NCBI RefSeq assembly: GCF_003990445.1
Contig: NZ_REEZ01000014.1
Location: 1-64,000 of the forward strand
Source of the DNA: Pararhodobacter zhoushanensis
Lineage (GTDB): Bacteria; Pseudomonadota; Alphaproteobacteria; Rhodobacterales; Rhodobacteraceae
Length of the DNA stretch: 64,000 nucleotides
Direction of reading: 5' to 3'
Shown here: positions 1-64,000 of the stretch, one piece after another
How the letters are laid out: every line of letters starts with the position of its first letter
How positions within the stretch are numbered: the stretch's first letter is position 1
Notes under the pieces: generated by a model
Told to the model about the DNA's origin: nothing
The model's database searches: none
What the model saw: the letters and a program-made list of their open reading frames with translations, nothing else
Program-made: the position numbers and the translations under genes

Positions 1-54
1 AAGGTGTTCCTCTCGGCCATCGCCCTCGCTGCGACCGTTCTCTTCTGGCTTTGA
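1..54 (+). CDS. C-terminal end of a membrane protein (partial)
   Basis: An open frame enters from the left edge and ends at TGA 52-54. It leaves 17 residues, almost all hydrophobic (ending VLFWL), which fits the last half of a transmembrane helix. Nothing more can be said about the protein because the rest lies outside the window. The frame is so short that chance is possible. Confidence 0.45.
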   Translation, partial: KVFLSAIALAATVLFWL

Positions 55-387
55 AAATCAATGAGTCTGGAACCTAACCGCTGAAAACTTCAATATGTTT
101 GTATCAATAAATACAGGTGCTACCGGCTTGGTCTTTCCCATCGCGCGTCCAATGTGTGCTGTCCCTTTTCGTACTATTGTGCGTGACGCAGCATGAATAG
201 GCAACGGCGCACAAGTTCGGCGTTAGTTTCGATCATGGGGCGCCTGCGCACGTCAGTCGTTCACGTTTGTGTGATTATCCAAACGCTTTGAAAGGGCAAA
301 GCACCTCGAACAACCAATACAAAAGCAAGAGCAGGTTGTTAGTAGGTTTTGTGTTTTGCCAATTTCCCCAATGAAAACAAAGGGATT
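55..387. other. Intergenic stretch, no gene seen
   Basis: About 330 bases between the partial gene and the tRNA. I see no convincing reading frame or RNA gene. It is more AT-rich than the surrounding genes, as expected for a spacer with promoter or terminator functions, but no specific signal could be assigned. Confidence 0.5.
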
Positions 388-462
388 TGGCTCCGGCGGT
401 AGGGATCGAACCTACGACCAATTGATTAACAGTCAACTGCTCTACCGCTGAGCTACGCCGGA
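388..462 (-). tRNA. tRNA-Asn (GTT)
   Basis: Read on the minus strand, the sequence folds as a full cloverleaf: acceptor TCCGGCG paired with CGCCGGA, D-arm GCTC/GAGC, anticodon stem GTTGA/TCAAT around loop CTGTTAA (anticodon GTT), and a T-arm with GTTCGAT. The 3' CCA is encoded (plus-strand tgg at 388-390). The gene stands alone between the left-edge fragment and the hydrolase gene. Confidence 0.95.
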
Positions 463-578
463 ACACGTGGGCCGTATAACAAGGCACCATACCGGCGTCC
501 AGAGGATTTCAGCGTTTTTTTTACCCGAATGTCACGGCGTCGAAACGGGCCCTCGGACCGTCCTTTAAGACCCGCATC

Positions 579-1484
579 TCAGGGTGGGGAGAGGGGCGTG
601 TTGGGTCCCGGCGGGCCGTTGAAAACAAGCATGCCGCGGGCCTCGAGATCGATCAGATGGGCCAGAACGTTGCGCGCAGCGGCGGGGAGAAGGGCAGGGG
701 CGATGTCGGTATACACCACCGCAGTCACCGCGTTCAGCGTCGAGGCTCCGGCAGCCACGGCGGCGCGAATCGATGATTCGCGTCCGAGTCGGTGCTGGCG
801 CAACGCGCGGGTGCGGGCCCTTCCGTCGGCGATCGGAGCGCCGTGGCCGGGGTAGTAGCGCAGCGCGCCCAGCGATTCGAGCCGATCAAGGCTGGCCATG
901 AAATCCGTCAGGTCGCCATCCGGGGGCGAGACAAGACTGGGGGCCCACCCCATCACGTGGTCTCCGGAAAACAGCGCCTGGCCCCAGCGAAACGACAGGT
1001 GATTGCCGAAATGCCCGGGCGTGTGGATTGCCTGCATCGGGCGGTCCGCTACGTCGAACGTGACGCCGTCGGCCAAGATTTCATCCGGCGCGAATCCGGC
1101 ATCGACCCCCTCGCCCCCGCCGATATCCTCTTCGTTCAGGGCCGCCATCCGGGCTGAACGCCCCGCTGACGCATCGCCGAAGGCCATTACCGGCGCACCG
1201 GTAGCCTCGGCCAGCGGGCGGGCGAGGGGGGAGTGGTCCTTGTGCGCGTGGGTGACAAGGATCTGGGTTATGCGTTCCTTGGGGGCGAGGGCGCCCATGA
1301 TCGCCGCCATATGTGCGGGGTCGGCGGGGCCGGGGTCAATTACGGTTACCGCGCCTTCGCCCAGAAGGTAGGTGTTGGTGCCGCGCTCGGTCATCGGCGA
1401 GGGGTTGGGGGCCAGTACCAGCCGCAGGCCGGGTTCAAGGATCAGCGGATGCCCGGAGCGCGGGGCGAAGTCAGGGTCGGTCAC
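579..1484 (-). CDS. MBL-fold metallo-hydrolase
   Basis: A 301-residue protein of the metallo-beta-lactamase superfamily, in the LACTB2/glyoxalase II-like group of zinc hydrolases. The signature metal-binding motif is THAHKDHS (HxHxDH), preceded by VIDPGP. Further ligand regions are HTPGHFGNH, FSGDHVMGW and YYPGHGAP in the expected order. The C-terminal 80 residues form a helical extension typical of LACTB2-like proteins. The substrate cannot be read from sequence. It is divergent from the sensor kinase gene, with a short 58-base spacer. Confidence 0.85.
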   Translation of the reverse strand: MTDPDFAPRSGHPLILEPGLRLVLAPNPSPMTERGTNTYLLGEGAVTVIDPGPADPAHMAAIMGALAPKERITQILVTHAHKDHSPLARPLAEATGAPVMAFGDASAGRSARMAALNEEDIGGGEGVDAGFAPDEILADGVTFDVADRPMQAIHTPGHFGNHLSFRWGQALFSGDHVMGWAPSLVSPPDGDLTDFMASLDRLESLGALRYYPGHGAPIADGRARTRALRQHRLGRESSIRAAVAAGASTLNAVTAVVYTDIAPALLPAAARNVLAHLIDLEARGMLVFNGPPGPNTPLSPP

Positions 1485-1542
1485 AGGGGCCTCGGGTTTG
1501 GGACGGCTGGCAAAGCGCCAGCGCTCGGCCTAGAGTATCGCC

Positions 1543-2880
1543 ATGCTTGGCCGCCTGCTCAAACCGTTTCTGCCCCGTGGCCTGTTGTGGCGCGCCGCGC
1601 TGATCGTTTTTGTGCCGGTGGCAACGATTCTACTCGTCGTCTCGCTGGCCTTTATCCAGCGCCACTATGACGGCGTGACGCGGCAGATGACCGGCAATTT
1701 TGTGCTGGTTGCGGATCACCTGCGCGATGAGGTCGATGCCGCCCCCGATCGCGCCACGGCCGAAGCGCGGGCCGCCTCTCTGGCGCTGGTGTTCGATCTG
1801 AACGCCACAGTGGTGCCGACAGCGCCTCCTACCGCAACGGCAGAGGATCTGCCGTTTTACGATCTCTCGGGGCGTCTGGCGATCCGCGAACTTGAACGGG
1901 GATTGCCCGAGATGACCTCGGTGCTGCTGCGGCGCGCCGATGTCTCGTTGTGGATGACCACCCGGTATGGGCAATTGCAGCTCGATTTCGGGCTTGGCCG
2001 GATCTCGGCGCGCAACCCGCACCAGATGCTGGTGCTGACCTTGGTGATCGGGCTGGGGATGGGGTTCGTCTCGTTCATCTATCTGAAGAACCAGATGCGT
2101 CCGATGCAGCGGCTGGCCCGTGCGGCCGAAGCCTTTGGCCGCGGCCAGACACTGCCGTACCGGCCCGCCGGAGCGACCGAGGTGCGCGCGGCGGGGGCGG
2201 CGTTTCTGGAGATGCGCGAAAGGATCGAACGCCATATCGAGCAGCGCACCCTGCTGCTGTCCGGCATCAGTCACGACTTGCGTACGCCGCTGACGCGGAT
2301 GCGCCTGGCCCTGTCGATGTTCGACGACGAGACCGAGGCGCAGGCGCTGCTGGCCGATGTCGCCGAGATGGAAGCGCTGATCGACCGCTTCCTCGACTTT
2401 ACCCGCAGCGAGGCTGAGGAACCGGTCTCGCCGACCGATCTGGGCGCGCTGGTGGCGCAACGGGTGGGCGAGGCCGCGCGTCTCGGGCGCTCGGTTGACC
2501 TGATCGGCGCACCCGAAGGTCCGATACTGCCGCTGCGCCCGCAACTTCTGGCGCGGGCGGTTGACAATCTGATCGGCAATGCGCTGCGCTATGGGCGCAA
2601 GGCGCGCGTGTCGGTCTCGTCCGAGCAGGGATGGGCGATCATTTCGGTCGAAGACGATGGCCCGGGTATCGAGCCGCAACACTATGACCGCGCGGTACGG
2701 CCGTTTGTGCGCCTCGACCCGGCCCGGGGTGCCTCGCGCGGGGCCGGGGCCGGGCTGGGCCTTGCTATCGTCGCGGACGCGATGCGCAGCCATGGCGGAC
2801 GGCTGGATCTGGGACGTGGCGAGACGCCGGAATTTGGCGGCTTGCTTGCGCGGTTGATGCTGCCGCAAGGGCGCAGCTAG
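1543..2880 (+). CDS. EnvZ-like sensor histidine kinase
   Basis: A 445-residue inner-membrane sensor kinase. An N-terminal membrane segment (about residues 14-37) is followed by a periplasmic loop, a second membrane segment (MLVLTLVIGLGMGFVSFIYL), a HAMP region and the dimerisation H-box GISHDLRTPLTRMRL with phosphorylatable His244. The ATPase domain shows the N-box (LIGNALRYG), G1 (EDDGPGI) and G2 (GAGLGLAI). Overall order and H-box match EnvZ/OmpR-type kinases. No response regulator is adjacent in this window, so the partner is unknown. The ligand sensed is also unknown. Confidence 0.88.
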   Translation: MLGRLLKPFLPRGLLWRAALIVFVPVATILLVVSLAFIQRHYDGVTRQMTGNFVLVADHLRDEVDAAPDRATAEARAASLALVFDLNATVVPTAPPTATAEDLPFYDLSGRLAIRELERGLPEMTSVLLRRADVSLWMTTRYGQLQLDFGLGRISARNPHQMLVLTLVIGLGMGFVSFIYLKNQMRPMQRLARAAEAFGRGQTLPYRPAGATEVRAAGAAFLEMRERIERHIEQRTLLLSGISHDLRTPLTRMRLALSMFDDETEAQALLADVAEMEALIDRFLDFTRSEAEEPVSPTDLGALVAQRVGEAARLGRSVDLIGAPEGPILPLRPQLLARAVDNLIGNALRYGRKARVSVSSEQGWAIISVEDDGPGIEPQHYDRAVRPFVRLDPARGASRGAGAGLGLAIVADAMRSHGGRLDLGRGETPEFGGLLARLMLPQGRS

Positions 2881-2947
2881 GCGAGGGGCGGCGCGCGGCC
2901 CCCATTGAGGGCGCCGCGCGCCGCTCTGGGCTGCCGCCCAGGCCCGC

Positions 2948-3053
2948 CCGGGAGGATTTTCCATCCTCCCGGACCCTCCTGGAGGATATTTGGAGCATAA
3001 AGTTGGGTCTTAACGAAGCGTTAACCCTGCAACTTTATGCCTCAAATATCCTC
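2948..3053. repeat. Compound palindromic intergenic element (copy R1)
   Basis: Two nested structures between convergent genes. First, a perfect 10-bp hairpin, CCGGGAGGAT / ATCCTCCCGG (2948-2972). Second, a 24-bp inverted repeat with two mismatches (2982-3005 and 3030-3053) whose arms read GAGGATATTT...CATAAAGTTG, separated by a spacer with TTAACG-AAG-CGTTAA. Both parts recur at 17141-17248 and the second at 12810-12876. A bidirectional terminator role is plausible but inferred. Confidence 0.8.
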
Positions 3054-3172
3054 AGGGGGTGAGGCCCGGTACGGGCCGAGGGGGCAGAATGCCCCCTGCG
3101 CCGCCGCAAGGAGGCGCGTGGGTCGCCCAAGGACGTGGCGGCGTCAGCCGTCTCGGCCGCGGGAGAAACCCC

Positions 3173-4018
<846 letters not shown>

Positions 4019-4254
4019 CCGTAAAAACCCTTGTTTGACGTTGCGCAGACCCTAGCCGTGCCGCCGCAGCACCGCAAGACGAGCGCGCCCGGGCTGGGCT
4101 TCCAAGGTCACGCCGGGGCAAAAGTTACCGAATGGCGCGTGACATTGAGCGTCCCGCGGAGTAAGGCGTCCCCAATAGGGAACCCGGAATGACCGCGAAG
4201 AACCAAATCGTCGAGTCGGTTACCATGCTTTCCGGGCAAACAGGGGAAGTTGAG

Positions 4255-4677
4255 ATGAAGCCGGAAAGTTTTCTTCCTGACAATTACAAGCCCGCTGAAG
4301 ACGAGCCGTTCATGAACGACCGTCAGCTCGAGTATTTTCGTCGCAAGCTGCTGGCTTGGAAAGACGAGATCCTCGTGGACAACAAAGAGACCCTGGCGGA
4401 TCTCGCGAATTCCACCCGCAACCTTCCCGATGTGGCCGACCGCGCCAGCGAAGAGACCGACCGCGCGCTGGAACTGCGCACGCGGGACCGTCAGCGCAAG
4501 CTGGTGTCCAAGATCGACGCGGCCCTGCGCCGGATCGAGAATGGCGAGTTCGGCTATTGCGAGATGACGGGCGAGCCGATCTCGCTGCGCCGTCTTGATG
4601 CACGCCCCATCGCCACGATGACGCTGGAAGCGCAGGAACGCCACGAACGCAGCGAGCGCGTCCACCGCGACGACTGA
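4255..4677 (+). CDS. dksA: DksA-type RNA polymerase-binding factor
   Basis: A 140-residue DksA family protein that binds the RNA polymerase secondary channel and works with ppGpp. I chose ATG 4255 (MKPESFLPDNY), which follows GGGGAAG and matches the usual DksA N-terminus; upstream in-frame ATGs at 4189 and 4225 are alternatives. The family core MNDRQLEYFRRKLLAWK and the acidic coiled-coil tip region (DRASEETDRALEL) are present. The zinc-finger region GYCEMTGEPISLRRL retains only one of the four classical cysteines, a pattern seen in alphaproteobacterial DksA. It is divergent from moxR. Confidence 0.9.
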   Translation: MKPESFLPDNYKPAEDEPFMNDRQLEYFRRKLLAWKDEILVDNKETLADLANSTRNLPDVADRASEETDRALELRTRDRQRKLVSKIDAALRRIENGEFGYCEMTGEPISLRRLDARPIATMTLEAQERHERSERVHRDD

Positions 4678-4702
4678 TCGTTACAGGCTCAAGGTCGGCA
4701 GC

Positions 4703-5881
4703 ATGCCCCAAGACGGAAGCGCTTTGCTGTCCGGCCACCGTGCGCTGGTTCTGGGTGCCGGTGTCGCCGGACTTGCCACCGCGACGGCGCTGCGCCGCTT
4801 TGGTGCGCAGGTCGGTATTCTGGAACAGGCCCCCGCGATCACCGAGGTCGGCGCGGGGTTGCAGATCAGCCCGAACGGCACGCGGGTGTTGCGGGCTTTG
4901 GGGATCGATCCCGCCGAAGTTGGCGATCTTTCAGAGGCGGTCGAGCTGCGCAATCGCAGCGGACGGCTGGTCACGCGGCTGGACCTGCCACAAGATCCCG
5001 GCTTTTTCCTCTGCCACCGGGCGGACCTGATTGCGGCGCTCGAGCGTGCCATGCGGGCCTCGGGGACCGAGGTGCAGTTGCTGCAGAAAGTCACGGGAAT
5101 CGCGCTGGTTGAGGGAGGCGCGCGCGTCACCACAGGCGTCGGCGCGCGCCATGATACACCGCTGCTGATCGGTGCCGACGGGCTGCACTCGCCCCTGCGC
5201 GCCGCGCTCAATGGCATGGCTCAGCCGTTTTTCACCGGCCAGGTCGCCTGGCGGGCGACGATCCCCGGCGATGGCGGTGCGCGCGTCGCACAGATTTTCA
5301 CCGGCCCCGGCCAACATCTGGTCAGCTACCCGCTGCGCGGCGGCACGCTGCGCAACATCGTCGCCGTGCAAGAGCGCCAGAGCTGGGCGGCTGAGGGCTG
5401 GAACCATCCCGACGATCCCGACGCCCTGCGCGCGGCTTTCGCCCGCTTTGGCGGCCCGGTTCCCGGGTGGCTATCGGCTGTGCGCGACACGTATCTGTGG
5501 GGCCTGTTCCGCCACCCGGTTGCGAGGCAATGGCACGACGGCGCCGGGCGCGCGGCTCTCGTCGGCGACGCCGCACACCCGACGTTGCCCTTCATGGCTC
5601 AGGGCGCCAATTTGGCGCTCGAGGATGCTTGGGCGCTCGCCTCGACGCTCGCTGCGACTCCCGAGAACACGGCCGCAGCCCTGAGCGCCTACGCCATGCG
5701 TCGCGCGCCCCGGGCGGCAAAGGTCGTCGCCGAAGCCAACAGCAACGCGCGCAACTACCACCTGCGCGCGCCGCTGGCCCCAGTGGCTCACGCCATCCTG
5801 CGGGCTGGTGACCGGCTGGCGCCGGGAATGGCGCTGCGGCGGTATGCGTGGATCTATGACCATGATGTCACCGCCCCCTAG
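4703..5881 (+). CDS. FAD-dependent aromatic-ring monooxygenase
   Basis: A 392-residue class A flavoprotein monooxygenase (salicylate or 3-hydroxybenzoate hydroxylase-like). The N-terminal dinucleotide-binding motif is VLGAGVAGLATATAL, with an acidic FAD ribose contact (LEQAP). The second FAD motif is ALVGDAAHPTLPFMAQGANLALEDA. The conserved DG region is LLIGADGLHSPLR. The substrate cannot be assigned; FAD/NAD(P)H-dependent hydroxylation of an aromatic compound is the family chemistry. It lies 25 bases after dksA with no clear shared function. Confidence 0.85.
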   Translation: MPQDGSALLSGHRALVLGAGVAGLATATALRRFGAQVGILEQAPAITEVGAGLQISPNGTRVLRALGIDPAEVGDLSEAVELRNRSGRLVTRLDLPQDPGFFLCHRADLIAALERAMRASGTEVQLLQKVTGIALVEGGARVTTGVGARHDTPLLIGADGLHSPLRAALNGMAQPFFTGQVAWRATIPGDGGARVAQIFTGPGQHLVSYPLRGGTLRNIVAVQERQSWAAEGWNHPDDPDALRAAFARFGGPVPGWLSAVRDTYLWGLFRHPVARQWHDGAGRAALVGDAAHPTLPFMAQGANLALEDAWALASTLAATPENTAAALSAYAMRRAPRAAKVVAEANSNARNYHLRAPLAPVAHAILRAGDRLAPGMALRRYAWIYDHDVTAP

Positions 5882-5969
5882 CGCAGCTGTCGGCCACGGT
5901 CGCCTAAGACAGACCGGGCAGCCGCAGTCTGGGCCCCCAGATCGACTAACGCCGACTTCCCCCCTCTGA

Positions 5970-6045
5970 GGCTATTTGAACAGCAAAAGGGACGGTAATC
6001 CTCTGTTAACCTTACCGCATTTTCTGTCTGAAAATATCCACGGGA
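5970..6045. repeat. Degenerate palindromic intergenic element (copy R2)
   Basis: Between convergent genes. The segment 6018-6039 (CATTTTCTGTCTGAAAATAT plus cc) matches the right arm of the element at 17225-17248 with one change. The left side has diverged, and only a short CGGTAA/TTACCG inverted repeat remains. It looks like a half-decayed member of the same repeat family. Confidence 0.55.
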
Positions 6046-6120
6046 GGTGTCCAGAGGAGGGGGTGTGCCCCCTCCTCTGGCGAGGGAGCGCGAGGGGCGA
6101 GGAGTCCCTCGCACACCCGC

Positions 6121-6522
6121 TCAGGCGTTAAGCGCCAGGTCGAACAATCCCTGAATGTCGCTGACCGAGGTTCCCGCAACCGTCCGGCCCAGTTCAACCT
6201 CGCCTTTCAGCGCGATGATCGTCGAGCGGCGCGGCACCGCGAAGCGTTGTGACAGCGCGCCGTTGCCATAGTCGTCCCAATCGACATGGATCAGCGTCAA
6301 CTGGCTGTCATAGGCCGGGTTCTCGGCACGCAGCTGTTCCATGATCCGCTGCTGGCGCGCGCAGGTCGAGCACCAGGTGGCGTAGAAATCCAGAATGATC
6401 CGGTCGCCGCGCGCCATGGCGTCTTCGGCCAGTCCGGGCGTGTAGGGCACAAACTCGGCGCGGGCGGCCAGCGGCATCAGGGACACGGTGGCGGTCAACA
6501 TCAGGAAGTCGCGTCTCAGCAT
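6121..6522 (-). CDS. Periplasmic thioredoxin-like protein
   Basis: A 133-residue exported thioredoxin-fold protein. ATG 6522 gives a signal peptide that begins MLRRDF (twin-arginine pair) followed by a hydrophobic stretch ending ARA. The mature part carries the redox motif WCSTC and the thioredoxin cis-proline region VPRRSTII. It lies 22 bases downstream of the CcdA-like gene on the same strand, so it likely receives electrons from it. It may act in periplasmic disulfide reduction or cytochrome c maturation. Confidence 0.85.
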   Translation of the reverse strand: MLRRDFLMLTATVSLMPLAARAEFVPYTPGLAEDAMARGDRIILDFYATWCSTCARQQRIMEQLRAENPAYDSQLTLIHVDWDDYGNGALSQRFAVPRRSTIIALKGEVELGRTVAGTSVSDIQGLFDLALNA

Positions 6523-6544
6523 GGGGAAGGTCTCCGGCTTGGGG

Positions 6545-7258
6545 TCAGATGAGGATGGACAGGTCGTTGAACCAGTTGGGCAGGGTCTGGATCGCCCAGA
6601 TTTCCAGTACACGGTGAACGCCGAACCACAGGCCCAGCCCCACCAGAACAAAGGTCACGCCCAGCACCGGTTTTGCCGCTTGGGCGATGCGCCGCATCAG
6701 CGCGGCGCGGCGTTGCAGGGCGCTGCGCGCACCGTAAGCTAGCGCCAGCATCACCACGCAGACACCCAGCGCAAAGGCGACCATGATGGCAGCGGCCTGC
6801 GCCAGCCCATCGCCGCTGGCGGCCAGCGCGATGGCACCGCCCAACGTGGGGCCGATACAGGGCGACCAGACAGCACCCAGCAGCACGCCGCCAAGCGCCA
6901 TGCCCCAGGGGCCGGACTGGTCGAGCTGCGTGATCCTTGCGTCGGCGTGATTGGCCAGCCCCGCCGTCGCACTGGCAAAGCGGGTGTTCAGCGCCGGCAC
7001 CAGCAGCACCAGCCCGAAGGCGACCATGACCAGCGCTGCGGCGGCTTCAACTGTCTCCGGCGTCAGGCCGATCGACGGCCCCAGCCGCGCAAGCGCCAGC
7101 CCGATCAGCACAAAGCTGCTGCCCATGCCGGCCATCAGATAAAGCGGCCCGTGCCGGTCAGCCGCCGTCGCCGAGGCCAGTACGATGGGCAGCACCGGCA
7201 ACACGCAGGGGTTCAGGAGCGTCAGTGCGCCGGCGAGAAAGCCGAGAAGAATATCCAT
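6545..7258 (-). CDS. CcdA/DsbD-like transmembrane thiol-disulfide transporter
   Basis: A 237-residue polytopic membrane protein of the CcdA family, which moves reducing equivalents from cytoplasmic thioredoxin to periplasmic partners. ATG 7258 starts MDILLGFLAG. The two redox-active cysteines sit in LLNPCVLPVLP (helix 1) and VWSPCIGPTLGGA (helix 4), each with the family prolines. Six hydrophobic helices are visible. It is cotranscribed with the thioredoxin-like gene that follows. Confidence 0.88.
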   Translation of the reverse strand: MDILLGFLAGALTLLNPCVLPVLPIVLASATAADRHGPLYLMAGMGSSFVLIGLALARLGPSIGLTPETVEAAAALVMVAFGLVLLVPALNTRFASATAGLANHADARITQLDQSGPWGMALGGVLLGAVWSPCIGPTLGGAIALAASGDGLAQAAAIMVAFALGVCVVMLALAYGARSALQRRAALMRRIAQAAKPVLGVTFVLVGLGLWFGVHRVLEIWAIQTLPNWFNDLSILI

Positions 7259-7343
7259 CTGCTCCGGTCCGGTTGGGGCCTTTCCCTTACGATACGGACC
7301 TACCGGGCCTTTCGTTGCGCGCGCGCGATGACAAACCCGTGAT

Positions 7344-8516
7344 CTAGAGCGGCTTTTGGCGCGACACGATCCCCGCGCCGACCAGCAGCACCGCCGATCC
7401 CGCCAGCAGCGCCACGCCGATACTGCCTGCATGGTCGCCCAGCATTCCTGCCGCGTAGGGGCCGACGGTTTGCGCCACCGCGAAAACCAGCGTGAACAGG
7501 GCGATGGCGCTGCCCCAGCTCTCGGAAGGCAGGTTCTGGCGGGTGAAGTTGGTCACCGCACTTGGGGCCATGAAGACGCAAGAGCCGAACACGACAGCCG
7601 AGACGACCAGCCCCGGCAGCGTCGGCCACAGCACGGGCAGGGCCGAACCGACGGCGATGCCTGTCAACACCAGCGCCAGCGGTCGCCCGCTGGCGTGGCG
7701 GGCAAACACACCGCGCCAGAGCATCGGCGACAGCGAAATGCACGCGCCCAGCAGCACCCAGACCAGCGCCACCTGCAGCGCACTCGCGGCCTGTTCCTTC
7801 ATCCAGGCGGACAGGAAAGTGAGATAGACGATGTACCCCAGCCCGAACCCGGCATAGCCGGCGAATTGCGGCAACATGCGCGCCAGAGGCAGGGCAGGGG
7901 CGTTGACATCGCGGCGCGGCACCAGCGGCGCTTTCAGCGCGGCCCACAGACCCAGCGGGACGCAGAGCAGGCTTAAACCCCCGACGATCAGCCAGGCAAA
8001 GGGCCAGGCGTTGTCGCCCCATTCGTCCAGCATCAACGGCAGCGTCGCCCCGGCCAGTACAATTGCCATACCGCCGCCCGACCCGAACAGGATACCGATC
8101 CCCAGCGCATTGCGCCTGGGGTCCGTGGCCCAGAGCCGCGCCGCCAACGCTCCGGCGGTCGAAAACGACAGCGCGCCGAACAGCCCGGCGATGAACCGCC
8201 ACAGGCTCTGCCACCACAGCGCCGGCACCAGTCCTGTGGCCACCAGCGACAGCGCCGTCATCACCAGTCCGGCCGCGAACAGCGCGGCGGGTCCGCGTCG
8301 CCTGAGCGCCAGCATCGTTCCCGCCGCGCCCAGAATATACCCCAGCGCATTGGCGGTGTTCAGCCAGCCCGCCTGTGCGTAGGTCCAGTTCAGATCGGCG
8401 CGCATCGCGGGCAGGATAAGACCATAGGCAAAGCGCGCGAAGCCATTGGTGACCAGCACGCCCAGAGACAGCCCGGTCAGCACCAGCCACGGATTGGCCG
8501 TGTTCGTCTCGTTCAT
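7344..8516 (-). CDS. MFS transporter, YbfB/YjiJ-type
   Basis: A 390-residue major facilitator protein with about 12 hydrophobic segments, starting at ATG 8516 (MNETNTANPW). The early sequence NGFARFAYGLILPAMRADL is typical of the YbfB/YjiJ family, and the cytoplasmic loop motif ALRRRGP follows helix 2. The substrate is unknown. The gene diverges from pheS across about 120 bases that must hold both promoters. Confidence 0.82.
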   Translation of the reverse strand: MNETNTANPWLVLTGLSLGVLVTNGFARFAYGLILPAMRADLNWTYAQAGWLNTANALGYILGAAGTMLALRRRGPAALFAAGLVMTALSLVATGLVPALWWQSLWRFIAGLFGALSFSTAGALAARLWATDPRRNALGIGILFGSGGGMAIVLAGATLPLMLDEWGDNAWPFAWLIVGGLSLLCVPLGLWAALKAPLVPRRDVNAPALPLARMLPQFAGYAGFGLGYIVYLTFLSAWMKEQAASALQVALVWVLLGACISLSPMLWRGVFARHASGRPLALVLTGIAVGSALPVLWPTLPGLVVSAVVFGSCVFMAPSAVTNFTRQNLPSESWGSAIALFTLVFAVAQTVGPYAAGMLGDHAGSIGVALLAGSAVLLVGAGIVSRQKPL

Positions 8517-8635
8517 CGGCCTGTCCCCCCGGCGTTCCTCTCTTTGATGCCGCGTCGTTTGCGTCACAACAACCCCGGCCGCTTGCAATCACGCCACGTC
8601 ACGGATAGCAGGGGCGCGTGATGTCGGAGGCTGCT

Positions 8636-9697
8636 ATGGATCAGTTGCGCGAAACCTATCTGGCCCGTATTTCGGCCGCTGCCGATGCGGCCGCGCTGGA
8701 AGAGGTGCGGCTTGCCGCGCTGGGAAAAAAGGGCGAAATCAGCCTGATGATGCGCGAGCTGGGCAAGATGTCGCCCGAAGAGCGCCAGACCACCGGCAAG
8801 GCGCTCAACCAGTTGCGCGACGAGCTGGACTCGGCCCTGCGCGCCCGCAAGACGACGATGGAAGACGCGGCGCTCGACGAGCGGCTGAAAGCCGAATGGC
8901 TGGACGTGACGCTGCCCGCCCGCCACCGCGCGCGCGGCACCATCCATCCGGTCAGCCAGGTGACCGAGGAATGCACGGCAATCTTCGCCGACATGGGGTT
9001 TCGCGTGGCCGAGGGCCCGCAGATCGAGACCGACTGGTACAATTTCGACGCCCTGAACATCGCGCCCGAGCATCCTGCGCGTCAGGAGCATGATACGTTC
9101 TTCATGCACCGCGCCCCCGGCGACAACCGCCCGCCGCATGTGCTGCGCACCCATACCTCGCCGGTGCAGATCCGCGCCATGCAGGAGCAGGGCGCGCCGA
9201 TCCGCGTGATCGCGCCGGGCCGCGTCTACCGCATGGACATGGACCAGACCCACGCGCCGATGTTCCACCAGATCGAAGGTATGGCGATTGATCGCGATAT
9301 CTCGATGGCGAACCTCAAATGGGTGCTTGAGGAATTCTTCACCGCCTTCTTCGGCACCAAGGTCAAGACCCGCTTCCGCGCCTCGCATTTCCCTTTCACC
9401 GAGCCTTCGGCCGAGGTGGATATCCAGTGCTCCTGGGTCAACGGGCAATTGCGCGTGGGCGAGGGGGACGGTTGGCTGGAAGTGCTCGGTTCGGGCATGA
9501 TGCATCCCAAGGTGCTGCGCGCGGGCGGCATTGATCCCGACCAGTGGCAGGGCTTTGCCTTTGGTATGGGCATCGACCGTATGGCGATGCTGAAATACGG
9601 CATTCCCGACTTGCGCGCGTTCTTCGAGAGCGATTTGCGCTGGCTGCGGCATTATGGCTTTGGTGCGCTCGAAGCGCCGAGCGTGCACGCCGGGTAA
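8636..9697 (+). CDS. pheS: Phenylalanine-tRNA ligase alpha subunit
   Basis: The catalytic alpha subunit of the cytoplasmic alpha2-beta2 phenylalanyl-tRNA synthetase. ATG 8636 (MDQLRETYL) is preceded by GGAGG at 5 bases, so I prefer it to ATG 8621; it gives 353 residues. The N-terminal coiled coil contacts tRNA. Class II motif 2 is [18 protein letters not shown]-like and motif 3 is [16 protein letters not shown]. The beta-subunit gene lies about 5 kb downstream rather than adjacent. Confidence 0.96.
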
Positions 9698-10139
9698 GGT
9701 TCAGCCCGGGCAGCCGGGCCTCCCGGCTGCAGTTGGACGGGCTGTTACGTCCTGGGCAAACCGGGCACTCTACCGTGATTGTCCCTCTCGCACCGGCGCT
9801 GGCATCGGATCGTCAACGGATACGGTGCGCCCGAGGCGCGGTCGGTCAATGTGCTGATGGCGGCGGCGTAGGACCACGTCACTGGCGCGATCTCAGGCCC
9901 CAGCATCTGCGGGGCGGTGCTTCCTGCGTGCGCCCGCCCTCCGAGCGCCTGCAAGGCAGACAGGTTGTCGACCGCCAGCCTTGACGCGCGCGCTTGTGCG
10001 ATAGCTGGCGTCTCTGCCCCGGAAATCGGTTGCGCAGGTAAGACTTTCTTAACGCTTGGCTCTGTACTCACGAAGACTTGACACCGTCCGTGCGCATGCT
10101 GGACGCTGAGTTTTTATGAGTAGTGGGGAAGGTTCGGGG
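9698..10139. other. Gene-poor stretch after pheS
   Basis: About 440 bases with no supported gene. A 108-codon minus-strand frame (9745-10071) exists, but its translation lacks recognisable structure, and long chance frames are common at this GC content. The region just before 10140 must contain the promoter of the protease gene. Confidence 0.5.
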
Positions 10140-11045
10140 ATGTCGGTATCAAAGTTATATGCCTTGTGGCGCAGCCTGAGCGCGGCTTTGGCGTTCAGCG
10201 CGGTGGCGGCGCTGCCCGCGTTGGCGCAGAGCCCCAGTTTTGCCCAGCAGATTGTCGAGGCGCGTGCCCTCGCCGCCGCTGAGTCCGGGACCGCCCCGAC
10301 CCCCTCGATCGTGGGCGGTTGGGGCGTCAGTAACCGCGGGTACAACCGGCATTTTCGCTGGGTTGTCGCGCTGGTATCCGCCGGGGCCGATCCTTTTCTG
10401 GGGCAATTCTGTGGCGGTTCGCTGATCGCGCCGCAATGGGTGCTGACCGCAGCGCATTGCCTGCCGGGATTGTCCCCGTCGGCTGTGCAGGTGCTGACGG
10501 ATTCGCCTTTGTTGTCCACGGGTGGCACCATGATCGACGTTGATGCGATCTATTCCCACCCCGATTACGAAGCCGGGCCCGAGCATAATGACATCGGCCT
10601 GTTGCATCTGGCCACGCCGGTAGACCTGCCGCTGGCGGTGCCGGCCACCTTTGCTGCCATGCGCGCCCTCGGTCGTCCGGGTATGCGGCTGAACGCAATC
10701 GGCTGGGGCGATATGGGCGAAGGTGCGGGGAATTATCCTGACCGGCTTCGGCGTGTGGTCGTTCCCGTCACCACCCGGCGGCGCTGCCGGACCAACTATG
10801 GTGACGGTGCCATCACCGACAGCATGATTTGCGCGGGCCTGTATCGCGGCGGGCTCGACGCTTGCCAGGGAGATTCGGGCGGTCCGCTGTCGGCGGCTAT
10901 CAATGGCCAGTGGTTTGTGATTGGCATCACCAGCTGGGGCGATGGCTGCGCGCGGCCCAATCTGCCGGGGGTCTACACGCGGGTGTCGCATTTCCAGCAG
11001 TGGATCGCGGCGACAATGAACCAGCACAACAGCCGCGCCGACTAG
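10140..11045 (+). CDS. Secreted trypsin-like serine protease (S1)
   Basis: A 301-residue protease of the chymotrypsin fold. ATG 10140 follows a purine-rich GGGGAAGG and gives a signal peptide ending ALPALAQ at residue 30. The mature N-terminal motif IVGGWGV resembles a zymogen activation site. The full catalytic triad is present: His106 (VLTAAHCL), Asp151 (HNDIGLLHL) and Ser246 (CQGDSGGPL). Six cysteines allow disulfides (FCGG/AHC, RRC/MICAG, ACQG/DGCARP). It is likely periplasmic or extracellular. No linked substrate is evident. Confidence 0.9.
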   Translation: MSVSKLYALWRSLSAALAFSAVAALPALAQSPSFAQQIVEARALAAAESGTAPTPSIVGGWGVSNRGYNRHFRWVVALVSAGADPFLGQFCGGSLIAPQWVLTAAHCLPGLSPSAVQVLTDSPLLSTGGTMIDVDAIYSHPDYEAGPEHNDIGLLHLATPVDLPLAVPATFAAMRALGRPGMRLNAIGWGDMGEGAGNYPDRLRRVVVPVTTRRRCRTNYGDGAITDSMICAGLYRGGLDACQGDSGGPLSAAINGQWFVIGITSWGDGCARPNLPGVYTRVSHFQQWIAATMNQHNSRAD

Positions 11046-11311
11046 CTGGCGCTGCGGGAACCGTTTGCTGCACCGTGTACGCCGACATGCCCGCGTCGCC
11101 TTGCCGCGCTGAGGTTTTTCTTCGGCCCGGTTGGTGCCTCGTGTGGGCCTGTCCCCTGCCGGGTTGAGCCGAACTACGGGCGCTTTTTGCCGCCTGATGG
11201 GCCGCAGTCCCGGTGAGTTGACCCGTGCACCCTTGCCATGCCCCTCACCGCTCAACTAGGTTTGGGCCGCACCCCCCAGGGGATGCGGATGACCAAAGGG
11301 GAAGCCACCGC

Positions 11312-12751
11312 ATGACGCCGTTCCGCAACCGGGTGATCGCCGCCGGACTAGTTGCCTGTCTCGCCGGACCTGTTTTTGCACAGGACCTCAGCGAGGTGAT
11401 AACCCGCCAGTATGCCGACGGCGGCATCTACGAGGGCACGTTTCTGGACGGTTTGCAGCACGGCACCGGCACTTACCGGCTGCCCAACGGGTTTGAATAC
11501 ACCGGCGACTGGGTGCAGGGGCAGATCACCGGCGCGGGCACGGCGCGCTATCCCAATGGCTCGGTCTATGAGGGCCAGTTCGAGGACGGCCGCCCGCAAG
11601 GGCAGGGCCGCATGGTGTTTGCCGATGGCTCGTCCTACGAGGGCAACTGGGACGCAGGCCGCATCATGGGGCAGGGTGTGCGTCGCTATGTGACGGGTGT
11701 GGTCTACACCGGCGCCTTCGACGACAGCCAGCCGCATGGTACCGGCACGATGGAGCGGCCTGGCGGGCTGCGCTATGAAGGCGAGTGGCAGCATGGACTG
11801 CGTGAGGGGCAGGGGACCATAACCTACCCCGATGGCTCGACCTATGTCGGCGCAATGCACGCCGACCAGCGCCACGGCGAGGGGCGGCTAACGCGGCCCG
11901 ATGGCACGATTTATGACGGCGAGTGGTCAGAGAGCATGCTGCATGGCGCAGGCGTATTGACCCTGCCGGGCGGTGACCGGCGCGAAGGCACCTTTGAGCA
12001 GGGCGTCTTGCAGGGTGTCGGTCGCCTGATCATGGCCAATGGGGCGATCTACGAGGGCGATTTCGTCGATGACATGCGTCAGGGGCGCGGGCGGCTCAGT
12101 TCGGCGCAAGGCTATGTGTATTCCGGCGATTGGGTGGCGGACCGCATCGACGGCTCCGGCGTGATGACGGCCCCCGATGGCGCGCGCTATGACGGCCAGT
12201 TCCGCGACGGCGTGCCCGACGGCGAGGGGGTGATCACCTATGCCGATGGCACAGGCTATACCGGGCAGTGGTCAGAGGGCCGGATCGAAGGCCAGGGTCG
12301 GGCGCGTCTTGGTGAGAACATGGTCTATGAGGGCAATTTCCGCGCCGGCCAGCCGCAGGGGCAGGGCCGCATGGAATACCCCGACGGGCGCATCTACACC
12401 GGCGATTTCGTCGGCGGTGTGCGTGAGGGGCAAGGCGTGATGGTCTACCCCGATGCGACCCGCTTCGAGGGCGGCTTTGTCGGCGGCGAGCGCGAAGGAC
12501 AGGGGACGATCACGCTGGCCGATGGGTTCACCTATACCGGCGAATGGCGCGCAGGCCGGATCGAGGGCGAAGGCACCGCGACCTATGCGACGGGCGATGT
12601 GTATGAGGGGCAGTTCGTTGATGGCCAACGCGTCGGTCGCGGCACGCTGCGCTACGCCGCCGGGCAGGTCGTCTCGGGGCGCTGGGAACAGGGCGTGCTG
12701 GTCGAGCCGGACGCGGCGGGAGCCGAAGCGCCGGCCACGAACGATGGGTAA
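11312..12751 (+). CDS. Secreted MORN-repeat protein
   Basis: A 479-residue protein with a signal peptide (MTPFRNRVIAAG...VFAQ) and then about 18 tandem MORN repeats of exactly 23 residues, each close to Y-x-G-x-W/F-x-x-G-x-x-x-G-x-G-x-x-x-x-x-D-G. The repeats fill residues 35-460, leaving only a short acidic/alanine tail. The expected shape is a long beta-hairpin blade used for protein or lipid contact in the envelope. No enzymatic domain is attached. The gene follows the protease on the same strand, but the 266-base gap suggests a separate promoter. Confidence 0.9.
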   Translation: MTPFRNRVIAAGLVACLAGPVFAQDLSEVITRQYADGGIYEGTFLDGLQHGTGTYRLPNGFEYTGDWVQGQITGAGTARYPNGSVYEGQFEDGRPQGQGRMVFADGSSYEGNWDAGRIMGQGVRRYVTGVVYTGAFDDSQPHGTGTMERPGGLRYEGEWQHGLREGQGTITYPDGSTYVGAMHADQRHGEGRLTRPDGTIYDGEWSESMLHGAGVLTLPGGDRREGTFEQGVLQGVGRLIMANGAIYEGDFVDDMRQGRGRLSSAQGYVYSGDWVADRIDGSGVMTAPDGARYDGQFRDGVPDGEGVITYADGTGYTGQWSEGRIEGQGRARLGENMVYEGNFRAGQPQGQGRMEYPDGRIYTGDFVGGVREGQGVMVYPDATRFEGGFVGGEREGQGTITLADGFTYTGEWRAGRIEGEGTATYATGDVYEGQFVDGQRVGRGTLRYAAGQVVSGRWEQGVLVEPDAAGAEAPATNDG

Positions 12752-12809
12752 GCTGAGGCTTCGGACGGGGGGCGCTGCCCCCCACCGGGCCGTTCCGGCC
12801 CGCCCCCCG

Positions 12810-12876
12810 GGATATTTCAGGCATAAAGTTGGGTTAACAGAATCTTAACGCCCAACTTTATGCTTCAAATATCCTC
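12810..12876. repeat. Palindromic intergenic element (copy R3)
   Basis: An inverted repeat between convergent genes: left arm GATATTT...GCATAAAGTTGGG (12811-12833) and right arm CCCAACTTTATGC...AAATATC (12851-12872), with TTAAC and TTAACG in the spacer. The stem sequence is the same type as copy R1 at 2982-3053. The outer hairpin found in R1 and R4 is absent. Confidence 0.8.
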
Positions 12877-12931
12877 AGGGGGGTGAATTCGCTGAAAGCG
12901 AAGAGGGGGGCTGACAGCCCCCCTTTCGCGT

Positions 12932-13582
12932 TCACCGCAAGGGCAACAGCGTCGTTGCGCTCAGGCGGCATTCGCGGCGGGTGAGGGCCGGGCCGCAATC
13001 CATCGGTTCCAGCGCGCGGGTCAGGCAGATCCGCAATTCGACCATCGCGCCGCCTGGGCAACTGGTGACGATGCGGTCCTGCGTCAGGTCCGGGTTGGCT
13101 TCGATAAACGCCGCCTCCACCACCTCGGGCCCGACGCGCAATTCGCGGTTAACGCCCTCGAACACCTCGGGCAGGGCGATCTCGTCGACCGCAGCCTGCA
13201 CCAGCCGGTAATAGTTCTGCGCCGACAGGCCCGAGCAGCGCCCGTGCTTGTTCCACTGGTGCCAGGCCGAGCCCGACGTTCCAAACAGATCCGCCTGTTG
13301 CGCGGTTTCGCGCCGCGAGGGCGCGCGCTCGGTGGTGTTGCAGTACTCCGGCCAGTCGCCCCCCGCATTCTGTGGCCAGAGCCCGTGGACCGCCCAACCG
13401 ATGGCACTGCCCTCGCGGCAGCGCGGATCATCGCGGTCGTCGCCATCGGTGGCGCAATAGGCCGGGATCCAGCTGAGCGCGAGAAGGTAATGGTCAAACG
13501 CGCCCGCCCGGTCCTGCGCGCCAGCGGCAGGGGCGGCGAAAATCGGCAAAAGGGCTGCAAAGGCGGGGATCAGGCGCTGCAT
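12932..13582 (-). CDS. Ribonuclease T2 family protein
   Basis: A 216-residue exported RNase. ATG 13582 gives a signal peptide ending AAGAQ. Both conserved active-site segments are present: HGLWPQ (CAS1) and WHQWNKHGRC (CAS2), containing the catalytic histidines and the acid/lysine positions. Several cysteines support disulfides. T2 enzymes cleave single-stranded RNA through 2',3'-cyclic phosphates; a periplasmic scavenging role is likely. The gene is divergent from trcR. Confidence 0.9.
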   Translation of the reverse strand: MQRLIPAFAALLPIFAAPAAGAQDRAGAFDHYLLALSWIPAYCATDGDDRDDPRCREGSAIGWAVHGLWPQNAGGDWPEYCNTTERAPSRRETAQQADLFGTSGSAWHQWNKHGRCSGLSAQNYYRLVQAAVDEIALPEVFEGVNRELRVGPEVVEAAFIEANPDLTQDRIVTSCPGGAMVELRICLTRALEPMDCGPALTRRECRLSATTLLPLR

Positions 13583-13720
13583 TTTCTCTTTCCTATGGTC
13601 CTCGGGGCGCTTATATACGCTCCATTCCCCGAAATCGAGGATGCGTGGCCCGCGGCCGCGGCCGGTCCCCCGGCGACTGCCGCGCCATGCGGTTCTCGCC
13701 GGATTGAAGGATCGATAACG

Positions 13721-14503
13721 ATGGCTAAACCGTTGATGGCGAAGGCTACCGCCGTGTGGTTGGTAGACAACACGACGCTCAGCTTCAAACAGGTCGCTGA
13801 TTTTTGCGGCCTGCACGAGCTTGAGGTGCAGGGCATTGCCGACGGTGATGTCGCGACGGGCGTGAAGGGGTTCGACCCCATCGCCCATAATCAGCTCGAA
13901 GAAGTCGAGATCAAGAAGGGCGAGGCGAATCCCGCCTATGCGCTCAAGCTGAAGTTCAACCCGGCCTCGGTCGGTGAGGAAAAGCGCCGTGGCCCGCGCT
14001 ACACGCCGCTCAGCAAACGTCAGGACCGCCCGGCCTCGATCCTGTGGCTGGTCAAGTTCCACCCCGAGCTGGCCGATTCCCAGATCCGCAAGCTGGTCGG
14101 CACGACCAACCCGTCGATCCAGGCGATCCGCGAGCGTACGCACTGGAACATCCAGAACATCCAGCCCATCGACCCGGTTGCGCTGGGTCTGTGCCGCCAG
14201 TCCGAGCTGGATCTGGAAGTGCAGAAAGCCGCCAAGGCCAAGGCCGCCGAAGGCACCGTGATGACCGATGACGAGCGTCGCAAGCTGGTGTCGACCGAGC
14301 AGTCGCTGGACATGTCGGACGAGCCGCGCCTGCCCTCGAACATGGCCGGGCTTGAGACCTTCACGCTGGGCGGTTCCTCGGATGAAGAGGCCGACGAGCA
14401 CAAGAAGCCGGTGGATTATTCCAACGCCGACAGCTTCTTCAACCTGCCCGATGGCGAGAAGGACGACGATGAGGACGAGGAAGACGACAAGCCTCGCCGC
14501 TGA
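13721..14503 (+). CDS. trcR: Cell cycle regulator TrcR (DUF1013)
   Basis: A 260-residue protein that matches the alphaproteobacterial DUF1013/TrcR family along its whole length. An N-terminal helix-turn-helix-like region (KATAVWLVDNTTLSFKQVADFCGL) is followed by the conserved core HPELADSQIRKLVGTTNPSIQ and a strongly acidic tail (DGEKDDDEDEEDDKPRR). TrcR is described as an RNA polymerase-associated cell-cycle transcription regulator. ATG 13721 is well placed. A strong terminator follows directly, so trcR and pheT are separate transcription units. Confidence 0.9.
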   Translation: MAKPLMAKATAVWLVDNTTLSFKQVADFCGLHELEVQGIADGDVATGVKGFDPIAHNQLEEVEIKKGEANPAYALKLKFNPASVGEEKRRGPRYTPLSKRQDRPASILWLVKFHPELADSQIRKLVGTTNPSIQAIRERTHWNIQNIQPIDPVALGLCRQSELDLEVQKAAKAKAAEGTVMTDDERRKLVSTEQSLDMSDEPRLPSNMAGLETFTLGGSSDEEADEHKKPVDYSNADSFFNLPDGEKDDDEDEEDDKPRR

Positions 14504-14526
14504 TCGCCTTTGCTTTGACCCTGTCA

Positions 14527-14556
14527 GGCGCGTCCCCCCGGGGGCGCGCCTTTTTT
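14527..14556 (+). terminator. Rho-independent terminator after trcR
   Basis: A GC-only stem, GGCGCG-TCCCCC paired with CGGGGG-CGCGCC, followed directly by six T residues, 24 bases after the trcR stop codon. This is a textbook intrinsic terminator. Confidence 0.9.
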
Positions 14557-14650
14557 ACTGGCGCGCGCACAGGCCGGACTGCCGCCTTTCCTTGGCCGCG
14601 CGGATCGGCTAACAGGGCGCGCAAAGCGGAACGAAACCGAAGGTCTGGCG

Positions 14651-17074
14651 ATGAAATTCACCCTGTCGTGGCTCAAGGAACATCTGGACACTGCAGCCAG
14701 TCTCGACACCATCGTCGAGGCGCTGACCGATCTGGGGCTTGAGGTTGAAGAGGTCTCGGACCCGGCCCAAAGTCTGGGCGCGTTCCGCATCGCGCGCATT
14801 CTGGAAGCCGTGAAGCACCCCGACGCTGACAAACTGCGGCTCTGCCGGGTTGAAACCCTGCCCGACGGGCCGGGGGGCAAGATTGAGGAAGTACAGGTCG
14901 TCTGCGGTGCGCCGAATGCGCGCACCGGGCTGGTCGGCGTCTTCGCGCCCGTGGGTACGCATGTGCCGGGCACCGGCGTCGATCTGAAACCGGGCGTGAT
15001 CCGGGGGCAGGCGTCCAACGGCATGATGTGTTCGGAACGCGAGCTGATGCTCAGCGACGACCATGACGGCATCATCGACCTGCCCGCCGATGCGCCGCTG
15101 GGCGCGCGCTATATCGACTATGCGGGCCTCAATGACCCGATGATCTATATCAAGATCACGCCGAACCGCCCCGACGCGCTGGGCGTGCGCGGCGTTGCGC
15201 GCGATCTGGCCGCGCGCGGTCTGGGCACGCTGAAACCGCTGGTGGCCGAGCCGGTGGCGGGCGCGTTCCCCAGCCCTCTGCGCGTCGCCATTGATCCGTC
15301 GCTCAAGGACAAGGGCTGCCCGCTTTTCGCCGGTCGCGTGATCCGCGGCGTCAAGAACGGCCCTTCGCCGAAATGGCTGCAAAAGCGGCTGACGGCGATC
15401 GGGTTGCGGCCGATCTCTGCGCTGGTCGATGTGACCAACTTCTTCACCTTTGCGCTGAACCGCCCGCTGCACGTCTTCGACGTGGCCAAGGTTGCGGGCG
15501 ACACGCTGCGCATCCATCCGGCGGCGGGCGGCGAGGAGATCCTCGCGCTCGACGGCAAGACCTATATGCTGGCCGCCGGAATGATGGCGATCTCGGACGC
15601 GAATGGCGTCGAGAGCATCGCGGGCATCATGGGCGGCGAGCATTCGGGCTGCACCGACGAGACCACCGATGTCTTCGTCGAGAGCGCCTATTGGGACCCG
15701 ATCACCGTGGCCACCACCGGCCGCGCGCTCAAGATCAACTCGGATGCGCGCTATCGCTTCGAGCGCGGCGTGGATCCGGCGTTCACCCTGCCGGGGCTGG
15801 AACTGGCAACGCGGATGATTCAGGAGCTCTGCGGCGGCGAGGCGAGTGAGCTGGCCGTTGATGGCACAGCCCCCGACACCACGCGACAGTACCGCTTCGA
15901 CCCCGCCCGTGTGGTCAGTCTGGTCGGTATGGACATCCCCGAGTTCGAACAGCGCGCCACGCTGGAGGCGCTGGGCTTCGGGCTGGACGGCACGCAGGTG
16001 ACCCCGCCGAGCTGGCGACCTGATGTGCTGGGCGACGCGGATATCGTTGAGGAAATCGCGCGCATCGCCTCGCTGACCAAGCTTGAGGGCAAGCCGATGG
16101 CGCGGGCGACGGTGGGCGTTCCGGCACCGATCCTGACGCCGATGCAAAAGCGCGAGCGGCTGATGCGCCGCACGCTGGCGGCGCTCGGCTACCATGAATG
16201 CGTCACCTACAGCTTCATTGATGGTGCGTCGGCGGCGCTGTTCGGTGGCGGTGAGGATGCGTTGAAGCTGGAGAACCCGATCTCCAGCGAGATGACGCAT
16301 ATGCGCCCCGATCTGCTGCCCGGCCTGCTGCAGGCCGCAGCCCGCAATCAGGCGCGCGGCTTTGCCGATATGGCGCTGTTCGAACTGGGCCCGGTGTTCC
16401 ACGGCGGCGAGCCGGGCGAGCAGGCGATCCACGCCACCGGCTTGCTGGTCGGGGCCAATGGCCCGCGCGATCCGCATCATGCGCGCCGTCCGGTCGATGT
16501 GTTCGACGCCAAGGGCGACGCCGAGGCCGTGCTCGCCGCGATCGGCGCACCGGCGCGGATGCAGGCGGATCGCAGCGTTGCCGGGTGGTTCCACCCGGGC
16601 CGCTCGGGCCGCCTGACGCTGGGGCCGAAACTGGCGCTGGCCAGCTTTGGCGAGGTCCATCCGCGCGTTCTCAAAGCCTACGGCATTAAGGGCAGCGTTG
16701 TCGCCTTCACGCTGCCCGTCGCCGCCGCACCAATGCCACGCAACGCCTCGGCCACCCGCGCGGCGCTGGTGCTCAATGACCTGCAGCCGGTAGAGCGCGA
16801 TTTCGCTTTCGTGCTTGATGAGAGCGTCGAGGCCCTTGCCGTGGTCAATGCGGCGCAAGGCGCAGATAAGGGGCTGATCGACAGCGTACGGGTGTTCGAC
16901 GAGTTCACCGGCGACAAGGCCGCAGCACAAATGGGCGCGGGCAAGAAATCGCTGGCGATCACCGTGCGATTGCAGCCGCAGGGCCAGACACTGACCGAAA
17001 AAGACATCGAGGCGGTCAGCGCCAAGATCATCGACAAGGTCGGCAAGGCCACCGGCGGCGTGCTGCGCGGATAA
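14651..17074 (+). CDS. pheT: Phenylalanine-tRNA ligase beta subunit
   Basis: An 807-residue beta subunit of phenylalanyl-tRNA synthetase. Domains in order: N-terminal tRNA-binding/EMAP-like domain (residues about 40-150, LEAVKHPDADKLRLCRV), B3/B4 editing domain (about 210-390, with HVFDVAKV and SIAGIMGGEHSG), B5 domain, a catalytic-like core (MTHMRPDLLPGLLQAA), and the C-terminal FDX anticodon-binding domain (LQPVERDFAFVLDE to RLQPQGQTLTEKDIE). Length and order are normal. It pairs with the alpha subunit encoded at 8636-9697. Confidence 0.96.
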   Translation: MKFTLSWLKEHLDTAASLDTIVEALTDLGLEVEEVSDPAQSLGAFRIARILEAVKHPDADKLRLCRVETLPDGPGGKIEEVQVVCGAPNARTGLVGVFAPVGTHVPGTGVDLKPGVIRGQASNGMMCSERELMLSDDHDGIIDLPADAPLGARYIDYAGLNDPMIYIKITPNRPDALGVRGVARDLAARGLGTLKPLVAEPVAGAFPSPLRVAIDPSLKDKGCPLFAGRVIRGVKNGPSPKWLQKRLTAIGLRPISALVDVTNFFTFALNRPLHVFDVAKVAGDTLRIHPAAGGEEILALDGKTYMLAAGMMAISDANGVESIAGIMGGEHSGCTDETTDVFVESAYWDPITVATTGRALKINSDARYRFERGVDPAFTLPGLELATRMIQELCGGEASELAVDGTAPDTTRQYRFDPARVVSLVGMDIPEFEQRATLEALGFGLDGTQVTPPSWRPDVLGDADIVEEIARIASLTKLEGKPMARATVGVPAPILTPMQKRERLMRRTLAALGYHECVTYSFIDGASAALFGGGEDALKLENPISSEMTHMRPDLLPGLLQAAARNQARGFADMALFELGPVFHGGEPGEQAIHATGLLVGANGPRDPHHARRPVDVFDAKGDAEAVLAAIGAPARMQADRSVAGWFHPGRSGRLTLGPKLALASFGEVHPRVLKAYGIKGSVVAFTLPVAAAPMPRNASATRAALVLNDLQPVERDFAFVLDESVEALAVVNAAQGADKGLIDSVRVFDEFTGDKAAAQMGAGKKSLAITVRLQPQGQTLTEKDIEAVSAKIIDKVGKATGGVLRG

Positions 17075-17140
17075 GGGCAGGGCGGGCCTCGGGGGGCATC
17101 GAGCCCCCCTCGGCCCGCGCGGGTTGCCACCCGCACCCGC

Positions 17141-17248
17141 CCGGGAGGATTTTCCATCCTCCCGGACCCTCCTGGAGGATACTTTCAGACAGAAAATGGG
17201 CGCATTAGGGTTTCGTTAACCGCACATTTTCTGTCTGAAAGTATCCTC
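17141..17248. repeat. Compound palindromic intergenic element (copy R4)
   Basis: The hairpin CCGGGAGGAT / ATCCTCCCGG (17141-17165), identical to the one in copy R1, is followed by a perfect 24-bp inverted repeat (17175-17198 and 17225-17248) with arms reading GAGGATACTTTCAGACAGAA plus aatg. The spacer again contains GTTAAC. Flanking bases shared with R1 extend the identity to more than 40 bp. Confidence 0.85.
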
Positions 17249-17360
17249 GGGGGGTGAATTTGACGTCAGCCAAAGAGGGGGGCGGAAAGCCCCCTTGCGC
17301 CGATCCCCTCCCTTGCGGCGTCAGAGCGGGGCGGTTTAGGCTGGTGGCGCAAACAGTGAA

Positions 17361-18371
17361 ATGGACCCGCCGATGACAGCTCCGACCGCCATGACCCAAG
17401 AGCGTGCTCCCTCGGGTCCGATCGGACCTTTGATGGCGCTGCTGGGCTTCGCGCTATACGCCACCCATGACGTTCTGATCCGGATCCTCGGCGCGACATA
17501 CAGCGTTTTTCAGATCATGTTCTACATGGGCCTGCTCAGCTTCCCGCTGCTGGTCGTCATCCTGATCCGGGATCCCGAGCCGGGCACCCTGCGCGCGGTG
17601 CATCCCTGGTGGTCACTGGCGCGCACGGTCTGTGTGGTCACCTCGGCCGGCGGCGCGTTCTACGCCTTCACCGTGCTGCCGTTGGCGCAGGTCTATGCCG
17701 TGCTCTTCGCCTCGCCTCTGCTCATTACTGTGTTGGCGATTCCGATGCTGGGCGAGCGGGTCGGCCTGCACCGGGGTCTGGCCGTGATCGTTGGCCTGTG
17801 CGGCGTGCTGGTGGTGCTGCAGCCGGGCGCGGCACCACTGGGGCTGGGCCATGTCGCCGCGCTGGTTTCGGCAATGTCGGCGGCGATGAACGGCGTCATC
17901 GTGCGCAAGATTGGCCGCGACGAGCGTTCTGCCGTGCTGCTGCTCTATCCGATGCTGGCCAATGTGATTGTGATGGCAATGCTGCTGCCGGCCGTCTATG
18001 TGCCGATGCAGCTGCGCGATCTGGCGCTTGTCGGTGTCATTGCAACGCTGGCGTTGAGCGCGATGACGCTGACCATCGGCGCATACCGTCGGGCCGAGGC
18101 CGCTTTGGTCGCGCCGATGCAATACTCGCAGATCATCTGGGCAGCGCTGTTCGGCGCGCTTTTGTTCGGCGAGTCGCCCAAGCTGGCAACCGTCGCCGGG
18201 GCCACGCTGATCATTGCGTCAGGGCTCTACATCGTATTCCGCGAATCGCGGCGCAATGTGTCGGCCAACCGCCCGGTGCAACAAACCCGGATGCGCAACG
18301 AATCCGTGTCGGCTCCACGGCCGATTGTGATGGAAGAGCTTGAACCGATGCCGGAAAACAGTGCCTCTTGA
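17361..18371 (+). CDS. DMT-superfamily (EamA) transporter
   Basis: A 336-residue inner-membrane protein with ten hydrophobic helices and two EamA repeats (about residues 25-155 and 165-300). Diagnostic pieces are ALPLAQVYAVLFASPLL-type helix 4 (here VLPLAQVYAVLFASPLL) and its second-half counterpart RRAEAALVAPMQYSQIIWAA. Substrates of this family are metabolites or drugs; none can be assigned. ATGs at 17361, 17373 and 17391 are all possible starts. It is the last host gene before tRNA-Pro. Confidence 0.85.
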   Translation: MDPPMTAPTAMTQERAPSGPIGPLMALLGFALYATHDVLIRILGATYSVFQIMFYMGLLSFPLLVVILIRDPEPGTLRAVHPWWSLARTVCVVTSAGGAFYAFTVLPLAQVYAVLFASPLLITVLAIPMLGERVGLHRGLAVIVGLCGVLVVLQPGAAPLGLGHVAALVSAMSAAMNGVIVRKIGRDERSAVLLLYPMLANVIVMAMLLPAVYVPMQLRDLALVGVIATLALSAMTLTIGAYRRAEAALVAPMQYSQIIWAALFGALLFGESPKLATVAGATLIIASGLYIVFRESRRNVSANRPVQQTRMRNESVSAPRPIVMEELEPMPENSAS

Positions 18372-18426
18372 GGTGTCGAAGCCTCTTGCAAACCCCTGCA
18401 GGGCGGGGTAATCCCCCGCTCACGGT

Positions 18427-18503
18427 CGGAGTGTAGCTCAGCTTGGTAGAGCACTGTCTTCGGGAGGCAGGGGCCGGAGGTTCGAATCCTCTCACTCCGA
18501 CCA
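18427..18503 (+). tRNA. tRNA-Pro (CGG), prophage integration target
   Basis: A complete 77-base cloverleaf: acceptor CGGAGTG/CACTCCG, D-arm GCTC/GAGC, anticodon stem CTGTC/GGCAG around TTCGGGA (anticodon CGG), T-arm with GTTCGAA, and encoded CCA. The 3' 45 bases are repeated at 57964-58008, so the prophage used this gene as attB and rebuilt it intact on the left side. Confidence 0.96.
18459..18503 (+). other. attL core (45-bp direct repeat)
   Basis: The segment from the anticodon loop of tRNA-Pro to its CCA end is identical base for base to 57964-58008. One more mismatch-interrupted stretch (CTGT) extends the similarity leftward. This is the expected crossover region of a tyrosine-recombinase element. 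Confidence 0.93.
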
Positions 18504-18863
18504 ATGAAATCAATGGCTTATCGCCCAATTTGGGCGCCCCGAAATAGGCCCGCCCAAGATTCGCCCAAGCTTGACGCAAAATGTCCCAAGAAGAAGCCGC
18601 CGCCCTTGATCGAGGGCGGCGGCTTCTGGTTGTTTGGGCACCTTCCGAAAGTTACGCGAGCTTTGAGCACGATTTCAGTCGCGTGCTGTGTTGGCACGAA
18701 GGGCGGAGAGCGGACCTTTGCTGCGGACACACCAGCCAACTCTTGCCTATTTCGAAGCAGACATTGGCACACGGACCGACGTCATATACAAAGGCTCTAT
18801 TCAAAGTGAGTTCTGCATGTGGGTCAATGAAAGCAGGCGGATTGTTTGATTGGAGAACCCTTA

Positions 18864-20102
18864 GTGATTAACGAGGAAGAACAGGCTGCCTATCTGTTGG
18901 CTAAGAAAATGGTGCTTCAGGCCGTTTCAGAGCAGTGGAGCTACGTTTGTTTAAGTCCGCTCTTTCAAGGTGATGGCAATCCAAGGGAAGGCTTCGCAAT
19001 ACTCAAAGATCTTACAGTTTTGCCTGACGAAGTTCGCCATCTGACGTCAGGTGTGTTCATTGAGTTGAGGGGGACAGGCATCAATGACCTTCGACCTCTC
19101 GCCAATCTGGGCAGGCTTGGACAAGTCAATTTTGAAGGCATACCAGCAGCAGAAAACGATGCTGAACTGCAAATGATCGCAACAACTACTGACGTTGCGC
19201 AGAGAAGTGAACTTTTGCAAGGATGGTTGGATGCCAATAAAGTGGCAGACCCTCCCGAAGTTATAGAAGGTGGCCCTGAGTTCATAGTTGATGACCATGG
19301 CCCGATCAAACTGGTTGATGTTCCTCTAGTTGAAAGCGACGACGAAGACCAAGTTGAGCTTCAAGAAGAGTGCAAACGTAAGGTTGAAGAACTCTTAGGA
19401 ATCGTTGATCTGGCTGCGAACGTCGCTCCAAACCTGTTGTATACCGCTAAAAAATACCGCGAAATGATCGGTAACGATGCTTCTTCAATCGGAGCACGTA
19501 AGATCTGGTCTTTGGCTAACAGCCTTGAAGCGACGCTAGAAGTTCACGATCATGCAGTAAAAAATGACAGAGCATCTGACGAGTTACCCTCAACAGTTGC
19601 TGCAAAACTCGCCGATCTTGCAGAAACTCATCGAGTTTGGTTCCTCGGCCACCCCGGTGCACGCGAGGTTGAGCAGCGTGCAAGCAGACACGCTAATCAA
19701 AAGGATGGTCGGGAACGGCGGAAGGCTGCGATAACAATTGTGGAAGCTGCCGAGTCTTCCAATGCCGTGGCAGATGACGCTACATCAGTCGCACGAGAAA
19801 ACATCCAAACCTCTGATTTAGATACGCCCGCAGGGGTAGCCGCGTTGGGTGAGTTGGAGGAATGGGCTTGGAATTTTGTAGCTAGCGTAGTTAGGAAAGC
19901 TTGGCGTATCGCCAAGGACCCGCCCGGCGGATTCGTCAGCCATACCGTCGCCGGACATTACTTGTTGCTGTTTCTCACTAATAATGACCAAGTTATAGGG
20001 CAATACCTACAAAATGTGATGTCACAAAGCCCTCTTTGGTGGGAGATGTTTTGCAACTCTCTTCGCCGCCTCTCACAAATCCCTGAAAAGGACAAAGAAT
20101 AG
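18864..20102 (+). CDS. Hypothetical protein with LRR-like segment (prophage cargo)
   Basis: A 412-residue soluble protein of unknown function. GTG 18864 is preceded by GGAGA at 8 bases; TTG 18846 is an alternative start. Residues about 60-100 read like one or two leucine-rich repeats (VFIELRGTGINDLRPLANLGRL). The middle is acidic (ESDDEDQVELQEECKR), and the C-terminal third is helical with tryptophan-rich WAWNFVASVVRKAWRIAK. Base composition is clearly more AT-rich than host and phage core genes, suggesting separate acquisition. Its place between attL and integrase, beside a defence-like cassette, fits accessory cargo. Confidence 0.7.
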   Translation: MINEEEQAAYLLAKKMVLQAVSEQWSYVCLSPLFQGDGNPREGFAILKDLTVLPDEVRHLTSGVFIELRGTGINDLRPLANLGRLGQVNFEGIPAAENDAELQMIATTTDVAQRSELLQGWLDANKVADPPEVIEGGPEFIVDDHGPIKLVDVPLVESDDEDQVELQEECKRKVEELLGIVDLAANVAPNLLYTAKKYREMIGNDASSIGARKIWSLANSLEATLEVHDHAVKNDRASDELPSTVAAKLADLAETHRVWFLGHPGAREVEQRASRHANQKDGRERRKAAITIVEAAESSNAVADDATSVARENIQTSDLDTPAGVAALGELEEWAWNFVASVVRKAWRIAKDPPGGFVSHTVAGHYLLLFLTNNDQVIGQYLQNVMSQSPLWWEMFCNSLRRLSQIPEKDKE

Positions 20103-20896
20103 ATAAATCAATTCATTAAACTGCGATACGACTGTGTTGATTTGCGATCCAGATTAAAAAAAGATAGGCCGCAGCATGTCATATTTCAAGTTGTCGGCCA
20201 GATTAGGCAACATGAATCGAGAATATCTTACCATGGAGTTTCTGCCCGCTACGATTCGTTCCAGTCATGGCGAGATAAAAATCTTGAGTGTCCGTGGAGG
20301 GACGTTGTATGTGAGGCAAAAGTCAGGAGCGGATGGAACTCGGCGCGCTCAACTAGTAAAGAGTATCCCGCCTGGGTGTTCAGTCCCGGCATGTGGCGGA
20401 TGCGGATCAGAAATTAGCGGAGCTGCGGCGAATTGGCGCTTTGTCCGCACATCTGTCATTGATCCCTTGAGAATGCTGCACGATGCACGAATGACCAGCC
20501 TTGGAAAGCCGCAGTGCTGCATCGGTGCCAAGCGTGAATGTCGCCGTCGGGTCGTGGACGACGCGCCGGTCACGTGGTCAATAATGGCGGATAGCTGACG
20601 TTCGCCGCACGCGCGAACCAGTCGTGGAACAAGGGCAGAAGCAGACTTTTGGCCAGGTTTGCTTCGCCGAAATTACAAGCCACAACTCTAAGGCCGGGAA
20701 GCGGGCTTTCACTCCGTCCTAGACGATCGGAGCCTCTGTGCAAGTAGATGCCGGGTTAAGCGCCGCACTGCTCAGGAAGGAGAGCGCAAAATGAGCCGCT
20801 TTCCAGCGCCAATATGAAGACCATGCCCAACTTGGACGGGTACCCGCTTCATAGAGATGGCATACTCGTTAGATATACGATTGGTGCCGTTGCGTG
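20103..20896. other. Gene-poor stretch between cargo genes
   Basis: Nearly 800 bases with no supported gene. A 140-codon plus-strand frame (20176-20598) contains a CGGCG cysteine cluster, but no start signal or family match is apparent. The second half (about 20430-20700) is GC-rich, unlike its surroundings, and looks like decayed coding or chromosomal sequence. A remnant gene cannot be excluded. Confidence 0.45.
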
Positions 20897-21193
20897 TTAC
20901 GCTGAAGAGTACTTACTGATCTCCTCAAAGTACCTGCGTTCACTGTCATCTTTGAATGAGGACTTGCTCTCAGAAAGCGATTGAAGCTTATTAAGAATGT
21001 GCTGATAAACAATCACATGAACCTCATTGGCGAGGTGATTGTCTTCCGGGGAGTCCATCTCAACATCCTCACTGAGGAAAGTGTCTAAGAGGGAGAGCAG
21101 TCCAGCTTTATCGATTTCGTCGATTTTCTTCCAGTCGCCTGTGGACTTTTCAACGAAAAAACCATTCCCATTTTCAATTTTTAAGATCTTCAT
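20897..21193 (-). CDS. Small acidic partner of the PHP-ATPase
   Basis: A 98-residue protein whose start (ATG 21193) lies inside the 3' end of the upstream ATPase gene, overlapping by 20 bases, so the two are translationally coupled. It begins with a short beta-like segment (MKILKIENGNGFFVEKSTGDWKKI) and continues as acidic helices (SLLDTFLSEDVEMDSPEDNH). I do not recognise a family. The fixed coupling suggests it is a dedicated subunit or regulator of the ATPase, for example an antitoxin-like or specificity factor; this is inference. Confidence 0.75.
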   Translation of the reverse strand: MKILKIENGNGFFVEKSTGDWKKIDEIDKAGLLSLLDTFLSEDVEMDSPEDNHLANEVHVIVYQHILNKLQSLSESKSSFKDDSERRYFEEISKYSSA

Positions 21194-23207
21194 AGGTCGC
21201 GCTCCTTTCTTCGTAGGTGGCGACGCCAGCTTCCAGATTCCCTAAAAGCACGTCCCTGGTGTTCAGGGAAAGACCGTCAGTAGAAACTAGTGTTTTGCTA
21301 CTTGGTCGTCCAGAATAAATTCTCCATTTGAGCTCGCCCATCTCAACATCTTTCCTGGTATACAAGAGGAAATCAGGTCGAATGGATACTCCAACAGTGT
21401 TATTATGTGTTACCACGACTACAGGCATCTGAGCTGACATCTCTTTGATCATTTCGTTGACCTCCGCCTTAAGGAAGTGGTTGTCAAAGGAGGACTCTGG
21501 CTCATCAATCAAAAGCACCTCGGCTGAGCTCGCGCCTTCAATTCTGTCCAAAAGGAAAAACTCCGACCGCTCGCCACCGGAGGCTTGAAGGCCATCTCTG
21601 TTCAAGATTTTGTAGTCGACCTTCACCAAATACCTACTGAACTCCGAAGCAACAACTGGATCACCAATCTTTCTCAGCTCTTGAATGAATTTATACGGCT
21701 GGGAGTATGCCGAAAAGGCTGCGCTAAAACTCCTGGGAGATCGCGAAACAGCCTTAAGTTCACCGGCGCCAGAGAACCTTCCAACCTGAGCCACCACCTC
21801 GAAGCTTCCCTTTCGTTTCCGTAGCGGGGTCTTCGGCATTCGCGCAACTTCAACAAGCTCCTCAAATTTTTTGACAGCATTCTTATTTGACGCAACGCGA
21901 AAGAGATCAACCTCGGTGACGCCGGTTGCGGAAGATTTTCGTTGAAGTTTTCCCTTTATGTCAAAGAGGACGCTGTTCACCCACTCTTTTTTGAGGTTGA
22001 CCTCTTCATGTCCCTCATAGGTCCTCATTAATTCCACATATAGCGCTTTCAGGCTATCGTGGTTTAAGTGCTTATCAATTGCCTCTCGATACTCAACGTT
22101 GCTCACGAGCTTCTTGGTTGAGGAGACTAAATCAATGAGGCCTGCTAGGTCTTTCTTCCGGAAGGCATCTTCACTAAAAAACTTCGCCTTAGAGAATGCG
22201 TCTTGGCGACTAGTTTCTCTTGCATACGATAGGAGCGATGAAATATATTTCTCGACTGATGCATTGTCGGACTCTAAGTCTATCTCTAAAACATCTGCGA
22301 CAGCTGACTGCAAGTCTGACAAGTAATCCCTCGCAAATAGGCTGGTGCTCTCGCTCAGAAAGTCTTTGAATTTCTTCGCATCCTCGGCCTCATCTCGAGA
22401 CACTAGGTCGAACTGTCTAATATAATACGAGTTCTCCTCGCCAAACCAATCAAAAACTCTCTGAAGAGTGTGAGACTTTCCGGACGACCTGTCACCCAGA
22501 ACCACATTTAGGCCAGTCGAAAGAAGTTGCCCATCGGATCCAATTTGGAAAAATTTGTTTCCCTCGCCCTTCGATAGCTTTACCTTGCTTTTATCTTTAA
22601 GCGCCTGCCGCAGGCTTCCGAACGAGATATCATCGCAATCTATATAAGTTTGCTTGGTCGGCAGATCAGAAAGGCATTCTGATATCCTGCAGTCGCTAAA
22701 AAATACTGGAATTAGCATCTCGGCGTCCTTAACGCAGGACAGAAACTTTTTCGGGCTACTAACCTCGCCGCAGGTGATATACCTAGACAGCCTTCCTAGT
22801 AGGTCCACCCCTATTCGTGGGTTCTTGAGGTAGTGAGGAATAAGTATGTACTGAGAGAGATTCCCAAATATCTCTTCAAATCGCGCCGCGTTCAAGGGGT
22901 TCTCCGTGTCCGCCCAACTGTCAGATACCTTTTGGCAACGCTCGGAAAATTCGTTGAGATCCTGCCCGCTCGATATAACTAGAATATGGCAATTTTCGAC
23001 ATCCACTTCGATGCCGGGTAGACACAATGCATCGATACTGGATCTGATTAATTCGAATTGTGATACGTCGAAAAGATTGTGATTTGTAATCGAAATGCAG
23101 TCAAGCTCGGCATCCGCAACATATCGCTTCAAATTGTCCAAGCTGAAGATAAAATCTTTATCCTGACTGCTACTCTTTGTATGCATGTGCAGATCTATCT
23201 TTTTCAT
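21174..23207 (-). CDS. PHP-phosphoesterase/ABC-ATPase fusion (TrlF-like)
   Basis: A 677-residue two-domain protein. I chose ATG 23207, which puts MKKIDLHMHTKSS at the N-terminus. Residues 1-200 are a PHP phosphoesterase with metal-ligand candidates His7, His9 (LHMHT), His43 (TNHN), Glu67, His74, His125 and Asp172. The rest is an ABC/SMC-type ATPase: Walker A GDRSSGKS (238-245), a long helical insertion, signature ASGGERSE (542-549), Walker B VLLIDEPESSFDN (564-576) and an H-loop VVVTHNN (His601). This layout resembles TrlF-family ATPases, which are linked to nucleic-acid conflict systems. In a prophage cargo slot it is a good anti-phage candidate. Its AT-rich composition differs from the phage core. 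Confidence 0.85.
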   Translation of the reverse strand: MKKIDLHMHTKSSSQDKDFIFSLDNLKRYVADAELDCISITNHNLFDVSQFELIRSSIDALCLPGIEVDVENCHILVISSGQDLNEFSERCQKVSDSWADTENPLNAARFEEIFGNLSQYILIPHYLKNPRIGVDLLGRLSRYITCGEVSSPKKFLSCVKDAEMLIPVFFSDCRISECLSDLPTKQTYIDCDDISFGSLRQALKDKSKVKLSKGEGNKFFQIGSDGQLLSTGLNVVLGDRSSGKSHTLQRVFDWFGEENSYYIRQFDLVSRDEAEDAKKFKDFLSESTSLFARDYLSDLQSAVADVLEIDLESDNASVEKYISSLLSYARETSRQDAFSKAKFFSEDAFRKKDLAGLIDLVSSTKKLVSNVEYREAIDKHLNHDSLKALYVELMRTYEGHEEVNLKKEWVNSVLFDIKGKLQRKSSATGVTEVDLFRVASNKNAVKKFEELVEVARMPKTPLRKRKGSFEVVAQVGRFSGAGELKAVSRSPRSFSAAFSAYSQPYKFIQELRKIGDPVVASEFSRYLVKVDYKILNRDGLQASGGERSEFFLLDRIEGASSAEVLLIDEPESSFDNHFLKAEVNEMIKEMSAQMPVVVVTHNNTVGVSIRPDFLLYTRKDVEMGELKWRIYSGRPSSKTLVSTDGLSLNTRDVLLGNLEAGVATYEERSATYEDLKN

Positions 23208-23682
23208 ATTTTCTACCTGATTTGCCTGCGATAAATAGATTTGCCGCTTCTTAATCATCGGCGAATTAAGGAGGGTGAGAGGTGCTGAGAATGCGTCAGC
23301 CTGCACTGATCTCTATAGAAACTCACATTCGAGCGATCAAAAACCGTTCCAATATCTAGCGCCATTAGCGCGCCAACCGCTTGGCTTTCTAATGTGTGCA
23401 ATATGGGACTTGCTCCACGGTCTCCTCGGTGGGCGTCCTGTCCGCGCGCTGGTTCAATCGATGCCACAGCTGCTTGATGGTTTTTTGATGCTCAAATCTC
23501 CCTCCCTGATACGCAACCCTTGGCAGAAGGTCCGACGCGGCACGCATCCTGTCAAGACATTCGGTTGAGATCACGTGTGGATTGGTCAGGGTTCAACCTG
23601 CCCGGAGTATCGGGCGGGGGAGCTGTCGCTCGCTGCGAGCTGATCCGATGCCCGCAATGGGCCGAATCGCGATCTTCCGAGG

Positions 23683-24804
23683 TCAACGCCGCACCCGGCG
23701 CTCCATGATCGCGACGGCGTCGGCGAGGTAGTGCGGGCTATGATGCCAGTAGGTCCGCTCGATCGTCGCCGCCGACGTGCCGAAATATGCGGCGGCGGTT
23801 TCCAGCTTCATGCCGTTCTCGATCGCCCATGAAATCGCTGTGTGCTTGAGCGTGTGCGGGGTCGGTGCCCAGCTGAGGCCCGCTGCCGTGACCGTCGACC
23901 GCCATGCGGTCTTGATAGAACCGACGCGCAAGCCGCGCCATTCGACGGCCCAGACCTGACCCGAAGCGCGCCAGCGCCGGGCGTGCGCCAGAAGCGGGCG
24001 CGGGATCGGGGCAGGGGTGCGGCGCTTTGCGCTGTCGGTCTCGCCCGTGCCGCGCCGATAGAGCACGCCGCGCTCCAGATCGAACCAGCCGCCCTTTGCG
24101 TTCGGCCCATGCAGGCAGAGCGCCAGCGTCGCGTCGCGCCGGGTGCCGGTGTAGAGGCTGACAAGGATAAACCGCGCGATGTGCTCCGCACCGATCGAGC
24201 GAGCCGCCCGAATCAGCTTTGCTGCCTCGGCGCGGGTGAGGGCGCGCCCTGTGGTCTCGGGCTTGGGTGGCAGGGTGACGCGCGGCGCGGCCAGCGTGTG
24301 ACCCTCGGCGGCGCAGTAGTTCACTGCCGCTTGCAGGGTGCCCAACTCTTTGCGCACGGTGCCGGGTGCGGCAGGCCGGTGTCCGACCACGCGCCGCCCG
24401 GTGCCCTTTTCCAGCTGCGGGCCGTAAATTGGCACGGTGCGCGATTTGGCGTAGCGGCGGCAGGTCTCTGCCTTGATTGCTGTCAGCGGAAGCGCCCCCC
24501 AGAACGGCAGAAGCGCCGAACACGCGTGTGCGATACGAACCGGGTCGCGTGTCGTTGGTGCGTGCTCCTGGGCGTAAATGTCCAGCGCGTCGCTGATCAG
24601 GAAGTCGCTGGCCGCAACGGGACTACTCCCGCGCGCGTCGCGCTGCTTTTGGGCAATGTACCCCGCGAGGATTGTTTCAGCCTGTCGAAGGTCGCTTGTG
24701 CCCGTTGAATGCTCGGCTGCGCCTGTGTCAAGGATGACATAGACGCCTGTTCGGCCTTTACGGCGTCTGAGATAGAGGCGGGGGCCTTTGCTGGGCTGCG
24801 GCAT
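23683..24804 (-). CDS. int: Tyrosine recombinase (prophage integrase)
   Basis: A 373-residue phage integrase. An N-terminal arm-binding region (RLYLRRRKGRTGVYV), a SAM-like core-binding domain (about residues 65-180) and a catalytic domain with box I Arg222 (TGTRRDATL), His317/Lys320/His321 (HTLKHTAISW) and the likely nucleophile Tyr352 (TYWHH). The usual box II arginine is lysine here, and the GHSS motif reads FGTS, a variant seen in some alphaproteobacterial phage integrases. It is the last gene of the leftward operon and is matched by the tRNA att repeats. Confidence 0.93.
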   Translation of the reverse strand: MPQPSKGPRLYLRRRKGRTGVYVILDTGAAEHSTGTSDLRQAETILAGYIAQKQRDARGSSPVAASDFLISDALDIYAQEHAPTTRDPVRIAHACSALLPFWGALPLTAIKAETCRRYAKSRTVPIYGPQLEKGTGRRVVGHRPAAPGTVRKELGTLQAAVNYCAAEGHTLAAPRVTLPPKPETTGRALTRAEAAKLIRAARSIGAEHIARFILVSLYTGTRRDATLALCLHGPNAKGGWFDLERGVLYRRGTGETDSAKRRTPAPIPRPLLAHARRWRASGQVWAVEWRGLRVGSIKTAWRSTVTAAGLSWAPTPHTLKHTAISWAIENGMKLETAAAYFGTSAATIERTYWHHSPHYLADAVAIMERRVRR

Positions 24805-24965
24805 TTTTCAATCAGTTCCTTCAATTCATCGGCGGGAATGCGTTTGGCGCGGCCAAAGGCAACGAGGTGGCCGGTTTCTTCGGCAACGCGCAGCAGAGTT
24901 TTTTCAGGCACGCCCAGCAGGTGCGCGGCCTCGGCGGCGGTTAAGAGTTTGGGGATTGCGGTCAT
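24597..24965 (-). CDS. Excisionase-like MerR/AlpA-type DNA-binding protein
   Basis: A 122-residue protein from ATG 24965 (MTAIPKLLTAAEAAHLLG). Residues 5-50 form a winged-helix excisionase-type domain (TAAEAAHLLGVPEKTLLRVAEE...RIPADELKELIEK). The C-terminal 70 residues are low-complexity and overlap the integrase start by 208 bases in another frame. Position directly upstream of int supports a recombination directionality role. Confidence 0.8.
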   Translation of the reverse strand: MTAIPKLLTAAEAAHLLGVPEKTLLRVAEETGHLVAFGRAKRIPADELKELIEKCRSPAKAPASISDAVKAEQASMSSLTQAQPSIQRAQATFDRLKQSSRGTLPKSSATRAGVVPLRPATS

Positions 24966-25053
24966 TGCGGGTCGCTCCACGGTCAGCCGCCCTCGGCGGG
25001 AAGTGATAGGTCGCCGGAGGCGGGGCGGTCACTTTGGGTTCTTGGGAATGGGC

Positions 25054-25425
25054 TCAGGTCATGCCGAGCGCGGTTTTGTAGAGGTCAAGGACCGCTTCTT
25101 CTTCGGCTATGTCGTCGGGGTCGCGTTTGCGCAGGGCGATGATCATGCGCAAAACTTTGACGTCGTAGCCGCGTCCTTTGCCCTCGGCCATGACTTCCTT
25201 CTGCTGGTCGGCAATGTCCTTTTTCTCTGTCTCAAGGGTTTCGTACCGCTCGATGAATTGGCGCAGTTCCTCGGCGGTGGCGTCATAGGCGGGCTGCGCT
25301 GCGGCGGCGAAATCGGCGTCATGCTTCATCGGAGGTTTTCCGATCCGTGCGGCTTTGGCGGCTTTGTCTGGGTCGTGGAAAAACGCGACTTCGCCGACGG
25401 GTAATTGCAGGACTTGGGCTGTCAT
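25054..25425 (-). CDS. DUF2312 / GapR-like DNA-binding protein
   Basis: A 123-residue protein. Its last 75 residues match the alphaproteobacterial GapR family almost motif for motif: TAEELRQFIERYETLETEKKDIADQ, GRGYDVKVLRMIIALRKRD and EEEAVLDLYKTALGM. GapR is a dimeric/tetrameric coiled-coil protein that encircles overtwisted DNA and stimulates topoisomerases. A 33-residue N-terminal extension precedes an internal Met (MKHDADF) that may be the true start. A phage copy could manage DNA topology during replication. Confidence 0.88.
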   Translation of the reverse strand: MTAQVLQLPVGEVAFFHDPDKAAKAARIGKPPMKHDADFAAAAQPAYDATAEELRQFIERYETLETEKKDIADQQKEVMAEGKGRGYDVKVLRMIIALRKRDPDDIAEEEAVLDLYKTALGMT

Positions 25426-25428
25426 GGG

Positions 25429-25554
25429 TCAGCCTGTCTTGCGGGCGCTGCGCGTGATCCACGCGGCGGTGAAAAAGCCGATGCCCGCGCCGAAACCGCC
25501 GGTCAGGGCGACGACAAACACAGGCAGGAGGTTGGTCAGAAAATCGGGGGGCAT
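25429..25554 (-). CDS. Small membrane protein (41 aa)
   Basis: From ATG 25554 (MPPDFLTNLL), 6 bases after a GCGAGG ribosome-binding site, to the stop 4 bases before the GapR-like gene. A single membrane helix (LLPVFVVALTGGFGAGIGFFTAAWI) is followed by a positive tail RSARKTG. The function is unknown; such proteins in the early leftward operon can be superinfection-exclusion or holin-like proteins. Confidence 0.55.
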   Translation of the reverse strand: MPPDFLTNLLPVFVVALTGGFGAGIGFFTAAWITRSARKTG

Positions 25555-25592
25555 GGGGCCTCGCTGGGCTGAGGGTTGCACGGCTGGGATGA

Positions 25593-25850
25593 TCAGCGGG
25601 GCGCGGCGATGCGCCCGCGCCATGCGTCAAATTCAGTGGTCAGGGCATCAAAGCGTGCCAGCGCCCCGGCGTCGGTGTCGAGGTCTTTGCGGCTGGCGAT
25701 CTGGCATTCGCGGCGCAGGAAGTGGGCGGCGGCGGTGCTGGTGAACTGTGCCCCGCTCAAGCCGCTGCGTTCACCGGCAAAGCGCTGAAACGCGCTGTCG
25801 CTGCACAGGATGCCCGCACGTCGGGCGTGCGCCTTGGCCGGGTCAGCCAT
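25593..25850 (-). CDS. Hypothetical prophage protein (85 aa)
   Basis: An 85-residue soluble protein beginning MADPAKAHARRAG, whose start overlaps the stop of the preceding gene by 8 bases. No family is recognised. The sequence is helical with one cysteine pair (GILCSDS, RRECQ). Operon position and overlap are the main support. Confidence 0.6.
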   Translation of the reverse strand: MADPAKAHARRAGILCSDSAFQRFAGERSGLSGAQFTSTAAAHFLRRECQIASRKDLDTDAGALARFDALTTEFDAWRGRIAAPR

Positions 25851-26505
25851 GGGCTGCGGCCCAGTAGAGGCGCGATACGACGTCGCCCCGGTTCCAGTCG
25901 GCGGCGATCAACGCGCCCGAGCTGGTAAGCGCGACAAGCTGCGGGGCGACCTTGCCGATTGCGCGCGCCGATTTGGTTTTCGCAAAAAGATAGCGGCAGA
26001 CCTTGTCGGTGGTGGCCGGTTCGCGCCGGGTCACGCTGCATGTCACCGGCCACCATTGCGGACGCCCCGCCAAATCGCGGGCGTTGATCGCGCGCACGGC
26101 GTCAAGGATCTCGCTGTCGGAAATGCTGGTCATGTCCAGCAAGGCCCGTGCCGCGCCCAAGGGCGTACGCCGCCAAATGGACGGGCGGTTAGTCCCGCTG
26201 CTCTGCGCGCCCGCGCGGGCAACCAGCCCCAACTTGCGCAGGCGATAAAGCGTATCGGTCACTTGCTCTTTCGTCGGCTGGTCGACGGCCAGCGTTGCCA
26301 GGATCGCGTCGGGGGTGCTTGTGCTCTGACCGATGGCGTGCAGCACGCGCAGCGCCCGGCGGGTAAGGCTGCGCGAAAGCTCGGGCGCGTCCATCGGCAG
26401 CGCGTCGGGGTCGAGGGTTTGAAAGGTCAGCCCGATTGCCTCGGCCAGCGCACGCGAGGCGGGGGCGGCGAGCGGGACGCCATGCAGGCCGCGCACCTGG
26501 ATCAT
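25843..26505 (-). CDS. Winged-helix-like prophage protein
   Basis: A 220-residue protein from ATG 26505, preceded by GGAAGG. The centre (LHAIGQSTSTPDAILATLAV...KEQVTDTLYRLRKLGLVARAG) reads as a winged-helix domain of the type that binds DNA. The C-terminal part is followed by a stretch (RYLFAKTKSARAIGKVAPQL) with basic residues. The role is unknown; it overlaps its upstream neighbour by the ATGA motif, so the two are coupled. Confidence 0.7.
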   Translation of the reverse strand: MIQVRGLHGVPLAAPASRALAEAIGLTFQTLDPDALPMDAPELSRSLTRRALRVLHAIGQSTSTPDAILATLAVDQPTKEQVTDTLYRLRKLGLVARAGAQSSGTNRPSIWRRTPLGAARALLDMTSISDSEILDAVRAINARDLAGRPQWWPVTCSVTRREPATTDKVCRYLFAKTKSARAIGKVAPQLVALTSSGALIAADWNRGDVVSRLYWAAAHG

Positions 26506-26648
26506 TGCGCTGCCTTCCGGCTGGAGCAAAACACAACGCGCGCGGCGTTGCGGTCGCGGCGCGCGCGCAGGGCAACGCACCAACTGATCCAGCGCTTAAG
26601 GGCAGCGGGATCGGCGAGGATGGTTTGCAGGTCGTTGGGTTTGGTCAT
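26502..26648 (-). CDS. Small basic protein (48 aa), first gene of leftward operon
   Basis: A 48-residue reading frame, MTKPNDLQTILADPAALKRW to RKAAQ, from ATG 26648. Its TGA overlaps the next gene's ATG (ATGA). It sits about 30 bases downstream of the predicted leftward promoter, so it is the first gene of that transcript. Rich in Arg (RARRDRNAAR); no family recognised. Confidence 0.55.
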   Translation of the reverse strand: MTKPNDLQTILADPAALKRWISWCVALRARRDRNAARVVFCSSRKAAQ

Positions 26649-26678
26649 GGTCTCGCCTCTCACGGTTGATGTGAGGGG

Positions 26679-26729
26679 AGAATATGGAGAAAAACTCCAC
26701 CGTCAACACAAAAGTGGATAAAAAATCTA
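26679..26729 (-). promoter_or_regulatory. Leftward early promoter with operators (OL-like)
   Basis: On the minus strand, TTGACG (26706-26701) and TATTCT (26684-26679) stand 16 bases apart. The spacer is filled exactly by the 15-bp palindrome TGGAGAAAAACTCCA (26685-26699). A second, weaker copy, TGGATAAAAAATCTA, lies at 26715-26729. The same 15-bp pattern occurs in the divergent repressor/Cro control region. Confidence 0.7.
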
Positions 26730-26850
26730 TTTACAGAACGGAAAGGGAACGGCACAAGCTACATCTGGAGGATGAGTGAGTGCCCTACAAGTTGAGTGAT
26801 ATGGTTGTGCTGATGATAGCGCGTTTGACGCGCTGCAGGGTCGCTACGGC

Positions 26851-27213
26851 CTATAGGGTCGTACGGTGGCTGTGCATCAAGCTAAGAATTTCCGGTCGGT
26901 GAGCAAGTGGCACGTCGGCTAAATCGCCACGGTAGATGAAGTCCAGACCGAAGCCAAAAAGCTCTGCTATTCGTTCTGCAACAGCAATATCAAGACCGGC
27001 AGTTCCCTTCTCGATCTTGGTAAGCGAGCTACGATCGACGCTGACCGCTTCGGAAAACTCTGCTTTCGACATGCCCAAGTGTTCGCGGATCGCGAACACC
27101 CTGGGTGCCACCTGGTCCGGTCTGGACCGTCGCTCGATGAGAGAGGATGCGAGTTTTGACATGACTGCATCGTGGCTACTTATGGAATAAATCTCCACTG
27201 GTGTTTTCTCCAT
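26851..27213 (-). CDS. CI-like phage repressor (HTH_XRE)
   Basis: A 120-residue protein with a clear lambda-type helix-turn-helix: VFAIREHLGMSKAEFSEAVSVDRSSLTKIEKGTAGLDIAVAERIAELF in residues about 42-90. It has no C-terminal LexA-like peptidase domain, so SOS cleavage in the lambda manner is unlikely for this protein itself. Its start codon lies within the control region and is part of a half-operator. It diverges from the Cro-like gene and is the best candidate for the immunity repressor. Confidence 0.82.
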   Translation of the reverse strand: MEKTPVEIYSISSHDAVMSKLASSLIERRSRPDQVAPRVFAIREHLGMSKAEFSEAVSVDRSSLTKIEKGTAGLDIAVAERIAELFGFGLDFIYRGDLADVPLAHRPEILSLMHSHRTTL

Positions 27214-27266
27214 CTTGACGGATGGATCTTTTCTCCATTATTTCAGGTGAATGGAAAAAAGATCCG
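27198..27266. promoter_or_regulatory. Divergent repressor/Cro control region (OR-like)
   Basis: Three operator-like sites of the pattern TGGAN-N5-NTCCA: 27198-27212 (half site, CTCCA), 27223-27237 (TGGATCTTTTCTCCA) and 27252-27266 (TGGAAAAAAGATCCG). A 16-bp inverted repeat with one mismatch (27224-27239 and 27250-27265) spans both. A rightward promoter TTGACG (27215-27220) with TATTTC (27239-27244) would place the RNA start close to the Cro ATG, giving an almost leaderless mRNA. Confidence 0.7.
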
Positions 27267-27508
27267 CAGACCAGATTGGGTCAGTTCGCTGTCTGATCGG
27301 CCTTTGGCCGACCCGTCGCGCTTTGGGCGATGACTTGGGAGTTCAGGCGGAACGGGTCCACAAGTGGGCGCAGGCGAATTCGATCCCGCCGCGCTACCAG
27401 CAAGGCGTTATTGAGGCGGCGCGTCGGCGTGGGTTCCCTATGGTTTCTGCCGAGTTGATCGTTGCCCTGCACGCGGTTGGGGTAGGCGAGCAAAGTGGTG
27501 CCGCATGA
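27251..27508 (+). CDS. Cro-like regulator
   Basis: An 85-residue protein divergent from the repressor. The region ALGDDLGVQAERVHKWAQANSIPPRYQQGVIEAA is a helix-turn-helix of the Cro/YdaS type, which reads operators shared with the repressor. The ATG lies inside the third operator. No upstream ribosome-binding site is visible, in line with a leaderless start. Confidence 0.75.
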   Translation: MEKRSADQIGSVRCLIGLWPTRRALGDDLGVQAERVHKWAQANSIPPRYQQGVIEAARRRGFPMVSAELIVALHAVGVGEQSGAA

Positions 27509-27891
27509 TTGGGGTGCAGCCATTTAATGTCCGTTCCGCTGCGGGGTTAGCCTCGCTGCCAAAGCGTTTGAAGTTGGGCAACGAAGAGTGCGGTTTGCGC
27601 AAGGTCGCTTTGGTATTGAGTGGCGCACGCTGCCACAAACTTCCGGTCGACTACACTGCGTCTTTGGGTAGTTGCGCCGCGCCTTTGCGACGGTGCGATC
27701 TGACTTCGCGCTTGGGCAGCAAATGTGTCGGGCGGTGGCGCAACGCAGCACTCGCGTGGACGTCGCGTCATGGCAGGTCGGACGGCAATACGATCGGCGT
27801 GTCATTTCCATACCGCGACACTGCCACGCGCGACGCCGCGAAAACACGCGAAACCCCCCGTGAAATCTTCACAAGAAAGGCCCGGTCATGA
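27505..27891 (+). CDS. Possible gene between Cro-like and CII-like genes
   Basis: A 128-codon frame whose start overlaps the Cro stop (ATGA) and whose stop overlaps the next start (ATGA), which would favour a real coupled gene. Against it, the translation (MIGVQPFNVRSAAGLASL) has no recognisable fold, and part of the DNA has lower coding character than its neighbours. If rejected, this is a 380-base spacer holding leader or decayed sequence. Confidence 0.3.
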   Translation: MIGVQPFNVRSAAGLASLPKRLKLGNEECGLRKVALVLSGARCHKLPVDYTASLGSCAAPLRRCDLTSRLGSKCVGRWRNAALAWTSRHGRSDGNTIGVSFPYRDTATRDAAKTRETPREIFTRKARS

Positions 27892-28364
27892 CCCGCCCCT
27901 CTCGCCCCGGAACCATCCAAGACGCCGTGCGCCGCGCTTATGTGGCGGTCGGGGGTGTTGAAAACGCCGCTGCCGATATGGGGCTGTCGCTGTCGTCGGC
28001 GTCTTACGGCACCGAGTTGCGCGAGGATCGCCCCGGCGGGCTGGGGGTCAATTATCTGGACCGCCTCGGGCGCGTCGACGTCGCCGCCGCGCTGCCGGTT
28101 GCGCAGCACTTCGCCACGCTGGCGGGCGGGGTGTTCCAGCCGATCGACTGGTCGGGACCGATTGCCGGGGGTGTCCATACCCTGACGCGCGAGTTTTCCG
28201 ACGTGTTGCAGGTCCATGCCGAGGCGCATTCGTCGACCTCGGGCGATCCTGCCGACTACACGCCCGAGGAAGCGCGCCGCCAGATCTGCGAGATTGACGA
28301 ACTGGTCGGCGCAGCCCTGCGGCTGCGCGCGGCCATGGTCGCAAAGGCGGGGGGCGCGGCATGA
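27888..28364 (+). CDS. CII-like early regulator
   Basis: A 158-residue protein with an AAGAAAGG ribosome-binding site. Residues 10-40 (IQDAVRRAYVAVGGVENAAADMGLSLSSASYGTE) look like a helix-turn-helix of the phage CII or replication-regulator type. The remainder is helical with conserved-looking TPEEARRQICEIDELVGAALRLR. It is the first well-supported gene of the rightward early operon. Confidence 0.65.
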   Translation: MTRPSRPGTIQDAVRRAYVAVGGVENAAADMGLSLSSASYGTELREDRPGGLGVNYLDRLGRVDVAAALPVAQHFATLAGGVFQPIDWSGPIAGGVHTLTREFSDVLQVHAEAHSSTSGDPADYTPEEARRQICEIDELVGAALRLRAAMVAKAGGAA

Positions 28365-28498
28365 TGTGCGCCCTTCGTCCCAAGAATTCCGTCGGGGGTG
28401 TCCTTGCCTCTGGCGGGGTGCCGTGCCGGTATTTTCCGGTTCACTGCCTCAACTGCCCCCGGCCTTGTGCCGGGGGGCTTTTGGTGGGGGTTGTCTGA
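28361..28498 (+). CDS. Small cysteine-rich ORF (45 aa)
   Basis: A frame of 45 codons (MMCALRPKNS to LLVGVV) with ATGA overlaps at both ends and a CLNCPRPC metal-binding-like motif. A terminator-like hairpin lies inside it, so it may instead be a spacer that happens to be open. Confidence 0.35.
   Translation: MMCALRPKNSVGGVLASGGVPCRYFPVHCLNCPRPCAGGLLVGVV
28455..28482 (+). terminator. Terminator-like hairpin in early operon
   Basis: Stem GCCCCCGG paired with CCGGGGGGC (one bulged G), then TTTT. It could be an attenuator between the CII-like gene and the diphosphohydrolase gene, relieved by phage antitermination. It may alternatively be part of the small coding frame that contains it. Confidence 0.45.
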
Positions 28499-28854
28499 TG
28501 AAGGGCAACCAATGGAATGCTGCCGACGCTGATTTTCGGGATCAGGACATTCTGACCGCTGCCGTCAAGGCGGATGACAGCAAGCCGCGGTATGACCTTA
28601 TCCCGCCCGAGGCGCTGGAGGCGCTGGCCGAAATCCTGACCTTTGGCGCGGCGAAATATGCGCCTCGAAACTGGGAATGCGGTTTCCGTTGGGGACGGGT
28701 CTTTGCCGCGTTGATGCGGCACCTTTGGGCGTGGTGGGCACGCTCTGGACCCGACGCTGAAACGGGGCGCTCACACCTGTGGCACGCGCTGGCGTGTCTG
28801 GTGTTCCTGATCGCCTTTGAGGCGCGCGCCACGGGCGAGGATGATCGCCCATGA
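28498..28854 (+). CDS. dATP/dGTP diphosphohydrolase-like (MazZ-type)
   Basis: A 118-residue protein matching the phage dATP/dGTP diphosphohydrolase N-terminal family (former DUF5664): KPRYDLIPPEALEALAEILTFGAAKYAPRNWE then WGRVFAALMRHLWAWW and GRSHLWHALACLVFL. Related phage enzymes convert dATP and dGTP to monophosphates and in some phages serve the 2-aminoadenine (Z) pathway. No PurZ gene is seen here, so dNTP pool control is the safer reading. It overlaps the methyltransferase gene by 4 bases. Confidence 0.82.
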   Translation: MKGNQWNAADADFRDQDILTAAVKADDSKPRYDLIPPEALEALAEILTFGAAKYAPRNWECGFRWGRVFAALMRHLWAWWARSGPDAETGRSHLWHALACLVFLIAFEARATGEDDRP

Positions 28855-29555
28855 CCGCAAACCCTGCAAATGGCCTGTTCAACGCCCGCCGTCCGCGCAT
28901 CGCCGAGGGCGGCATGTTCGCCGATCTGCCGCAAGCCGGGCGTCCTGTCGCCCGCGACCCGCTCGATTTCGACCCGACGCCCGATTATGCGACCGCGCCT
29001 TTCATTGCCGCCGAGGGCGACGCGATCCGCAAGCATACGGCGCAGGGCATGCCGATCTGGGAAACCGCTGTCGGGCGCGGGGATCTGGCCGGGCCGCTGA
29101 TCGCGGCGGGGTTCGACGTGGTCGGCTCTGATCTGGTCGACCGGGGTTTTCCCGGCGTGGCGCTGCAATCGTTCTTTGATTTCACGTCCGCAACTGCGCT
29201 GTCGCCCGTGCAGATCACAAACCCGCCTTTCGGTGAAATCAGCGCGCGCGACGGCAAGGGCCGCTGGCTGCGGCACGCCTTCAATTTGGGCGCGCGCTAC
29301 GTCGCGCTCTTGCTCGGGTCGGAATGGGCACAAGCGCGGATCAATGGCTTTGACGCGTTGTTCCACGATCACCCGCCGTCGATCGAATACGTCTGCTGTT
29401 TTCGGATCGACTTTCGCGGCGGCGGTGCTCCGCCGCAGTCAAATTCTTGGTTTGTTTGGGACGTGAACCGCCCGCCGCTTGGCCCGCACGAATGGCGCAA
29501 GCGGCGGCTGTTCCGTGAGGTCGCCGACGGGCGGCAGGGGGCACTTGATGTTTGA
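28851..29555 (+). CDS. Phage DNA adenine methyltransferase-like protein
   Basis: A 234-residue class I methyltransferase fold. The SAM-binding motif region is IWETAVGRGDLAGPLIAAGFDVVGSDLVDRG, and the catalytic motif NPPF is in VQITNPPFGE, as in N6-adenine or N4-cytosine enzymes. There is no obvious target-recognition domain, and the size is small. It may protect phage DNA from host restriction. It is coupled to the dNTP hydrolase (ATGA). Confidence 0.78.
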   Translation: MTANPANGLFNARRPRIAEGGMFADLPQAGRPVARDPLDFDPTPDYATAPFIAAEGDAIRKHTAQGMPIWETAVGRGDLAGPLIAAGFDVVGSDLVDRGFPGVALQSFFDFTSATALSPVQITNPPFGEISARDGKGRWLRHAFNLGARYVALLLGSEWAQARINGFDALFHDHPPSIEYVCCFRIDFRGGGAPPQSNSWFVWDVNRPPLGPHEWRKRRLFREVADGRQGALDV

Positions 29556-29868
29556 ATGGGTCGAGACGGTCAAGGATTTCGCGTCGTTGCTGGATCTGAT
29601 GCAGTCGCCCGCGCTGTGTGGCGACTGGACCTGCGAAGATGATCGCAAGCTGGTCGTCGGTGTCCTGCGGGGCAATGGGTTTGCTGGTGCGGTTGCGGAG
29701 ACGGGCCGATCAGAGATCGCCTGCCGGGGCCGCTGGGATGCGATCTACCCGCCGGAACTGCGCTCGATCAAGCGGCAGGAAGTCTTGCGCCGGTTGGTTG
29801 AGGACCGCGCGGTGCGTGCGTTGGAAAAAGCCGCGCAGCGCGCCGACGGCACGGGGGCCGGGGCGTGA
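29548..29868 (+). CDS. Hypothetical early protein (106 aa)
   Basis: ATG 29548 overlaps the methyltransferase stop by 8 bases. An HTH-like middle (RKLVVGVLRGNGFAGAVAETGRSEIACRGRWDAI) resembles sigma-region or small regulator folds, followed by a basic helix (SIKRQEVLRRLVEDRAVRAL). No family is recognised. Confidence 0.65.
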   Translation: MFEWVETVKDFASLLDLMQSPALCGDWTCEDDRKLVVGVLRGNGFAGAVAETGRSEIACRGRWDAIYPPELRSIKRQEVLRRLVEDRAVRALEKAAQRADGTGAGA

Positions 29869-30263
29869 CCATACAGGCAGAGGCGGTCGCGGATGCAGTG
29901 GCACCGCATTTTGACGTGGAAGCTTTTGCCGATTTCGCCTTTGCGGAATTGCTGGCCTGCCCGCTGGGCGAGCCGGGCCGGTGTCAAAACCCCGACTGTC
30001 AGCGGCCTTTCGATCTGCGGCGCGACTGGCAGCGGTATTGCTCCGACGCCTGCCGCGCAGCCGACAAGAAGGAATTCCGCCGCGTCGGCCTCAAGGCTGC
30101 GCCCGCTCTGCTGGCGCACCGGCTGGGAAAGTATGAAACCCGCGACCCCGCCTTGCGTGCCCTGTCAGCGGCAGCGCGCCGCTACCTGGGCGAGTTGCAA
30201 ACACACTGGCTGCGCTGCCGTCGGGCGCGGGCCGAGGAAGCGAAAGGGAGGTTCAATGCTTGA
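29865..30263 (+). CDS. Zinc-ribbon early protein
   Basis: A 132-residue protein, start GTG 29865 overlapping the previous stop. A four-cysteine zinc site reads CQNPDCQRPFDLRRDWQRYCSDACRAADKKE. The C-terminal helical half is basic. This CxxxC...CxxxC layout resembles small phage DNA-binding proteins. The function is unknown. Confidence 0.65.
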   Translation: MTIQAEAVADAVAPHFDVEAFADFAFAELLACPLGEPGRCQNPDCQRPFDLRRDWQRYCSDACRAADKKEFRRVGLKAAPALLAHRLGKYETRDPALRALSAAARRYLGELQTHWLRCRRARAEEAKGRFNA

Positions 30264-30927
30264 GATTCTGCCAAAGAGCGGCGGCGCTGTTTCGCGCGTC
30301 AAGGCCACTTGTTACGACTGCCAGCGTGGCGAGGTCATCCCGTGCGAAATAACGCGCGGGTCGGGTGGTGTCTGGAGCGCCAATGAAGGGCAAGCGCACG
30401 CGAAGTTGCGGGCTCAGGGGTGGTCAATCGTCAAAGGAAAGCTGCGGTGTATGACGTGTGAAGCGAAACGAAAGGCGGGCAACGCGCCGCCTGTGCCCGT
30501 TGCGGTTCAAGCCGTCGCGGGGACTGACAAGGGGCCGACGCGTGAACAAAAGCGCGAAATCCTGGAACTGTTGCAGGTGTCCTATGACGCCGACGCCGGG
30601 CGCTATCGAGGAGCGGACACCGACGGCACCGTTGCCGAGGCGGTGCGCGGCGCTCTGCCCGGTTGGGTTGCCGACCTGCGCGCCGAGTTTTTCGGTGAAG
30701 GCGGCGGCAATGAGGCAGCGGGCCAATACGCGGATGATTTGGCCGCATTGCGCCAGCGCTGTTCCGACGCATTCGCTGCGGTCGAGGCTGACTTTGAAGC
30801 GCTGAAAGGCAAGGTCGATCAGGTGCGCGCCGTTCGGGACGATCTGGCGAAACTTGAGGTACGCTTTGCGTCGCTGGCAAAAAGCTTCGATCGCCGCGTC
30901 GGCGCGAAAGTTGGGGGCGGAAGATGA
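30256..30927 (+). CDS. Hypothetical early protein with Cys motifs and coiled coil
   Basis: A 223-residue protein; ATG 30256 follows GGGAGG and corrects an over-long upstream frame. The N-terminal half has CYDCQRGEVIPC and CMTCEAKRK, suggesting metal binding. The C-terminal half (LAALRQRCSDAFAAVEADFEALKGKVDQVRAVRDDLAKLE) is a strong coiled coil. The role is unknown. Confidence 0.7.
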   Translation: MLEILPKSGGAVSRVKATCYDCQRGEVIPCEITRGSGGVWSANEGQAHAKLRAQGWSIVKGKLRCMTCEAKRKAGNAPPVPVAVQAVAGTDKGPTREQKREILELLQVSYDADAGRYRGADTDGTVAEAVRGALPGWVADLRAEFFGEGGGNEAAGQYADDLAALRQRCSDAFAAVEADFEALKGKVDQVRAVRDDLAKLEVRFASLAKSFDRRVGAKVGGGR

Positions 30928-31556
30928 TGGCTCGCCTTGCCAGCGTCGGGAATGATGGGTTGCCGGAATATCCTATTCCGCGCGATCAGCGGCTGCCGAC
31001 ACACTTCTTTTTCCCGCTTCAATTCAATCGCTGGCTCAATTCGAGCCTTCACCTAAAGGGGTCGTACGAGGTCCAGGGCATGGCGACGGCCCTGTTTTGC
31101 ATCGCCCAAAACCAAACGCCGGTCGGGTCACTGCCTTGCGACGATATGATGCTCGCACGCCTGCTGCGGGTCGAGGAATCTAAATGGCGCGACATGTGCC
31201 GCGCTGCGATTTCGCCCCTGCATGGCTGGGAGCGCTGCACCTCTGAGGGGGAGGTGCGCTGGATGCACCCTGTTGTGATCGAGGTGCTGGACGACGTGTT
31301 TACCCGCCGAGAGGCTCGCACCCTCTCTGCGCAGAGCCGAGCCCGCGAAAAGCGCATCGAGCGGATGGTAAGCACGTTTCGGGGTATGTCCATGCCAGAG
31401 GCATTTCTACAGGACCGCGCTGCGATTGAGGCGATCGAGGACTACTTGGAGGCCACTTGCCGGGGCAACCGCACGCCAGCCGTTTATGGGCGCGCTGTGA
31501 AGTGGGCCAGTGAGCAAGGGCTTCTTAATGGGGGTCGTGTAAGAACAAGGGCTTAG
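30924..31556 (+). CDS. Replication-type protein (DUF1376-like)
   Basis: A 210-residue protein. The N-terminal region (FFFPLQFNRWLNSSLHLKGSYEVQGMATALFCIAQNQTPVGSLPCDDMMLARLL) resembles the DUF1376/YdaU domain found in phage replication proteins. It is followed by a basic helical part (SRAREKRIERMVSTFR) and EAIEDYLEATCRG. The iteron-like block directly downstream strengthens a role in replication initiation, which remains inference. Confidence 0.65.
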   Translation: MMARLASVGNDGLPEYPIPRDQRLPTHFFFPLQFNRWLNSSLHLKGSYEVQGMATALFCIAQNQTPVGSLPCDDMMLARLLRVEESKWRDMCRAAISPLHGWERCTSEGEVRWMHPVVIEVLDDVFTRREARTLSAQSRAREKRIERMVSTFRGMSMPEAFLQDRAAIEAIEDYLEATCRGNRTPAVYGRAVKWASEQGLLNGGRVRTRA

Positions 31557-31869
31557 CCGAGTTTTTGTCGCACTTCTGTCGCAGCGACAGTTTGGACTGT
31601 CGCAACGACAGTTTTGGACTGAATTGCGACAGTCCTGCGCACAAGCACAAGCACAAACACATACACAAACACAGAAGACAGAACCGGGCAAAATCGACCG
31701 GCTAAACTGTGGATAACTGCGGAACGGTCGAGAAAGAGGAATTGAGAAAGACTGAGTTCGGGCGGATGCAACAAGAAAAAATAAGAAAAGAAACTGGCGG
31801 GAACCGAGATTGACCAACCGACACGGCGAGAGGTGCAACGGATTTGGCTTAGAAAACGAGGGAATAACG
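31557..31869. other. Noncoding block with palindromes and CACAAR array
   Basis: About 310 noncoding bases downstream of the replication-type gene. Between 31565 and 31632, the half-site TGTCGC/GCGACA occurs at least five times, including the exact palindromes CTGTCGCAGCGACAG (31576-31590) and CTGTCG-CAA-CGACAG (31597-31611), each followed by a TTTGGACT-like repeat. Then 31639-31674 holds a run of six-base CACAAG/CACAAA/CACATA units. An AT-rich stretch follows. This is the layout of a phage replication origin or a clustered regulator binding site. Confidence 0.6.
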
Positions 31870-32457
31870 ATGGACGCTGAGGCACAAAAGGCGGGCGAGA
31901 AAAGGGTTAAGGACTGTCTGATCGACCCGCTGGTCGGGCTGGGGCTGCTGCGCCCGGCGGGAATGAAGGTCGATCAGTTTGACGCCATGCGCGAGGAGCT
32001 GGCGCGCAAGCTGGCGTATATGAGCGCCGCCAATCTGGCCGCGCTGGCCGAGCAGATAACCTCGCGCCCCCCAGGCAAGGGGTCTGACCGCTGGCCTGCT
32101 GGCCCGCTGGTCCTGCAATGGGGGATCGCTATTCAAGCGCCGCCTGATGATGCGTCGCCCTTGCTGCGCGCGATCTTTGCGCACGCCACCGGGCAAGAGG
32201 CGATCGCGGCGGGCTATGCGCCGGAACTGCTGGTCTGGGCCAAGAAGAACCGGGCCTTCCCGAAATCATTTGCGGTCAAGACGATCCGCGACGGTGCCGA
32301 CAAGGCCATGCGGCGGGCGGCGGACCTTGAACGCATCGAGCGCGGTGGCGAGGCGCTGACCGCCGAGGAAACCGTATGGCTTGAGCGCCGCCGGGCCGCG
32401 ACCGAAAAGTGCCGGAAGATCGGCGCGCTGTCGTTGGAGTGCGCGCATGAAGATTAA
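31870..32457 (+). CDS. Hypothetical early protein (195 aa)
   Basis: A 195-residue helical protein. ATG 31870 (MDAEAQKAGEKRVK) follows CGAGGG; an upstream in-frame TTG at 31810 is less likely. A central region RPPGKGSDRWPAGPLVLQWGIAIQAP and an Arg/Glu-rich tail are visible. No family is recognised. Confidence 0.65.
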   Translation: MDAEAQKAGEKRVKDCLIDPLVGLGLLRPAGMKVDQFDAMREELARKLAYMSAANLAALAEQITSRPPGKGSDRWPAGPLVLQWGIAIQAPPDDASPLLRAIFAHATGQEAIAAGYAPELLVWAKKNRAFPKSFAVKTIRDGADKAMRRAADLERIERGGEALTAEETVWLERRRAATEKCRKIGALSLECAHED

Positions 32458-33121
32458 GCGGCGCACGCCTGCGAATGCGGTCAGCGACGGCGGCAAGCTG
32501 GTGAACACGCGCACGGTGGTGCCGCCCGAGATCGCGCATATCGTGACGCCCGCCCCGGCGCGGGGCCTGCTGGTGGTCGGACGTGAGCGCCGCGCGGATG
32601 GGCCGGGCTATGTGAACGGGCCTGACGACGACGGAACGCGCCTGCGCCTGGGCGACGTGTTCGATCGGATGGAAAGCGACGCGATCCGTCACGATGTTCC
32701 GTTTTTCCTCACGCCCGGTCAGGTCTCGGCGGGTCGGCGCTTTCGCGACACGGTCGAAGGCTATTCGGCGGGGCTGTCGCCCAAGTCGGCGCTCGCGTCC
32801 ATGCAGCCGCATAGCGGGGGCGGATCGGGGACCATGTCGGCGATGGATTGGCACCTGATGGCGGGGCGGCGCTATGACGGCGCGGTCAACGCGATCGGGC
32901 ACGGGGTCTCGCTTGCCGTGCGCCGTGTTCGACCGTCGACGCGGGGCGGGCCGGATCGGCGGTCAATCACCGATCGGGCGTTGGTCGACGCGGTTGCGCT
33001 GCACGATCTGCCCTTGGAAGCGGTGCTTGTGTCGCATGGTTGGGCAAAGAATGGCGTTTCAACTGCCGCGCTCAAGAAGGCGCTGTCAGCGGCACTGGAA
33101 AGGCTGCGTGACGTTTTGTGA
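32447..33121 (+). CDS. Late-early regulatory-type protein (DUF6456-like)
   Basis: A 224-residue protein starting at ATG 32447, overlapping the previous gene. The C-terminal part (TPGQVSAGRRFRDTVEGYSAGL and ALVDAVALHDLPLEAVLVSHGWAKNG) resembles proteins placed just before the packaging genes in alphaproteobacterial prophages; the last segment has an HTH-like repeat (AALKKALSAALERL). It might switch on late genes. Function inferred only from position. Confidence 0.6.
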   Translation: MKIKRRTPANAVSDGGKLVNTRTVVPPEIAHIVTPAPARGLLVVGRERRADGPGYVNGPDDDGTRLRLGDVFDRMESDAIRHDVPFFLTPGQVSAGRRFRDTVEGYSAGLSPKSALASMQPHSGGGSGTMSAMDWHLMAGRRYDGAVNAIGHGVSLAVRRVRPSTRGGPDRRSITDRALVDAVALHDLPLEAVLVSHGWAKNGVSTAALKKALSAALERLRDVL

Positions 33122-33226
33122 AAAAAGGGCGTTGCCCCCTTAAGTCACTTGCAGCTACAAGAACTCCCAAGATGACCAATCACGCCCGCACCGGACCCCC
33201 GGCGCGGGCGTTGTCATGTCCGCGAG

Positions 33227-33991
33227 GTGCCCGCCGTGTTCAAGATGGCCGTCGATGCCTCCGATTTCCTTAAGCGCACCGGCGATCTGATGAACCGGGA
33301 TCTGTCCATTATCGAGACATGGGCATTGAACTGGACAGCGGACGAAGCTGTCGACGCGCTGAAGCACCGTATGAGCGTTGTTTTTGATCGGCCCACAAAG
33401 GCGATTGCGGGCGTTGCCGGAAATCCGAAAACGGGTGCGTTCTATGTGTGGCGTGCCCGGAAATCGACGCGCGAGGCGGTGATTGAAGAGCGCGGCGCTC
33501 TGAAGAAGAAGCACTTCCTGAAGGTGCAGAACCAAGGCGGGCCACGTCCGCAAACGGCGCTTGAGAAGCTGGTAGAGGCGCGGGTTGTCTCGGCACAGAT
33601 CCTGCGGGCCGTTGTTCCAGCCTCGGGCGCTAAATTGAATTCTTACGGCAACTGGTCGCCGGGTGAGCGCAACCAAGCCCTCTCCGAAATCGGGGCACAG
33701 CGTCAAGACATGCGTCGGGGCGCAACTGCAAACGCGACGGCTCAATCCATAGCGCGAGCACGGAAACGCGGTAGGGCATCGTATTTCGTGCCAACGAACG
33801 GCGGGCTATCGCCCGGCATCTGGAAGCGGACTCGCAAGGGCGATTTGTCCAAGGTCGCGCATTTTGTGGATCACGCGCCGCGATACACGCCGCTGCTGAA
33901 TTTCGAGGGCGTGATCTCGCGGATTTATACAGAGCGTTTGGAAATCAATCTGCGTCGCGCCTTTGAACGCGCGATGAAGAACCCGCGCTGA
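33227..33991 (+). CDS. Hypothetical phage protein (254 aa)
   Basis: A 254-residue protein, start GTG 33227 or ATG 33245. Features are a basic central segment (ARARKRGRASYFVPTNGG) and a C-terminus ending EINLRRAFERAMKNPR, in the style of phage head or tail morphogenesis proteins such as gp10-like/minor tail proteins. It precedes terminase. A hairpin (ACGCCCGC/GCGGGCGT, 33182-33211) lies just upstream. Confidence 0.6.
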   Translation: MPAVFKMAVDASDFLKRTGDLMNRDLSIIETWALNWTADEAVDALKHRMSVVFDRPTKAIAGVAGNPKTGAFYVWRARKSTREAVIEERGALKKKHFLKVQNQGGPRPQTALEKLVEARVVSAQILRAVVPASGAKLNSYGNWSPGERNQALSEIGAQRQDMRRGATANATAQSIARARKRGRASYFVPTNGGLSPGIWKRTRKGDLSKVAHFVDHAPRYTPLLNFEGVISRIYTERLEINLRRAFERAMKNPR

Positions 33992-34111
33992 CCCGCATCC
34001 CCCCCGGTTTGGGTCCTTCCCGCCGAAACCCTGCACGCGGGTAATTCGCGCCCCGGTTCGGGTGGGGGCTGGGTGATCCGGTGGGGTGTGAATAGGGGTT
34101 GTGATTGGGCA

Positions 34112-34765
34112 ATGGCTGAAACCGAAACCCCGGCGCTGTTGCCGGTCGACGTCGCTGACGATCTGCGCGCCATGCTGGCTGCATTCCCTCTGCCCGAGGG
34201 TGTCGCCGACGCCGACATGAACCAGGAAGAGATTGCGCAGGCGATCAGCAAGACGGTCAACACGGTCGCGAAGTGGACGCGCGCCGGAATGCCGGTTGTG
34301 CAAGAGGGCGGGCAGGGCCGTTCTTATGTCTACCGGCTGTCGCATTGCTGGGCGTGGGTCAACGATCGCGAGGCCCGAGAAAAGGCAGCTTCGGCGCATA
34401 ACGCCGCGCAGGTCACGGCGTTGCAGGCGCATTTCCTGGGCGTCGACGTCGCGCAACCCGAGGCGACGCTGACGCCAAAGGAACGCAAGGAAATGGCGAT
34501 GGCCTCGGTTGCCTGGGATCAGGCGGCACGGCTCAAGCGGTCACTGGTGCCGCTCGATGAGGTGATCGACCTGTGCGACGCGCTGCTGACGATCGTGCGC
34601 GAGGGGCTGGACGGTCTGTCTGATCGTTTGGAGCGCGAGCTTGGCCTGACGCCGTCGCAGGCCGGTGCCGTGCAACGGGCCTCGGCGGATGCGATCAACG
34701 CCATGCGGGTGCGGATCGAGGACGCCGAGCTGGCCGAGCGCGACGGCGGCGACGGGTTCGTGTGA
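34112..34765 (+). CDS. Terminase small subunit (Nu1-like)
   Basis: A 217-residue protein. ATG 34112 gives MAETETPALL. The N-terminal DNA-binding winged helix (MNQEEIAQAISKTVNTVAKWTRAGMPVVQEGGQGRSYVYRL) is of the lambda Nu1 type. The remainder is helical. It overlaps the large-subunit start by TGATG. Nu1 homologues bind cos next to their own gene. Confidence 0.82.
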   Translation: MAETETPALLPVDVADDLRAMLAAFPLPEGVADADMNQEEIAQAISKTVNTVAKWTRAGMPVVQEGGQGRSYVYRLSHCWAWVNDREAREKAASAHNAAQVTALQAHFLGVDVAQPEATLTPKERKEMAMASVAWDQAARLKRSLVPLDEVIDLCDALLTIVREGLDGLSDRLERELGLTPSQAGAVQRASADAINAMRVRIEDAELAERDGGDGFV

Positions 34766-36888
34766 TGGGCGACCCTCGCGTGATCAGGGAAGCGGCGCGA
34801 TTGGAGACGATCAAGCCGCTGCCGCCCTATGCCAGCGCGCGCGCCGCCCTGCGCCGGGCCTTGCCCGCGTTGACGCCGCCCGAGCTGATCTCGGTCACGG
34901 ATGCCGCCGAGAAGTATATGCGGGTTTATACCGGCGGGCAGTGGCAACCGTACCGGCGCGCCGACGCGCCCTACATGGTCGAGCCGCAGGACACGACCGT
35001 GTCGCGGGACTATGCGGCGACGGTGTTTTGCGGGCCGTCGCAGTCGGGCAAGACGCTGATGCTGCAAGCGGCGTCGGTTCACGCGGTTTGTTCGCAGCCG
35101 TCGCGGGTGGCGCTGTTTCAGATGACCCGCGAAGCAGCGGCGGAATTCGAGCGCAACAAATGGTCGCCGATGGTGCGCAACTCGCCCGACGTCGCCAAGC
35201 GCCGGGACGCGGGCAGGGGCGCTGATAACCAGTATTCAAAGCGGTTTATCGGCGGCACCGAGTTGACCTTTGACTGGCCGACCGCGACCAAACTTGCCAG
35301 CTTCACCGGGCGGCTGGTGATGGGCACCGACTTTGACCGCTGGGCGGACTCGATCGACGGCGAGGGGTCGGGCTATGTGATGATGCGGGCGCGCACCCGC
35401 ACGCTGCGCTCGCGCGGCTCGGTGGTGATCGAGTCGTCGCCGGGTCGGGCGATCACGGATGAATCGTGGCGCGCCAAGACGCCGCACGATGCGCCGCCGG
35501 TCGCGGGTGGCGTTCTGAGCCTCTATCCGGCGGGCACGCGGGGGCGGTGGTACTGGCCTTGCCCTGAGTGCGGGGCGTTCTTTGAGCCGACCTTTGCGCG
35601 GCTGCGGTGGGCTGAAAGCAACGATCCGGCGGAATGCGGGGCCACGGCGCAGATGATCTGCCCGCATTGCCGCGAGGGTTTCGGGCATGAGCTTAAGGGC
35701 GAGTTGAACACGGCGGGCCGCTGGCTGCATGAGGCCGCGAACGGGCGCGATCTGGTGCGCCTCGGCGATCCCGCGATCCGCCGCACCGACATGGCGTCGT
35801 ACTGGCTGGACGGCGCGGCGGCGAGCTTTGCGACCTGGGCAGAAATTGTCGGGTTGTGGGTCACGGCGGTTGCTGCCTTCGATCGCACCGGGGATGAGGA
35901 ACAACTTAAAACAGTGACCAACACCGCGATTGGTCGCCCGTATCTGCCGCGCCATGCCGGGGCGGATGGCGAGTTGTCGGTGCAGGCGCTGCGCGACAAG
36001 GCGGCGGGCAATTCGACTCCGCAGGGAACCGCGCCCAGCTGGACCGCCTATCTGACGGTCTCGGTTGACGTGCAGGGCGGGCGATTTGTTGTCGGTGTCA
36101 CGGCTTGGGGGCTGGACGGTCGGCACCAGCCGATCGACCGTTTCGACCTGGTCAATCCGCCCGAGGGCGCGCCGGGTGGCGCGTCGCGCGGGATCAGGCC
36201 CTTTGATATCGCCGAGGATTGGGCGGTGCTGGACGGGCTGGCAATGCGCAGCTGGCCGGTCGACGGCGCGCATTGGGTTTTGCGCCCGGTGGCGCTGGCC
36301 GTCGACATGCACGGCGGCGGGTCGACCACCGAACACGCTTACCGCTTCTATCGCGGGCGGCGCAAAGAGGGGCAGGGCAAGCTCTGGTTTCTGACACGGG
36401 GCGAGGGGGGCGAGCATCGCGACCGCGTCTGGCTTCGCGCGCCCGAGCGCTCGGCGAACAAGCGCCGCCGCGCGGCGTCTGACGTCGAAATCCTGCACAT
36501 GGCGACGGATCGGCTGAAAGACGCGGTCGCGTCGTCGCTGCGTCTGACCGAGCCGGGCCGCAACTGGTGCGGCCTGCCGGAATGGTTCGGCGAGGCCGAG
36601 ACGGCGGAATTCACGGCAGAGCGCCGGGGGCCGAAAGGCTGGGTCAAAAAGCCGGGCATGCAGCGCAACGAAAGCCTGGACCATTTGGTGCAGGCCCGTG
36701 CGCTGCATATCCAGATCAAGGGCGAGACGATCACCGAGGCCGCGCCGCCGTTCTGGGCGCGGCTGGACGCGGATAACCCGTTTGCCGATTGGGTCGGGCC
36801 GCGCGCCGCTGTCGAGGCCCCAAAGCCGACCCCCGCCGCGCTGCCGCGCGCCGGGTGGATCGCACCGAGAAAAGGAAAATGGTTGTGA
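34765..36888 (+). CDS. Terminase large subunit (lambda gpA family)
   Basis: A 707-residue packaging motor and nuclease. The ATPase domain holds the Walker A-like CGPSQSGKTLM (about residues 90-100) and a strand VALFQMTREAAAEFERNKW. A zinc-finger-like pair, CPECGAFF and CPHCREGFG, follows in the middle. The nuclease half includes VSVDVQGGRFVVGVTAWG and AVDMHGGGSTTEHAYRF, with acidic metal ligands. Length and order match gpA-type terminases, implying cos packaging. Confidence 0.92.
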   Translation: MGDPRVIREAARLETIKPLPPYASARAALRRALPALTPPELISVTDAAEKYMRVYTGGQWQPYRRADAPYMVEPQDTTVSRDYAATVFCGPSQSGKTLMLQAASVHAVCSQPSRVALFQMTREAAAEFERNKWSPMVRNSPDVAKRRDAGRGADNQYSKRFIGGTELTFDWPTATKLASFTGRLVMGTDFDRWADSIDGEGSGYVMMRARTRTLRSRGSVVIESSPGRAITDESWRAKTPHDAPPVAGGVLSLYPAGTRGRWYWPCPECGAFFEPTFARLRWAESNDPAECGATAQMICPHCREGFGHELKGELNTAGRWLHEAANGRDLVRLGDPAIRRTDMASYWLDGAAASFATWAEIVGLWVTAVAAFDRTGDEEQLKTVTNTAIGRPYLPRHAGADGELSVQALRDKAAGNSTPQGTAPSWTAYLTVSVDVQGGRFVVGVTAWGLDGRHQPIDRFDLVNPPEGAPGGASRGIRPFDIAEDWAVLDGLAMRSWPVDGAHWVLRPVALAVDMHGGGSTTEHAYRFYRGRRKEGQGKLWFLTRGEGGEHRDRVWLRAPERSANKRRRAASDVEILHMATDRLKDAVASSLRLTEPGRNWCGLPEWFGEAETAEFTAERRGPKGWVKKPGMQRNESLDHLVQARALHIQIKGETITEAAPPFWARLDADNPFADWVGPRAAVEAPKPTPAALPRAGWIAPRKGKWL

Positions 36889-37088
36889 GTTGGACGCAGG
36901 AAGACGTCGACGCGCTCAAGGGCGCGATCGGCAAAGGTGCGGCGTCGGTGAAGATCGGCGACGAAATGGTGACGTTTCGGACCTTGTCCGAAATGCGCCA
37001 GACGCTCGCGCTGATGGAAGCCGAGGTTGCAGGCCCGGCGCGCCCCTCGGCGCAGATTTACCCCCGGTTTGTGAGACGTCCGCAATGA
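36879..37088 (+). CDS. Head-tail joining protein gpW-like
   Basis: A 69-residue protein, MVVSWTQEDVDALKGAIGKG to FVRRPQ, overlapping the terminase stop by 10 bases and preceded by AAAGGAAA. The gpW family pattern is visible (helix, short hairpin EMVTFRTLSEMRQ, helix). It plugs the portal ring after packaging. Confidence 0.78.
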   Translation: MVVSWTQEDVDALKGAIGKGAASVKIGDEMVTFRTLSEMRQTLALMEAEVAGPARPSAQIYPRFVRRPQ

Positions 37089-38539
37089 ACGCAATCGACT
37101 GGATTGTCGGGCAGGTCTCGCCCGCTGCGGCGGTGAAGCGTGCGCAGGCCCGCGAGGCGATGCGCGTCATGGCGCATTACCGCGCGGGCGATCTGACCCG
37201 CCGCTCGGAAAGCCTGCGCGCTGTCAATGGCGACGCCGACGCGGTGGCGATGTACGCCCGGCGCGGCCTGTCGCTGGTGGCGCGCGACGTGATCCGCAAT
37301 AACCCGATTGCCGCCTCGGCGCTGTCGGTGATCGTCAATAACGTGATCGGAACGGGGATCGAGCCGCGCCTGGTAAGCAAGGACAAGGGCCTTAAGCGCG
37401 AATGGGCCGACCTGATCAAGCCGCGCTTTGACACGTTGGCGATCGACGTTGACGGGGTGTCCACTCTGGGCGGGTTGCAGGCGCTCGCGTTCAGCGCGTG
37501 CGTGACCGATGGCGAGGCGCTGGTGGTCTGGCCCCTTCCGGGCACGCGCGGGGCCTCGGTGCGCGTGCTTGAGGCCGAGTTTCTGGACGATCGCCTGCAA
37601 GGCCCGGTCGGGCGCGGGCGCAACCTGATCTTTGATGGCATCGAATACGATGGTGACCGGGTGGTCGCCTATCACCTGTTCGATGAGCACCCCGGCTCGC
37701 CCGTGCTCGGGTCGAACATGCGCGGCCTGACGTCCAGCAGGGTTGACGCGTCGCGGGTTGCACACCTGTTCCGGGTCGATCGGCCCGGCCAGCGGCGCGG
37801 CGTCACCTGGTTCGCGGGTGTCCTGGATGACCTGGTGGCGCTGTCTGACAATGACGAGGCGCAGCTGATGCGCCAGAAGATCGCCGCCTGTTTCGCGGCG
37901 TTCTGGCGCACCGATGACGGGGATAACGAGGGTATTCCAAATACGCTTGCCCCCGGCCTGATCCAGCGCATCGGCCTCAACGATGAGGTGAGTTTCGCCA
38001 ATCCGCCCGACGTCACCGGATACGATGATTTCGGGCGCATTCATTTGCGCCGCATCGCGCGCGGTCTTGGCATCACCTACGAGGACATGTCCGGCGATCT
38101 GTCGAACGTCAATTTTTCCTCTGCGCGCCTCGGGCGTATCGCCATGGGGCAAAACGTCGAGCGCTGGCAATGGCACATGGCAATCCCGCGCCTGTGTCGA
38201 CCGATCGGCACCTGGACAATGCTGCAATGGGCTTATGACGCAGGCAACCGCCACAACGCGCAGGCGCTTCAAGAGGCGCGGATTGAATGGACCCCGCCGC
38301 CGCCGGTGATTGCCGACCCGAAAGCTGAAACGGCGGTGTCGGTGCAGCGGATCGAGGCGGGTCTTTCCTCGCGCCGGTCGGAGATCCGCAAGTCGGGTTA
38401 CGACCCCGACGCCATCGACGCCGAGATCGACGCCGATATGAAGCGCCGCGCCAATCTTGCCGCGATCAAAGCGCCTGGCGCGACGCCGCAGGTAGCACCC
38501 GGCGACGCCTCCGAAACCGAAAGGAATCTTGATGCCTGA
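37085..38539 (+). CDS. Phage portal protein (lambda family)
   Basis: A 484-residue portal protein of the lambda gpB type. Family landmarks are ARRGLSLVARDVIRNNPIAASALSVIVNNVIGTGI, WADLIKPRFDT, DGEALVVWPLPG, HLFRVDRPGQRRGVTWFA and YEDMSGDLSNVNFSSARLG. It forms the dodecameric vertex for DNA entry. It is followed with a slight overlap by the protease-capsid fusion. Confidence 0.92.
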   Translation: MNAIDWIVGQVSPAAAVKRAQAREAMRVMAHYRAGDLTRRSESLRAVNGDADAVAMYARRGLSLVARDVIRNNPIAASALSVIVNNVIGTGIEPRLVSKDKGLKREWADLIKPRFDTLAIDVDGVSTLGGLQALAFSACVTDGEALVVWPLPGTRGASVRVLEAEFLDDRLQGPVGRGRNLIFDGIEYDGDRVVAYHLFDEHPGSPVLGSNMRGLTSSRVDASRVAHLFRVDRPGQRRGVTWFAGVLDDLVALSDNDEAQLMRQKIAACFAAFWRTDDGDNEGIPNTLAPGLIQRIGLNDEVSFANPPDVTGYDDFGRIHLRRIARGLGITYEDMSGDLSNVNFSSARLGRIAMGQNVERWQWHMAIPRLCRPIGTWTMLQWAYDAGNRHNAQALQEARIEWTPPPPVIADPKAETAVSVQRIEAGLSSRRSEIRKSGYDPDAIDAEIDADMKRRANLAAIKAPGATPQVAPGDASETERNLDA

Positions 38540-40601
38540 TATTTATCTGGAGGGCATGGTCGGCACGCCGCCTTGGCCCGATGAGCCGCATTTTACCGGC
38601 GCTGATGTGCGCGCGATGCTGGCGCGTGCCAACGGCGAGCGCGTGACGGTCCTGCTGAACTGCCCCGGTGGCTTGGCGACCGAGGGTTTGGCCGTTTACC
38701 ACGCGTTGCGCGACTACGCGCCCGGCGTTGACGTGGTGATCGTCGGCGTTGCGGCCAGCGCGGGCAGTCTGATCGCCATGGCGGGCAGCACGATCACCAT
38801 GCGCGCCGGGGCGGTTCTGATGATCCATGACCCGGCGGTGCCTTTTGTCGACGGGCGCGGGACAGAAGCCGAGCACCGCGAAACCGCCGATGCCCTGGGC
38901 CGCATGTCTGGCGGCTATGCAGAAATCTACGCCGCGCGCGCCGGGATCACCGCTCAAGAGGCGCGCGACGTGATGCGCGCGGAAACGTGGTTCACGCCCG
39001 CCGAGGCGATCGCCGCAGGCTTTGCCGACATTGCCGAGGATGCCGCCGCGCAAAACGCCGCCGCCTTTTCCTATGCGGCCTATCAGCATGCCCCCCAGCA
39101 CTTGCTGGCCGGGTCTCGGGCCTCTGGCCCCTCACGGCAGGCCGTCATGGCCTGGATCGGCGGGGCTAATCCCGCAAGCGCTTCACTGAAAGGAATGGGC
39201 ATGGACCCGGAAGAAATCGACGACGACCTGACCCAAGGGCAGGGCGATGACACCACGACCGGCGGCGAGGGTGACGATACCAAGCCCGGCGGCGAGGGGG
39301 ATGACACCACGAACGCCGGTGAAGGTGACGACACCACAACCGGCGGAGACGGTGAAGAAGAAGATCCGGCCGCCAGCGATGCGTCGGCGATCTGTCACCT
39401 GGTGGAGATGCACGGCGAGTCGGCAGCGGTTGCAGGCGATTTCATCGCGCGTCGCCAAACCTATCGCCAAGTTGTCGCCCACTATCAGCAAAGAGGAAAT
39501 ACCGTGCCGAATCCGACCGGGCCGCGCGCCCGTATCACCCGTGATGAGCGCGACACGCGCCGCGCGGGTATGACCGCCGCGCTGGTTGCGCAATTCGCTC
39601 GCAATGATCCGACCGACACGCGGGCCCGCCCGTTCATGTCCATGTCGCTTGCGGAAATGGCGGCGACCGCCTCGGGCTACCGTGGGTCGCTGCGCACCGC
39701 CGACGACCGGCTGCGCGTGTTCATGGACATGCACACGACGTCGGATTTTCCGCTGTCGCTGTCCAATGCGCTGAATAAGGCGCTGGCCGATCGCTACCGC
39801 GAGCAAGTGCCGATTTACCGCCAGATTGCGCGCGAGAAATCCTTCAAGGATTTCCGGGCGCATTCGATCATTCGCCCCGGTGACTTCCCGATGATGCGCC
39901 CGCTGGGCGAAGGCGGTGAAATCAAGTCGGGCACCATTGGCGAGTCGGCAGAAACCGTCGCGCTGGGGTCGTATGGCATCCGCTTTGACGTGACGCGGCA
40001 AACCCTGATCAATGACGATATCGGCGCCATTGCCGATGCGATCGCCGATCAGGGCCGCATGGTGGCCCGGTTCGAGGAAGCGACGTTCTTTGCGGCCTGT
40101 TTCGGCAACGCCGGGGCCGGGCCGAACCTGTCCGACGGCAACGCAGTTTTCAACGCGGCCGACGGCACCAAGGCCGGGGCGAATGCGGCGATCAGCATCG
40201 CCACGCTGGCGGCGGGCCGCGCCGCGATCCGCAAGCACACGTCGATCGGCGGCGCAAAGCTGAACCTGTCGCCGAAAATCCTGCTGGTTTCACCGGACAA
40301 GGAAACGGTCGCCGAGCAGGTCGTCGCACCGCTGACGCCTGCCGATGCTGACAAGGCCAACCCGTTCTCGGGCAAGCTTGAGGTCATGTCGACCGCCGAA
40401 CTGACCGGGAACGGCTGGTATCTGCTGGCGAACCCTGCGGACGCTGCGCTCTTTGTGTTCGGCTTCCTTGAGGGATCCAGCGCGCCGCGCATGCGCCAAG
40501 AAGATGTGTTCGGGCGCGCGGGCATGTCCTGGACGCTGGAGCACGATTTCGGCGCGGGCGCTGCCGGTCGGGTCGGCGGCTGGTTCAACGGCGGCGCGTG
40601 A
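38532..40601 (+). CDS. Prohead protease/major capsid protein fusion
   Basis: A 689-residue fusion. Residues 1-195 are a ClpP-fold prohead protease with nucleophile region VAASAGSLIAM and His in VLMIHDPAV. Residues about 233-285 are an acidic GDDTT-rich repeat linker (four GEGDDT-like units) followed by a helix. From about 330 on lies an HK97/Mu-type major capsid domain (FPLSLSNALNKALADRYREQVP, YGIRFDVTRQTLINDDIGAI, MSWTLEHDFGAG). The protease must cut itself off during maturation, with the linker serving as the scaffold/delta region. ATG 38532. Confidence 0.9.
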   Translation: MPDIYLEGMVGTPPWPDEPHFTGADVRAMLARANGERVTVLLNCPGGLATEGLAVYHALRDYAPGVDVVIVGVAASAGSLIAMAGSTITMRAGAVLMIHDPAVPFVDGRGTEAEHRETADALGRMSGGYAEIYAARAGITAQEARDVMRAETWFTPAEAIAAGFADIAEDAAAQNAAAFSYAAYQHAPQHLLAGSRASGPSRQAVMAWIGGANPASASLKGMGMDPEEIDDDLTQGQGDDTTTGGEGDDTKPGGEGDDTTNAGEGDDTTTGGDGEEEDPAASDASAICHLVEMHGESAAVAGDFIARRQTYRQVVAHYQQRGNTVPNPTGPRARITRDERDTRRAGMTAALVAQFARNDPTDTRARPFMSMSLAEMAATASGYRGSLRTADDRLRVFMDMHTTSDFPLSLSNALNKALADRYREQVPIYRQIAREKSFKDFRAHSIIRPGDFPMMRPLGEGGEIKSGTIGESAETVALGSYGIRFDVTRQTLINDDIGAIADAIADQGRMVARFEEATFFAACFGNAGAGPNLSDGNAVFNAADGTKAGANAAISIATLAAGRAAIRKHTSIGGAKLNLSPKILLVSPDKETVAEQVVAPLTPADADKANPFSGKLEVMSTAELTGNGWYLLANPADAALFVFGFLEGSSAPRMRQEDVFGRAGMSWTLEHDFGAGAAGRVGGWFNGGA

Positions 40602-40630
40602 TCTGACCTGCACGTGATCTGAACCCAAAC

Positions 40631-40660
40631 GGGGCGGCAGCAGTGCCGCCCCTTTGCATT
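40631..40660 (+). terminator. Terminator after capsid gene
   Basis: A perfect 9-bp stem, GGGGCGGCA / TGCCGCCCC with loop GCAG, then TTTGCATTT, 30 bases after the capsid stop. It may tune late mRNA or stabilise the 3' end of abundant capsid mRNA. Confidence 0.65.
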
Positions 40661-40695
40661 TCGGGCGGTGGTGCCCTGTCGAGAAAGGCTGAAAA

Positions 40696-41028
40696 ATGAA
40701 AAATTACATTCAACCGGGCGAGGTCGTCGGCGTCCTCGCCCCGCGTGACGTGAAGTCGGGCGAGGGCGTGCTGATCGGCTCGCTGCTGGGTATCGCGCTG
40801 ACTGACGCCCTGACCGGCGCGCAGGTCGAGATCCAGCGCCGGGGTGTGTTTACCCATGCCAAGACGTCGGCGCAGGCGTGGACCGTCGGCGCAAAGCTGT
40901 ATTGGGACAACACGAATTTCGTGTTTACCACCACGGCCAGCGGCAACACGCTCGCGGGCACGGCGGCGGAAATCGCCGCCAACCCTTCGGCACTTGGCGT
41001 CGTTCTGCTGGACGGTGCCGTGCGGTGA
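40696..41028 (+). CDS. Capsid decoration/cement protein (DUF2190-like)
   Basis: A 110-residue protein (MKNYIQPGEVVGVLAPRDVKSGEGVLIGSLLGIA). This is the beta-rich head-decoration fold of the DUF2190/gpD-like group: a Gly/Val-rich start, AKLYWDNTNFVFTTTASGN and ALGVVLLDG. It sits right after the capsid gene, as in lambda. Confidence 0.85.
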   Translation: MKNYIQPGEVVGVLAPRDVKSGEGVLIGSLLGIALTDALTGAQVEIQRRGVFTHAKTSAQAWTVGAKLYWDNTNFVFTTTASGNTLAGTAAEIAANPSALGVVLLDGAVR

Positions 41029-41348
41029 CATCGCTGTTTGACGGTATGTCCGGGATCGCCGCTGCCGTTCTCGGCAGTGGCGTGCCCTACACCCCGCAGG
41101 GCGGCTCGGCGCGCGTGGTTAAGTCCATTCTGCGCCGCACGCCCGTGCGCGCGATCGGTCCCGACGGGGTCGACGTGCTGATCACCGCGCCGACCTGGCG
41201 CGTGCGGCGTGATCTGGTGCCCGAGCTGGCGCGCGATGATCGGGTTTCGGACGCGGACGGCACTTTGCGTGTCTTGAATATCTGGCCGCAAGGCTCACCC
41301 GCCGCCGACGCGCACCTGATCTGCGAGCTTGAGGCCGTGCCCGGATGA
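41025..41348 (+). CDS. Head-tail attachment protein-like
   Basis: A 107-residue protein from GTG 41025, which overlaps the decoration gene stop (GTGA). It starts MTSLFDGMSGIAAAVLGSGVPY and ends with ICELEAVPG. It lies in the position of lambda FII/gp10. Identity is by position and size; the sequence has no unique motif. Confidence 0.65.
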   Translation: MTSLFDGMSGIAAAVLGSGVPYTPQGGSARVVKSILRRTPVRAIGPDGVDVLITAPTWRVRRDLVPELARDDRVSDADGTLRVLNIWPQGSPAADAHLICELEAVPG

Positions 41349-41791
41349 GTGCCGAGCGCAAGGCCCTGCGCGAGGATCTACGCGTCGCTGTCGCTGCGGT
41401 GATGGCGGGCAACCCGACCTGGGCGGGCAAGTCGATCATTTCGGCCTGGACCACCAATCTTTCGCCCGACGCTCTGCCCGTGATCGGCGTTGCAACGCCG
41501 ACCGAGGAACGCGACGCGGCGGCGCAGGACACTGATTTCCAGACCTTCGTTGCCGTTGTGGTCGTCAAGCGCGCACACAAGGGCGGCGACGGCACCGAGC
41601 TTGAAGACACCCTTGACGACGACGCCGAAGCGCTGGTCGGGCCGATCGAGGCCGGGGTGCAAGCACAGGGCCGCGACTTTGCGTTGCGGTCCTCGGCGAT
41701 CGAGATTTCCGGCGAGGGGTCACCCCGCATCGGGACTCTGACTTTGACCTTTGGCGCGACAACCACGCGCGCCCGCATTCTCCCCCTCTGA
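41345..41791 (+). CDS. Minor tail/tail-completion protein (gpU-like)
   Basis: A 148-residue protein starting ATG 41345. Predicted mixed alpha/beta fold ending GSPRIGTLTLTFGATTTRARILPL resembles tail terminator proteins (gpU type). Order between head-tail connector and tail tube supports this. Confidence 0.65.
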   Translation: MSAERKALREDLRVAVAAVMAGNPTWAGKSIISAWTTNLSPDALPVIGVATPTEERDAAAQDTDFQTFVAVVVVKRAHKGGDGTELEDTLDDDAEALVGPIEAGVQAQGRDFALRSSAIEISGEGSPRIGTLTLTFGATTTRARILPL

Positions 41792-41802
41792 AAGGAAACG
41801 CT

Positions 41803-42264
41803 ATGCCCGCCCCCGCTTTGTCCATTGCGTCCATGCTTGCGCATGGGTCTGCCTTGCGCGTCGGTCGCGGCGAAACGCCGGACTGGATCATCATCACGGG
41901 CCTGCAAAACGTCGAATGGCCCGACCGCATGCCCGCCGACCTTGATGTGACGCACCAGGCGTCACCGGGTGCGACCGAGGAAAACAGGCCGGGTCTCTTG
42001 CCTGCCGTCGACTGGACGCAAGAAATGCTGCTGGACGCCGGGTCCGACGGTGACACCGCCCTGACCGAGCTTAACGTCCGCGACGGTGCGACCGGCGACA
42101 AGGAACTGCACCTGGTCGAAATCACGGTCGGCACTGGTGTGAACAAGAAGCAGCTGACCTGCATGGGCTATCTGAAAGATTACAAGCCGGTGGGCGCGCT
42201 GAAAGGCAACATCGTGATGCGGGCGACCTGGCGCTTGATGGCGACGGTTGCGAACGCAGCATGA
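41803..42264 (+). CDS. Major tail tube protein
   Basis: A 153-residue protein preceded by GAAAGGAA. Tail-tube traits are the beta-rich run VGTGVNKKQLTCMGYLKDYKPVGALKGN and the position ahead of the chaperone genes. It would polymerise along the tape measure. Confidence 0.72.
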   Translation: MPAPALSIASMLAHGSALRVGRGETPDWIIITGLQNVEWPDRMPADLDVTHQASPGATEENRPGLLPAVDWTQEMLLDAGSDGDTALTELNVRDGATGDKELHLVEITVGTGVNKKQLTCMGYLKDYKPVGALKGNIVMRATWRLMATVANAA

Positions 42265-42623
42265 GCAGCGCCCCTTTTGAAAAAGTCGCGGTCCCGTTGG
42301 CTGACGGGGCCACCCTTTACCTGCGTGCCGACGTCAACGCGCTGTGCGAATTTGAAAGCGTGGTGTCGCGCGCCGGGCTGGACCCGCTGCGCGAGTTGAC
42401 CGGGATCGAGCAGGGGTTTCACGGCACCTTCTCTGGTCTGCGGGCGCTGATCTGGGCCTGTGCTGTGGTGCATCACCCCAGCCTGACGGTGCAGGCCGTC
42501 GGCGACCTGTTGGATCAGAACGGGCAGGCGCTACGCGACGGTCTCGCCGAGGCGCTGAAACGCTCGGCCCCCGAAAAGGCCGAGGGTGACGCCTCGGGAA
42601 ATCCGCCGCCCCCGTCGGCCTGA
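42261..42623 (+). CDS. Tail assembly chaperone, short form (gpG-like)
   Basis: A 120-residue protein with a helical core (LRADVNALCEFESVVSRAGLDPLRELTG...FSGLRALIWACAVVHHPSL), as in lambda gpG or GTA tail chaperones. It is the zero-frame product ending at TGA 42621-42623, 18 bases after a slippery heptamer. It overlaps the tube-protein stop by ATGA. Confidence 0.8.
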   Translation: MSSAPFEKVAVPLADGATLYLRADVNALCEFESVVSRAGLDPLRELTGIEQGFHGTFSGLRALIWACAVVHHPSLTVQAVGDLLDQNGQALRDGLAEALKRSAPEKAEGDASGNPPPPSA

Positions 42624-42961
42624 GAGTTTGGGCTGACGGGCTTGCGGTCGAGTGGATCGCCGCAGGCTTTGAACCGGGGGCATTCTGGGCACAAACACCG
42701 CGCGCGCTGCAACGCGCGCTTAAAGGCGAGGCGCTGGCAAAGCGCCGTCGCCTGGCCGATGCCGCGCTTGCGGCGTGGGTCGGCGCGCATGTCGACGGCG
42801 ACGGGCTGCGCCGCTTTCTGGACGATCTGGAAGCAACGCCCGGCAAGACATTGCCGCCAGAAGCGCAGGGCCATGCCCTGCAAAGCATGGCGTCAAAGAT
42901 AGGCTCAATTTCGATGGACGATTACCGGGCGCGCATTCGCGGCCAGAAACGGGGGAACTGA
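42261..42961 (+). CDS. Tail assembly chaperone, frameshifted G-T fusion
   Basis: A -1 shift at GGGAAAT (42596-42602) lets ribosomes read on in another frame to TGA 42959-42961, giving a fusion of about 233 residues. The extension has good coding character: LRVWADGLAVEWIAAGFEPG, FLDDLEATPGKTLP and MDDYRARIRGQKRGN. It has no start codon of its own near its beginning, so fusion is the natural explanation. The T part would contact the tape measure and tail tube, as in lambda gpGT. Its stop overlaps the tape measure ATG (TGATG). Confidence 0.75.
42596..42602 (+). other. -1 frameshift slippery heptamer GGGAAAT
   Basis: In the zero frame the codons read G-GGA-AAT, fitting X XXY YYZ and differing from the lambda heptamer (GGGAAAG) in the last base only. 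The zero-frame stop is 18 bases downstream and the -1 frame stays open to the tape measure start. Confidence 0.75.
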
Positions 42962-45117
42962 TGGCGGGTTATATCGGTCGGCTGCGCGCGTCGCTGGGCT
43001 TGGATACGGCGGAGTTTTCGCGGGGCCTGAGTGGCGCGCGGCAAGAGGTAACCGGGTTTCACGCGGGTCTCGCGCGGGGGATTCGCGGGATGACCTCAAG
43101 CGTTCTTGGCCTGTCAGCTGTGGGGGCGACGCTCGCGACCTCGGCGATCGCCGTGCGTGGCATCATGCGTGACGTGGCGCAGATCGGCGATGCGGCGCGC
43201 AATGCGGGCGTGACACCTGAGGCGTTCCAGGAATGGGGCTATGTGTTCGGCCAGTTTCGTGTCGGCCAAGACGTCGTCGCTGACGGGTTTCGCGAGCTGA
43301 ACCTGCGCGCTGACGAATTCATTGTGACGGGCGGCGGCTCGGCGGCTGAGGCGTTTACCCGTCTGGGCTTTACCGCCGCCGATCTGTCTGACCGTCTGAA
43401 AGACCCCTCGGCGCTGCTGTTGGAAATCATGCGCCGCCTTGAGGGCGTGGATAATGCGAGCCGCATTCGGATCGGCGACGAAATTTTCGGCGGCACGGCG
43501 GGTGAGCGCTTTGTCAGCGTTGTCGCGCAAGGCGCGGATCGGCTGGGCGACATGGTGCAACAGGCGCGCGATCTTGGCTTGGTGATTGATAGCGATCTGA
43601 TCGACCGGGCGTCGATCCTGGAGGAGAAATTCACTCAACTGACCGCCCGCGCGACGGCGCTTCTCCAGACTGCGGCGGTTAACGTTTTTGCGGGCGGCAT
43701 TGAGACCGCAACCGGCGCGCTTGAGACTATGTTCGGCTCATTGGAGCGTGCGCGCGCGATCCTTGGCGATGGGGTCTTTGATGCCTTGACCGCTCAACGT
43801 GGTGCGCTTGAAAGCCTCGATGGGACGCGCGAAAGACTGACGGCAATCGCGATCGCGTCAGCCGAGGTAGAAAACGCGCTGACCGACGCCCGCCCTGAAC
43901 TCGACTATTTCGTCATGGCTCTGAGGCAGGCCGGTGAAATTGGCGCAGAGGAAGTGCTGCGCAGACTGGTTACCGAAACCGATGCTCTGCAAGTGAGCCT
44001 CGCGGAAGGTACGATCAGCGGGGCAGAGTTCCGGGCCGAGGCCGAACGGCTTGCCGAACGGATCAGCAGTGTGATCAGCCAGTTTGCGGACATGGACGGC
44101 GTCAATCTCGACGGTGTCACAGGGCGCGTAAACACGCTTACTGAAGCCCTTGCCCGTGCCGCCACCGTCGCCGCCGAAACAATGGCGGCGCTGCCTGGTG
44201 GTGGTTTGCCGATGAATACCGGCGCGCCGCTTGACCCAAACGGGCCACTTCTTCCCGGCGATGCCGACATGCAGTCATCGCCCCGCCCGCGTCCCGCACC
44301 GCGCAACATCGACTTTGATTTGCCGCCGGTTCAATCCGGCAGCGGCAGCGGCGACAGCGAAACCGGCTATGCGGGCACGGTGGCCGATATTCGCGAGCGC
44401 ACCGAGGCGCTGCTGGCCGAGGCGGCATCGCTGGCGCAGGTCGCGGCCTCGGGCATCCAGTATGCAGACGCGATCGAGTATGCGCGCGAGCGCGCCCGGT
44501 TGCTGACCGCTGCGCAAGCCGAGGGGCGGGCAATCACGCCCGAACTGACCGCCGAGATCGACGCGATGGCGGCGGCCTATGTCACGGCGGGCGACAATGC
44601 CGAACAGGCCGCAGAGCGCATGCGGCGCGTGCAGGAAGCGGGCGAGCGCGGCATCGGGGCTGTCACTGACATTTTCATGGCAATGGCGCAGGGCGGCGAG
44701 CAGGGGCGGCGGGCCGTTGTCAGCCTGATCCTTGAACTGGCCCGCATGCAGGCGATGCGCGGGTTTCAATCCCTCGCGTCGGGCGGGGGCGGCGGCAGTA
44801 TCTTCTCGATCATCGGGGGCCTGCTTGGGAAAAACGCGCGCGGCACCAAAAGTTGGCGCGGTGGCCCGTCGATCGTCGGCGAGGAAGGCCCCGAGATCCT
44901 GAATTTGCCGGTCGGTGCTGCAATCACGCCCGCGCTTGAGACCGCATCGCTGTTGCGCTCGGCGGGGGCGGCCCCGTCGATCGTCTACAACATCGACGCG
45001 CGCGGGGCGCAGCGCGGCGTCGCCGAGGAAATCGCGGCGCAACTGGATGCGCGCACCCCGGCGCTTGTTCAGCAGGCCATGCTCGCGACCAAATCGGCGC
45101 AGATGCGGGGGTATTGA
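42961..45117 (+). CDS. Tail tape measure protein
   Basis: A 718-residue protein from ATG 42961 (MAGYIGRLRASLGLDTAEFSRGLSGARQEV), the typical tape-measure start. Hydrophobic segments (VLGLSAVGATLATSAIAV, TALLQTAAVNVFAGGI), long helical regions and a Gly-rich C-terminus (GSIFSIIGGLLGKNARG) follow. At about 1.5 angstrom per residue, the tail would be roughly 110 nm long (family rule, not measured). The first long upstream frame in this region is a false extension. Confidence 0.9.
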   Translation: MAGYIGRLRASLGLDTAEFSRGLSGARQEVTGFHAGLARGIRGMTSSVLGLSAVGATLATSAIAVRGIMRDVAQIGDAARNAGVTPEAFQEWGYVFGQFRVGQDVVADGFRELNLRADEFIVTGGGSAAEAFTRLGFTAADLSDRLKDPSALLLEIMRRLEGVDNASRIRIGDEIFGGTAGERFVSVVAQGADRLGDMVQQARDLGLVIDSDLIDRASILEEKFTQLTARATALLQTAAVNVFAGGIETATGALETMFGSLERARAILGDGVFDALTAQRGALESLDGTRERLTAIAIASAEVENALTDARPELDYFVMALRQAGEIGAEEVLRRLVTETDALQVSLAEGTISGAEFRAEAERLAERISSVISQFADMDGVNLDGVTGRVNTLTEALARAATVAAETMAALPGGGLPMNTGAPLDPNGPLLPGDADMQSSPRPRPAPRNIDFDLPPVQSGSGSGDSETGYAGTVADIRERTEALLAEAASLAQVAASGIQYADAIEYARERARLLTAAQAEGRAITPELTAEIDAMAAAYVTAGDNAEQAAERMRRVQEAGERGIGAVTDIFMAMAQGGEQGRRAVVSLILELARMQAMRGFQSLASGGGGGSIFSIIGGLLGKNARGTKSWRGGPSIVGEEGPEILNLPVGAAITPALETASLLRSAGAAPSIVYNIDARGAQRGVAEEIAAQLDARTPALVQQAMLATKSAQMRGY

Positions 45118-45680
45118 TGGTCGATTTCCCCGTCAATTGCAGCGCCAAGACCGAGCGCTTTTTGCAAAGCGCCGTGGTCGCGACGCAGAGCCCGTTTTCC
45201 TATGCCGGGCAGGTGCAGGATTGGGGCGGCGAGCGGTGGGCTTACACGATTGGCGTCAAGGCGCGCGGTCGCCTTTTTGAAGCCTTCGCAAGCCAGACGC
45301 TGAACAAGCGCCGCCCGTTCATCTTTCGCGATCCGACGATCGCCAATGCCGCGCATTCAACGATCACGGTCAACGGTGCAGGGCAATCGGGCAATAGCCT
45401 GATCACGGCAGGATGGACGGTCGTCGGTTTGGTGGCAGGGGATTTCTTCAGCCTGGGCACGGGCGACCAAACCCGGCTCTATCAGCTGACCGCCGACGTG
45501 GTGCCGTCCAGCGGGGCCGCAACCCTCGACTTCGTGCCTGCGCTGCGCACCGCGCCCGAGCATGGCGCGATTGTCGAAGTCGCCGCGCCTGCGGTTCGTT
45601 TGCGGGCGGTGTCGCCCGTGATTACCGGCGTGGAATTCGGCTTGCTGCGCTTCACTGTCGAGGCGGTCGAGGCGCTATGA
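45117..45680 (+). CDS. Distal tail protein (DUF2460-like)
   Basis: A 187-residue protein, ATG 45117, overlapping the tape measure stop (TGATGG). It opens MVDFPVNCSAKTERFLQSAVV and carries YTIGVKARGRLFEAFASQTLNKRRPFIFRDP, consistent with distal-tail proteins related to GTA gp12. It joins tube and baseplate hub. Confidence 0.72.
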   Translation: MVDFPVNCSAKTERFLQSAVVATQSPFSYAGQVQDWGGERWAYTIGVKARGRLFEAFASQTLNKRRPFIFRDPTIANAAHSTITVNGAGQSGNSLITAGWTVVGLVAGDFFSLGTGDQTRLYQLTADVVPSSGAATLDFVPALRTAPEHGAIVEVAAPAVRLRAVSPVITGVEFGLLRFTVEAVEAL

Positions 45681-46237
45681 GCCGGGACATGACGGCGGCG
45701 GCAATCGCCGCAATCGCCCGCAGTGAGACGCCGCGCCTGGCGCTGTTCGTGGAAGGGCAGTTTGAAAGCGGCGCGTTGCGGCTGTGGTCTGGCCTCGGCC
45801 CGATCAGCTGGGGCGGGCACGAATGGACGGGCGCGGGGCAGTTGCTCGCGGTGTCACCGATCGAGGAATCCAACGGCGTTGTCGCGCAGGGCCTGACCGT
45901 GGCGCTGTCGGGCGTGCCGCTGGATCTGGTGCAGATCGCGATTGATGAAGCGCGACAAGGCGACAGCGGCAACGTCTGGCTGGGCATGTTCGAGGAAACC
46001 GGCGCGCTGATTGCCGACCCGGTGTTCCTGTTCGGCGGCTTGCTGGACGTGCCGCAGATTGATGAGGGCGACGACAGTTGCACCATTTCGATCAGCTATG
46101 AGAACCAGCTGATCGACCTCCAGCGCCCGCGCGTGCGCCGCTACACGCATGAAGATCAGCAGGTCAAACACCCCGGCGATCTGGGGTTCGAGTTTGTCAC
46201 CACCATTCAGAATCAGGAAGACACATGGGGCGAGTGA
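45677..46237 (+). CDS. Tail tip protein (GTA gp13/DUF2163-like position)
   Basis: A 186-residue protein from ATG 45677, overlapping the previous stop. It includes ARSETPRLALFVEGQFESGALRLWSGLGPISWGGHEWTGAG and VPQIDEGDDSCTISISYENQLIDLQRP. The pattern and place match the second tail-tip gene of GTA-like clusters. Confidence 0.7.
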   Translation: MSRDMTAAAIAAIARSETPRLALFVEGQFESGALRLWSGLGPISWGGHEWTGAGQLLAVSPIEESNGVVAQGLTVALSGVPLDLVQIAIDEARQGDSGNVWLGMFEETGALIADPVFLFGGLLDVPQIDEGDDSCTISISYENQLIDLQRPRVRRYTHEDQQVKHPGDLGFEFVTTIQNQEDTWGE

Positions 46238-46632
46238 CCCGGATTGCCGGATGGGAAACCATCCTGGCCGAGCAGATCGAGGCTGCGCGCCTGCGACCGT
46301 TTCAGTGGGGCGTGCATGATTGCGCCACCTGGGCGGCAGATGTGCGCGCGGCCCTGACTGGCACCGAGAGCGCCGCCCAAGCATGGCGCGGGCGCTACAA
46401 GACCGAGATCGGCGCGGCGCGCGCCCTGCGCCGGTTGGGGTGGCCGGATCTGGCAACCGGGGCCGAGGCCGCTTTGGGCGCGCCTATCCCGGTGCTGATG
46501 GCGCAGCGCGGTGACGTGGTGATGGATGGGCAGACCTTTGGCGTGTGCGTCGGCGCGTCAGCAGCCTTTGTCGGCGAGACCGGGCTGATCTATGCCCGTC
46601 TCGGCCAGTGCTCTGCCGCGTGGAGGGTGTGA
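46225..46632 (+). CDS. Tail-associated NlpC/P60-like peptidase (DUF6950-like)
   Basis: A 135-residue protein. The motif FQWGVHDCATWAADV carries the putative catalytic cysteine after a His-Asp pair, as in NlpC/P60 cell-wall peptidases and DUF6950. AQRGDVVMDGQTFGVCVGA fits the conserved C-terminal strand. It probably helps the tail tip penetrate peptidoglycan. It overlaps its upstream neighbour by 13 bases. Confidence 0.75.
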   Translation: MGRVTRIAGWETILAEQIEAARLRPFQWGVHDCATWAADVRAALTGTESAAQAWRGRYKTEIGAARALRRLGWPDLATGAEAALGAPIPVLMAQRGDVVMDGQTFGVCVGASAAFVGETGLIYARLGQCSAAWRV

Positions 46633-46635
46633 GCC

Positions 46636-49215
46636 ATGGCTGTCGCGGTTGCGATCATCGGAAAGATTGCCACGCTCGGCGTTGCGGGCGCGTTCGGCCT
46701 GACCGGGTTCGTCGCAACGATCGCCAATTTTGGCGCGTCGCTACTGCTGTCCGCCGCCGGGCAGGCTTATGCGCAGCGCGGGCAGGCGAACAACTCGCGC
46801 ACAGTCTCGATCACGCAACCGATTGCACCGCGCGAGATTGTCTATGGCCGCGTGCGCAAGGGCGGCACCATCGTGTTCAAGGGATCGAGCGCCGAGGGCA
46901 ACCGGTTCGGCGAGCAGCTGTATCACCTGGTGATCGTCCTCGCGGCGCATGAAGTCGCGGGGATCGATGAGATCTATCTCAACAATGAGCTGGCGTTTAA
47001 CGCCGAGGGCATTCCGCAGGGCCGCTACTATGACCGTGCGGCTGTCGAGAAGCGGCTGGGCACGGACGATCAGACCGCGTTCATTGCGCCCGGCTGGACG
47101 GAGAAGTGGACGGCGGATCACCGGCTTGCCGGGTGCGCTGCCATCGCGATCCGGTTCTTTTACGATACCGACACTTATCCGCAGGGTGTGCCCAAGGTCA
47201 CCGCCATTGTGCGCGGCAAGAATGACATTCTGGACCCGCGCACCGGCGAGCGGGGCTACACCACCAACGCCGCCCTGTGCCTTGCCGACTACATGGCGAA
47301 TGAAGAGTTTGGCCTCGGCGCAGGCATCGGCGATCCGCAGGGCATCGACGGCGATTATCTGGTCGGCGAGGCGAACATTTGCGACGAAGAGATCGCGCTG
47401 GCCGACGGCGGCACCGAGCCGCGCTACACGATCAACGGCGTGGTCGACACCAGCGCGACGCCCCAGGCGATCATTCAGGCGATGGAGACGGCGATTGCGG
47501 GTCAGGTTGTGCGCTCGGGCGGCGTCTGGCGCATCCTGTCTGGGGCTTACCGCACGCCCGAGCATAGCTTGTCCGACGATGATGCAGCGGGGCCGCTCAA
47601 GCTGGTGACGCGGCTGTCGCGGGCCAGCAGCTTCAACGCGGTGCGCGGCACGTTCATCTCGCCCGAGAATGATTGGCAGCCGGATGACTTCCCCGTCTAT
47701 GCGTCGGACGTGTATCTGGCCGAGGATAACGGGCGGCGCGCGTGGCGCGATATCACGCTGCCGTTCACGATTTCCTCAAGCGCGGCCCAGCGGATTGCCA
47801 AGATCGAGCTGGAAATGTCCCGCCGCCAACTCAGTGTCGAGTGGCCGGCGCACCTGACGCATTTGCGCGTGCGCCCCGGCGATACCGTGTCGCTGACCCG
47901 CGCCCGCTGGGGGGCCAATGCCAAGCCCTTCGCCACGACCGGGCTGACCCTGCAACCTGTCGCCGACGGCATCGGGCTTATGCCGGTGCTGCGCCTGTCT
48001 GAGACCTCGCCGCTGGTCTATTCCTGGGACGCGACCGAGGAACAGATCTACGCGGCTGCGCCCCGCACCACGCTGCCGAGCGCCTTTGATGTGGCCGCGC
48101 CGGGTATCACCAATGTTGTCGAAACGCTCTATGCCACGCGCGCAGGCGACGGGGTCAAGGCGCGCGCAACGATCACCTGGTCGCCGTCCAGCCATAACGG
48201 CATCCTGCGCTATGAGTTGGAAGGCAGTCTCGCGGGCGGCGACTGGGTCCGGCTGACCGACACGGCGAGCACAACCGCCGTGATCGAGGATATCACGCCG
48301 GGGCCGTGGGCGTTCCGCGTGGCGGCGATTTCCAAGCTCGGTGTTCGCTCGCCCTGGGCGATCTATGAGCAAGAGATCCACGGCCTGTTGCAACCGCCGC
48401 AAGCCTTGCAGGACGTGTCGATCCAGTCGGCGGGGGGGCTTGCTGTCCTCAAGTGGCGCGTGCCCGTCGATCTGGACGTGCTGATCGGGGGGCGCGTCGT
48501 CATCCGCCATTCGTCCAGCGCGTCGCCGCAATGGACAAACTCGGTGCTGGTCGATGAGGTGACCGGAAACACCACGATTGCCGTGGTGCCGCTGCTGCCG
48601 GGCACTTATCTGGTGCGCGCGATCGACAGCACGGGCATTCCCGGCCCGGTCAGTCAGGTCGAGACCGACGCGGCGCAGGCGGTGGCGTTCTCGACCGCCG
48701 GGCTGTTGCAGGCCGATAGCGCGTTCTCGGGGACGCATGACGGCACCGCTGTTGATGCGGGCGAATTGACGCTCGCGGGCACGACGCTGTTTGACGATAT
48801 CCCCGGCTTTATCGACGACGTGCAAAGCTGGGATCTGCCCTTCGGGATCACTCTGTCGGGGATCTATACCTTTGCCACGACGCTCGACCTTGGGGCTGCA
48901 AAGACGGTGCGGGCGCGCGCCGTGGTCACCATGGAATCGATCGCGCTCAACGATATCTTCGACAGCCGCACCGGCCCGATCGACGGCTGGGGCGATTTCG
49001 ACGGCACCGAGAATGCCGAGTGCGACGCCGAGGTGCAGCTGCGCACCACGCCGGACGATCCGTCCGGCTCGCCCAGCTGGTCGGCGTGGCGGCGGATCAA
49101 TGCCACCGAAATCACCGCGCGCGGCGTTCAGGCGCGCGCGCTTCTGTCCACCAAAACTATCGACTACGCGCCGATCGTCACGGTCCTGCGCGTCACTTTT
49201 GATGAGGTAGCATGA
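46636..49215 (+). CDS. Tail tip hub / host specificity protein (gpJ-like)
   Basis: An 859-residue protein. The N-terminal membrane-like segment (AVAVAIIGKIATLGVAGAFG) is followed by the phage tail hub domain (TQPIAPREIVYGRVRKGGTIVFKG), and fibronectin-III-like repeats occur around residues 510-680 (ATITWSPSSHNGILRYELEGSLAGG; ALQDVSIQSAGGLAVLKWRVP). The C-terminal third would face the receptor. Length and order match lambda J/GTA gp15-like proteins. Confidence 0.85.
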   Translation: MAVAVAIIGKIATLGVAGAFGLTGFVATIANFGASLLLSAAGQAYAQRGQANNSRTVSITQPIAPREIVYGRVRKGGTIVFKGSSAEGNRFGEQLYHLVIVLAAHEVAGIDEIYLNNELAFNAEGIPQGRYYDRAAVEKRLGTDDQTAFIAPGWTEKWTADHRLAGCAAIAIRFFYDTDTYPQGVPKVTAIVRGKNDILDPRTGERGYTTNAALCLADYMANEEFGLGAGIGDPQGIDGDYLVGEANICDEEIALADGGTEPRYTINGVVDTSATPQAIIQAMETAIAGQVVRSGGVWRILSGAYRTPEHSLSDDDAAGPLKLVTRLSRASSFNAVRGTFISPENDWQPDDFPVYASDVYLAEDNGRRAWRDITLPFTISSSAAQRIAKIELEMSRRQLSVEWPAHLTHLRVRPGDTVSLTRARWGANAKPFATTGLTLQPVADGIGLMPVLRLSETSPLVYSWDATEEQIYAAAPRTTLPSAFDVAAPGITNVVETLYATRAGDGVKARATITWSPSSHNGILRYELEGSLAGGDWVRLTDTASTTAVIEDITPGPWAFRVAAISKLGVRSPWAIYEQEIHGLLQPPQALQDVSIQSAGGLAVLKWRVPVDLDVLIGGRVVIRHSSSASPQWTNSVLVDEVTGNTTIAVVPLLPGTYLVRAIDSTGIPGPVSQVETDAAQAVAFSTAGLLQADSAFSGTHDGTAVDAGELTLAGTTLFDDIPGFIDDVQSWDLPFGITLSGIYTFATTLDLGAAKTVRARAVVTMESIALNDIFDSRTGPIDGWGDFDGTENAECDAEVQLRTTPDDPSGSPSWSAWRRINATEITARGVQARALLSTKTIDYAPIVTVLRVTFDEVA

Positions 49216-49916
49216 CACAGGTTCCCAGTCTCTCGGTCGAGAACGACCTTGCGCAGCAGGTCCGCCAGAACATCAACGCGCTGGTTGGGGCGGTCAATTC
49301 GCACCATAGCGGGGCCTCGGCCCCGACGGCCTTTGTGCCGTGGCAATTCTGGGCCGATACGTCCAGCGGCACCTTGAAGATCCGCAACCCGGCAAACACC
49401 GCCTGGGTGCATCCGCTGTCGTTGTTTGGCGCGGCGACGACCGCCCTTGCCATGGGGGGCAACAAGGTCACGGGGCTGGCCGCAGGCACCGACCCGGCTG
49501 ACGCCGTGACCCTCGCGCAGCTTCAGGGCTATCTGACGCTGACAAGCGCGTCGCAGGCGGTCTGGAATGCGGGCGTGAGCACGACAGAAACGGTGATCAG
49601 CCCGGCAAAGCTCGTGGCGCTGCTCAACAGCAGGAAATGGTACGATGTGACCGCCAGCCGTGCGGCCGTGACCATCTACACCAACAGCACGCCCCTGCCG
49701 ATTCTGGTCACGATCACTGCGGACGCCCTCACGATCAGCTGCTTTTTCCAAGTCTCGCACGACGGAGGCACAACTTGGGTCAGTGTCTGCCACTTTGTCG
49801 AGGCCGGTGGCTTCTACTCCTCGGCCACGGCAGAAGTCCCGGCGGGCGCAAAGTACCGCATCAATGTCGGCGCTAGTCTGGTGTTCTGGTCCGAGTACCG
49901 GGTGACCGCGCCATGA
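49212..49916 (+). CDS. Tail fibre-associated protein
   Basis: A 234-residue protein that overlaps the hub gene by 4 bases. The Gly/Thr/Ala-rich middle (MGGNKVTGLAAGTDPADAVTLAQLQGYLTL) is a common fibre shaft repeat, and the C-terminus is beta-rich (ITADALTISCFFQVSHDGG). It is probably a side or tip fibre subunit. Confidence 0.68.
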   Translation: MTQVPSLSVENDLAQQVRQNINALVGAVNSHHSGASAPTAFVPWQFWADTSSGTLKIRNPANTAWVHPLSLFGAATTALAMGGNKVTGLAAGTDPADAVTLAQLQGYLTLTSASQAVWNAGVSTTETVISPAKLVALLNSRKWYDVTASRAAVTIYTNSTPLPILVTITADALTISCFFQVSHDGGTTWVSVCHFVEAGGFYSSATAEVPAGAKYRINVGASLVFWSEYRVTAP

Positions 49917-49980
49917 TCGCGCCAGCCAGCCCTCGCAACTTCCTTGCGCGCGCCGCCGCCCCCAAACCCTGAGGCACCCC

Positions 49981-51357
49981 ATGACTTGCACAGTTACAGG
50001 CACGCTGGTTGACCCCAGCGGGATCGCGCTTGCGGGCGCACCTTACCGGCTCTCGCGCGCGGGCGGGATCGTCGGCAGCGGTAGCGCCACGATCATTCCC
50101 AAGATCGTCACCGGTCATTCCGGGGCCAGCGGCGAGTTCAGCGCCGTGCTCTATACAGGCAAGTACGCGCTGACGGTCTGGCCCGCGACCGGCGAGACCT
50201 ACGCGGTGCTGATCGCGGTTCCGCCCGAGGCCACGGCAACGCTGGCGGATCTGATGGATCAGGCGCAACCGGTCTCGCCGATCCTCGCGCAGGTGCTTGA
50301 GGCGCTGGCGCTAGCCGAGGATTGGGCGGAGAAGCCGGAAGACGCAACGGTAAAGCCCGGCAAGTTCTCGGCGCTGCACCATGCGGCGAAAGCTCTGGGG
50401 TTCCGCGATGAGGCAGCGGCGGCAGCGGCGATCGCAGTCGCGATTGTCGGCTCGGGCAATGGTCTGTTTCCGAATGGCACGGTGGCTGCGCCCGCGCTGT
50501 CGTTTGCTGCTGACCCTGACACGGGGATGTTTCGGCAGGGGGCAAACGTCCTCGGGTTCGCCACGGGTGGCTCGCTGCGCCTGCGGCTCATGGCCAGTGG
50601 CGCTGAGATCACCGGCCTGCTGAGCGGCACCGCGGTTCAATCGGGCGCGATCGACGCAACCGCAGGGCGGCTGTTGCCGGTCGGTGCCTTTGGCCTGGGC
50701 GCGTCGCACGGTCCCTTGGCGGATCTTAACAGCGTTCGGCGGGCTGGTTTCTATTACGCCTATTCCGATGCGATCAGCGCGCCTGAGGCGGGGTCAGCGA
50801 ACTGGTCCGTGCTCGATCTGGGCGGTTTCAACCAGAACAACGGCGTGCAGATTGCCGCCAGACAAAACGCGCTGAACACGTCGCCGCTCTATGTCGCGCG
50901 CTATGCGGGCGGTGCCTTGGGGGCCTGGTACAAGCTGCACCACACCGGCTCGATGATCGGGCAAGTGTCACAGGCTGGCGGCGTGCCGACCGGCGCTGTG
51001 ATCGAGCGCGGCAGCAATGCCAACGGCAGCTATGTGCGCTTTGCCGATGGCACGCAGTATTGCTGGCATAGCCTCAACCTTGGCAGTCCGGTCGCGAATG
51101 GCGCAGGCACCCGCGCCTTACCCTACTACTCAGGGCCGCAAGACTGGACGCTGCCTGCGGCCTTCGTCGCCCCGCCGAAATTCTTCCCCTTCGCGGGCCA
51201 AGGCGCGCCGGTGCAGATCGCGGATCGGTTCTTCGCCGTCTCCAATTCTGCGGCCTCGGCGACGGGCATCACCTATATCCGCGCCTCGCGTCTCAGCAGT
51301 GGCACGGATGCAACCGACGTGACGGTCGACGTCTTCGCCGTCGGTCGCTGGTTCTGA
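49981..51357 (+). CDS. Tail fibre protein
   Basis: A 458-residue fibre. The N-terminal domain (MTCTVTGTLVDPSGIALAGAPYRLSRAGG) resembles fibre N-terminal carboxypeptidase-regulatory-like beta folds. The middle includes alanine-rich helices (DEAAAAAAIAVAIVG), then a pyocin-knob-like region (LADLNSVRRAGFYYAYSDAISAPEAGSANWSV). The C-terminal part (ADGTQYCWHSLNLGS...ALPYYSGPQDWTLPAAF) looks receptor-facing. Confidence 0.75.
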   Translation: MTCTVTGTLVDPSGIALAGAPYRLSRAGGIVGSGSATIIPKIVTGHSGASGEFSAVLYTGKYALTVWPATGETYAVLIAVPPEATATLADLMDQAQPVSPILAQVLEALALAEDWAEKPEDATVKPGKFSALHHAAKALGFRDEAAAAAAIAVAIVGSGNGLFPNGTVAAPALSFAADPDTGMFRQGANVLGFATGGSLRLRLMASGAEITGLLSGTAVQSGAIDATAGRLLPVGAFGLGASHGPLADLNSVRRAGFYYAYSDAISAPEAGSANWSVLDLGGFNQNNGVQIAARQNALNTSPLYVARYAGGALGAWYKLHHTGSMIGQVSQAGGVPTGAVIERGSNANGSYVRFADGTQYCWHSLNLGSPVANGAGTRALPYYSGPQDWTLPAAFVAPPKFFPFAGQGAPVQIADRFFAVSNSAASATGITYIRASRLSSGTDATDVTVDVFAVGRWF

Positions 51358-51367
51358 GGACAAACCC

Positions 51368-51685
51368 ATGCACATCACCCTGTCTCCCTGCCGGGGCTTG
51401 CCCGGCGCACCCGAAACCACCCTCTCCGTCGCGGGCGACGTCCTGAGCGTCGACGGTGCTGCGTTCGATCTGTCGGGCGTGCCCGAGGGCGGGATCGCGA
51501 CACCCGAGGGCAAGCATCCCTTTGTCGGCACGATCACCCGTGAGGGCGGCGAGATTCGCTGCACAGTGCGCGTGATCCTGGGCGACACCGCCGCGCCCGA
51601 TCAGCCCGACAGCCCTTGGACCGTCACCGCGTCCTCGGGCGCGATCAGCCTTCCCGCCACACGGATCGAGGAACCCGCCGAATGA
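51368..51685 (+). CDS. Small fibre-region protein
   Basis: A 105-residue beta-rich protein (MHITLSPCRGLPGAPETTLSVAGDVLSVDG) of the type often found between fibre and fibre-assembly genes. The start overlaps neither neighbour but is closely packed. Function unknown. Confidence 0.65.
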   Translation: MHITLSPCRGLPGAPETTLSVAGDVLSVDGAAFDLSGVPEGGIATPEGKHPFVGTITREGGEIRCTVRVILGDTAAPDQPDSPWTVTASSGAISLPATRIEEPAE

Positions 51686-51999
51686 GCTTCACCCTGACGA
51701 TCGAAACCCCCGAGGCCCGCGCCGCCGAGACGCTGGCAACGCTGCAAGCGCAGATCACCGCCGCGATCGACGCGCTGGTCGAGGCGCAGGCGCGGGCGCT
51801 TGGCTACAACTCGGCCGCCGCCTGCGCCGGGTATCGCGACTCAACGGTCCCGGCCTGGTCAGCCGAGGCGCAAAGCTTCATCGCCTGGCGCGATGCGGTC
51901 TGGATCGAGGCATATGCCCAGCAGGCCGCGCATGCGCAGGCAGGGACGCTGCCGACCGCCGACGACGTTCTGGCCGCGTTGCCGGTTTGGAGAGACTGA
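51682..51999 (+). CDS. Tail fibre assembly-like protein
   Basis: A 105-residue helical protein ending QAAHAQAGTLPTADDVLAALPVWRD. It overlaps the preceding gene by 4 bases. The C-terminal end has a decayed duplicate 323 bases downstream. Similar proteins fold fibres or attach host-range modules; this assignment is by context. Confidence 0.65.
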   Translation: MSFTLTIETPEARAAETLATLQAQITAAIDALVEAQARALGYNSAAACAGYRDSTVPAWSAEAQSFIAWRDAVWIEAYAQQAAHAQAGTLPTADDVLAALPVWRD

Positions 52000-52638
52000 G
52001 CCAAGCCGCAGCTGGGAAGCTTGGCCAGTGGCCCGACGCCTAAGCCCGCGAATCATCGATGATATCGGTGCAGGCCATGAAAGTTTCGCAACGCTGAGTA
52101 TCGCCACCGAGCCAGGTTGGCGAACACAGACCCGGCGGCTGACCACCCCGTCAACGAAGGGCGACGGCGTAGCTGTCCACAACTTGAACGGTACTCGGAC
52201 GATTCTACAAGGCGCGGTGGCACCTGCCGCAGGCGTACCAGCAAGAAGCCGCGCACGCGGGGGCAGGGACGCTTCCAACGGCTGACGATGGTCTGGCGAC
52301 GCTGCCGGTTTGGGGCACCTGAACCAATGCCGCTAGGCTGTGGTTTAGACTGCTGCCTGACGGCCTGCTGTATCCCCAGGGTCATCTCTGACGTGGCCAA
52401 AGGCCAAGAGGATTTTGCGGGAGTGGCAGGTGCCACCGAACCAGGTTGGCAATCAAGGCTCGGTGGCTGCGCCCGCCCCCCTGAAGTGGGCGAGACACCG
52501 TGTGGTCGTCAAAAAATCTGACAATATTTGGGCAGTTTGCGGGCTTTTTTTTACCTGCCGCAGTCGCTTCCGCTGATCTCGCGCCTTCGGGCGTAATCCT
52601 CGCAAATTGCAACGAAATTCCCAAAATGAGAGGCCCGC
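52000..52638. other. Decayed tandem duplication downstream of fibre genes
   Basis: About 640 bases with no intact gene. The segment 52104-52142 (GCCACCGAGCCAGGTTGGCG...) is repeated with changes at 52432-52469, and the end of the fibre-assembly gene is repeated at 52230-52322. Both pairs share an offset of about 325 bases, so one duplication event followed by decay explains the whole stretch. Frames here are interrupted. Confidence 0.65.
52230..52322 (+). pseudogene. Remnant copy of the fibre-assembly gene 3' end
   Basis: Reads QAYQQEAAHAGAGTLPTADD then GLATLPVWGT and stop, matching the C-terminus of the 51682-51999 protein at about three of four positions. The upstream half of the copy is frame-shifted and lost. 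Confidence 0.75.
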
Positions 52639-52977
52639 ATGGATTGGAACCTGTGGCAACAGATCTTCAATGAACGGGGTGCGCTGCTCACGTTCTTCGG
52701 CGCGCTCGGCGGTGCTGTTCGGTCGGCAGCGCTCAAGACAACCTGGCGCGAAGGTCTGCGCGTCGTCTTCATGGGCGGTTCAACAGCGTTTGGCGTCGGC
52801 GTGCTTGCGCCCTTCATCCTGCGCCCGTGGATCGGCGATTTGCCAGATGACGTCGCGGGTGCCCTCGGCACGCTCTGCGCGGCTTCCTTTCTGGTTGGCC
52901 TGATGGCCGTGACCCTGATCGAGCGGCTGATCGACGGCAAGTCGATCGCGCCGCAGCAGGGGGGCGACGATGCCTGA
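52639..52977 (+). CDS. Putative holin
   Basis: A 112-residue membrane protein with three hydrophobic segments (GALLTFFGALGGAV; VVFMGGSTAFGVGVLAPFIL; LCAASFLVGLMAVTLI) and a charged tail, immediately before the endolysin module. This is the layout of class I holins, which make the inner-membrane lesion at lysis. Confidence 0.68.
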   Translation: MDWNLWQQIFNERGALLTFFGALGGAVRSAALKTTWREGLRVVFMGGSTAFGVGVLAPFILRPWIGDLPDDVAGALGTLCAASFLVGLMAVTLIERLIDGKSIAPQQGGDDA

Positions 52978-53101
52978 CCCGGTCCTGCGCCGCCCAAAGC
53001 GATCTCCCTGCGACGACTTCTGGCACACCATACGGGTCGGCATTCCGATCTTTGTTGTGCTGCTGGTTGCCTTGCCCGTCATGTTCAAAATGTTCGGATG
53101 A
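52970..53101 (+). CDS. Small membrane protein in lysis cassette (43 aa)
   Basis: MPDPVLRRPKRSPCDDFWHT then a single membrane helix (IPIFVVLLVALPVMFKMFG). It overlaps the holin stop by 8 bases. It could be an antiholin or second holin; too short for family assignment. Confidence 0.55.
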   Translation: MPDPVLRRPKRSPCDDFWHTIRVGIPIFVVLLVALPVMFKMFG

Positions 53102-53171
53102 AGGCGCACGGGCAAGATCTTCGACCTGCCCGCGCAGGGCTGATCCTGCGCATTCCCTGAAAGGAAAGACC

Positions 53172-53636
53172 ATGATCTATCAAGGCCGCGCCCGGCATCC
53201 GGTGCGCGAAGTCATCGTGCATTGTTCGGCAACCCGCCCGAGCTGGTTTCACAATCGCCCGCTGGCCGACAAGGTCGCCGAGATCCGGCGCTGGCATGTG
53301 CAGGATCGCGGCTGGCGCGACATTGGCTATCACTGGATCATCGACCGCGACGGCGCGGTGATGGCTGGCCGGAGTGAGACCGAAATCGGCGCGCATGTTG
53401 CGGGGCACAATGCGGGCACGATCGGGGTCAGCCTGATCGGTGGGCATGGTTCGGGCGCGCGCGACGCCTTCGCCGACAACTTCACGCCCGCGCAAGACGC
53501 GGCCCTGCGCCGCCTGATCGAGGCGATCAAGGGCCGGGTCGGCGGGTCGATGGCCCTGAGCGGGCATAACCAATACGCCTCCAAGGCGTGCCCCGGTTTC
53601 AATGTCGCTACATGGTACGCGGGCGGCGCGGCCTGA
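53172..53636 (+). CDS. Endolysin, N-acetylmuramoyl-L-alanine amidase
   Basis: A 154-residue amidase of the T7 lysozyme (amidase_2) type. Zinc ligands appear in VIVHCSATRP (His near residue 17) and further on HVAGHNAGT and the C-terminal SKACPGFNV; the catalytic Tyr region is YHWIIDRDG. ATG 53172 follows AAAGGAAAG. It lacks a signal peptide, so a holin must release it. Confidence 0.88.
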   Translation: MIYQGRARHPVREVIVHCSATRPSWFHNRPLADKVAEIRRWHVQDRGWRDIGYHWIIDRDGAVMAGRSETEIGAHVAGHNAGTIGVSLIGGHGSGARDAFADNFTPAQDAALRRLIEAIKGRVGGSMALSGHNQYASKACPGFNVATWYAGGAA

Positions 53637-53974
53637 TGCCGTCGCGCCTGGCGATTGGCGCGGCGGCGGGGCTTGGCTTGGCCGTCGCGGCCTATTCCTG
53701 GCACCTGATCGACCGCCGCGCCGCCGTGACTGAGGCGCGCACGGGCTACGTGCTGGCCGCTGAGCGCGACGCCGCACTGGCCGAGCTCGACGCCCTGCGC
53801 AAGGCGCAACGGGCCGCTGCCGTCGCAGCAGAGGGACTGCGCGGGCGCGTCGCCGAGGCTGAGGCCGAGGCCGAGGCGCGCGCGGCGCAATTGGAGGACT
53901 ACCGCCTTGAAACGACTGTTGACCCTGCTTGCGTTGTCGGTCCCGATCTGCTGCGCCGCCTGCGCGCAAACTGA
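53636..53974 (+). CDS. Rz-like inner-membrane spanin
   Basis: A 112-residue protein with an N-terminal signal anchor (LAIGAAAGLGLAVAAYSWHL) followed by a long Ala/Glu/Arg coiled coil (AALAELDALRKAQRAAAVAAEGLRGRVAEAEAEAEARAAQL). This is the i-spanin architecture. It starts at the ATGA of the amidase stop. Confidence 0.78.
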   Translation: MPSRLAIGAAAGLGLAVAAYSWHLIDRRAAVTEARTGYVLAAERDAALAELDALRKAQRAAAVAAEGLRGRVAEAEAEAEARAAQLEDYRLETTVDPACVVGPDLLRRLRAN

Positions 53975-54209
53975 CGCCGCGCGCCTTGCTGCTGCCGGTC
54001 GCTCGATCGGTACGGCCCGCGCCGCCCCGGCTGTGGCCGAGGTGTTTGCAACCCCGCCTGAGGACTGCCGCCGCACCACGCGTGGCGGCGTGCTCGCGGG
54101 TGAGCGTCTGGACGTCGCCGTCTTGCGCCTCGATGCCGCCCTGGCGCGCCAGAACGCCCGCACGCTTGCCTGTGCCGATTGGCTGAGTGCCGCCCTTCGC
54201 CACCCATAG
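53907..54209 (+). CDS. Rz1-like outer-membrane lipoprotein spanin (nested)
   Basis: A 100-residue lipoprotein whose gene begins inside Rz in another frame. MKRLLTLLALSVPICCAAC is a lipoprotein signal with a lipobox cysteine. The mature part is short with Arg/Ala-rich helices and cysteines (PEDCRR, ACADW). Nested Rz/Rz1 genes are the classical spanin pair that fuses the two membranes at lysis. Confidence 0.75.
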   Translation: MKRLLTLLALSVPICCAACAQTDAARLAAAGRSIGTARAAPAVAEVFATPPEDCRRTTRGGVLAGERLDVAVLRLDAALARQNARTLACADWLSAALRHP

Positions 54210-54261
54210 GCTGCGTTGGCAATCGAGCACCTGAAACACTGTTCACCTTTGGAGAAACACA

Positions 54262-54537
54262 ATGAAAGACAAGGCAATCCATATTTCCCGTCACAACGGA
54301 TCACCTGGTGAAAATCTGTGGCCGATCACGCCCAGCGACGACGCGGATCTGGCGTTTGTGACGCGCGGTCTTTACGTCGGCGGCGATGGCGATCTGATGG
54401 TTATTCCCTGGAACGGGGGCGAGCTGGGCGATCCGGTGCCGATCGTGGGCGTGCTGGCGGGATCGCTCTTGCCGTTCCGGGTGGCGCGCGTGCTGGCAAC
54501 AGGCACGACGGCGACAAACATCGTGGGGATCGACTGA
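54262..54537 (+). CDS. Hypothetical phage protein (91 aa)
   Basis: A 91-residue beta-rich protein, MKDKAIHISRHNGSPGENLW to TNIVGID, with a GAGAAAC upstream sequence. The segment DGDLMVIPWNGGELGDPVPI repeats a small-fold pattern seen in phage spike-associated proteins (DUF-type). Function unknown. Confidence 0.6.
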   Translation: MKDKAIHISRHNGSPGENLWPITPSDDADLAFVTRGLYVGGDGDLMVIPWNGGELGDPVPIVGVLAGSLLPFRVARVLATGTTATNIVGID

Positions 54538-55709
54538 TGCTGTCGCTTGGCCTTGGGCTGGGCCTCACGCAGACGCGGGCAGGGGGCAGTCGCTGGACGC
54601 CTGCTGCCATCTTCGGCCCGTCCGACACGGGCGTCTTGTTCGACGCCCGCGACCTGAGGACGCTTTTCCTGACAAGCGCGGGCATCACCAACGTATCCAC
54701 GCCGGGCCAGCCTAGCGGCTTGGTACTCGACAAGAGCAAGGGGCTGGCACTCGGGCCGGAAGTGCTATCGAACGGCGATTTCTCGAACGACCTGACGGGG
54801 TGGCTGGACCCGGACGGGCATTGGTCTGCCGTGGGGGGTGGCGCCTATCACGCCAGCACATCGAATTTCTCAATGCTGCTGGGCGACGTGAGCGCCAGCG
54901 CCGGGAAGTATTCACAGCTGGCGTTTAAGGTCTCGGGCTACGGCGGGGCAGCTGGATTGCGAGTGCAGTTCCGGCTTGCGGATCAATCCGTCATCACCAG
55001 CCCCTCGCCGTTCAGCGACTACGCGGGCAGCTCGAACCCAGCGATCCGGGCTGACGGCACGTACACTTGGAGAGGCGTTGTTCCAGCGACGGCCAAATAC
55101 ATCTCCTTCGCCCGCGACGTCTTTGGTGGTGGGTCGGCTGAGTTCACCATCGACAGTGTGTCTTTGCGGGATGTCGTCGGCTTTCACGGCGCGCAGCCGA
55201 CGGCAGGCGCTCGCCCGACATACCAGAGCACCGGCCTTTCCTTCGACGGCAGCGACGACCGGCTGATGACGACGTTCAAGCCGGGTCTGAGTGGCACGAT
55301 TATGTCGCGGTTCAATGGAGACGCGCCAAACAGGGCCTTACTCGGATGCACCCTCGGGCCGAACGGACATGCGCGGCTGGTTCTGGACTCGTCGGGCAGG
55401 TTGGCGGCGGGGGTTGGCTTGCAAAGCGCTAGTGTCCTCTCAGCCGGGCCTGACCTCCGCAACGCATGGCATGCAGGTGCGGTGAGTTGGGACGGCACCA
55501 CCGTTAAACTCTATCTCGACGGGTCAGAGGTGTACTCCGATGCACAGGTTGGATCGGTAAACACCACCGTTGACATGGCAATCGGCGCCCTCAACTCGGG
55601 AGGCACGGCTACCGGCTTCTGGTCCGGCCAAATTTCCGACGCTCTCGTCATCGACCGCGCAGCGACCCCTGCCGAAATTCTCAAACTTCACAACCATTGG
55701 AGCGCCTAA
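54537..55709 (+). CDS. LamG-like concanavalin-fold phage protein
   Basis: A 390-residue protein from ATG 54537 (a longer upstream frame is false). After an N-terminal stretch with GPEVLSNGDFSNDLTGWLDPDGHW (carbohydrate-binding-like jelly roll) comes a LamG-type domain (LSFDGSDDRLMTTF...WHAGAVSWDGTTVKLYLDGSEVY...AIGALNSGGTATGFWSGQI). Such lectin folds in late phage genes often form virion decorations or receptor contacts. It lies after the lysis genes, which is unusual. Confidence 0.75.
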   Translation: MLSLGLGLGLTQTRAGGSRWTPAAIFGPSDTGVLFDARDLRTLFLTSAGITNVSTPGQPSGLVLDKSKGLALGPEVLSNGDFSNDLTGWLDPDGHWSAVGGGAYHASTSNFSMLLGDVSASAGKYSQLAFKVSGYGGAAGLRVQFRLADQSVITSPSPFSDYAGSSNPAIRADGTYTWRGVVPATAKYISFARDVFGGGSAEFTIDSVSLRDVVGFHGAQPTAGARPTYQSTGLSFDGSDDRLMTTFKPGLSGTIMSRFNGDAPNRALLGCTLGPNGHARLVLDSSGRLAAGVGLQSASVLSAGPDLRNAWHAGAVSWDGTTVKLYLDGSEVYSDAQVGSVNTTVDMAIGALNSGGTATGFWSGQISDALVIDRAATPAEILKLHNHWSA

Positions 55710-55710
55710 A

Positions 55711-56112
55711 ATGGGCCAAGTCCCTTGCATCATCATCGTCCCCGAGGCTCAAGCCGAGAAGCTGTCCATCGTTTTTCAGGCGATGGGCCGAGGGCCGGAC
55801 AGCTTCACACAGGGCCGAAAGGTCTGCGCGAAAGATCCTGGCGCAACGCCTGAAACCGCGCCGACGCATCGCCTCATGCAGGACATGAGCGCCACGGCAG
55901 AGCTGGAAGCCATGTGGCGGCTGATGGCGGCTGGCGATGCCATGCCGCAGGTCAACTGGGGCGAAACGCCGGGCATCACCGAGGGCAGCGCGATCGCTGC
56001 CGCGCAGAGCATGAGCGTGTTTTCTGTGGCAGGGCCGATGCAGACCGTGTGGAACGCCGGGGCAATCCTTGACGGGCAGGGCCTCCAGTTTGTACCGGAC
56101 CCGGAGATTTAG
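55711..56112 (+). CDS. Hypothetical phage protein (133 aa)
   Basis: A 133-residue protein, MGQVPCIIIVPEAQAEKLSI to QFVPDPEI, immediately after the LamG-like gene. No family is recognised. It probably shares that gene's transcription. Confidence 0.6.
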   Translation: MGQVPCIIIVPEAQAEKLSIVFQAMGRGPDSFTQGRKVCAKDPGATPETAPTHRLMQDMSATAELEAMWRLMAAGDAMPQVNWGETPGITEGSAIAAAQSMSVFSVAGPMQTVWNAGAILDGQGLQFVPDPEI

Positions 56113-56341
56113 CGGCTGCTGGCACGTTTCGACAGCATAATGGGGGTGCTGGCGCTGAGAGTGGAGGCGAGGTGATCACCTTTGACCAGAGCCTTCCCGT
56201 CGCCGCAGGCTTAGGTCGCTGATACTTCGCATGCAGCAGCGCATTTTTTCCGACGCGTGGAGGGGGGTGTTTGGAAATTCCACTCTAGGGAGAATGATCG
56301 TGTTAAACTGATGTTTCTAAAGCAGACTCAGGAGGGGTAAG

Positions 56342-56587
56342 ATGAGTGCTCTTAGGGGTCCGGGTACGCTGACGTATGATGACGGCGGTTCGTTTATCGT
56401 GCATGTGGACATAAAATTTCCGGAAGGAAAAGGAGACATCACCGCAGCAAAGATGGTGCAGATCGCCGAGCGGCAACGGCCTGGACGTTTGCATTGTGGC
56501 CACATTACGGTCTCAGCACTTGTTACTGACGGCCATCCGAATGGGAATGGGCACATCGTCATCTGTGGGAAACCAGTGATCAGTTGA
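56342..56587 (+). CDS. Hypothetical small protein (81 aa)
   Basis: MSALRGPGTLTYDDGGSFIV to GKPVIS, with a strong AGGAGGGG ribosome-binding site 4 bases before the ATG. Beta-rich, with no known motif. It lies in the moron segment at the right end of the prophage and may have its own promoter. Confidence 0.6.
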   Translation: MSALRGPGTLTYDDGGSFIVHVDIKFPEGKGDITAAKMVQIAERQRPGRLHCGHITVSALVTDGHPNGNGHIVICGKPVIS

Positions 56588-56768
56588 TATGACGTGCAAG
56601 GCGGATGCTTGGCGGGGCGCGAGCATACCGCCGGTGTTCTTCGACCTAGTCGCCGAGGAATCGCGGATTTCAACGAAGCGCTCGCGCCGTTCGATCACTG
56701 GACGGGCGTGCTCGCGGCGCATGGGTCGAAGGGGGTAGGGGATCTGTGAGCACTTCCTTCGCTCAAGT

Positions 56769-56783
56769 GTTCGCTCTATGTTC
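56769..56783 (+). promoter_or_regulatory. Alphaproteobacterial LexA (SOS) box
   Basis: GTTC-GCTCTAT-GTTC is an exact match to the alphaproteobacterial LexA consensus GTTC-N7-GTTC. It ends 5 bases before the ATG at 56789, so LexA bound here would cover the transcription start. Confidence 0.65.
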
Positions 56784-56788
56784 CGTCC

Positions 56789-57007
56789 ATGGAAGGATCA
56801 ATCGTCATCCGCCTGGCCTGCGTTTGTGGGCATTCTGCTACCTTGGAAGCGGAACAGCTTGGCTGTGACGCAGGAAGGTTCATGGCTTTCGACCGGCTGC
56901 GGTGTACCGCGTGCGGTCGCCGGGGTCGGCCTGCGAGCGTAACCCGGTCCTGGACCGCTGGTGAAATGCACCCGCCGTATATCGGGAGCTATTCGAGAAG
57001 AGTGTGA
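56789..57007 (+). CDS. Small zinc-ribbon protein under a LexA box
   Basis: MEGSIVIRLACVCGHSATLE to IGSYSRRV, 72 residues, with CVC and CTAC cysteine pairs forming a likely zinc ribbon. The ATG sits almost directly after the LexA box with no room for a ribosome-binding site, so translation would be leaderless. Probably DNA-damage induced. Function unknown. Confidence 0.5.
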   Translation: MEGSIVIRLACVCGHSATLEAEQLGCDAGRFMAFDRLRCTACGRRGRPASVTRSWTAGEMHPPYIGSYSRRV

Positions 57008-57179
57008 GAGAAACGCATGATGATAGTTGGGGGAGGCTTTCCGTGACCTCTGGAGCAGATCATGAGAAGGTCGCACGTTTCGACACGACCCGGCGGTGAC
57101 TAACGGCCCACAGCGGAGTTTCGAGCTATTCGCGCAGAATAACCGCCTACGTGTCTTTGGGGTCGGTGCGACCCGCCCC

Positions 57180-57443
57180 TCAGCCGTACGCTACCACCCG
57201 GCCATTTTGTAAGACCACGCGATACTCTGAATTCCAGAACTGGCTATTCCAGCTGTTAGAGAGCGTGTAAGTTAGAACCTCTTGGTTGCCAGCTGCCTGA
57301 ACGCTCTGAGGTGTCCCCAAGATGCCGACAACATTCTGCCTGGTCATGCCGAGCGACAAATCATTCATAGACTGAGCACTCTGTCCGCACCCAGCGAGAA
57401 CCGCGAGCGCGATAAGCGCTGCGCTGGTAAATCTTAGATTCAT
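57180..57443 (-). CDS. BamE/SmpA-like lipoprotein (prophage moron)
   Basis: An 87-residue lipoprotein. ATG 57443 gives MNLRFTSAALIALAVLAGC with a clear lipobox (LAGC). The mature part carries SmpA/OmlA features: LSLGMTRQNVVGILGTPQSV and a C-terminal beta segment (YRVVLQNGRVVAYG). It is the only gene in the right arm on the minus strand. Prophage lipoproteins of this kind can exclude superinfecting phages or modify the outer membrane; this is inference. Confidence 0.78.
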   Translation of the reverse strand: MNLRFTSAALIALAVLAGCGQSAQSMNDLSLGMTRQNVVGILGTPQSVQAAGNQEVLTYTLSNSWNSQFWNSEYRVVLQNGRVVAYG

Positions 57444-57963
57444 GGCAATGTTTACTCCCAAAAGCGGCGAACTCTTCGCCGCGCTAGCTATGCATACCGG
57501 CGGCCGGGGCTGCAAGCCCTCGGGTGCCGGAGGGAGAAAGCTGCGAAATGTGATGTAAGCCAGCCCTACGGTCTCCCCTCACTCTAGGCTGTGGATGTAG
57601 GGAGCTCGCCGGTTCAAAGTGTCAAACAGGCTCGGCTCTCCCCGCCTATTTTTGCGCATGCCACGGTCTACGAATGAAGTTCCTCTATAATGCCGGGAAC
57701 GAGACGCCAATCGCCTGCGCGTTACGGCCATTCGTGCCGGGCGTAGCGAAGGTCCGGCTTCCGCCCTTCACGATGACGCGACAACTGAGTCACTAACCGC
57801 GCCACGGCGGAATAGGGAACTATGTGACGGCTCCTGGCGCTGCATGAAAGCTGGGCGTTTTCGCCCATGCTTCGCCCATGCTTGGAGGTATTTGCAGCGG
57901 TTTTTACGGTCCAAAAAGAGAACATGCAAGGTATTTAACATGAACAAATGTCTTGGAACTGTT
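57444..57963. other. Gene-poor stretch before attR
   Basis: About 520 bases up to the attR core. A 67-codon minus-strand frame (57722-57925) lacks supporting features. The promoter of the lipoprotein gene should lie at the left end of this stretch. No phage gene was recognised. Confidence 0.5.
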
Positions 57964-58008
57964 TTCGGGAGGCAGGGGCCGGAGGTTCGAATCCTCTCAC
58001 TCCGACCA
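57964..58008 (+). other. attR core (45-bp direct repeat)
   Basis: A perfect copy of the 3' half of tRNA-Pro(CGG), including anticodon loop and CCA. Bases before it differ from the tRNA 5' half, so this is a truncated tRNA remnant at the right end of the prophage and not a functional tRNA. Confidence 0.93.
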
Positions 58009-58216
58009 GTATTTCCCGCAAAATTCCCGCTTTGTTGGCAGCGCGTTTGGGTTCTTTGAACTCAGCGGCTGTGCTGTGTGGAGAAGGCGCACGCCTTGTT
58101 GGTCGCCCTCATCAAGCTGATGCGGGCTTGGACGGATCATGGCCGGGATCCCGTATTTGTCCACAAGATCATAGCGGTGGCACCGCTGGTCTGGGTGTTG
58201 GCTTGCTGTTCGAAAG

Positions 58217-59026
58217 CTAACGCCGGAAGGTCAGTCCGATCCTGAAACGTCGCGCACCGGGGCCGAGCGCGGCTGGTGCGGGCGTGAAGGGGGAGGCGTT
58301 ATGCGCTGCGGTGAGGGTGGCGGCATCCAGCGCCGGGATGCCCGAGCTTTCGACCAGAGTTACGGCCAGCAAGGCTCCGTTCGCTGCCACCTCAAGCCCC
58401 AGCACCACCGTGCCGTGCCCGGCTCCTCGTCGCGCGTGACGCTCGATCCGGGCGCGGATCTGAGCGCCCCAGGCGGCCAGTGCGCGCCGATCGCTGCCCG
58501 TGCCGCCAGCGTCAGCGGCGCGCGCGTTAGCGCCAGATTGTGCGCCGTCGCCGTCGCCCAGAGCGCGAAGCGCAGGCTGCGCTGACGGCGCTGTCGGGGG
58601 CGGCGCTGGCCTTGCGGTGACCGGCTCGGCGAGGCGGCGCGCCGGGGGTCTGGGGGTGCGGTGCGGCGCGAGTTGTCCGAGCGCGTCAAGGTCGGTGTCT
58701 TGCTGCGTCAGGAGAGGCGGAGCGAGAGCCGTGGCGGTTCGCGGCGGACTTGGGGATGCAGCCGGGGAAGGGGCGGGAAGGTCAGGTGACGGGGCCTCTG
58801 CTTGCGGCGGTTCAGGCAGTGTGGCGACGGGCGGCGCGTCGGCGACGGGGCGCTGCCATTCGGCGACCAGTGCCGCAAGCGTACCGTCTGCGCGGGCGAC
58901 GGTCGCGCTGTTCGCGCCTTGCGCGCCCGCCGCACCGGCCGCGTCGCCGGAGGGTGCGGGGAACACCAGCAGGTGCAGGCCGACAGCAAGGCCAAGGCAG
59001 CCAAGGAAGCGCGCAGTTTCGCTCAT
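58217..59026 (-). CDS. TonB family energy transducer
   Basis: A 269-residue protein, the last gene of the iron-uptake operon. An N-terminal anchor (FLGCLGLAVGLHLLVFPAP) is followed by a Pro/Ala-rich periplasmic spacer and a C-terminal TonB domain (HARRGAGHGTVVLGLEVAANGALLAVTLVESSGIPALDAA). It transmits proton-motive force to outer-membrane receptors together with ExbB/ExbD encoded just upstream. Confidence 0.85.
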   Translation of the reverse strand: MSETARFLGCLGLAVGLHLLVFPAPSGDAAGAAGAQGANSATVARADGTLAALVAEWQRPVADAPPVATLPEPPQAEAPSPDLPAPSPAASPSPPRTATALAPPLLTQQDTDLDALGQLAPHRTPRPPARRLAEPVTARPAPPPTAPSAQPALRALGDGDGAQSGANARAADAGGTGSDRRALAAWGAQIRARIERHARRGAGHGTVVLGLEVAANGALLAVTLVESSGIPALDAATLTAAHNASPFTPAPAALGPGARRFRIGLTFRR

Positions 59027-59394
59027 GGGCGCAGAACCACCAGTTGCGTCTGTTCGAAACCGGCAGCGTTCAGGCGATTGAGGAGGGCGACAAGGCTGGA
59101 TCCGGGCAGGGCACTGTCGACATGCAGGCGCAAGGCATTGCCGTCGGGCTCGAGCGCGCTGAACACGTCCTCGCCGCGCGCCTCGCCCAGTGCCAGCGTA
59201 CCATCGGCGGCGACAAAAAGGCGCAACCCGTCCGGCGGCCTTTCGCCCTCGGCTGACGGAAGCGAGACGGGAAGGGGATCAGCAGGCTCAAGCCGGGCTG
59301 AGACGGCGAGAAGGATCAGCAAGAGCACGGCGACATTGATCATCGGCAACAGCGGCTCGCGGATCGGGGCTGGCTGGCGTCGCCGCAGGGTCAT
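59023..59394 (-). CDS. ExbD-like biopolymer transport protein (second copy)
   Basis: A 123-residue ExbD/TolR type protein: cytoplasmic start MTLRRRQPAPIREPLLP, one membrane segment (MINVAVLLLILLAVSARL) and a periplasmic domain ending FEQTQLVVLRP. The helix lacks the usual pore aspartate (MIN instead of MID), so this paralogue may be structural. Start and stop overlap both neighbours. Confidence 0.8.
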   Translation of the reverse strand: MTLRRRQPAPIREPLLPMINVAVLLLILLAVSARLEPADPLPVSLPSAEGERPPDGLRLFVAADGTLALGEARGEDVFSALEPDGNALRLHVDSALPGSSLVALLNRLNAAGFEQTQLVVLRP

Positions 59395-59780
59395 GGCGTT
59401 GCCATGAGTATGACGCGAAACCTGCTGTCGTGTTGGAGCTGAGATAGCACGGGCGCGAGCTCGGCCACCGTGGCGCCGTCGCGCAGCGCCAGAATCACCG
59501 AGGCGTCAGGGCTGGGCATGAGCGGCATAAGGGACGCGATCAGCCTCTCCTGCGCCACCGGGACGCCGTTCAGCCAGAGCGCGCCACCCGTGCCGAGTTC
59601 GATCAACCGCGGTGGGCCCTGCCATTGGCCGCTGCCCCCGGCGCTGGCATTCAGCGGCAGGGCATCCGGCTGATCGAGCCGGGCCGAGACCATGAAGAAA
59701 ACGATGAGCAGAAACACCACGTCGATCATGGCGACCATGCTGGATCGGCGGCGTTGACGGGGCGCGCGCAGCGGGGTCAT
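59391..59780 (-). CDS. ExbD-like biopolymer transport protein (first copy)
   Basis: A 129-residue ExbD protein. MTPLRAPRQRRRSSMVAMIDVVFLLIVFFMV shows the single helix with the conserved proton-path Asp (MIDVVF). The periplasmic domain ends DSRFRVILMATP. It overlaps the ExbB gene by 4 bases. Confidence 0.85.
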   Translation of the reverse strand: MTPLRAPRQRRRSSMVAMIDVVFLLIVFFMVSARLDQPDALPLNASAGGSGQWQGPPRLIELGTGGALWLNGVPVAQERLIASLMPLMPSPDASVILALRDGATVAELAPVLSQLQHDSRFRVILMATP

Positions 59781-60391
59781 GGCGCGGCGTGTTTTGTCGT
59801 AAAGACCCGGCTCGTCGTGCTTTCCATCGTCTCGGCAAGGCGGTCGAGAATGCCCTCAAACCATGCATGCGCCGCCAGCGCCGGGATGGCCACGATCATC
59901 CCGGCGGCGGTGGTCAGCAGGGCTTGCCAGATGCCACCGGCAAGCAGGGCCGGGTCGGCGCGGCTCCCCGCATCGGCCAGAGTTTGAAAGGCGTCGATCA
60001 TGCCCAGCACTGTGCCCAGCAATCCCAGCAGCGGTGCCAGCGTTCCGATCAGATCCAGAAGCCGCAGGCCGGAACCCAGCCGGGCGAGCGTCTCTTTCGC
60101 GATGCGTTCGCAGTCTTCGCGCGCCACGGCGTCGGGCAGGCGAGCCGCCAGCTCAATGCTGGCCCGCACCACGTCCAGCGCTGCGCCCGTGCCGCCAAGT
60201 TCGGGACGCTGACCGCGGGCGTAGCTGTCGGCGGCCACCCGCGCCGCGCGGTGAGAGAACGCGCCGTGCCGCCAGAGCGACAGGACCTTCCACAAGATGA
60301 CTGTCAGTGTGAGCACGGACAGCAATGCCAGAAGCGCCATGACCGGCCCGCCCCGGTGAAGGAGGTCCTGAAGGGTTTCGAACCGTGTCAT
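59777..60391 (-). CDS. ExbB/MotA/TolQ proton channel protein
   Basis: A 204-residue protein; ATG 60391 (MTRFETLQDLLHRGGPVMAL) removes a false N-terminal extension. Three membrane helices: residues about 17-37, a second in LDLIGTLAPLLGLLGTVLGMIDAFQTLA with the family GTV motif, and a third in IWQALLTTAAGMIVAIPALAAH. It forms the motor with ExbD and TonB. Confidence 0.88.
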   Translation of the reverse strand: MTRFETLQDLLHRGGPVMALLALLSVLTLTVILWKVLSLWRHGAFSHRAARVAADSYARGQRPELGGTGAALDVVRASIELAARLPDAVAREDCERIAKETLARLGSGLRLLDLIGTLAPLLGLLGTVLGMIDAFQTLADAGSRADPALLAGGIWQALLTTAAGMIVAIPALAAHAWFEGILDRLAETMESTTSRVFTTKHAAP

Positions 60392-61161
60392 GCCGCACGA
60401 TCCGAGAGCGCGAGGGGCACCAGAAACGGGCCTTCCGGTGTGTCGACATATGTCGCCGCCAGCCCGAAGACCGAGGCCATGCGCTCGGGCGTCAGCACGC
60501 GGTGGGGTATGTCGTCGGCGACGATCTGGCCCTCCTGCATCAAGACAAGCCGGGTACAAAAGCGCGCGGCCAGTCCAAGATCATGCAAGGATACAAGAAT
60601 ACCGCGCCCGGCGCTGGCCAGCTGTCTCAGCCGCCCCATCAGCGCGATCTGCTGGGCAAGGTCCAGCCCGGCGCCCGGTTCATCGGCCAGAATCAATGGC
60701 GTGCGCTGAACCAGAACCCGGGCCAGCAAGACGCGGGCAAGCTCGCCGCCCGAGAGTTCTGTCGCGATTCGATCCGCAAATTCGCCCAGATCCAGCGCGG
60801 CCAGCACATCGTCGACCAGGCGGGCGGTGTCGCCGGGCAGGGTGGCGCTGCGCGACCGGTGCGGGAGCAGACCCAGCGCGACGAGATCGCGCACCGGCAT
60901 CGGCCAGGCCACGGTGCGCGTTTGCGGCAGGAACGCCGCGTGCAGGGCGCGTTGCGACGGGGGCAGGGCGCTCAGCGACGAGCGGCCTTGATGACGGATC
61001 AACCCCAGCGCGGCGTGCAGAAGCGTGGTCTTGCCCGCGCCATTCGGGCCGATCAGCCCGACGCATTCGCCGGGCCCGACAGACAGGCTGACCCCGGACA
61101 GCGTGGCGCGCCCGCGCCGCGCGACGCTGAGACCCGCAAGGTCGAGAAGCGGCGCCGTCAA
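60388..61161 (-). CDS. Iron/heme ABC transporter ATP-binding protein
   Basis: A 257-residue ATPase of the HmuV/FecE group. Walker A GPNGAGKTTLL, signature LSGGELARVLLARVL, Walker B LILADEPGAGLD and H-loop VSLHDLGLA are all present. It pairs with the FecCD permease gene of the same operon. Confidence 0.92.
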   Translation of the reverse strand: MTAPLLDLAGLSVARRGRATLSGVSLSVGPGECVGLIGPNGAGKTTLLHAALGLIRHQGRSSLSALPPSQRALHAAFLPQTRTVAWPMPVRDLVALGLLPHRSRSATLPGDTARLVDDVLAALDLGEFADRIATELSGGELARVLLARVLVQRTPLILADEPGAGLDLAQQIALMGRLRQLASAGRGILVSLHDLGLAARFCTRLVLMQEGQIVADDIPHRVLTPERMASVFGLAATYVDTPEGPFLVPLALSDRAA

Positions 61162-62168
61162 TGGCCCAGCCTTTCGGGGGTGTCCTCGATCGCTTCGACG
61201 CCGCCGTCATGGGCCAGCGCCCAGGCGCGCACCAGTGCCTCGTCCAGCTCCGCGTCCCGCGCAGCCTGGCGCAGACCCACCCGCAACGCGCGGCGCTGCT
61301 CGCGCCCGTCAGGAAGGATCAGAACATCCGGGCTGACCCCGGCGCGCAGATGCTGCATCAGTTCCGCCTTGAGCAGAACCAGATCGGCGGGGCCGAACCG
61401 CTCATAGAGCCACGCCCAGGCGCGGGCGGCTTCGGGATCATAGGGCTTTTCGCGCCCTTCACCGGTAGTGAAGGGGCCGGCAGGATAGAGCCCGGCGCAG
61501 GGCACCAGCCCTGCCGGGATCGCCTGATTGGCCGAATGCGTGCGCCCGGCGCGCAGCAGTTGCGGCAGCACATGGGTGTGCGGCCCGGCGGGCGAGACGC
61601 CGCCGGTATCGGGGCCGCCGATCTTCTGGAAGACCTCGACCCGGCCCAGCCGCGTCAGCGCGATGCGATGGGGATGCGCGGCAAGGATCGCGGCCATCGC
61701 CGGATTTCCCGGCGTCATCAGCGAGTGCCCGGCCGCGGCGCGCAGCGTTGTGAGCAGGGCAGGATCAGCGGTACGGATACAGAAATCCACCTGCGGCTGT
61801 GCCAGACCCATGTCAAAGAGCACGGCGTCACGGTCCTGCGGGCGCAGGGCGGCGCGGTCGGGGCCAAGTTCGGTCAGACCCGCGCGGCGGCTCATCGCTG
61901 AAAGGTCGGTCGGCAGGCACAGCATCAGCGCCTGTCCCCAAAGCCCGGCGCGCGGCGAGAGAGTTTCGCAGGCGACCGGTTGCAACTCGGGCGGCAGCGA
62001 CAGCTGGACGCCGCCGCGGGCCGTCACCCGCATCAGCGGGCCGGTCTGGGCGCGTTCGCCCGGATCGTGGCGGAACTCGGCGATGGCCCCAAAAGAGCCC
62101 ATCGACCAGCCAGTGGCGGGATCGGCGAGATGGCGGTCGAGCAGGGAAAGGGTTGCAGTCAGGTTCAT
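61158..62168 (-). CDS. DUF6925-like protein of iron-uptake operon
   Basis: A 336-residue soluble protein, MNLTATLSLLDRHLADPATGWSM to ERLGH. It has conserved-looking segments FDMGLAQPQVDFCIRT, FQKIGGPDTGGVSPAGPHTHVLPQLLRAGRTHS and PAGPFTTGEGREKPYD. It is probably of the DUF6925 family, which co-occurs with siderophore or heme ABC genes. It lacks a signal peptide, so it may act on the imported ligand in the cytoplasm (release or reduction). The role is inference. Confidence 0.65.
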   Translation of the reverse strand: MNLTATLSLLDRHLADPATGWSMGSFGAIAEFRHDPGERAQTGPLMRVTARGGVQLSLPPELQPVACETLSPRAGLWGQALMLCLPTDLSAMSRRAGLTELGPDRAALRPQDRDAVLFDMGLAQPQVDFCIRTADPALLTTLRAAAGHSLMTPGNPAMAAILAAHPHRIALTRLGRVEVFQKIGGPDTGGVSPAGPHTHVLPQLLRAGRTHSANQAIPAGLVPCAGLYPAGPFTTGEGREKPYDPEAARAWAWLYERFGPADLVLLKAELMQHLRAGVSPDVLILPDGREQRRALRVGLRQAARDAELDEALVRAWALAHDGGVEAIEDTPERLGH

Positions 62169-62176
62169 GACGGACC

Positions 62177-63166
62177 TCAGGCGTTTTGCGCGAAACGGGT
62201 GCGCAGGATGAGCATCAGGAAAAACGGCGCGCCGAGGATGGCCAGCAGCACCCCCAGTTTCAGGTCGCGACCGGGAAGGATCAGGCGCACGGCGATGTCG
62301 GCGGCCAGCAGCAGTGCCGCGCCGCCAAGGGCCGAAACAGGCAGCAGACGCGCGGGATTGCCCTGTGTGGCACGGCGCAGGATATGCGGCACCATCAGGC
62401 CGATGAAGCCGATGGACCCGGCGACCGCCGTGGACGCGCCGACCACGGCGGCGGTGCCCAGCAGCACCACCACCCGCAGGCGACCAAGGTTCACCCCCAT
62501 CGATGCCGCCGCGTCTTCGCCCAGCGTCAGGGCTGACAGGGCTTTGGCTTGTGTCAGAAGCAACGCACAGCCCACGACGATAAAGGGAAGGGCAAGGGCC
62601 ACATGACTCCAGGACCGGTCAGCCAGTGAGCCCATCAACCAGAAAACGATCTCCTGCGCGGCGAAGGGATCGGGCGACAGGTTCAGTACCAGCGCCAGCC
62701 CGGCCCCGGACAGGGCCGAAACCCCGATCCCCGCAAGGATCAGTGTCAGCGCGCCGCCCGACGGTCCGGCCAACAGTGCCAGCACCAGAACGGCGGTGAA
62801 CGCCCCGGCAAGGCCCGAGAGCGGCAGGGCCAGCGCCATTGCCGCCGCCAGCCCGGTTTGCAGCGCCAGAACCGCACCCAGCGCCGCTGCGCCTGAGACG
62901 CCCAGCAGTCCCGGCTCGGCCAGCGGGTTGCGCAGATAGCCCTGCATCACCGCGCCCGACAGGCCGAGCCCGGCACCGATGGTCGCGGCCAGCACCGCGC
63001 GCGGCAGTCGCAACTCGCGCATCACCAGTGTCAGCGGCCCGCCGTCGCCCCGGATCAGCGCCGCAAGGCTGTCACCGACCGGCACGGCAGCGGGACCGAT
63101 CAGAATCGAGGCAAGCATCAGCAGGATGACAAGGATCACAAGGGCAGGGGTCAGCAGTCTGTTCAT
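62177..63166 (-). CDS. FecCD-family iron ABC transporter permease
   Basis: A 329-residue permease with about ten membrane helices. Typical FecCD pieces are LRLPRAVLAATIGAGLGLSGAVMQGYLRNPLAEPGLLGVSGAAALGA and GFIGLMVPHILRRATQGNPARLLPVSALGGAALLLAADIAVR. Imports iron-chelate, heme or cobalamin ligands across the inner membrane. Confidence 0.93.
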   Translation of the reverse strand: MNRLLTPALVILVILLMLASILIGPAAVPVGDSLAALIRGDGGPLTLVMRELRLPRAVLAATIGAGLGLSGAVMQGYLRNPLAEPGLLGVSGAAALGAVLALQTGLAAAMALALPLSGLAGAFTAVLVLALLAGPSGGALTLILAGIGVSALSGAGLALVLNLSPDPFAAQEIVFWLMGSLADRSWSHVALALPFIVVGCALLLTQAKALSALTLGEDAAASMGVNLGRLRVVVLLGTAAVVGASTAVAGSIGFIGLMVPHILRRATQGNPARLLPVSALGGAALLLAADIAVRLILPGRDLKLGVLLAILGAPFFLMLILRTRFAQNA

Positions 63167-64000
63167 GGCGCCGTCCCGTCGATCAGCCGGGCAATCGCGC
63201 CCAGAACGTACGGCGTACCGCAGACCCAGTCCCGGTCATTCGCGGCGACGCCCGCGCCATAGGCGCGGCTGTGGCGCAGGGCCGGATGGTGAAGCAGCGC
63301 GCGCGCTTCGGACCAGCCTTCGGGGCTGTGGCCCGGCTGGCCAAGGATCAGCCGGTCGGGATCGGCAATCAGCAGGGATTCGAGGGCAACCATGCCACCC
63401 CACGCGAGGCCCAGCTCGTCGGCCAGATTGCGCAGCCCGGCGGCGCGCAGGATGTCACCGGACAGGGTTTGTGACCCGCCGGTCCAGCCCCGCGCGGAAT
63501 AGAGCACCGCGCGCGGCCCCTCGGCCCCGGCGCGGACCTGCGCGGCATGGGTGGCGAGCAGTGCACGGTCCTGGCGGAAACGGGCGATGGCCGCGCGGGC
63601 TTCGGCGTCGCGCCCCAGCGCGGCCCCCATCTGTGCGAGCGAGGCTTCGATGTCATCAAGGCTGTTCTCGGGCTCGAACCGGATGACCGGCACGCCGAGG
63701 CGCTGCAGCATCGCGACGGTTGCGACCGTCGAATAGCGCCCGGCCAGCACGAGGTCCGGTTGCAACAGATAGACCTCTTCGGCCAGCCCGTGATTGGCGG
63801 GCAGGGCGCGCGCCGCCTCTTGCAGCGGGGCCACGACACCGTCATGCGCAAGATAGCTGACCGAGACCAGCTGCCCCGGTGCCGCCAGCATCAGCGCCAG
63901 CTGGTCGGTGCACAGATTCATCGACACCACCCGGCGCGGTGCCTCCGGCGGCTGCGCCCCGGCCGGAACGGCAAGGGCCAGCACCAGCGCCAACGCCTCA
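63163..64000 (-). CDS. Periplasmic substrate-binding protein, BtuF/FhuD type (partial)
   Basis: The first visible gene of the operon; the frame is still open at the right edge, so its start and part of the signal peptide are missing. The mature sequence begins about VPAGAQPPEAPRRVVSMNLCTDQLALMLA, the standard type III periplasmic binding start, and later LLQPDLVLAGRYSTVATVAMLQRLGVPVIRFE. It delivers its ligand (iron chelate or heme) to the FecCD permease. Confidence 0.88.
   Translation of the reverse strand, partial: EALALVLALAVPAGAQPPEAPRRVVSMNLCTDQLALMLAAPGQLVSVSYLAHDGVVAPLQEAARALPANHGLAEEVYLLQPDLVLAGRYSTVATVAMLQRLGVPVIRFEPENSLDDIEASLAQMGAALGRDAEARAAIARFRQDRALLATHAAQVRAGAEGPRAVLYSARGWTGGSQTLSGDILRAAGLRNLADELGLAWGGMVALESLLIADPDRLILGQPGHSPEGWSEARALLHHPALRHSRAYGAGVAANDRDWVCGTPYVLGAIARLIDGTAP

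Follow-up and report, generated by a model that had tools for sequence, protein, structure and literature searches.

Introduction

What do two overlapping genes, one coding for a putative PHP phosphoesterase joined to an ATPase and the other for a small acidic protein, do in the DNA of a prophage, and is such a pair new? The question is raised by a 64,000-nucleotide stretch of the genome of Pararhodobacter zhoushanensis (contig NZ_REEZ01000014.1, positions 1 to 64,000), which we call the window. A first, sequence-only reading had proposed that the two genes, here named A and B, form a candidate anti-phage system in which the small protein may be a new component.

Phage defence candidates (PDC) were found by "guilt by embedding", according to those parts of PMC12988326 and PMC12429752 that deal with them, and two of them, PDC-M63AB and PDC-S04, had no effect when tested in the native host, in the portion of PMC12409345 concerned with these systems. 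A described protein with a related architecture is Ppl. The E. coli enzyme is a single-gene anti-phage 3'-5' ssDNA exonuclease. Bound NTPs keep its PHP and NTPase domains inhibited, and it requires both nucleotide depletion and free 3'-OH ends (PMC12904381). In S. epidermidis, ppl was tied to phage resistance by GWAS, with a mechanism that the authors did not know in the section of PMC13152194 on this gene.

Results and Discussion

The A/B pair is cargo of a prophage of about 39.5 kb and lies between attL and the integrase gene:

18427..18503, plus strand: tRNA-Pro(CGG), the 3' part of which (18453-18503) is attL
18846..20102, plus strand: second cargo ORF, 418 aa, TTG start as listed, adjoining the pair in AT-richer DNA
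20897..21193, minus strand: gene B (PDC-M49B), 98-aa acidic protein, ATG at 21193, stop ending at 20897
21174..21193, minus strand: overlap of the end of A with the start of B, 20 nt
21174..23207, minus strand: gene A (PDC-M49A), 677 aa, ATG at 23207, stop ending at 21174; PHP domain at about residues 1-190 and ABC/SMC-type ATPase at about 230-677
23683..24804, minus strand: prophage integrase (phrog_1, 117.7 bits)
57958..58008, plus strand: attR, a 51-nt repeat of the tRNA-Pro 3' end, 98% identical

This placement follows from the repeated tRNA 3' end at attL and attR together with the PHROGs matches between them. Indeed, eight of the ten window ORFs scanned have such matches, seven to families with an assigned role (integrase, repressor, terminase, portal, head protease/capsid, tail protein and tail fibre J) and the eighth to one whose role is unknown. 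Both ORFs proved to be as first described, with 677 residues for A, 98 residues and a net charge of -8 for B, the 20-nt overlap and a Shine-Dalgarno-like AGGAG, which sits inside A just upstream of B's ATG. The pair also lies, as had been claimed, in AT-richer DNA between attL and a PHROGs-supported integrase, with a G+C content of 46-51% (1-kb steps, 20-23 kb) versus about 65% in most of the window. The region had further been called the classic place for defence cargo. The position is right, but the slot is not established as a hotspot, because the two nearest integrase relatives in the genus have no comparable AT-rich insertion adjoining them. Within the genus, A was found in the source genome only, among 19 genomes. 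The neighbouring 418-aa ORF is an orphan and a possible second cargo gene, outside the A/B system as described here; searches of Pfam, NCBIfam, PADLOC and PHROGs assigned it to no family, and among plasmids it has a single weak match, in Azospirillum (25.5% identity over 54%).

Both genes match family models near full length. A matches the PADLOC model of PDC-M49A (PDLC04680) with 857 bits, residues 1-677 aligning to model positions 1-674, and B, which follows A with the 20-nt overlap, matches that of PDC-M49B (PDLC04682) with 105 bits over residues 1-96. Judged by these profiles, the pair is a member of PDC-M49A/B, the phage defence candidate of that name in PADLOC-DB 2.0.0, and hence not new. 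The suggestion that the small partner is a new component consequently falls away, since B is already catalogued; no paper using the name PDC-M49 was found in the literature searched.

For the conservation of A we compared 16 full-length proteins, namely the window copy, 14 others and the copy at locus L064. The window protein is 26-69% identical to the 14 others, the closest being plasmid copies in Rhizobium (69%) and Phaeobacter (68%). A carries the metal ligands of the PHP superfamily in this alignment. H7, H9, H43, E67 and D172 are invariant in all 16 copies, H74 is kept in 15 (Gln in L041) and H125 in 11, the other five, all clade-II proteins, having Glu. Position 174, where we would place the final histidine of the canonical PHP set, is Arg in 11 copies and His in five, and the window copy belongs to the R174 clade. 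Going by PHP structures, we assume that H7, H9, E67 and D172 make up one metal site, present in all copies, and that E67, H74 and H125 make up a second one in most of clade I. The seven active-site residues named at the outset are real; the arginine at position 174 in this clade is the one correction to be made.

The proposal of a complete ABC/SMC-type ATPase was borne out by its motifs: at the residues of Walker A, Q-loop, SGG signature, Walker B, D-loop and switch His (G238, G243, K244, Q265, S543-G545, D568-E569, D575 and H601) none of the 16 copies deviates, and the spacing from Walker A to the signature is 300-306 residues in all of them. Pfam SMC_N and AAA_21 score below cut-off for the window protein; AAA_21 is above cut-off for the M49A relatives at L047 and L064. 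In three staphylococcal pairs, A has a dN/dS of 0.14-0.19.

Structures of A and B were predicted from alignments of 5 sequences, drawn from the window and related loci. With so few sequences the model of A is weak (pLDDT 63.6), and its best Foldseek match, the PHP domain of RNase AM, has a low TM-score, followed by cohesin and MukB heads, also at low TM-scores, and by JetC at E 2e-3 and worse. The top 20 rows of the VIA comparison are C-family DNA polymerases, RNase AM and entries titled phosphoesterase or amidohydrolase, all of which presumably hold a PHP domain; their Z runs from 9.5 to 8.2 (PolC 9.5, 154 residues aligned, 3.5 A; RNase AM 9.2, 159 residues, 3.4 A), a range whose lower end, Z 8.2, is also reached by unrelated rows for another part of the model. 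The model of B is good (pLDDT 87.6) and predicts three short strands, one helix and a 40-residue C-terminal helix, with no significant match in the PDB.

The pairing of the two genes is constant. In each of the 16 intact copies, that of the window among them, B lies directly next to A, and no intact A without B turned up among the copies examined. With the start codons used in this comparison, the overlap is 20 nt in 11 copies, 23 nt in four and 26 nt in one, and the net charge of B ranges from -4 to -11. Of the 57 matching plasmid records, stretches of 14 were fetched, and in each a small gene likewise follows A, in three of them beside a broken A, and in the stretch L061 the small gene is the partner of the group-3 type discussed below. 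The three are Enterococcus plasmids (L045, L048 and L062), in all of which A is broken or truncated and B is intact. Among 394 genomes of the same family, the model of A (E 1e-30) and that of B (E 0.001) match the same three and no other; in one of these, G743, A and B lie at the ends of different contigs. B looks like a gene under constraint, because its dN/dS is low in the three staphylococcal pairs (0.14-0.21, overlap removed); for the window copy against L041 the value is 0.175, at a dS of 2.6, and of ten pairs tried six were saturated at silent sites. Additionally, the identities of A and B correlate closely (r = 0.955 over 120 pairs, 0 of 5000 permutations), which shows joint inheritance and not contact.

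Which proteins are related to A beyond PDC-M49? The sequence-only reading had spoken of TrlF-like systems, and A does belong to the same PHP-ATPase superfamily as TrlF and Ppl, through TrlF-type intermediates: the profile link extends over 124 columns at the ATPase end, among them a C-terminal motif in common with TrlF-type proteins, E-[AGS]-[GS]..[TA]-[YF]..[RK], which in its strict form is present in 14 of 16 M49A proteins, and the TrlF model matches at the PHP end. Membership in the TrlF family itself (NF045780) was rejected, A reaching 66.7 bits against a cut-off of 350, and A is on this account only a distant relative. Moreover, on our own reading of that family as single large proteins with no partner, A does not fit: four out of four TrlF-type genes (862-963 aa) have no coupled downstream ORF, the search covering ORFs of 80-140 aa with a start between 60 nt upstream and 300 nt downstream of the gene end. 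Assignment to Ppl (NF042955 and PADLOC Ppl) was rejected too, as Ppl is absent from the 11 families listed for A at E up to 1 in PADLOC and from the best 25 of 32 in NCBIfam, far from the Ppl cut-off of 1000 bits. On a viral contig (L067, 5486-10562) a TrlF-family protein (566 bits) lies near an ORF that by eye resembles a DNA cytosine methyltransferase.

A further set of unnamed PHP-ATPase pairs (L061, L065, L066, L071 and L072), which we call group 3, forms a sister group with the same layout. By profile comparison three of the five proteins match M49A with 99.9% probability (E 4.5e-37), the equivalent H, H, H, E, H, H and D are kept in the three proteins aligned, and the PADLOC M49A models match the four scanned at 90-124 bits. 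All five genes overlap a downstream ORF of 95-103 aa, by 11-20 nt with ATG starts, but this partner is not alignable to M49B (hhalign 0.3%), and the PADLOC M49B models gave no match to the three of five group-3 partners scanned. From Walker A to the signature we count 327-329 residues in the four group-3 proteins parsed, and 453 in the only one of the four TrlF-type proteins that was parsed. In a 25-protein tree the 16 M49A (98/94), five group-3 (100/100) and four TrlF-type proteins (99/98) form separate clades, with a long-branch warning that includes L066 and the TrlF-type rows. At L071 (G841:C2:1592000-1610000, 5484-15122) the group-3 pair stands directly after the Shango genes SngA, SngB and SngC (PADLOC) and before an Stk2-like kinase.

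Matches to A occur in 57 of 72,556 plasmid records (Enterococcus 45, Staphylococcus 9, and one each in Rhizobium, Phaeobacter and Photobacterium) and in none of 50,697 phage records. In nine of the 14 plasmid stretches the 1 kb upstream of A contains a recombinase or transposase gene. On the E. faecalis plasmid NZ_CP124933.1 (24403-30900; L054 / L085) the pair is flanked on one side by a recombinase together with Mu-type transposase and AAA genes and on the other by another recombinase, an arrangement that looks like a transposon with no other cargo. Recognised defence genes adjoin nine of 24 relatives with flanks, a count without a background rate and from chosen neighbours only; the 24 comprise the 14 plasmid stretches, near copies included, and L003, L004, L055, L064, L065, L066, L069, L070, L071 and L072, with no neighbour scan for L055 and with L066 (methyltransferase, phage setting) left out of the nine. 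These neighbours are AbiH (L043), an AlwI restriction-modification (R-M) system with TIR (L048), an abortive-infection protein (L054), a type II R-M system (L061), HsdR (L004 and L069), PDC-S26 (L065), the Shango genes and kinase of L071, and HsdR with an HsdM-like gene, the latter below cut-off (95 of 243 bits), at L064. With the PDC-M49 assignment and these neighbours, the pair stands as what it had been called, a candidate anti-phage system. At L064 itself (8001-14120, a viral contig) the EcoAI-type HsdR and the HsdM-like gene come at once after the M49 pair, and adjoining ORFs resemble tail and lysis genes by eye. In four of the 14 plasmid stretches (L047, L058, L059 and L060) the annotation places type I Fst-family toxin genes downstream, near B, and in L054 a RelE/ParE toxin; the Fst-family neighbours would also fit plasmid maintenance.

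On balance we lean towards the pair being a PDC-M49 anti-phage system that guards the lysogen, with A a Ppl-like, NTP-gated nuclease and B its regulatory subunit, because A has the domain order of Ppl and is linked to it through TrlF-type proteins. A would combine a metal-dependent PHP nuclease with an ABC/SMC-like ATPase as the sensor of cell state or of the state of DNA ends, and would, like Ppl, be held inactive while NTPs are plentiful. An infecting phage that drains nucleotides and exposes DNA ends would then release A, and DNA would be degraded. B would be made from the message of A by coupled translation, bind A and either keep it quiet or load it, and the prophage-borne pair would protect its lysogen against other phages. 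The parts of this proposal differ in strength: A may fairly be taken to act as a nuclease, NTP gating is moderately well suggested by the kinship, and the role of B is a guess, made because B is constantly paired with A and a partner is absent from the four longer single-gene forms examined. That A and B bind each other and that the pair protects from phage is what we infer from the whole.

Could A instead be an SMC-like DNA sensor of the Wadjet or Lamassu kind, with PHP as the effector and B as a structural, kleisin-like or clamp protein and not an inhibitor? The Foldseek matches to cohesin and MukB heads and to JetC point this way, as does the predicted 40-residue helix of B, and an ATPase that reads DNA shape, or plasmid and phage DNA, would suit the 57 plasmid records as a sign of competition between mobile elements. 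SMC arms are, however, far longer than the 300-306 residues between Walker A and the signature, B gave no kleisin-like match, and the profile kinship of A is with TrlF and Ppl, with no Wadjet or Lamassu match listed for the window protein. We therefore consider this reading unlikely. Still somewhat less probable in our view is an addiction pair made up of a toxic nuclease, A, and its antitoxin, B, so that the pair would mainly stabilise prophage or plasmid and defend only secondarily. B is small and acidic, the pair is common on plasmids with the toxin genes mentioned above nearby, and B stays intact in all three fetched loci with a broken A, while every intact A has an intact B (16 of 16). 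Yet antitoxin genes usually come first and B comes second, the sample of broken loci is very small, with only part of the plasmid records fetched, and the setting of the window copy and of several relatives is prophage cargo or the neighbourhood of restriction systems.

A metabolic PHP phosphatase with an accessory ATPase, outside any conflict, is the reading to which the annotation of some Enterococcus copies as histidinol-phosphatase would lead. It is highly improbable in view of the patchy presence of A (three of 394 genomes of the family, one of 19 in the genus), its full ABC ATPase, its kinship with TrlF and Ppl and its location mostly on plasmids, in prophage-like DNA or near defence genes, L003 and L070 being neither where examined.

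Alongside the gated-nuclease proposal we raise, tentatively and with more doubt than belief, a broader idea: that the Ppl/TrlF chassis also comes as a compact gene pair, with an obligatory small regulator encoded by a gene of its own, and that two such regulators, M49B and the group-3 partner, have been fitted to it, which are either unrelated or diverged beyond recognition. B would in that case replace the longer arm of the single-gene forms and set the moment at which the nuclease acts, or its loading target.

Conclusion

In summary, the novelty of the locus is low because PDC-M49 is already catalogued as a candidate, one of many that were named solely by gene location. Being compact, complete and prophage-borne, and with Ppl as a described relative, the window copy allows the mechanism and the role of the partner to be tested directly. 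If B gates a Ppl-like nuclease, this would show how single-gene and two-gene versions of such sensor-nucleases are related, and would make the group-3 pairs a fresh set of candidates that is only half detected by current defence-finding models, which would catch the enzyme weakly and miss the partner.

Compared with known systems, A shares the domain order and the C-terminal motif with TrlF, while the TrlF model spans 944 aa as opposed to 677 aa plus B. With Ppl it has in common a PHP domain followed by an ABC-type NTPase in one chain; A is about 200 residues shorter than the 882 positions of the Ppl model, and Ppl is a single gene, whereas PDC-M49 has a conserved second one. The closest likeness is to the PDC-M49 relatives, in which the same gene order and overlap are seen and from which nothing essential differs, the window pair being a prophage-borne member of the R174 clade.
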